Source of the DNA: Yoonia sp.
GTDB taxonomy: Bacteria > Pseudomonadota > Alphaproteobacteria > Rhodobacterales > Rhodobacteraceae
Length of the DNA stretch: 14,049 nucleotides
Assembly: GCA_020627605.1 (NCBI GenBank)
Contig: JAHDGO010000027.1
Span: 1-14,049 of the forward strand
Direction of reading: 5' to 3'
Shown here: in pieces, positions 1 to 14,049 of the stretch
Layout: the number at the start of each line of letters is the position of its first letter
Numbering within the stretch: the first letter of the stretch is position 1
Translations under genes and position numbers: made by a program
Notes under the pieces: model-generated
The model's database searches: none
Told to the model about the DNA's origin: nothing
The model's input: the letters and a program-made list of their open reading frames with translations, nothing else

Positions 1-1
1 G

Positions 2-829
2 AAATCGATCTTCAAGGATGCAGACAGCCTGCTGCAACAGGGCATCGCGGTGCCGGGGCCGGGCAAATATCGCAAGCTTTTACGTGATACTGTCCAGCAG
101 CTTGACGGGGCCTCGCCCAAGCCCGACACCCGCGACATTCTGATTGATGCCATTGTCGAGGACGACAGCATCAGGCGCATCGTGATGACCAATGACAATT
201 TCATCGCCATCCCCAAGCGCATTTTTGACCACGGCGTATTCTACCCCCAGATCGACATCAAACTGCGCAGCCTGCAACGGATATTCCACCGCGATGACCT
301 GTCGCTGTTCTTCAGCATCCGCAACCCTGCCAGCTTTCTGCAGGACACTGTGCGACGCTCAGAGGGTCTGACCCTGCCGCAGTATCTGGGCATGCTGACC
401 CCGCAAGAGATTTTCTGGTCAGATGCCGTGGCCCGCATCAAACATGCCGCACCTGACGCGCACCTATATGTCTGGTGCAACGAGGATACGCCGCTGATCT
501 GGGAAGAACTGATCCGCCTGCAAAGCGGCACCAGCCCTGATGCAAAAGTGGCCGGTCGCTATGACCTGCTGGATCATGTGCTGACCCCAGAGGGGCTGAG
601 CCATGTCAAAGCAACCCTGGAGGATGGCAGCGCCCGCGACCAGCATGCCCGTCAGGACATCATCGCTGACGCGCTTGAGGCCTACGCCAAACCGGAACTG
701 GTCGAAGACCAGATCGAGCTGCCGGAGCTTGACGCAGACATGGTCGCGGTCCTCAGCCAGAATTACGAGGATGACCTGGCCGAGATATCAGAAATGGATG
801 GTGTCACGCTGGTCATGCCATTCAGCTAG
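2..829 (+). CDS. Uncharacterised protein, 5'-truncated by the window edge
   Basis: The reading frame is open from base 2 to a TAG stop at 827-829, giving 275 visible residues. The GTG at 50 could be read as a start, but coding sequence continues upstream of it without a stop (KSIFKDADSLLQQGIA), so the true start lies outside the window. No catalytic motif is clear. The segment LFFSIRNPASFLQ followed by WSDAVARI and VWCNEDTPLIWEEL recalls uncharacterised Rhodobacteraceae proteins that are distantly sulfotransferase-like; the N-terminal P-loop-like region that would test this is missing here. The C-terminus is acidic and has no signal peptide or membrane segment, so a cytoplasmic protein is likely. 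The stop faces the gapR stop 14 bp away. I am confident it is a real gene and not confident of any function. Confidence 0.75.
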   Translation, partial: KSIFKDADSLLQQGIAVPGPGKYRKLLRDTVQQLDGASPKPDTRDILIDAIVEDDSIRRIVMTNDNFIAIPKRIFDHGVFYPQIDIKLRSLQRIFHRDDLSLFFSIRNPASFLQDTVRRSEGLTLPQYLGMLTPQEIFWSDAVARIKHAAPDAHLYVWCNEDTPLIWEELIRLQSGTSPDAKVAGRYDLLDHVLTPEGLSHVKATLEDGSARDQHARQDIIADALEAYAKPELVEDQIELPELDADMVAVLSQNYEDDLAEISEMDGVTLVMPFS

Positions 830-843
830 GCCAGCACGCGGGC

Positions 844-1101
844 CTACATGCCCAGGGCGGCCTTATACATATCCAGTACCGCCTCTTCCTCTGCCAGATC
901 GTCAGCGTCGCGCTTGCGCATCGCCACGATCTTGCGCAGCACCTTGACGTCATAACCGCGACCCTTGGCCTCTGCCATTACCTCTTTCTGGGCGTCGGCG
1001 ATGTCCTTCTTTTCGGCCTCAAGCCGCTCATACCGTTCCACGAACTGGCGCAGTTCTTGCCCGGCGACGGTGTTGGCGGTGTCGGTCACGGAATCGTTCA
1101 T
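844..1101 (-). CDS. gapR: GapR-family (DUF2312) nucleoid-associated protein
   Basis: This 85-residue protein is almost entirely one DUF2312 domain: residues 16 to 84 contain LRQFVERYERLEAEKKDI, then AEAKGRGYDVKVLRKIVAMRK and an acidic C-terminal helix, the family signature. Caulobacter GapR, of similar size, is a coiled-coil protein that clamps overtwisted AT-rich DNA ahead of replication and transcription and stimulates type II topoisomerases. The charged helix pattern seen here fits that role. The ATG at 1101 is preceded by AGGAGA at good spacing, which supports the start. It is monocistronic, convergent with the gene on its left and divergent from the small membrane protein on its right. 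Family assignment is secure; the chromosomal role is by analogy. Confidence 0.93.
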   Translation of the reverse strand: MNDSVTDTANTVAGQELRQFVERYERLEAEKKDIADAQKEVMAEAKGRGYDVKVLRKIVAMRKRDADDLAEEEAVLDMYKAALGM

Positions 1102-1210
1102 GGCGGCTCTCCTGATACATTTTCGCTTTCCCTAGCTCTTGCCCTGCCCCCCTGCAACCCTTGCGCTGGCGGGCCGGTCAGGCTACCTGCCCGCAAAGCA
1201 AGGAGTGGGC

Positions 1211-1426
1211 ATGGATATTGTCATCTGGATCGGTGCGGCGCTGTCGGCGATTGGCCTGTGTGGCATCGTCTACAGCATTGTCGCGGTGACGCGCGCGAAA
1301 CGCGCCAAGCTGCCTGATGAGGCGTTGCGCGCCAAGGTATCCGCCATCCTGCCGATTAATCTGATCGCGCTCTTCATCTCTATGATTGGTCTGATGGCCG
1401 TGATTATCGGCGTTATGCTGGGCTAG
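1211..1426 (+). CDS. Small two-helix inner-membrane protein, function unknown
   Basis: I place the start at the ATG at 1211, giving 71 residues, because AGGAG lies at 1201-1205. The longer frame from 1139 would add a proline-rich, low-complexity leader with no ribosome site. Two hydrophobic helices are visible, about residues 3-25 and 47-70, joined by a basic loop (RAKRAKLPDEALRAK) that should face the cytoplasm, leaving both termini outside. No enzyme motif is present and I do not recognise a named family; similar short proteins are common as hypotheticals in Rhodobacteraceae. Its TAG (1424-1426) overlaps the stop codon of the convergent kinase gene. Confidence 0.7.
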   Translation: MDIVIWIGAALSAIGLCGIVYSIVAVTRAKRAKLPDEALRAKVSAILPINLIALFISMIGLMAVIIGVMLG

Positions 1427-2469
1427 TCCGCCCCGTCGCGTATCACGTCAACGGCCATCGCTGCCAGCACCGGCACCGCGGCCCCGTATTTGCGCGCCAT
1501 CACAGGGTTGGAGGCATTGCCCGCCGCGGCACGCGCAGCAACGCCTGCCAGAATGGCGGCCAGCCGGAAGAATGCAAAGACAAGGTAGAATGGCCAGTCG
1601 CTGACCGCACCCAACCCGCGCCGCTCTGCATAGGCACGCACATAATCCGCCTCTGACGGCAGGCCGAGGGCCGCACGATCCACACCGGCCAGCCCGCGCA
1701 TATCCCCCTGATTGGGCAGCCGCCACTGCATGCATTGATAGGCCAGATCAGCCATCGGATGGCCAAGGGTCGACAGTTCCCAATCCAGCACGCCCGCGAC
1801 GGCGGGCCTGTTGGGGGCGATCATGATATTGTCCAACCGCCAGTCACCATGGACGAGTGACACTTGCCCATCATCTGCTGGCATGTGCCGGGCCAGCCAT
1901 GCCATGATCTCTGCCATCTCTGCGCTGGGTGCCGTGACAGAGGCCCTGTACTGACTGCTCCACCGTTCCAACTGACGCGCGAAATAATTGCCCGGCTTGC
2001 CGTAATCCGACAGACCCACTGCAACGACATCCACGTCATGCAAAGCGGCAAGCGTCGTGTTCATCGCATCATAGATTGCGGTCCGTTCCTCACGGTTGCT
2101 CTCTGGCAGCGCCGGGTCCCAGAATATGCGCCCCGGCAGATAACGCATGATGAAAAAGGCGCGCTTGCTGGGCGAGGTTTCAGCCTCTGCCAGATGCAGC
2201 ACGTCAGGCACCGGCACGGCGCTGTGCCGAAGCGCGTGCATCACGCGAAACTCCCGCTCAACCGCATGGGCAGACGGCAACAGCTTGCCCGGTGGTTTGC
2301 TGCGCAGCACGTATTTGCCGCTGTCGGCAGTCAGCAGGTAGGTCGGGTTGGATTGTCCGGTGCCGAATTTCGTCACCTCTTGCAAAGTGCCAAAATCATC
2401 CAGCACGGTCGACAGATAGCCGTCCAAGGCGGCAAGGCTCATCCCCAGATTTTCAGCGGCATCCTGCAT
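1423..2469 (-). CDS. APH-fold phosphotransferase, probable 4-hydroxyacyl-CoA kinase (ACAD10/11 kinase-domain type)
   Basis: The protein is a cytoplasmic aminoglycoside-phosphotransferase-fold kinase of 348 residues from the chosen start. Visible motifs are the glycine-rich FGTGQSNPTYLL near residues 36-47, the nucleotide-site strand YVLRSKPPGKLLPSAHAVERE (about 53-73), the catalytic HGDWRLDN (HGD 207-209, N214) and the metal-binding LDWE (D229). The RSKPPGKLLPSAHAVERE block is typical of the kinase half of ACAD10/ACAD11 and of Pseudomonas LvaA, not of antibiotic kinases. Such kinases phosphorylate the 4-hydroxyl of acyl-CoAs; the dehydrogenase divergent from this gene is the expected partner. 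The frame is open to an ATG at 2532, but that start would leave only 33 bp to the neighbour and adds an unfamiliar leader; ATGs at 2469 and 2442 are both reasonable and I prefer 2469. Substrate is inferred. Confidence 0.85.
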   Translation of the reverse strand: MQDAAENLGMSLAALDGYLSTVLDDFGTLQEVTKFGTGQSNPTYLLTADSGKYVLRSKPPGKLLPSAHAVEREFRVMHALRHSAVPVPDVLHLAEAETSPSKRAFFIMRYLPGRIFWDPALPESNREERTAIYDAMNTTLAALHDVDVVAVGLSDYGKPGNYFARQLERWSSQYRASVTAPSAEMAEIMAWLARHMPADDGQVSLVHGDWRLDNIMIAPNRPAVAGVLDWELSTLGHPMADLAYQCMQWRLPNQGDMRGLAGVDRAALGLPSEADYVRAYAERRGLGAVSDWPFYLVFAFFRLAAILAGVAARAAAGNASNPVMARKYGAAVPVLAAMAVDVIRDGAD

Positions 2470-2512
2470 GCACCCATTAGCGCCGCTGGCAAGCGACAGC
2501 GCAACCCATTGA

Positions 2513-2565
2513 TTGACACCCCGCCCCTGCAATGCACGATGTGGTCAGATTGCGGGAGGACAACC
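2513..2565 (+). promoter_or_regulatory. Candidate promoter and ribosome site for the acyl-CoA dehydrogenase
   Basis: A perfect TTGACA is at 2513-2518. The hexamer 17 bp downstream (ACGATG) is a poor -10 match, so the promoter call is weak. GGGAGGA at 2554-2560 is a clear ribosome site for the ATG at 2566. The space between the two divergent starts is about 96 bp if the kinase begins at 2469, so promoters in both directions must fit here. Confidence 0.3.
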
Positions 2566-3795
2566 ATGGATCTGGGACAGACAGAGCGGCTGCAGCCGGT
2601 GCTTGCAGCCGTCAAGGCGATGATCGCGGATGAGATCGCGCCGATGGACGCGCCCTTTCTGGCCGAGGTTGATGTCGGCAATCGTTGGGAAATTACAGCC
2701 CGCCAAACCGAAATTCTTGAAGGTTTGAAAGCAAAGGCGAAGGAGAGGGGCCTGTGGAATTTCTGGGACACTTTCCGCGACGGGCCGCAGCTGAACACGG
2801 TCGAATACGCCTATCTGGCCGAGGAAATGGGCAAGTCGCATCTGGCGGCCGAGGTCTTTAACTGCAACGCGCCCGATACCGGCAACATGGAGGTTTTCGC
2901 CCGCTACGGCACCGCGGACATGAAAACGCGCTGGCTGACGCCGCTGATGGACGGCACGATCCGGTCAGCCTATCTGATGACGGAACCTGACGTAGCCAGC
3001 TCTGACGCGACGAATATCGCGATGCGCTGCGTGCGTGATGGCGATGACTATGTGCTGAATGGCCAGAAATGGTGGGCGACCGGCGCCGGTGATCCGCGCT
3101 GTGCGGTCCATATCGTCATGGTGCGCACGGCCCATGACGGGCCAAAACATCAACAACATTCGATGATTGTCGTGCCTGCCGATACCCCCGGCATCACCAA
3201 GCTGCGCGCGATGGAGGTCTACGGCCATGATGACGCCCCCCATGGTCATATGCATTTCCGCTATGACGATGTGCGCGTGCCTGCCGAAAACCTGCTGCTG
3301 GGCGAAGGGCGCGGGTTTGAAATTGCGCAAGGCCGCCTTGGGCCGGGGCGTATTCACCACTGTATGCGGGCGATCGGACAGGCCGAGAAGGCGCTTGAGA
3401 TGCTATGTGAACGCGCGGTTGCGCGAGAGGCGTTTGGCAAACCGTTGGCGCAACTGGGAGAGAATTTCGACCTGATCGCCAAAGCGCGGATGGACATCGA
3501 ACAGGCCCGGCTGTTGTGCCTGAAAGCGGCGTGGATGATGGACCAGGGCGACGCCCGCGCGGCGGCCCCGTGGATCAGCCAGATCAAGGTTGTTGCACCG
3601 CAGGTGGCGCTGGACATCACGGATATGGCCATTCAGATGCACGGCGCTGCCGGTGTGTCACAGGATACCCCACTTGCCCGGCAATGGACCCATCTGCGGA
3701 CCTTGCGGCTGGCCGACGGGCCTGACGCCGTGCACCGCAGGCAGGTCGCCCGAGCCGAGCTGAAACCCTACATATCAGGGCAGAACAGCTCGTAG
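2566..3795 (+). CDS. Acyl-CoA dehydrogenase family protein, ACAD10/11-like
   Basis: The 409-residue flavoprotein has the usual ACAD order: an N-terminal helical domain (about 1-135), a middle beta domain with the flavin-binding AYLMTEPDVASSDATN (135-150) and GQKWWATGAGD (167-177), and a C-terminal helical domain with RAVAREAFGKPLAQ and MHGAAGVSQDTPLA. The segment RLADGPDAVHRR (381-392) is the signature of the ACAD11 and LvaC group; the position held by the catalytic Glu of medium-chain enzymes is Asp384. In that group the enzyme acts with an APH-type kinase to convert 4-hydroxyacyl-CoAs, via a 4-phospho intermediate, into forms that enter beta-oxidation. The frame runs far upstream without a stop, but ATG 2566 follows GGGAGGA and starts a normal ACAD N-terminus. 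Its 3' end overlaps the convergent ArsR-family gene by 28 bp. Family is secure, substrate inferred. Confidence 0.92.
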   Translation: MDLGQTERLQPVLAAVKAMIADEIAPMDAPFLAEVDVGNRWEITARQTEILEGLKAKAKERGLWNFWDTFRDGPQLNTVEYAYLAEEMGKSHLAAEVFNCNAPDTGNMEVFARYGTADMKTRWLTPLMDGTIRSAYLMTEPDVASSDATNIAMRCVRDGDDYVLNGQKWWATGAGDPRCAVHIVMVRTAHDGPKHQQHSMIVVPADTPGITKLRAMEVYGHDDAPHGHMHFRYDDVRVPAENLLLGEGRGFEIAQGRLGPGRIHHCMRAIGQAEKALEMLCERAVAREAFGKPLAQLGENFDLIAKARMDIEQARLLCLKAAWMMDQGDARAAAPWISQIKVVAPQVALDITDMAIQMHGAAGVSQDTPLARQWTHLRTLRLADGPDAVHRRQVARAELKPYISGQNSS

Positions 3796-4085
3796 ATTCT
3801 TTCCAGAAGCGGGCGCACCCGCGGATCGGAGAGCCGGTAACGCATGCTGCGCCCCTCGCGGTCGCATGCGACCAGACCCTCTGCCCGCAGCCGCAGCAAT
3901 TGGCCTGAGACGTAGGACTGGCTGGCGCCTGTTGCGGCTTCCAGTTCCCCCACTGTTTTGTCGCCGGGCACCAGGGCGCAGAGAATGCGCAGGCGTCCGG
4001 GGTTGCCGAGCGATTTCAGCAGCTCTGCCGCTTCGCCTGCCGCGGCCTCCATCGGATCGACCAGTGTGTCCATGCGTTCATTCAT
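3768..4085 (-). CDS. ArsR/SmtB-family repressor, probable persulfide sensor of the SqrR/BigR type
   Basis: The 105-residue protein is a single winged-helix ArsR domain: LLKSLGNPGRLRILCAL (22-38), recognition helix ASQSYVSGQLLRLRAEGLV (54-72) and wing REGRSMRYRLSD (77-87). Three cysteines are present: C36, C74 and C102. C36 and C102 are 66 residues apart, the same spacing as Cys41/Cys107 of Rhodobacter SqrR and Cys42/Cys108 of BigR, which form a polysulfide bridge that releases DNA. This, with the divergent dioxygenase, permease and sulfur-transferase operon, identifies the likely role: repressor of sulfane-sulfur detoxification, relieved by persulfides. A large palindrome lies just upstream and probably controls both directions. 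The 3' end overlaps the convergent dehydrogenase gene by 28 bp. The sensing chemistry is inferred by homology. Confidence 0.9.
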   Translation of the reverse strand: MNERMDTLVDPMEAAAGEAAELLKSLGNPGRLRILCALVPGDKTVGELEAATGASQSYVSGQLLRLRAEGLVACDREGRSMRYRLSDPRVRPLLERIYELFCPDM

Positions 4086-4098
4086 GCTTGCATCCTAT

Positions 4099-4136
4099 CA
4101 AATACATTTTGATATTCCAATATTGAAATGTATTTG
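4099..4136. promoter_or_regulatory. 38-bp near-perfect palindrome, probable operator of the ArsR-family persulfide sensor
   Basis: The outer arms CAAATACATTT and AAATGTATTTG are perfect inverted repeats of 11 bp, and inner arms ATATT/AATAT are also symmetric; only three symmetric position pairs in the whole 38 bp fail to match. The site is AT-rich in a GC-rich genome, lies 13 bp from the repressor start, and overlaps the -35 of the divergent operon. It is long enough for two repressor dimers or one dimer with flanking contacts. Assignment to this repressor is inferred from position and from the known practice of BigR/SqrR binding AT-rich inverted repeats at their own operon. Confidence 0.8.
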
Positions 4137-4150
4137 AAAGTGACTATCCT
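4123..4150 (+). promoter_or_regulatory. Candidate promoter of the persulfide dioxygenase operon
   Basis: TTGAAA at 4123-4128 and TATCCT at 4145-4150 are separated by 16 bp. The -35 falls inside the right half of the palindrome, so a repressor bound there would block polymerase. The ribosome site AAGGAG at 4159-4164 follows. Confidence 0.5.
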
Positions 4151-4171
4151 GACCGGTGAAGGAGATTCGTG

Positions 4172-5035
4172 ATGACCCCCGATGTGAAAGCTTTCTTCGA
4201 CGAGGCCACCAACACCGTTTCATATGTCGTCCGCGCGCCAGAAGGACGCACCTGCGCCATCATCGACTCCGTCCTCGACTACGATCAGGCGGCCGGGCGT
4301 ACCGATACGACCTCTGCCGATAAGATCATTGACTGGGTGCAAGCTGAAGGACTGACCTGCGCATGGATCCTCGAAAGCCATGTGCATGCCGACCACCTGT
4401 CTGCTGCGCCCTATTTGCAGGAACGTTTGGGCGGCAAGATCGGGATCGGATCGCATATCACCGTCGTGCAGAACACCTTTGGCAAAGTATTCAACGAAGG
4501 CACAGCGTTTCAGCGCGACGGGTCACAGTTTGATGCGCTGTTTGAGGATGGCGACAGTTTTCACATCGGACAGATGCGCGCCGATGTGATGCATACGCCG
4601 GGTCATACCCCTGCCTGCCTGACCTATGTCATTGGTGATGCGGCGTTTGTGGGTGATACGCTGTTCATGCCGGATTTCGGCACGGCCCGCTGTGATTTCC
4701 CCGGCGGGTCCGCCGAAGATCTCTATGCCTCGATCCAGAAAATCCTGTCACTGCCAGATGAAACGCGCATTTTCGTCGGGCATGACTACAAGGCGCCGGG
4801 CCGCGACGAATTCGCCTGGGAAACGACCGTCGGCGAACAAAAGGCCCTGAACGTCCACATCGGCGAAGGCCGCCCCTTGGAAGAGTTTGTCAGCATGCGC
4901 CAAGCGCGTGATGCCAAGCTGGGGATGCCGCGCCTGATCCTGCCGTCGTTGCAAACCAATATGCGCGCGGGGCACATGCCAGAACCCGAAGACAACGGAC
5001 AACGCTATTTCAAAGTGCCGATCAACGGTCTTTGA
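4172..5035 (+). CDS. MBL-fold persulfide dioxygenase (ETHE1-like)
   Basis: The 287-residue protein has the metallo-beta-lactamase fold with the metal motif HVHADH (70-75), HTPGH (H145) and GDTLF (D162), then DFGTARCDFPGGSAEDLY and FVGHDY (H204), as in ETHE1-type persulfide dioxygenases. These mononuclear-iron enzymes oxidise glutathione persulfide to sulfite and glutathione in the cytoplasm. Compared with human ETHE1 it has an extra C-terminal stretch (about 225-287, GRPLEEFVSMRQARDAKL), as in the Blh/BigR-operon group. I use ATG 4172, seven bases after AAGGAG; the GTG at 4169 adds one residue and is less well spaced. It is first in a plus-strand operon with two sulfur permease halves and a DUF442 transferase, under the ArsR-type repressor on the other side of the palindrome. 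Confidence 0.92.
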   Translation: MTPDVKAFFDEATNTVSYVVRAPEGRTCAIIDSVLDYDQAAGRTDTTSADKIIDWVQAEGLTCAWILESHVHADHLSAAPYLQERLGGKIGIGSHITVVQNTFGKVFNEGTAFQRDGSQFDALFEDGDSFHIGQMRADVMHTPGHTPACLTYVIGDAAFVGDTLFMPDFGTARCDFPGGSAEDLYASIQKILSLPDETRIFVGHDYKAPGRDEFAWETTVGEQKALNVHIGEGRPLEEFVSMRQARDAKLGMPRLILPSLQTNMRAGHMPEPEDNGQRYFKVPINGL

Positions 5036-5059
5036 TCACCACTCACGGAGCAAGACATC

Positions 5060-5485
5060 ATGCCAATCGACTGGATCATGGGGCTCGCCGGCGGCGGGCT
5101 CATCGGGACGGCTGCGGCCATTTACCTGTTGGTGAACGGGCAGATCATGGGGGCGTCCGGTATTGTCGGCGGGCTGGTCGATGGCAGTGGACGCCATGAC
5201 TGGGCGGAACGCGCGGCATTGATCGCAGGGCTGGTGCTGGTGCCTGCCGTGGCCGCCTTTGCCATGGGCGGTGCGCAAACCCATCTGACGTCGAACTGGG
5301 CGGTCATCATCATCGCCGGGCTGCTGGTCGGTGTTGGCACCCGTGTCGCCAATGGCTGCACGTCAGGACATGGGGTCTGCGGCATATCGCGTTTGTCCTT
5401 GCGCGGTATCGTCGCGACGGCCTTTTATATCGGTGCCGGTGGTCTGACGGTGGTGATCTTCAAACATCTCTTGGGGGTGATCTGA
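5060..5485 (+). CDS. YeeE/YedE-family permease half, first subunit (PmpA-like)
   Basis: The 141-residue membrane protein has about four hydrophobic helices (roughly 5-25, 52-70, 78-97, 112-138). The motif GVGTRVANGCTSGHGVCG (91-108) carries the conserved cysteine C100 with C107 close by, the hallmark of the YeeE/YedE (TsuA) group. Family members move sulfur species such as thiosulfate or persulfide sulfur across the inner membrane by relaying them between cysteines. Short half-length members occur in pairs, and the next gene is the other half. GGAG at 5047-5050 serves the ATG at 5060, 24 bp after the dioxygenase stop, and the stop TGA overlaps the ATG of the next gene by one base, implying coupled translation. 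Substrate and direction of transport are not settled by sequence. Confidence 0.9.
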   Translation: MPIDWIMGLAGGGLIGTAAAIYLLVNGQIMGASGIVGGLVDGSGRHDWAERAALIAGLVLVPAVAAFAMGGAQTHLTSNWAVIIIAGLLVGVGTRVANGCTSGHGVCGISRLSLRGIVATAFYIGAGGLTVVIFKHLLGVI

Positions 5486-5916
5486 TGCGGGCGGCTGTTT
5501 CCCTTCTGGTGGGCGCGCTCTTTGGGCTTGGATTGCTGATCTCTGGCATGACGGACACGACCAAGGTGCAGGGGTGGCTCGATATTTTTGGCGACTGGGA
5601 CCCGACGCTGGCCTTTGTGATGGGCGGTGCGATCGTGCCGATGGCGATTGCGTGGCGGGTGACACATGGGCGCAAGCCTGTGCTGGCCGCAAGCTTCCCC
5701 CCGCCGCCAGAGCCGCGGTTGGGGCGAAAGCTGGTGGTCGGTTCGACACTCTTCGGGATGGGTTGGGGGCTGTCAGGCCTATGCCCTGGGCCTGCCATGG
5801 CCTCGCTGAGTTTTGGTGGTACGGGCGGGTGGCTGTTCCTGCTGGCAATGCTGATCGGCATGGGCTTGGCGCCGGGTTTGCGCAACCGGCTGGACGCCTC
5901 GCCACAGCCGGTCTAA
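5485..5916 (+). CDS. YeeE/YedE-family permease half, second subunit (PmpB-like)
   Basis: The 143-residue membrane protein starts at an ATG that shares its first base with the stop of the preceding half (TGATG). It has about four hydrophobic helices, an early GLLISGMTD motif (16-24) and GWGLSGLCPGPA (93-104) with conserved C100, the second cysteine motif of YeeE/YedE proteins. The loop at about 62-82 is proline-rich and basic and should be cytoplasmic. Full-length YeeE-type transporters contain both cysteine motifs in one chain; here they are divided between this protein and its neighbour, so the two probably assemble into one channel. The pair is a standard part of BigR-type operons, where it is thought to move sulfite or other sulfur species linked to the dioxygenase. 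Confidence 0.9.
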   Translation: MRAAVSLLVGALFGLGLLISGMTDTTKVQGWLDIFGDWDPTLAFVMGGAIVPMAIAWRVTHGRKPVLAASFPPPPEPRLGRKLVVGSTLFGMGWGLSGLCPGPAMASLSFGGTGGWLFLLAMLIGMGLAPGLRNRLDASPQPV

Positions 5917-5926
5917 ACCTGCGGCC

Positions 5927-6349
5927 ATGGATATTCGCCAGATCAGCCCGACCTACGCCGTTTCCCCGCAAATCGCGGTAGAGGATATTCCCTCCATCGC
6001 CGAGGCCGGGTTCACGACCATTATCTGCAACCGGCCTGATGCGGAAATCCCGCCCAGCCACCATGCAGCAGCGATTGAGGCGGCAGCAAAGGCGGCAGGG
6101 CTGACCTTTGTGATCAATCCGGTCACACATCAGGGGCTGAATATGGACATGGTGCAGTTGCAAAAGACAACGCTGGACCAGTCCGGTGGCCCGGTGCTGG
6201 CGTATTGCGCCTCTGGCACGCGCTCGTCCATCGTCTGGTCGCTGGGTCAGGCCGGCGAGCTGCCAACGGATGAAATCATCGCCGCCACAGCCGCCGCCGG
6301 GTATGATCTGGCGGGGATGCGCCCGCAGCTTGACCATCTGGCAGGCTAG
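5927..6349 (+). CDS. DUF442/TIGR01244-family sulfur transferase (stand-alone Blh N-terminal domain type)
   Basis: The 140-residue protein begins MDIRQISPTYAVSPQI and contains EAGFTTIICNRPDAE (26-40) and the active-site loop LAYCASGTRS (91-100), a C-x4-R loop (C94, R99) of the phosphatase/rhodanese superfamily. This is the DUF442 (TIGR01244) family. In Xylella and Agrobacterium the same domain is fused in front of the persulfide dioxygenase in the Blh protein, where it acts as a sulfur transferase supplying glutathione persulfide. Here it is a separate gene at the end of the operon, 10 bp after the second permease half and with no strong ribosome site, so translation is probably coupled. Its TAG overlaps the stop of the convergent FliM-like gene. 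The family is clear; the acceptor is inferred. Confidence 0.9.
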   Translation: MDIRQISPTYAVSPQIAVEDIPSIAEAGFTTIICNRPDAEIPPSHHAAAIEAAAKAAGLTFVINPVTHQGLNMDMVQLQKTTLDQSGGPVLAYCASGTRSSIVWSLGQAGELPTDEIIAATAAAGYDLAGMRPQLDHLAG

Positions 6350-7437
6350 TCGTCAGGCAGATCATCCATCGCCATCGTGGCAAAGCCGATGTCCAGATCG
6401 GGTGAAAGGGTTTCCTCAGGCATCTGATCAGCCTCAAGGGCCGTGTCATCCGACACGTCCTTGGTATCGTCGGCGATTGACCACCCCTCCAAGGTCTCTG
6501 TTTCAGGCAATAGCATTTCACTTTCTGGCGGGGGACTGCCTGCATCAAGTTCTGTCAGTTGCGGGGCGGGCGGTGGTTCCAGCCGCAGCGCGCGCATGCC
6601 GCCCATCTGCCCCAGCTTTGCCTGCGCCACAGTCTGACCATCTGCGGCAAGCAACCTGACGGATGACACGGTGCAACCCGTCAACGGCAAGACATCCCCC
6701 ACCTTCAGTCTGCGCAATGCCGCCAGTGGCAGCGTGACCCTATGCAGCAGGGCCCGCAGCCCGGCGGGAGCCTCCATCACGCTGTCTTGCAGCGCGCTGT
6801 GCCAGTCCACTGGCGATGGTTTTGGCAGCCCCTGCCCCACTGGGATTTCAATGACTGGCAGGACAATCTGCAAGACGCCCTGCCGGTCAGCGACGCCGAA
6901 ATCCACGCTCATCTGCACAGTGCGAAAGCGCACGTCTGCCAGCATCAGGCCAGCAGTCCGCAAATCCGGTATCTTTGCATCCGCCAGCACATCATCACCC
7001 CATCCGTCCAGTGAGGTACCAACCACTGTCGCCGGAAACGCCCCCAGAAACGCCTGCAATAGTGGCAAGGACAGGAACGCATCGGTTGCGGTTGGCCGTC
7101 TTTCAACGGCGGGTTTCGGGATCAGTGCGCCGATGGTCTGCATTTCGACGATCGCTGTGCGCAACTCTTGATCAATTGCCGCCAAACCAACCAGCCCATC
7201 GCGGCGCAGCAGTTCAACCAGCAACAGGTCATCATCCAGCGCGGCCAGGGTTTCATCCAGCGTGCCTTCGGCCTCTGCCACGCTGGTGACGGTCAGCACC
7301 AATCCGATGCTCTCATGCGCGGCCTTGGTCAGGGCCAGCCTGACCGCGCGGGACGAAGTCAGCGGATTATCCGCCACGGGATCGCCCTGCGGGCGGATCA
7401 TCCGCCGCAAAAGTGTCGCCTGGGTGCTGATTGCCAT
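6346..7437 (-). CDS. FliM/FliN-like protein with a SpoA (surface presentation of antigens) C-terminal domain
   Basis: From the chosen ATG at 7437 the protein is 363 residues. The N-terminal two thirds contains AVRLALTKAAHESIGLVLTV, resembling the FliM middle domain. At about residues 225-287 the sequence LPLAALRRLKVGDVLPLTG, then ADGQTVAQAKLGQMGGMRALRL, fits a SpoA domain, the C-ring building block of FliM and FliN. The usual FliM N-terminal CheY-binding peptide (LSQDEIDALL-like) is absent, and after SpoA there is an acidic tail of about 75 residues. Rhodobacterales are known to encode divergent FliM proteins of this kind, and a motor-switch role is likely. No other flagellar gene is in the window. 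An ATG 33 bases upstream is possible; neither has a strong ribosome site. The gene follows the histidine kinase gene by 48 bp on the same strand and might share its transcript. Confidence 0.75.
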   Translation of the reverse strand: MAISTQATLLRRMIRPQGDPVADNPLTSSRAVRLALTKAAHESIGLVLTVTSVAEAEGTLDETLAALDDDLLLVELLRRDGLVGLAAIDQELRTAIVEMQTIGALIPKPAVERRPTATDAFLSLPLLQAFLGAFPATVVGTSLDGWGDDVLADAKIPDLRTAGLMLADVRFRTVQMSVDFGVADRQGVLQIVLPVIEIPVGQGLPKPSPVDWHSALQDSVMEAPAGLRALLHRVTLPLAALRRLKVGDVLPLTGCTVSSVRLLAADGQTVAQAKLGQMGGMRALRLEPPPAPQLTELDAGSPPPESEMLLPETETLEGWSIADDTKDVSDDTALEADQMPEETLSPDLDIGFATMAMDDLPDD

Positions 7438-7485
7438 GGGCCTGCTAGTTGGTTGCGCGCAAGCCTGCATATAACGCCAAAGAGA

Positions 7486-10182
7486 TTACGTTTCGGCTAA
7501 CACCGCCGCCGCCGTGGTGTCCGGCAACGTCACACGGAAGGCCGCGCCGCTGGCCTCTGGCAGATAGGCGATATCGCCGCCCAGCCGGTGCATCACCTCG
7601 CGGCTGATGGCCAGCCCCAGACCTGCGCCGCCCGCCTTTGCCTCATCCGACAGGCGCGAGAACTTTTCGAAGATCAGCGATTGATGCTCCGCCGCGATGC
7701 CGCTGCCATTGTCGATGAAATCCACAACATGGCGGCCCTTGGCCTGACCCACCCGGATCGTCAGCTGTGGCGCCTTTGCGTCGCAGTACTTGCGCGCGTT
7801 TGAGATCAGGTTGATGAAGACCTGCGCCAACCTGTCCAGATCGGCGGTGATCAGGATGCCCTCATCCGAAGATTGTCGCACGATCTCCAGAACTCCGTCA
7901 TGTAGGCCAGCAGCCCTGATCGAGCGGTCCAGCAGATCAGCAAGCGTGCCGGTCTGTTCATGCAGCTCTACCTGACCGTTTTCCAGCACCGCAAGGTCCA
8001 GCAGATCATCCAGCAATCGCGTCAGGCGCACGGCCTCATCATGAATGATCCCGGCATAGCGCCCCTGTTCTTCACCGTTCGTGCCACCCTCGCGCAAGAT
8101 CTCGGAAAATGACCGGATTGACGTCATAGGTGTGCGCAATTCGTGGCTGATCTGGCTGAGGAATGCATCTTTCTGGATCGAAAGCGCGGTCAGTTTTTCG
8201 TTGGCATCACGTAACGCACGGGCGGTGCGTTCCTGCTCTTTCGACTTCGCTTCCAGCCGGTTGGAATACTCGAGAATTTGCGCCGCCTCATCCGCCACCG
8301 CGATCAGGTCTTCCACCGATACGCTGCTGCCGCCGATCAATTGTCCGACCATGGCATGGGCGGTTGCGGCCCCGACGGAGCCTGACAGCTCTCTCTCCAG
8401 CCGTTCGATGAATTCCAGTGTGACCTCTGGCAGATATCCCACCTTGCCCTGACGCTGGGCTTCCTGCTCAAAAATGGCCTGCGCCTCGGCGCTGCCCATG
8501 ATCCGCTGTGCCATGATCAGCAGATCCTCTGCCCCGGTCGAAGCATTGGTCCAGCTTGGCGCGGCGGTGGAATGATCAAACACATTGACGAATTGCGCGC
8601 CTTGCAGACGCTCCAGCGGGCCCGGAAAGCTGAAGAGCGACCCGCAGAGGAACATCGCCGCATTCAGCAGCATCGACCACATGATGCCATGGACCAGCGG
8701 ATCTAGCCCGGTAATGCCGAACAGCGCCTGTGGGCGCAGCCAGTGCAGGCCCCATGGTCCGCTGTCCATCACCGATTGGCTGATCACCGCATCCACACCA
8801 AAACTGGGCAAGAACAAGGTCCACATCCAGATGAGCAGCCCGGTCATCAACCCCAAACCAGCCCCGACACCGGTGGCCCCGCGCCAGAAAATACCGCCGA
8901 TCATGGCGGGCAGAATTTGCACAACGCCGGTGAAAGAAATCAGACCAATCGCGGCCAGCGCTGTGCCGCCACCAGACAGACGGTAATAGAGAAACCCGAA
9001 GGTCAGGATCGCCGCAATGGAAATCCGTCGTGACAGCAGGATCACATGGCGCACATCGCCTGACATGGTGGCCTGTTGCGTCGCCTGCAGCCGCAGCCAG
9101 ATCGGCACGAAGATGTTGTTGGACACCATCGTCGCCAGCGCCAGTGTCGCCACGATCACCATGGACGTGGCCGACGACAACCCGCCCAGAAATGACAAAA
9201 CCGCCAGCCCCCCCTGCCCCTGATCCAGCGGCACCGTCAGCACAAAGAGATCAGGGTTGCTGCCTGCCGGCAAAAGCTCCAGCCCGATCACGGCGATGGG
9301 CACGACGAAAAGGCTCATCAGCAGCAGGTAAAGCGGGAAGGCCCAGCTGGCGACATGCAGGTGCTGTTCGTCGGCATTCTCGACCACCATGACCTGAAAC
9401 ATGCGCGGCAGGCACAGAAAGGCGGCGGCAGAAAGAAAGATCAGACCGACCCAGCGTCCGCTGTCCTGCTCCCAAAGCTGGATCTCGGTTGCATCGATAC
9501 GGTCGAGCATCTGCGGCACGCCGCCGGCAATACCCCAGACCACAAAACCGCCCACGGCAACCAGGGCCAGCAATTTCACCACGGCCTCGACCGCGATGGC
9601 CATGACAATGCCGTGGTGCCGTTCATTTGCGTCCAGATTGCGGGTGCCGAAGATCACGGTGAATACCGCCAGACCAATGGTCACCCAGATGGCGGTACGG
9701 TTGAAGTCGGTCTGCTGCCAGAACACGCCTTCAGCCTGCGCAAAGACGGCAAAGGACAGTGTCACCGATTGCAGCTGCAGCGCGATATAGGGGGTGCCTG
9801 CAATGACAGAGATCAGCGTCACCATCATGCCAAGCTGGGTCGACTTGCCGAAGCGGGACGAGATGAGGTCAGCGATGGATGTGATCCGCTGCGCACGGCC
9901 AATCCGCACCAGACGCCGCAAGATCCACCACCAGCCGACCATGACAAGCGTGGGACCCAGGTAGATCGTCACAAACTCCAGCCCAGAGCGCGCGGCATAG
10001 CCGACCGCGCCGTAAAACGTCCATGCGGTGCAATAGATACTGAGCGACAGCGTATAGATCAGCGGCGAGTGCAGCCAGTTGGCATGCCCCCGCGCCGCGC
10101 GCCGCTCTGCCAGAAAGGCCACCGCAAACAGCAGCAGCACATAGGCCAGTGCGATGACAATCAGGGCATTGAACGTCGTCAT
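7486..10182 (-). CDS. Symporter-type sensor histidine kinase (SSS domain plus HisKA/HATPase), CrbS/CbrA-like
   Basis: The 898-residue protein has two halves. Residues 5-520 form a sodium/solute symporter (SLC5) fold with about 12-13 helices, including LSIYCTAWTFYGAVGYAARSG, GTPYIALQLQSV and FLGGLSSATSMVIVATLALA. A soluble linker (521-645) leads to a short coiled coil (ENRLEAK to NEKLTALS region, about 640-668) and then the kinase: H-box SQISHELRTPMTS with H680, N-box NLISNARKY (N795), DFIDNGSGIA (D824) and GGAGLGLAIS (851-860). All key ATP-site residues are present, so it should be active. No PAS domain is evident. Known relatives are CrbS, which controls acetate use, and CbrA, linked to histidine and carbon balance; the ligand here is unknown but a short-chain acid fits the neighbouring acyl regulator. 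Its ATG overlaps the stop of the upstream small membrane gene by 4 bp. Confidence 0.93.
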   Translation of the reverse strand: MTTFNALIVIALAYVLLLFAVAFLAERRAARGHANWLHSPLIYTLSLSIYCTAWTFYGAVGYAARSGLEFVTIYLGPTLVMVGWWWILRRLVRIGRAQRITSIADLISSRFGKSTQLGMMVTLISVIAGTPYIALQLQSVTLSFAVFAQAEGVFWQQTDFNRTAIWVTIGLAVFTVIFGTRNLDANERHHGIVMAIAVEAVVKLLALVAVGGFVVWGIAGGVPQMLDRIDATEIQLWEQDSGRWVGLIFLSAAAFLCLPRMFQVMVVENADEQHLHVASWAFPLYLLLMSLFVVPIAVIGLELLPAGSNPDLFVLTVPLDQGQGGLAVLSFLGGLSSATSMVIVATLALATMVSNNIFVPIWLRLQATQQATMSGDVRHVILLSRRISIAAILTFGFLYYRLSGGGTALAAIGLISFTGVVQILPAMIGGIFWRGATGVGAGLGLMTGLLIWMWTLFLPSFGVDAVISQSVMDSGPWGLHWLRPQALFGITGLDPLVHGIMWSMLLNAAMFLCGSLFSFPGPLERLQGAQFVNVFDHSTAAPSWTNASTGAEDLLIMAQRIMGSAEAQAIFEQEAQRQGKVGYLPEVTLEFIERLERELSGSVGAATAHAMVGQLIGGSSVSVEDLIAVADEAAQILEYSNRLEAKSKEQERTARALRDANEKLTALSIQKDAFLSQISHELRTPMTSIRSFSEILREGGTNGEEQGRYAGIIHDEAVRLTRLLDDLLDLAVLENGQVELHEQTGTLADLLDRSIRAAGLHDGVLEIVRQSSDEGILITADLDRLAQVFINLISNARKYCDAKAPQLTIRVGQAKGRHVVDFIDNGSGIAAEHQSLIFEKFSRLSDEAKAGGAGLGLAISREVMHRLGGDIAYLPEASGAAFRVTLPDTTAAAVLAET

Positions 10183-10463
10183 GGCTGTTTGCGCGTCTCT
10201 GGCGGCGGATCATGCGGGATCACACGCATCCACCGGCTCAGCCCCGCACTCAGCAGGATCAGCAACAGCCAGACACCAAAGATGTACATCAGACCGGCAC
10301 TCCTCACCGCATCCTCTTGCGAGGCAGAAGCGACAGGCCATGCCAATGGCAGCATCCACAGGATCAGGCCAAGACAGGGCACCAGTCGTGCGGCGTCACG
10401 CAGCCGACGTTGCCTATAACTGGCGCGCTGCAGAAACACCGAGGTTTTCGGTGTCCGGCTCAT
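10179..10463 (-). CDS. Small two-helix membrane protein between receiver and symporter-kinase
   Basis: The 94-residue protein has a basic N-terminus (ASYRQRRLRDAARL), helix 1 at about 26-44 (LVPCLGLILWMLPLAWP), an acidic external loop SQEDAVRS and helix 2 at about 57-76 (GLMYIFGVWLLLILLSAGL), then a polar proline-rich tail. It overlaps the receiver gene by 4 bp upstream and the kinase gene by 4 bp downstream (ATGA at both), so the three are translated together. Size, topology and position just before a symporter-fold protein recall the DUF4212/DUF485-type small subunits that precede SSS symporters. I see this as a resemblance in layout, not a proven family match. It could be an accessory subunit of the sensor's symporter half. 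Confidence 0.8.
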   Translation of the reverse strand: MSRTPKTSVFLQRASYRQRRLRDAARLVPCLGLILWMLPLAWPVASASQEDAVRSAGLMYIFGVWLLLILLSAGLSRWMRVIPHDPPPETRKQP

Positions 10464-10828
10464 GCGCCGATCAGGTCACGGACGTGATCACGCACCTCGG
10501 TATTCGAAAAAGGCTTGGTCATGAAAAGGTTCGCACCAAGTCGCATCGCAAGTTCGCGATCCTTGTCCTGACCTCGTGCAGTCAGCATCATGACGGGGAT
10601 GGATTTGGTCGTATCATCACCACGCAAATCGCGCAGGATGTCAAAACCGCTGCGGCCGGGCAGCATGACATCAAGGATGATCATATCGGGCGGCATCGCG
10701 CGCACCTTGTCGACGGCGGTGGTGCCATCTTCATGAATATGAACAGTCCAGCCGTCACGCGACAGGATAAAGCTGATCGCCTCGATGATATTTGGTTCAT
10801 CTTCGATCAGAAGGACCCGTTTGCCCAC
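10460..10828 (-). CDS. Single-domain (receiver-only) response regulator
   Basis: From a GTG at 10828 the protein is 122 residues, exactly one CheY-like receiver and no output domain. Visible are the acidic pocket IEDEP (E9, D10), phospho-acceptor D53 in ILDVMLPG, T83 in MLTARG and K105 in TKPF. The track of the frame also allows an ATG at 10882, but that ATG lies within the -10 of a good promoter, while the GTG is preceded by GAAAGG at about seven bases. The receiver is the likely target of the symporter-kinase encoded two genes downstream; with no DNA-binding domain it must act on another protein. The XRE regulator encoded just upstream, with its HisKA-like segment, is the obvious candidate partner. 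Confidence 0.92.
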   Translation of the reverse strand: MGKRVLLIEDEPNIIEAISFILSRDGWTVHIHEDGTTAVDKVRAMPPDMIILDVMLPGRSGFDILRDLRGDDTTKSIPVMMLTARGQDKDRELAMRLGANLFMTKPFSNTEVRDHVRDLIGA

Positions 10829-10881
10829 GTCTTTGCCTTTCAAAATCCGCAGCCCATCCGGCCGCGCGTTCCCCGGTCGCA

Positions 10882-10910
10882 ACTATCACGAGAAACCGCC
10901 GATGTGTCAA
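10882..10910 (-). promoter_or_regulatory. Promoter for the receiver / membrane protein / kinase operon
   Basis: On the minus strand a perfect TTGACA (plus positions 10905-10910) is followed after exactly 17 bp by GATAGT (10882-10887), a four-of-six match to TATAAT. Transcription would begin near 10875, 45-50 bases before the GTG start of the receiver. This gives the three overlapping genes their own promoter, in addition to any read-through from the XRE gene, which ends at 10927. Confidence 0.6.
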
Positions 10911-10926
10911 AGCCACGATGCAGGCC

Positions 10927-12222
10927 TTAGCCCGGTGCGACACCGGTCAAGGCAGGTTCACGGCGGCTTTCGCAGCCCATGCGCGGGCAGATGCGGCAAG
11001 AGATGCCGATCGGCAGTGGCGCTGGCCCGTGATCGGGGGGGTGTGCCACGACAATCATTGTGCTGGTTGCCGTCGGTGGCGCGCCCAGATGCGGCAGGGC
11101 CTGCAGGTTTGACACAGCAAAACATCGCAGACGGGTTTCTTCACCGTCAGGCAGCACAACATCCTGCTGAAACGGCTGTTCAGGCCGTGCAAGTGCCGAA
11201 AACACCGGCCAGAGCGGACAGGTCCCGCCAAAACGCGGCAAGGCAAAACCCGCAATCTGTTTGAAGACCTGCAATGTGCCAGAGGCATCGCATTGCGCCA
11301 GACCGATGGGCGGATGTCCTTCACCTGCAGGCAGGCTGGCCAGGCGGCGCAGCACCTGATCGAACCGTGCGCCTGTCTGCAGCGCGATCTGCGACGGGTC
11401 ATAGCCAGTGTCGCGCGCCAGTTTTGCAAAACGGCCCATCGGCAAGGCGGCCACATCCGCCGCATAACGGGTCAGATATGGCAATAGTATGGACGTTGCC
11501 GCCGGGCCCAGACCCGCCGCTGCGCAGATGCTCTGGGGTGTTTCTCTCTCATCCTCCAACGCAGTGACATGAAACCCTGTCTGCGCCAGCCACGCCCAGA
11601 CCTGTTCGGTCGGGGCAGCGGCGCCCGCCAGATCAGCCTCTGGCGCGGCCAGCAAGGCGACAATCGCCTCGCCACTGGCGGCCAGTCGCAGGCTGTCATC
11701 ATGGATATTCTGGTGGAACCGCTTTTGCCAATCAGCGTCGAGGTCTTCCGGCCCCACCAGAATAGCGGCGGTCGATCTGATGCCACTGACAGCGGTGATC
11801 ACGTCATGCAGCGCGCCTGACAGTTGCGGGTCATGCGCCATACGGTCGCCCAGCGCCTGCACCTGCGCCTGCAGCGCCGCGATCCGCTGGGCCTGATCGG
11901 CGATCAACGTCGCCCAGCCGGGATAGCGCGCGGCAAGCTCTTCCGCGCGAGCGACCTCGACATCCTTGCCGAACACACTGGCCGCCGTGCGCATACCGTC
12001 GAGCGTTTCGGTATCAGCACCTTCGATCAGCAGCGCCGGCTCTACCTCCAGCACGCGGGCGATATTGGTGAGGAGTTTGCCACCGATTCTGCGGCGATTG
12101 TGTTCAATCAGGTTCAAATAAGACGCTGAGATGCCGACTGTTTCTGCAACCGCCGCCTGTCGCAGGCCACGATCCAGTCGCCTTTCGCGAATGCGGGAAC
12201 CAGCAAGTTTCTGTCCAACCAT
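10927..12222 (-). CDS. XRE-family short-chain fatty acyl regulator (ScfR/RamB/PrpR type) with a HisKA-like insert
   Basis: The 431-residue protein starts with an XRE HTH (about 7-63; RQAAVAETVGISASYLNLIEHN). The C-terminal part (about 235-431) resembles the DUF955/DUF2083 region of short-chain acyl regulators, with LARDTGYDPSQIALQTGARFDQVLRRL (268-294), GGTCPLWPVF (C335) and the terminal CRICPRMGC (C409, C412, C417). In mycobacterial PrpR comparable cysteines hold an iron-sulfur cluster and short-chain acyl-CoAs are the ligands; the same is plausible here. The zinc-protease HExxH of active DUF955 proteins is not visible. Between them, residues 132-192 (ALHDVITAVSGIRSTAAIL, then HQNIHDDSLRLAASG) align with a histidine-kinase DHp domain. 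The gene is divergent from the binding-protein gene and upstream of the receiver/kinase operon. Ligand and targets are inferred. Confidence 0.88.
   Translation of the reverse strand: MVGQKLAGSRIRERRLDRGLRQAAVAETVGISASYLNLIEHNRRRIGGKLLTNIARVLEVEPALLIEGADTETLDGMRTAASVFGKDVEVARAEELAARYPGWATLIADQAQRIAALQAQVQALGDRMAHDPQLSGALHDVITAVSGIRSTAAILVGPEDLDADWQKRFHQNIHDDSLRLAASGEAIVALLAAPEADLAGAAAPTEQVWAWLAQTGFHVTALEDERETPQSICAAAGLGPAATSILLPYLTRYAADVAALPMGRFAKLARDTGYDPSQIALQTGARFDQVLRRLASLPAGEGHPPIGLAQCDASGTLQVFKQIAGFALPRFGGTCPLWPVFSALARPEQPFQQDVVLPDGEETRLRCFAVSNLQALPHLGAPPTATSTMIVVAHPPDHGPAPLPIGISCRICPRMGCESRREPALTGVAPG
11653..11829 (-). other. HisKA/DHp-like segment inside the XRE regulator
   Basis: Residues 132-190 of the XRE protein align with the DHp domain of the kinase in the same cluster. 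The XRE stretch LHDVITAVSGIRSTAAIL faces SHELRTPMTSIRSFSEIL in the kinase, with matching H, T, I, R, S, I and L and D for E; with a one-residue shift, NIHDDSLRL faces IIHDEAVRL. H139 sits at the phospho-acceptor position, but the E/D-L-R-T-P motif is only partly kept. No ATPase domain follows. It could be a dimerisation helix pair, a docking site for the receiver, or a phosphotransfer site. Confidence 0.6.
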
Positions 12223-12292
12223 CGATTTTACCCCGGCATTTCAGTGGCTTTCTGCATCCGCGAGAGAACCAATTTACTAACTTGACCAAAAC

Positions 12293-12314
12293 TTTGTACA
12301 CAAATTTACAAATT
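12293..12314. repeat. Operator-like inverted and direct repeats (candidate XRE regulator site)
   Basis: TTTGTACACAAA has perfect 5-bp arms TTTGT/ACAAA. It overlaps the first of two ACAAATT copies spaced 8 bp start to start. TTTGT/ACAAA-rich sites are reminiscent of RamB/PrpR-type boxes (TTTGCAAA), and the adjacent gene encodes a member of that family, so autoregulation and control of the transporter are both possible. The link is inferred from position. Confidence 0.45.
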
Positions 12315-12350
12315 CGTCCACCCATGCCAATGCCATGTTGCCGCAAAAGC

Positions 12351-12381
12351 GCCACACACGTCAGAGTAGCGGTGTGTTGGC
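12351..12381 (+). other. Leader hairpin before the binding-protein gene
   Basis: GCCACACAC (12351-12359) can pair with GTGTGTTGGC (12372-12381) as a 9-bp stem with one bulged T. A shorter stem GCAGG/CCTGC (12380-12384 with 12392-12396) could form just downstream and competes for bases 12380-12381. Neither hides the ribosome site. No known riboswitch class is recognised. Confidence 0.4.
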
Positions 12382-12426
12382 AGGTCACGCGCCTGCGACC
12401 AATAAAAATCTCTAGGGAGGATAAGA

Positions 12427-13773
12427 ATGTCCAAATCAAACTTTTCGCGTCGCGGCGTCCTGAAGACTGGCATGGTGGCCAGCGCTGGCCTCGCCCTGCC
12501 GCAGTACCTGCGTGCGGATGGCCATACCGGCTTTACCAATGCGCCAGGTGACAGCGAGGTCATCCTTGGCTTCAACGTACCACAGACAGGCCCCTACGCT
12601 GACGAGGGTGCTGACGAACTGCGCGCCTATGAGCTGGCTGTCGAGCACCTCAACGGTGGCGGCGACGGCGGCATGCTGGGCACGTTCTCTTCTCAGGCGC
12701 TGGACGGTGCAGGTATCCTTGGTCGCGAAGTAAAGTATGTGACTGGTGACACGCAGACCAAATCTGATGCGGCCCGTGCATCGGCCCGTTCGATGATCGA
12801 AAAAGACGGCGCCATCATGATCACAGGTGGTTCGTCATCCGGCGTTGCCGTGGCGGTTCAGGCGCTGTGCCAAGAGGCCGGCGTTATCTTCATGGCTGGT
12901 CTGACACACTCCAACGACACCACGGGTAAAGACAAGCGGGCCAACGGTTTCCGCCACTTCTTCAACTCCTACATGTCCGGTGCGGCGCTGGCCCCTGTGC
13001 TTGCTGCCAACTATGGTACAGACCGCAAGGCCTATCACCTGACCGCTGACTACAACTGGGGTTACACCACAGAAGAAGCGGTGAAGACGTCGACCGAAGC
13101 CATGGGTTGGGAAACTGTGAACGCTGTGAAAACACCGCTGACACAGACCGACTTCTCTTCCTATATCGCGCCTGTTCTGAACTCTGGCGCCGACGTTCTG
13201 GTTCTGAACCACTACGGCGGTAACATGGTCAACTCGCTGACCAACGCGGTTCAGTTTGGTCTGCGCGAGGCGCAAGCCAACGGCAAGAACTTCGAAATCG
13301 TCGTGCCGCTCTACTCGCGTCTGATGGCACGTGGTGCTGGCGCGAACGTTGCCGGTATCTTCGGGTCCACCAACTGGCACTGGTCGCTGCAGGATGCAGG
13401 CTCGCAAGCCTTCACACGGTCCTTCGGCACCAAGTACGGCTTCCCACCATCGCAGGCGGCGCACACATGCTACGTGCAGACCCTGCTTTATGCAGATGCC
13501 GTCACACGCGCCGGTTCGTTCAACCCATGCGCGGTTGCCGAAGCCCTCGAAGATTTCGAGTTCGACGGTCTGGGCAACGGCCCAACACTCTACCGTGGCG
13601 ACGACCACCAGTGCTTCAAGGACGTGCTGGTTGTGAAGGGTAAAGAGAACCCAGACAACGAGTTCGACCTTCTCGAAATCGTTGAAGTGACACCTGTTGA
13701 CCAGGTGACATACGCACCAGATCACCCGCAGTTTGCAGGTGGTGCATTGGGTACATGTAACCCAGGCGCATAA
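12427..13773 (+). CDS. Branched-chain-amino-acid-type ABC transporter substrate-binding protein, Tat-exported
   Basis: The 448-residue protein has a twin-arginine signal peptide: SRRGVLK (7-13), a hydrophobic stretch to about residue 24 and a probable cleavage after LRA (30). The mature part is a type I periplasmic binding protein (Peripla_BP_6, LivK-like), with EVILGFNVPQTGPYADEG (44-61), GGSSSGVAVAVQALCQEAGV and ADYNWGYTTEEAVK. The next gene is a LivH-type permease, so it feeds a five-component ABC importer. Members of this family take amino acids, amides, urea and other small solutes; the substrate cannot be read from sequence. Location next to a short-chain acyl regulator suggests a small carboxylate or amide. 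AGGGAGG lies six bases before the ATG. Codon choice (GGT, GTT, AAC, TTC, CTG) is more biased than in neighbours, as expected of an abundant binding protein. Confidence 0.9.
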   Translation: MSKSNFSRRGVLKTGMVASAGLALPQYLRADGHTGFTNAPGDSEVILGFNVPQTGPYADEGADELRAYELAVEHLNGGGDGGMLGTFSSQALDGAGILGREVKYVTGDTQTKSDAARASARSMIEKDGAIMITGGSSSGVAVAVQALCQEAGVIFMAGLTHSNDTTGKDKRANGFRHFFNSYMSGAALAPVLAANYGTDRKAYHLTADYNWGYTTEEAVKTSTEAMGWETVNAVKTPLTQTDFSSYIAPVLNSGADVLVLNHYGGNMVNSLTNAVQFGLREAQANGKNFEIVVPLYSRLMARGAGANVAGIFGSTNWHWSLQDAGSQAFTRSFGTKYGFPPSQAAHTCYVQTLLYADAVTRAGSFNPCAVAEALEDFEFDGLGNGPTLYRGDDHQCFKDVLVVKGKENPDNEFDLLEIVEVTPVDQVTYAPDHPQFAGGALGTCNPGA

Positions 13774-13784
13774 GCCAAACATTG

Positions 13785-13812
13785 GTTCAGGCCGCGAAAG
13801 CGCGGCCTGAAC
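13785..13812 (+). terminator. Strong hairpin after the binding-protein gene (no T-run)
   Basis: GTTCAGGCCGCG (13785-13790 plus 13791-13796) pairs perfectly with CGCGGCCTGAAC (13801-13812) around an AAAG loop, a 12-bp GC-rich stem that begins 11 bases after the TAA. No T-tract follows, so it is more likely an mRNA-stabilising or partial-termination structure than a full terminator. That would favour high binding-protein levels over the permease genes. Confidence 0.75.
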
Positions 13813-13823
13813 ACCGCTCACAT

Positions 13824-13846
13824 ACTGCGCCCTTTCGGGCAGCGGT
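13824..13846 (+). other. Second hairpin in the binding-protein/permease gap
   Basis: ACTGCGCCC and GGGCAGCGGT (with one bulged A) can form a stem of about nine pairs, one a G-T pair, around a TTTC loop. It has no T-run. It lies between the first hairpin and the permease ribosome site. Confidence 0.45.
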
Positions 13847-13895
13847 CTGACGGCGCGCATCCTGCGCTTTCTCATAACCGATCAGAGGTCACCTC

Positions 13896-14049
13896 ATGGA
13901 CCAGTTCATTCTTCAGATTCTTAATGGGCTTGATAAGGGCTCTGCCTATGCGCTGATTGCGCTGGGGCTGACACTCATCTTCGGCACGCTTGGGGTTGTG
14001 AACTTTGCCCACGGCGCGCTGTTCATGCTGGGTGCCTTTGTTGCTGTCA
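13896..14049 (+). CDS. LivH-type branched-chain amino acid ABC transporter permease, 3'-truncated by the window edge
   Basis: Fifty-one residues are visible, starting MDQFILQILNGLDKGSAYAL and continuing through LIFGTLGVVNFAHGALFMLGAF. The GVVNFAHGA motif is the signature of LivH-family inner-membrane permeases. AGAGGT at 13884-13889 is the ribosome site. The gene follows the binding-protein gene by 122 bp containing two hairpins. The rest of the importer (LivM, LivG and LivF homologues) should follow beyond the window. Confidence 0.92.
   Translation, partial: MDQFILQILNGLDKGSAYALIALGLTLIFGTLGVVNFAHGALFMLGAFVAV

Follow-up and report, generated by a model that had tools for sequence, protein, structure and literature searches.

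Why does a transcription factor of the XRE/ScfR type carry in its middle a segment that resembles the DHp domain of the sensor histidine kinase encoded in its own operon, and what could such a segment do beside a receiver that has no output domain? The question is posed by a stretch of 14,049 nucleotides from Yoonia sp. (Rhodobacteraceae; assembly GCA_020627605.1, contig JAHDGO010000027.1, positions 1 to 14,049), here called the window, for which a first-pass annotation had noted the resemblance and suggested a phosphorelay or docking path from a symporter-kinase via the receiver to the DNA-binding regulator. The reading favored here, to which we assign a probability of roughly 60%, is that the kinase signals through the bare receiver to the DHp of the regulator, where this input is merged with acyl-CoA/[4Fe-4S] sensing in an ScfR protein that has captured a DHp domain.

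The operon is read on the reverse strand. Its SLC5-type sensor histidine kinase of 898 residues (7486..10182, −) was recognized by Pfam (HisKA 67.8 bits, HATPase_c 81.5 bits), the DHp domain extending over 7975..8172 (−) with H680 at 8143-8145. Pfam and NCBIfam named nothing within residues 1-540; residues 5-462 matched the chain 10ed_A (E 6e-67), the match ending at 462, and the accessible part of PMC13022988 presents 10ed_A as the CbrXA SLC5-STAC structure. The next gene, taken from the list of open reading frames (ORFs), encodes a small protein of 94 residues in a CbrX-like position (10179..10463, −) and overlaps both the receiver gene and the kinase gene by 4 bp. Most related loci have this gene in the same place, flanked by those of the receiver and the kinase, and its product matched neither CbrX nor a comparable solved chain by sequence. 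The receiver ORF (10460..10882, −) was matched by Response_reg at 91.9 bits and by no second domain in Pfam, so that the description of a receiver without output domain between the two genes is borne out. Its phospho-acceptor had been given as D53, which is correct when counted from the likely GTG start at 10828, where Met stands in 74 of 79 rows, but the same residue (codon 10670-10672) is D71 in the longest ORF. This phospho-Asp, the first pocket Asp and the Lys are kept in 79/79 and 34/34 rows, including that of genome G105, whose regulator is considered below. An orphan protein with a FliM/FliN C-terminal (SPOA) domain (6346-7470, −) follows directly downstream of the kinase and has a match in 65 of 80 related loci. 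Beside the operon, positions 3768-6349 hold what we take to be an ArsR-type regulator, a metallo-beta-lactamase, two YeeE/YedE-like membrane proteins and a small phosphatase- or rhodanese-like protein, a gene set which presumably resembles sulfur-stress genes.

The regulator itself (10927..12222, −; 431 residues) was classified as an XRE/ScfR-type transcription factor with an inserted DHp cassette by Pfam (HTH_3 42.6 bits, ScfRs 57.3 bits; cut-offs 23 and 24) and by a profile match to MtPrpR (E 2e-28). The HTH_3 DNA-binding domain (residues 11-64; 12031..12192, −), whose fold matches P22 C2 and SinR, is followed by a long helix preceding the DHp, which spans residues 101-130 in the AlphaFold2 model of the whole protein (11833..11922, −) and 106-130 when only the piece was modeled. 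The DHp/HisKA-like cassette was delimited by profile comparisons, tree and model to residues 131-192 (11647..11832, −) and contains the putative phospho-acceptor H139 (codon 11806..11808, −). Behind it, a PrpR-like acyl-CoA/[4Fe-4S] domain (residues 202-425; 10948..11619, −) matches PrpR in fold and comprises C335 and C409-x2-C412-x4-C417. These four cysteines are invariant in 46 of 46 rows and align with C363 and C447-x2-C-x4-C455, the [4Fe-4S] ligands of MtPrpR as given in the available portions of PMC6765138 and PMC10370305. Judged by its sequence, the protein is an ScfR/IsaR-type regulator, predicted to respond to acyl-CoA and to carry a [4Fe-4S] cluster. The extra cassette comprises about 66 residues, and an ScfR paralogue in the same genome lacks it. 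An M78/IrrE-like middle domain was not detected by Pfam in the window protein; 10 of 10 distant relatives scanned have one at E <= 0.01, nine of them above the cut-off. Likewise, Pfam found no HATPase_c behind the DHp-like segment, in agreement with the earlier observation that no ATPase domain follows there.

The alignment proposed at the outset, of regulator residues 132-190 (11653..11829, −) with the DHp of the adjacent kinase, was reproduced in register by hhalign, which compared profiles of 81 rows for the regulator segment and 77 rows for the kinase DHp and gave 60 columns with a probability of 96.2% and a score of 49.9. H139 is paired with H680, I-R-S and I-L stand in register, and NIHDDSLRL is placed opposite IIHDEAVRL after a one-residue loop gap. 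The best of 60 column shuffles reached a score of 18.4 and the reversed profile 11.3. When the other nine HisKA domains in this genome were combined into one alignment, they gave 2.8% with the regulator segment (singly 66% at best) and 99.3% with the DHp profile of the kinase. Within the family, the likeness is therefore to the cluster's own kinase, as had been claimed, and not to HisKA at large. Taken alone, such an exclusive likeness could be explained by convergence; nevertheless, the genome searches and distant relatives described below speak against it. The HisKA match that the first-pass annotation implied was obtained from the partner kinase by hhalign and from five of ten distant relatives by Pfam, but the window segment itself reached only 13.0 bits against a gathering cut-off of 26.9. 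Its predicted structure is the expected helical hairpin, with helices at residues 132-156 and 163-192 and a mean pLDDT of 84. Foldseek yielded weak kinase matches (best E 0.06), VIA did not single out kinases by Z, with unrelated helical hairpins scoring equally high, and an hmmsearch of PDB sequences matched zero kinases.

A cassette-only profile (A2, 67 rows) searched in 337 alphaproteobacterial genomes matched at E <= 0.001 in 49 of them. In 37 genomes the match lay in an ORF of 418-599 residues (E <= 1.3e-9), the XRE class being assigned by this length, and all 30 ORFs fetched out of the 37 carry XRE/ScfR matches. ORFs of 894-1041 residues, the size of the SLC5-kinase, were hit in 44 genomes, mostly a few kilobases away; among those fetched, the ORF of G403 matched the kinase profile weakly (1e-32). 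Both classes occurred together in 35 genomes, the kinase-sized ORF only in nine and the XRE only in two, one of which (G055) has a kinase next door according to another profile, with seven more matches in ORFs of 89-731 residues left outside both classes. Since nine of the 44 genomes with a kinase-sized ORF have no XRE match at this class level, kinase and receiver need not work through the XRE regulator. Among the twelve HisKA places of its own genome, the profile hit the cluster kinase only, and in a sample of the phylum it matched in 60 of 299 genomes. Inspection of ten unclear places outside the family identified every one as a kinase with HisKA and HATPase_c; besides its own kind, the cassette profile thus finds HisKA kinases wherever checked.

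Distant regulators, collected in a set of 31 rows (two belong to family genomes, the other 29 do not), include cassettes nearer to the textbook H-box, e.g., S-T-H-E-L-R-T-F-L-T-S-I-R-S-F-S-E-I-L in L168. The five of ten scanned that passed the Pfam HisKA gathering score did so with 31.9-38.7 bits (cut-off 26.9); four of them feature the order HTH_3, HisKA, M78 and ScfRs, each above its cut-off, and the fifth (L171) has its start cut off by the contig end. In a tree of 85 domains, calculated from few columns (75) with a bootstrap not fully settled and a midpoint root, 38 XRE domains formed one clade (support 100/99) that grouped with 12 SLC5-kinase DHps (98/98), and eight other HisKA domains were placed on long branches in two places. 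Most simply, the cassette would have been inserted into an ScfR protein by a single capture from the lineage of the partner SLC5-kinase, early in the Alphaproteobacteria. On the combined evidence of profiles and tree, the cassette is a DHp/HisKA domain, and the design of a DHp-bearing regulator is widespread in Alphaproteobacteria.

The linkage of regulator, receiver and kinase is conserved. Among 80 named loci, 78 have the receiver downstream of the XRE gene and 77 the kinase, one locus (L074) ending before the kinase. For the two loci that lack both nearby, L064 and L124, the kinase is found elsewhere in the genome, beside a receiver and the small gene, and H139 is kept. For the 31 distant loci, the receiver is on the same fragment in 27 and the kinase in 26, the latter including the weak match at the contig end in L171; the five genomes without a kinase on the fragment (L176, L177, L178, L185, and L209) have it elsewhere, and a receiver gene was found in 30 of the 31 genomes. 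At L157 (G373), the XRE gene and the kinase lie nearly end to end, and a receiver match is absent from the fragment. A survey of 295 family genomes gave cassette matches (E <= 1e-10) in 260, which were counted without individual reading and of which the weakest (G248, 2.7e-12) could be of another kind; a search with the kinase's transporter portion, from which the DHp had been excluded, matched 258 genomes at E <= 1e-150. By raw counts that ignore kinship, 256 genomes have both, four the cassette only (G157, G194, G195, and G273), two the kinase only (G147 and G212) and 33 neither. Named hosts of the cassette regulator include Phaeobacter italicus and Roseovarius mucosus.

The putative phospho-acceptor is well kept, too. 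H139, whose conservation had been named as a check, is His in 148 of 149 rows (120 database proteins including that of the window, and 29 loci), in 81 of 81 rows (the 80 named loci and the window) and in 28 of 31 rows of the distant set, these sets overlapping one another. The regulators that deviate have Tyr (G105; L025 = L183) or Gln (G514 and G410, two sister genomes; L169/L170). In G105, receiver and kinase adjoin the Tyr-bearing regulator and the catalytic residues of both are kept. With Tyr or Gln at this position, phosphotransfer cannot be indispensable in these three regulators. As they occur in genomes with intact receivers, these variants form a natural comparison of docking with phosphotransfer. 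Around H139, the window regulator reads H-D-V-I-T-A and so has the acid and the Thr of the motif H-E/D-x-x-T/N-P but not its Pro; H-E-x-R-T-P is retained in 33 of 33 kinases listed. The residue at H+1 is acidic in 141 of 149 rows but in only six of 31 in the distant set, which also features Pro at H+5 in 0 of 31 rows and Thr, Ser or Asn at H+4 in all 31, with Ser in 139 of 149 rows of the larger set. According to the accessible part of PMC3510030, only the kinase activity requires the acid at H+1, and only the phosphatase activity requires the Thr/Asn. Since His and H+4 persist and the acid at H+1 is mostly gone outside the family, the regulator has kept the receiver-facing side of the domain. 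This receiver surface was not fully copied, given that H+4 is mostly Ser and that position 172 in helix 2 is Asn in the regulators instead of Ile as in the kinases.

As both DHps stem from one domain, the surfaces that they offer to the single-domain receiver, whose gene lies between theirs, can be related. The kinase would sense an external solute and phosphorylate the receiver on its Asp; the soluble receiver would then dock on the DHp of the regulator and exchange the phosphoryl group with H139. This exchange may set the geometry of the helices linking DHp and HTH, which, together with the acyl-CoA state of the C-terminal domain, would decide on binding to the TTTACA boxes described below. 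We infer a contact of the receiver with the regulator DHp that transfers either phosphate or conformation. The stronger version, in which the transcription factor has taken the DHp of its own kinase lineage, receives phosphate carried from the membrane by the bare receiver, ends the relay as a His-phosphorylated protein and reads this state together with acyl-CoA, is in our estimate evenly poised between true and false.

DivK is thought to act by docking on DivL, the DHp of which has Tyr in place of His. The main rival to phosphotransfer is accordingly docking alone, in which the phosphorylated receiver would bind the DHp-like hairpin and change the regulator allosterically, a reading we regard as unlikely though deserving attention. 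Among PDB chains, the kinase DHp is matched best by DivL, whose residue in the His column is Tyr, and at least one lineage (G105) has a Tyr-bearing regulator beside an intact receiver and kinase, with Gln in two sister genomes; however, His is among the best-kept residues of helix 1 (148/149 and 81/81), which would be needless if docking alone mattered. A second alternative, which seems improbable, makes the regulator DHp a phosphatase or phosphate sink for the receiver; bound to acyl-CoA, the regulator would then tune the kinase pathway instead of being its output. The retention of Thr, Ser or Asn at H+4 in 31 of 31 distant rows along with the loss of most of the kinase-only acid would suit this, following the accessible part of PMC3510030. 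Against it, the receiver has no output domain and only the XRE protein among the window's four operon genes has a DNA-binding domain, so that the pathway would lack an output here. Still less probable is a direct contact with the kinase, either through a mixed DHp dimer of regulator and kinase or through phosphorylation by the ATPase domain of the kinase, in the manner of RetS-GacS. The close relationship of the two DHps and the mixed RetS-GacS complex in the PDB (7n0e) are compatible with such a contact, but the loss of the H+1 acid in 25 and of the H+5 Pro in all 31 distant rows, and the presence of a receiver gene in 30 of the 31 genomes, argue against it. A chance or general helical-hairpin resemblance that serves dimerization only is hardly credible and already largely refuted: the sub-threshold Pfam score of the window segment, the 2.8% for the nine other HisKA domains, the equal VIA scores of unrelated hairpins and the kinase-free PDB search would fit it, but the shuffles fell far below, five of the ten distant relatives scanned passed the HisKA cut-off and the cassette profile, run over whole genomes, found the partner kinase class and, at ten of ten further places, HisKA kinases.

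A putative operator of two boxes, TTTACT-N26-TTTACA (12273..12310), lies between the XRE gene and a divergent gene. When 68 intergenic regions were compared, one from the window and one each from those 67 of the 80 named loci that had a usable region (13 had none), 64 showed two TTTACA boxes at a spacing of exactly 32 bp, one mismatch being allowed. In 100 first-order shuffles no spacing occurred in more than five regions, and the exact two-box pattern has a single occurrence in the genome, at this site. Binding of the boxes by the XRE protein is inferred and putative. The divergent gene (12427..13773, +; Peripla_BP_6 228.1 bits) encodes an ABC-transporter substrate-binding protein, a possible target, and all 67 loci used show the same divergent arrangement with the XRE gene. 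This binding protein weakly resembles UrtA (56.6 versus 492.75 bits).

The nearest known regulators are the ScfR/IsaR-type acyl-CoA regulators MtPrpR, RamB and PccR, which, in the available parts of PMC6765138 and PMC10370305, have in common with the window protein an XRE-type HTH, a PrpR-like C-terminal domain, the Cys plus C-x2-C-x4-C set and sites of two near-identical boxes. In contrast to them as described there, the window protein features a DHp cassette, an operon with receiver and kinase and no detectable M78/IrrE-like domain, and the boxes beside its gene are separated by 26 bp, against a spacer of 18 bp described for Paracoccus RamB (PMC10370305). The same source, in the part at hand, lists Pden_1785 of Paracoccus denitrificans as an ScfR-network protein clustered with a two-component system and left unstudied, and that part does not mention a DHp; Pden_1785 is perhaps an orthologue of the window regulator. 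With regard to the kinase, the accessible text of PMC9100948 and PMC13022988 shows that CrbS/R, CbrA/B and RpuS/R likewise rely on an SLC5-type transceptor kinase and that in cbrX-cbrA a small upstream gene overlaps the kinase gene as in the window, whereas the regulator in these systems consists of a receiver joined to a LuxR-type or sigma-54-type output (PMC9100948) and the window receiver is bare. The nearest demonstrated relay of this type that we met is that of Caulobacter MrrA, likewise a single-domain receiver that feeds a kinase-type protein (PhyK/LovK); it passes phosphate to PhyK, and PhyK works as a phosphotransferase (PMC5964349, as far as available). PhyK, however, has an ATPase domain and hands the phosphate on to PhyR according to the same portion of PMC5964349, whereas the regulator DHp here is part of a DNA-binding protein that has no ATPase domain. 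ChpT, as far as its description was accessible, also features a DHp without kinase activity, as here, but is a free phosphotransferase and not DNA-binding. The same is true of Spo0B, which in this respect is unlike the window regulator. A DHp in an ScfR protein, or this operon, was not found described in the open-access literature searched, from which subscription papers were mostly absent.

The outputs of two-component systems normally sit on receiver domains. In this operon the receiver has no output attached, and it is the DNA-binding protein that bears a partner domain related to that of the neighboring kinase. If true, the proposed path would place the output on the DHp instead of the receiver, a reversal of the usual two-component layout. 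With cassette-type matches in 260 of 295 family genomes and with named hosts at hand, the proposal is directly testable, and it would illustrate how the transfer of one domain of about 70 residues can couple a one-component metabolite sensor to a transceptor kinase.
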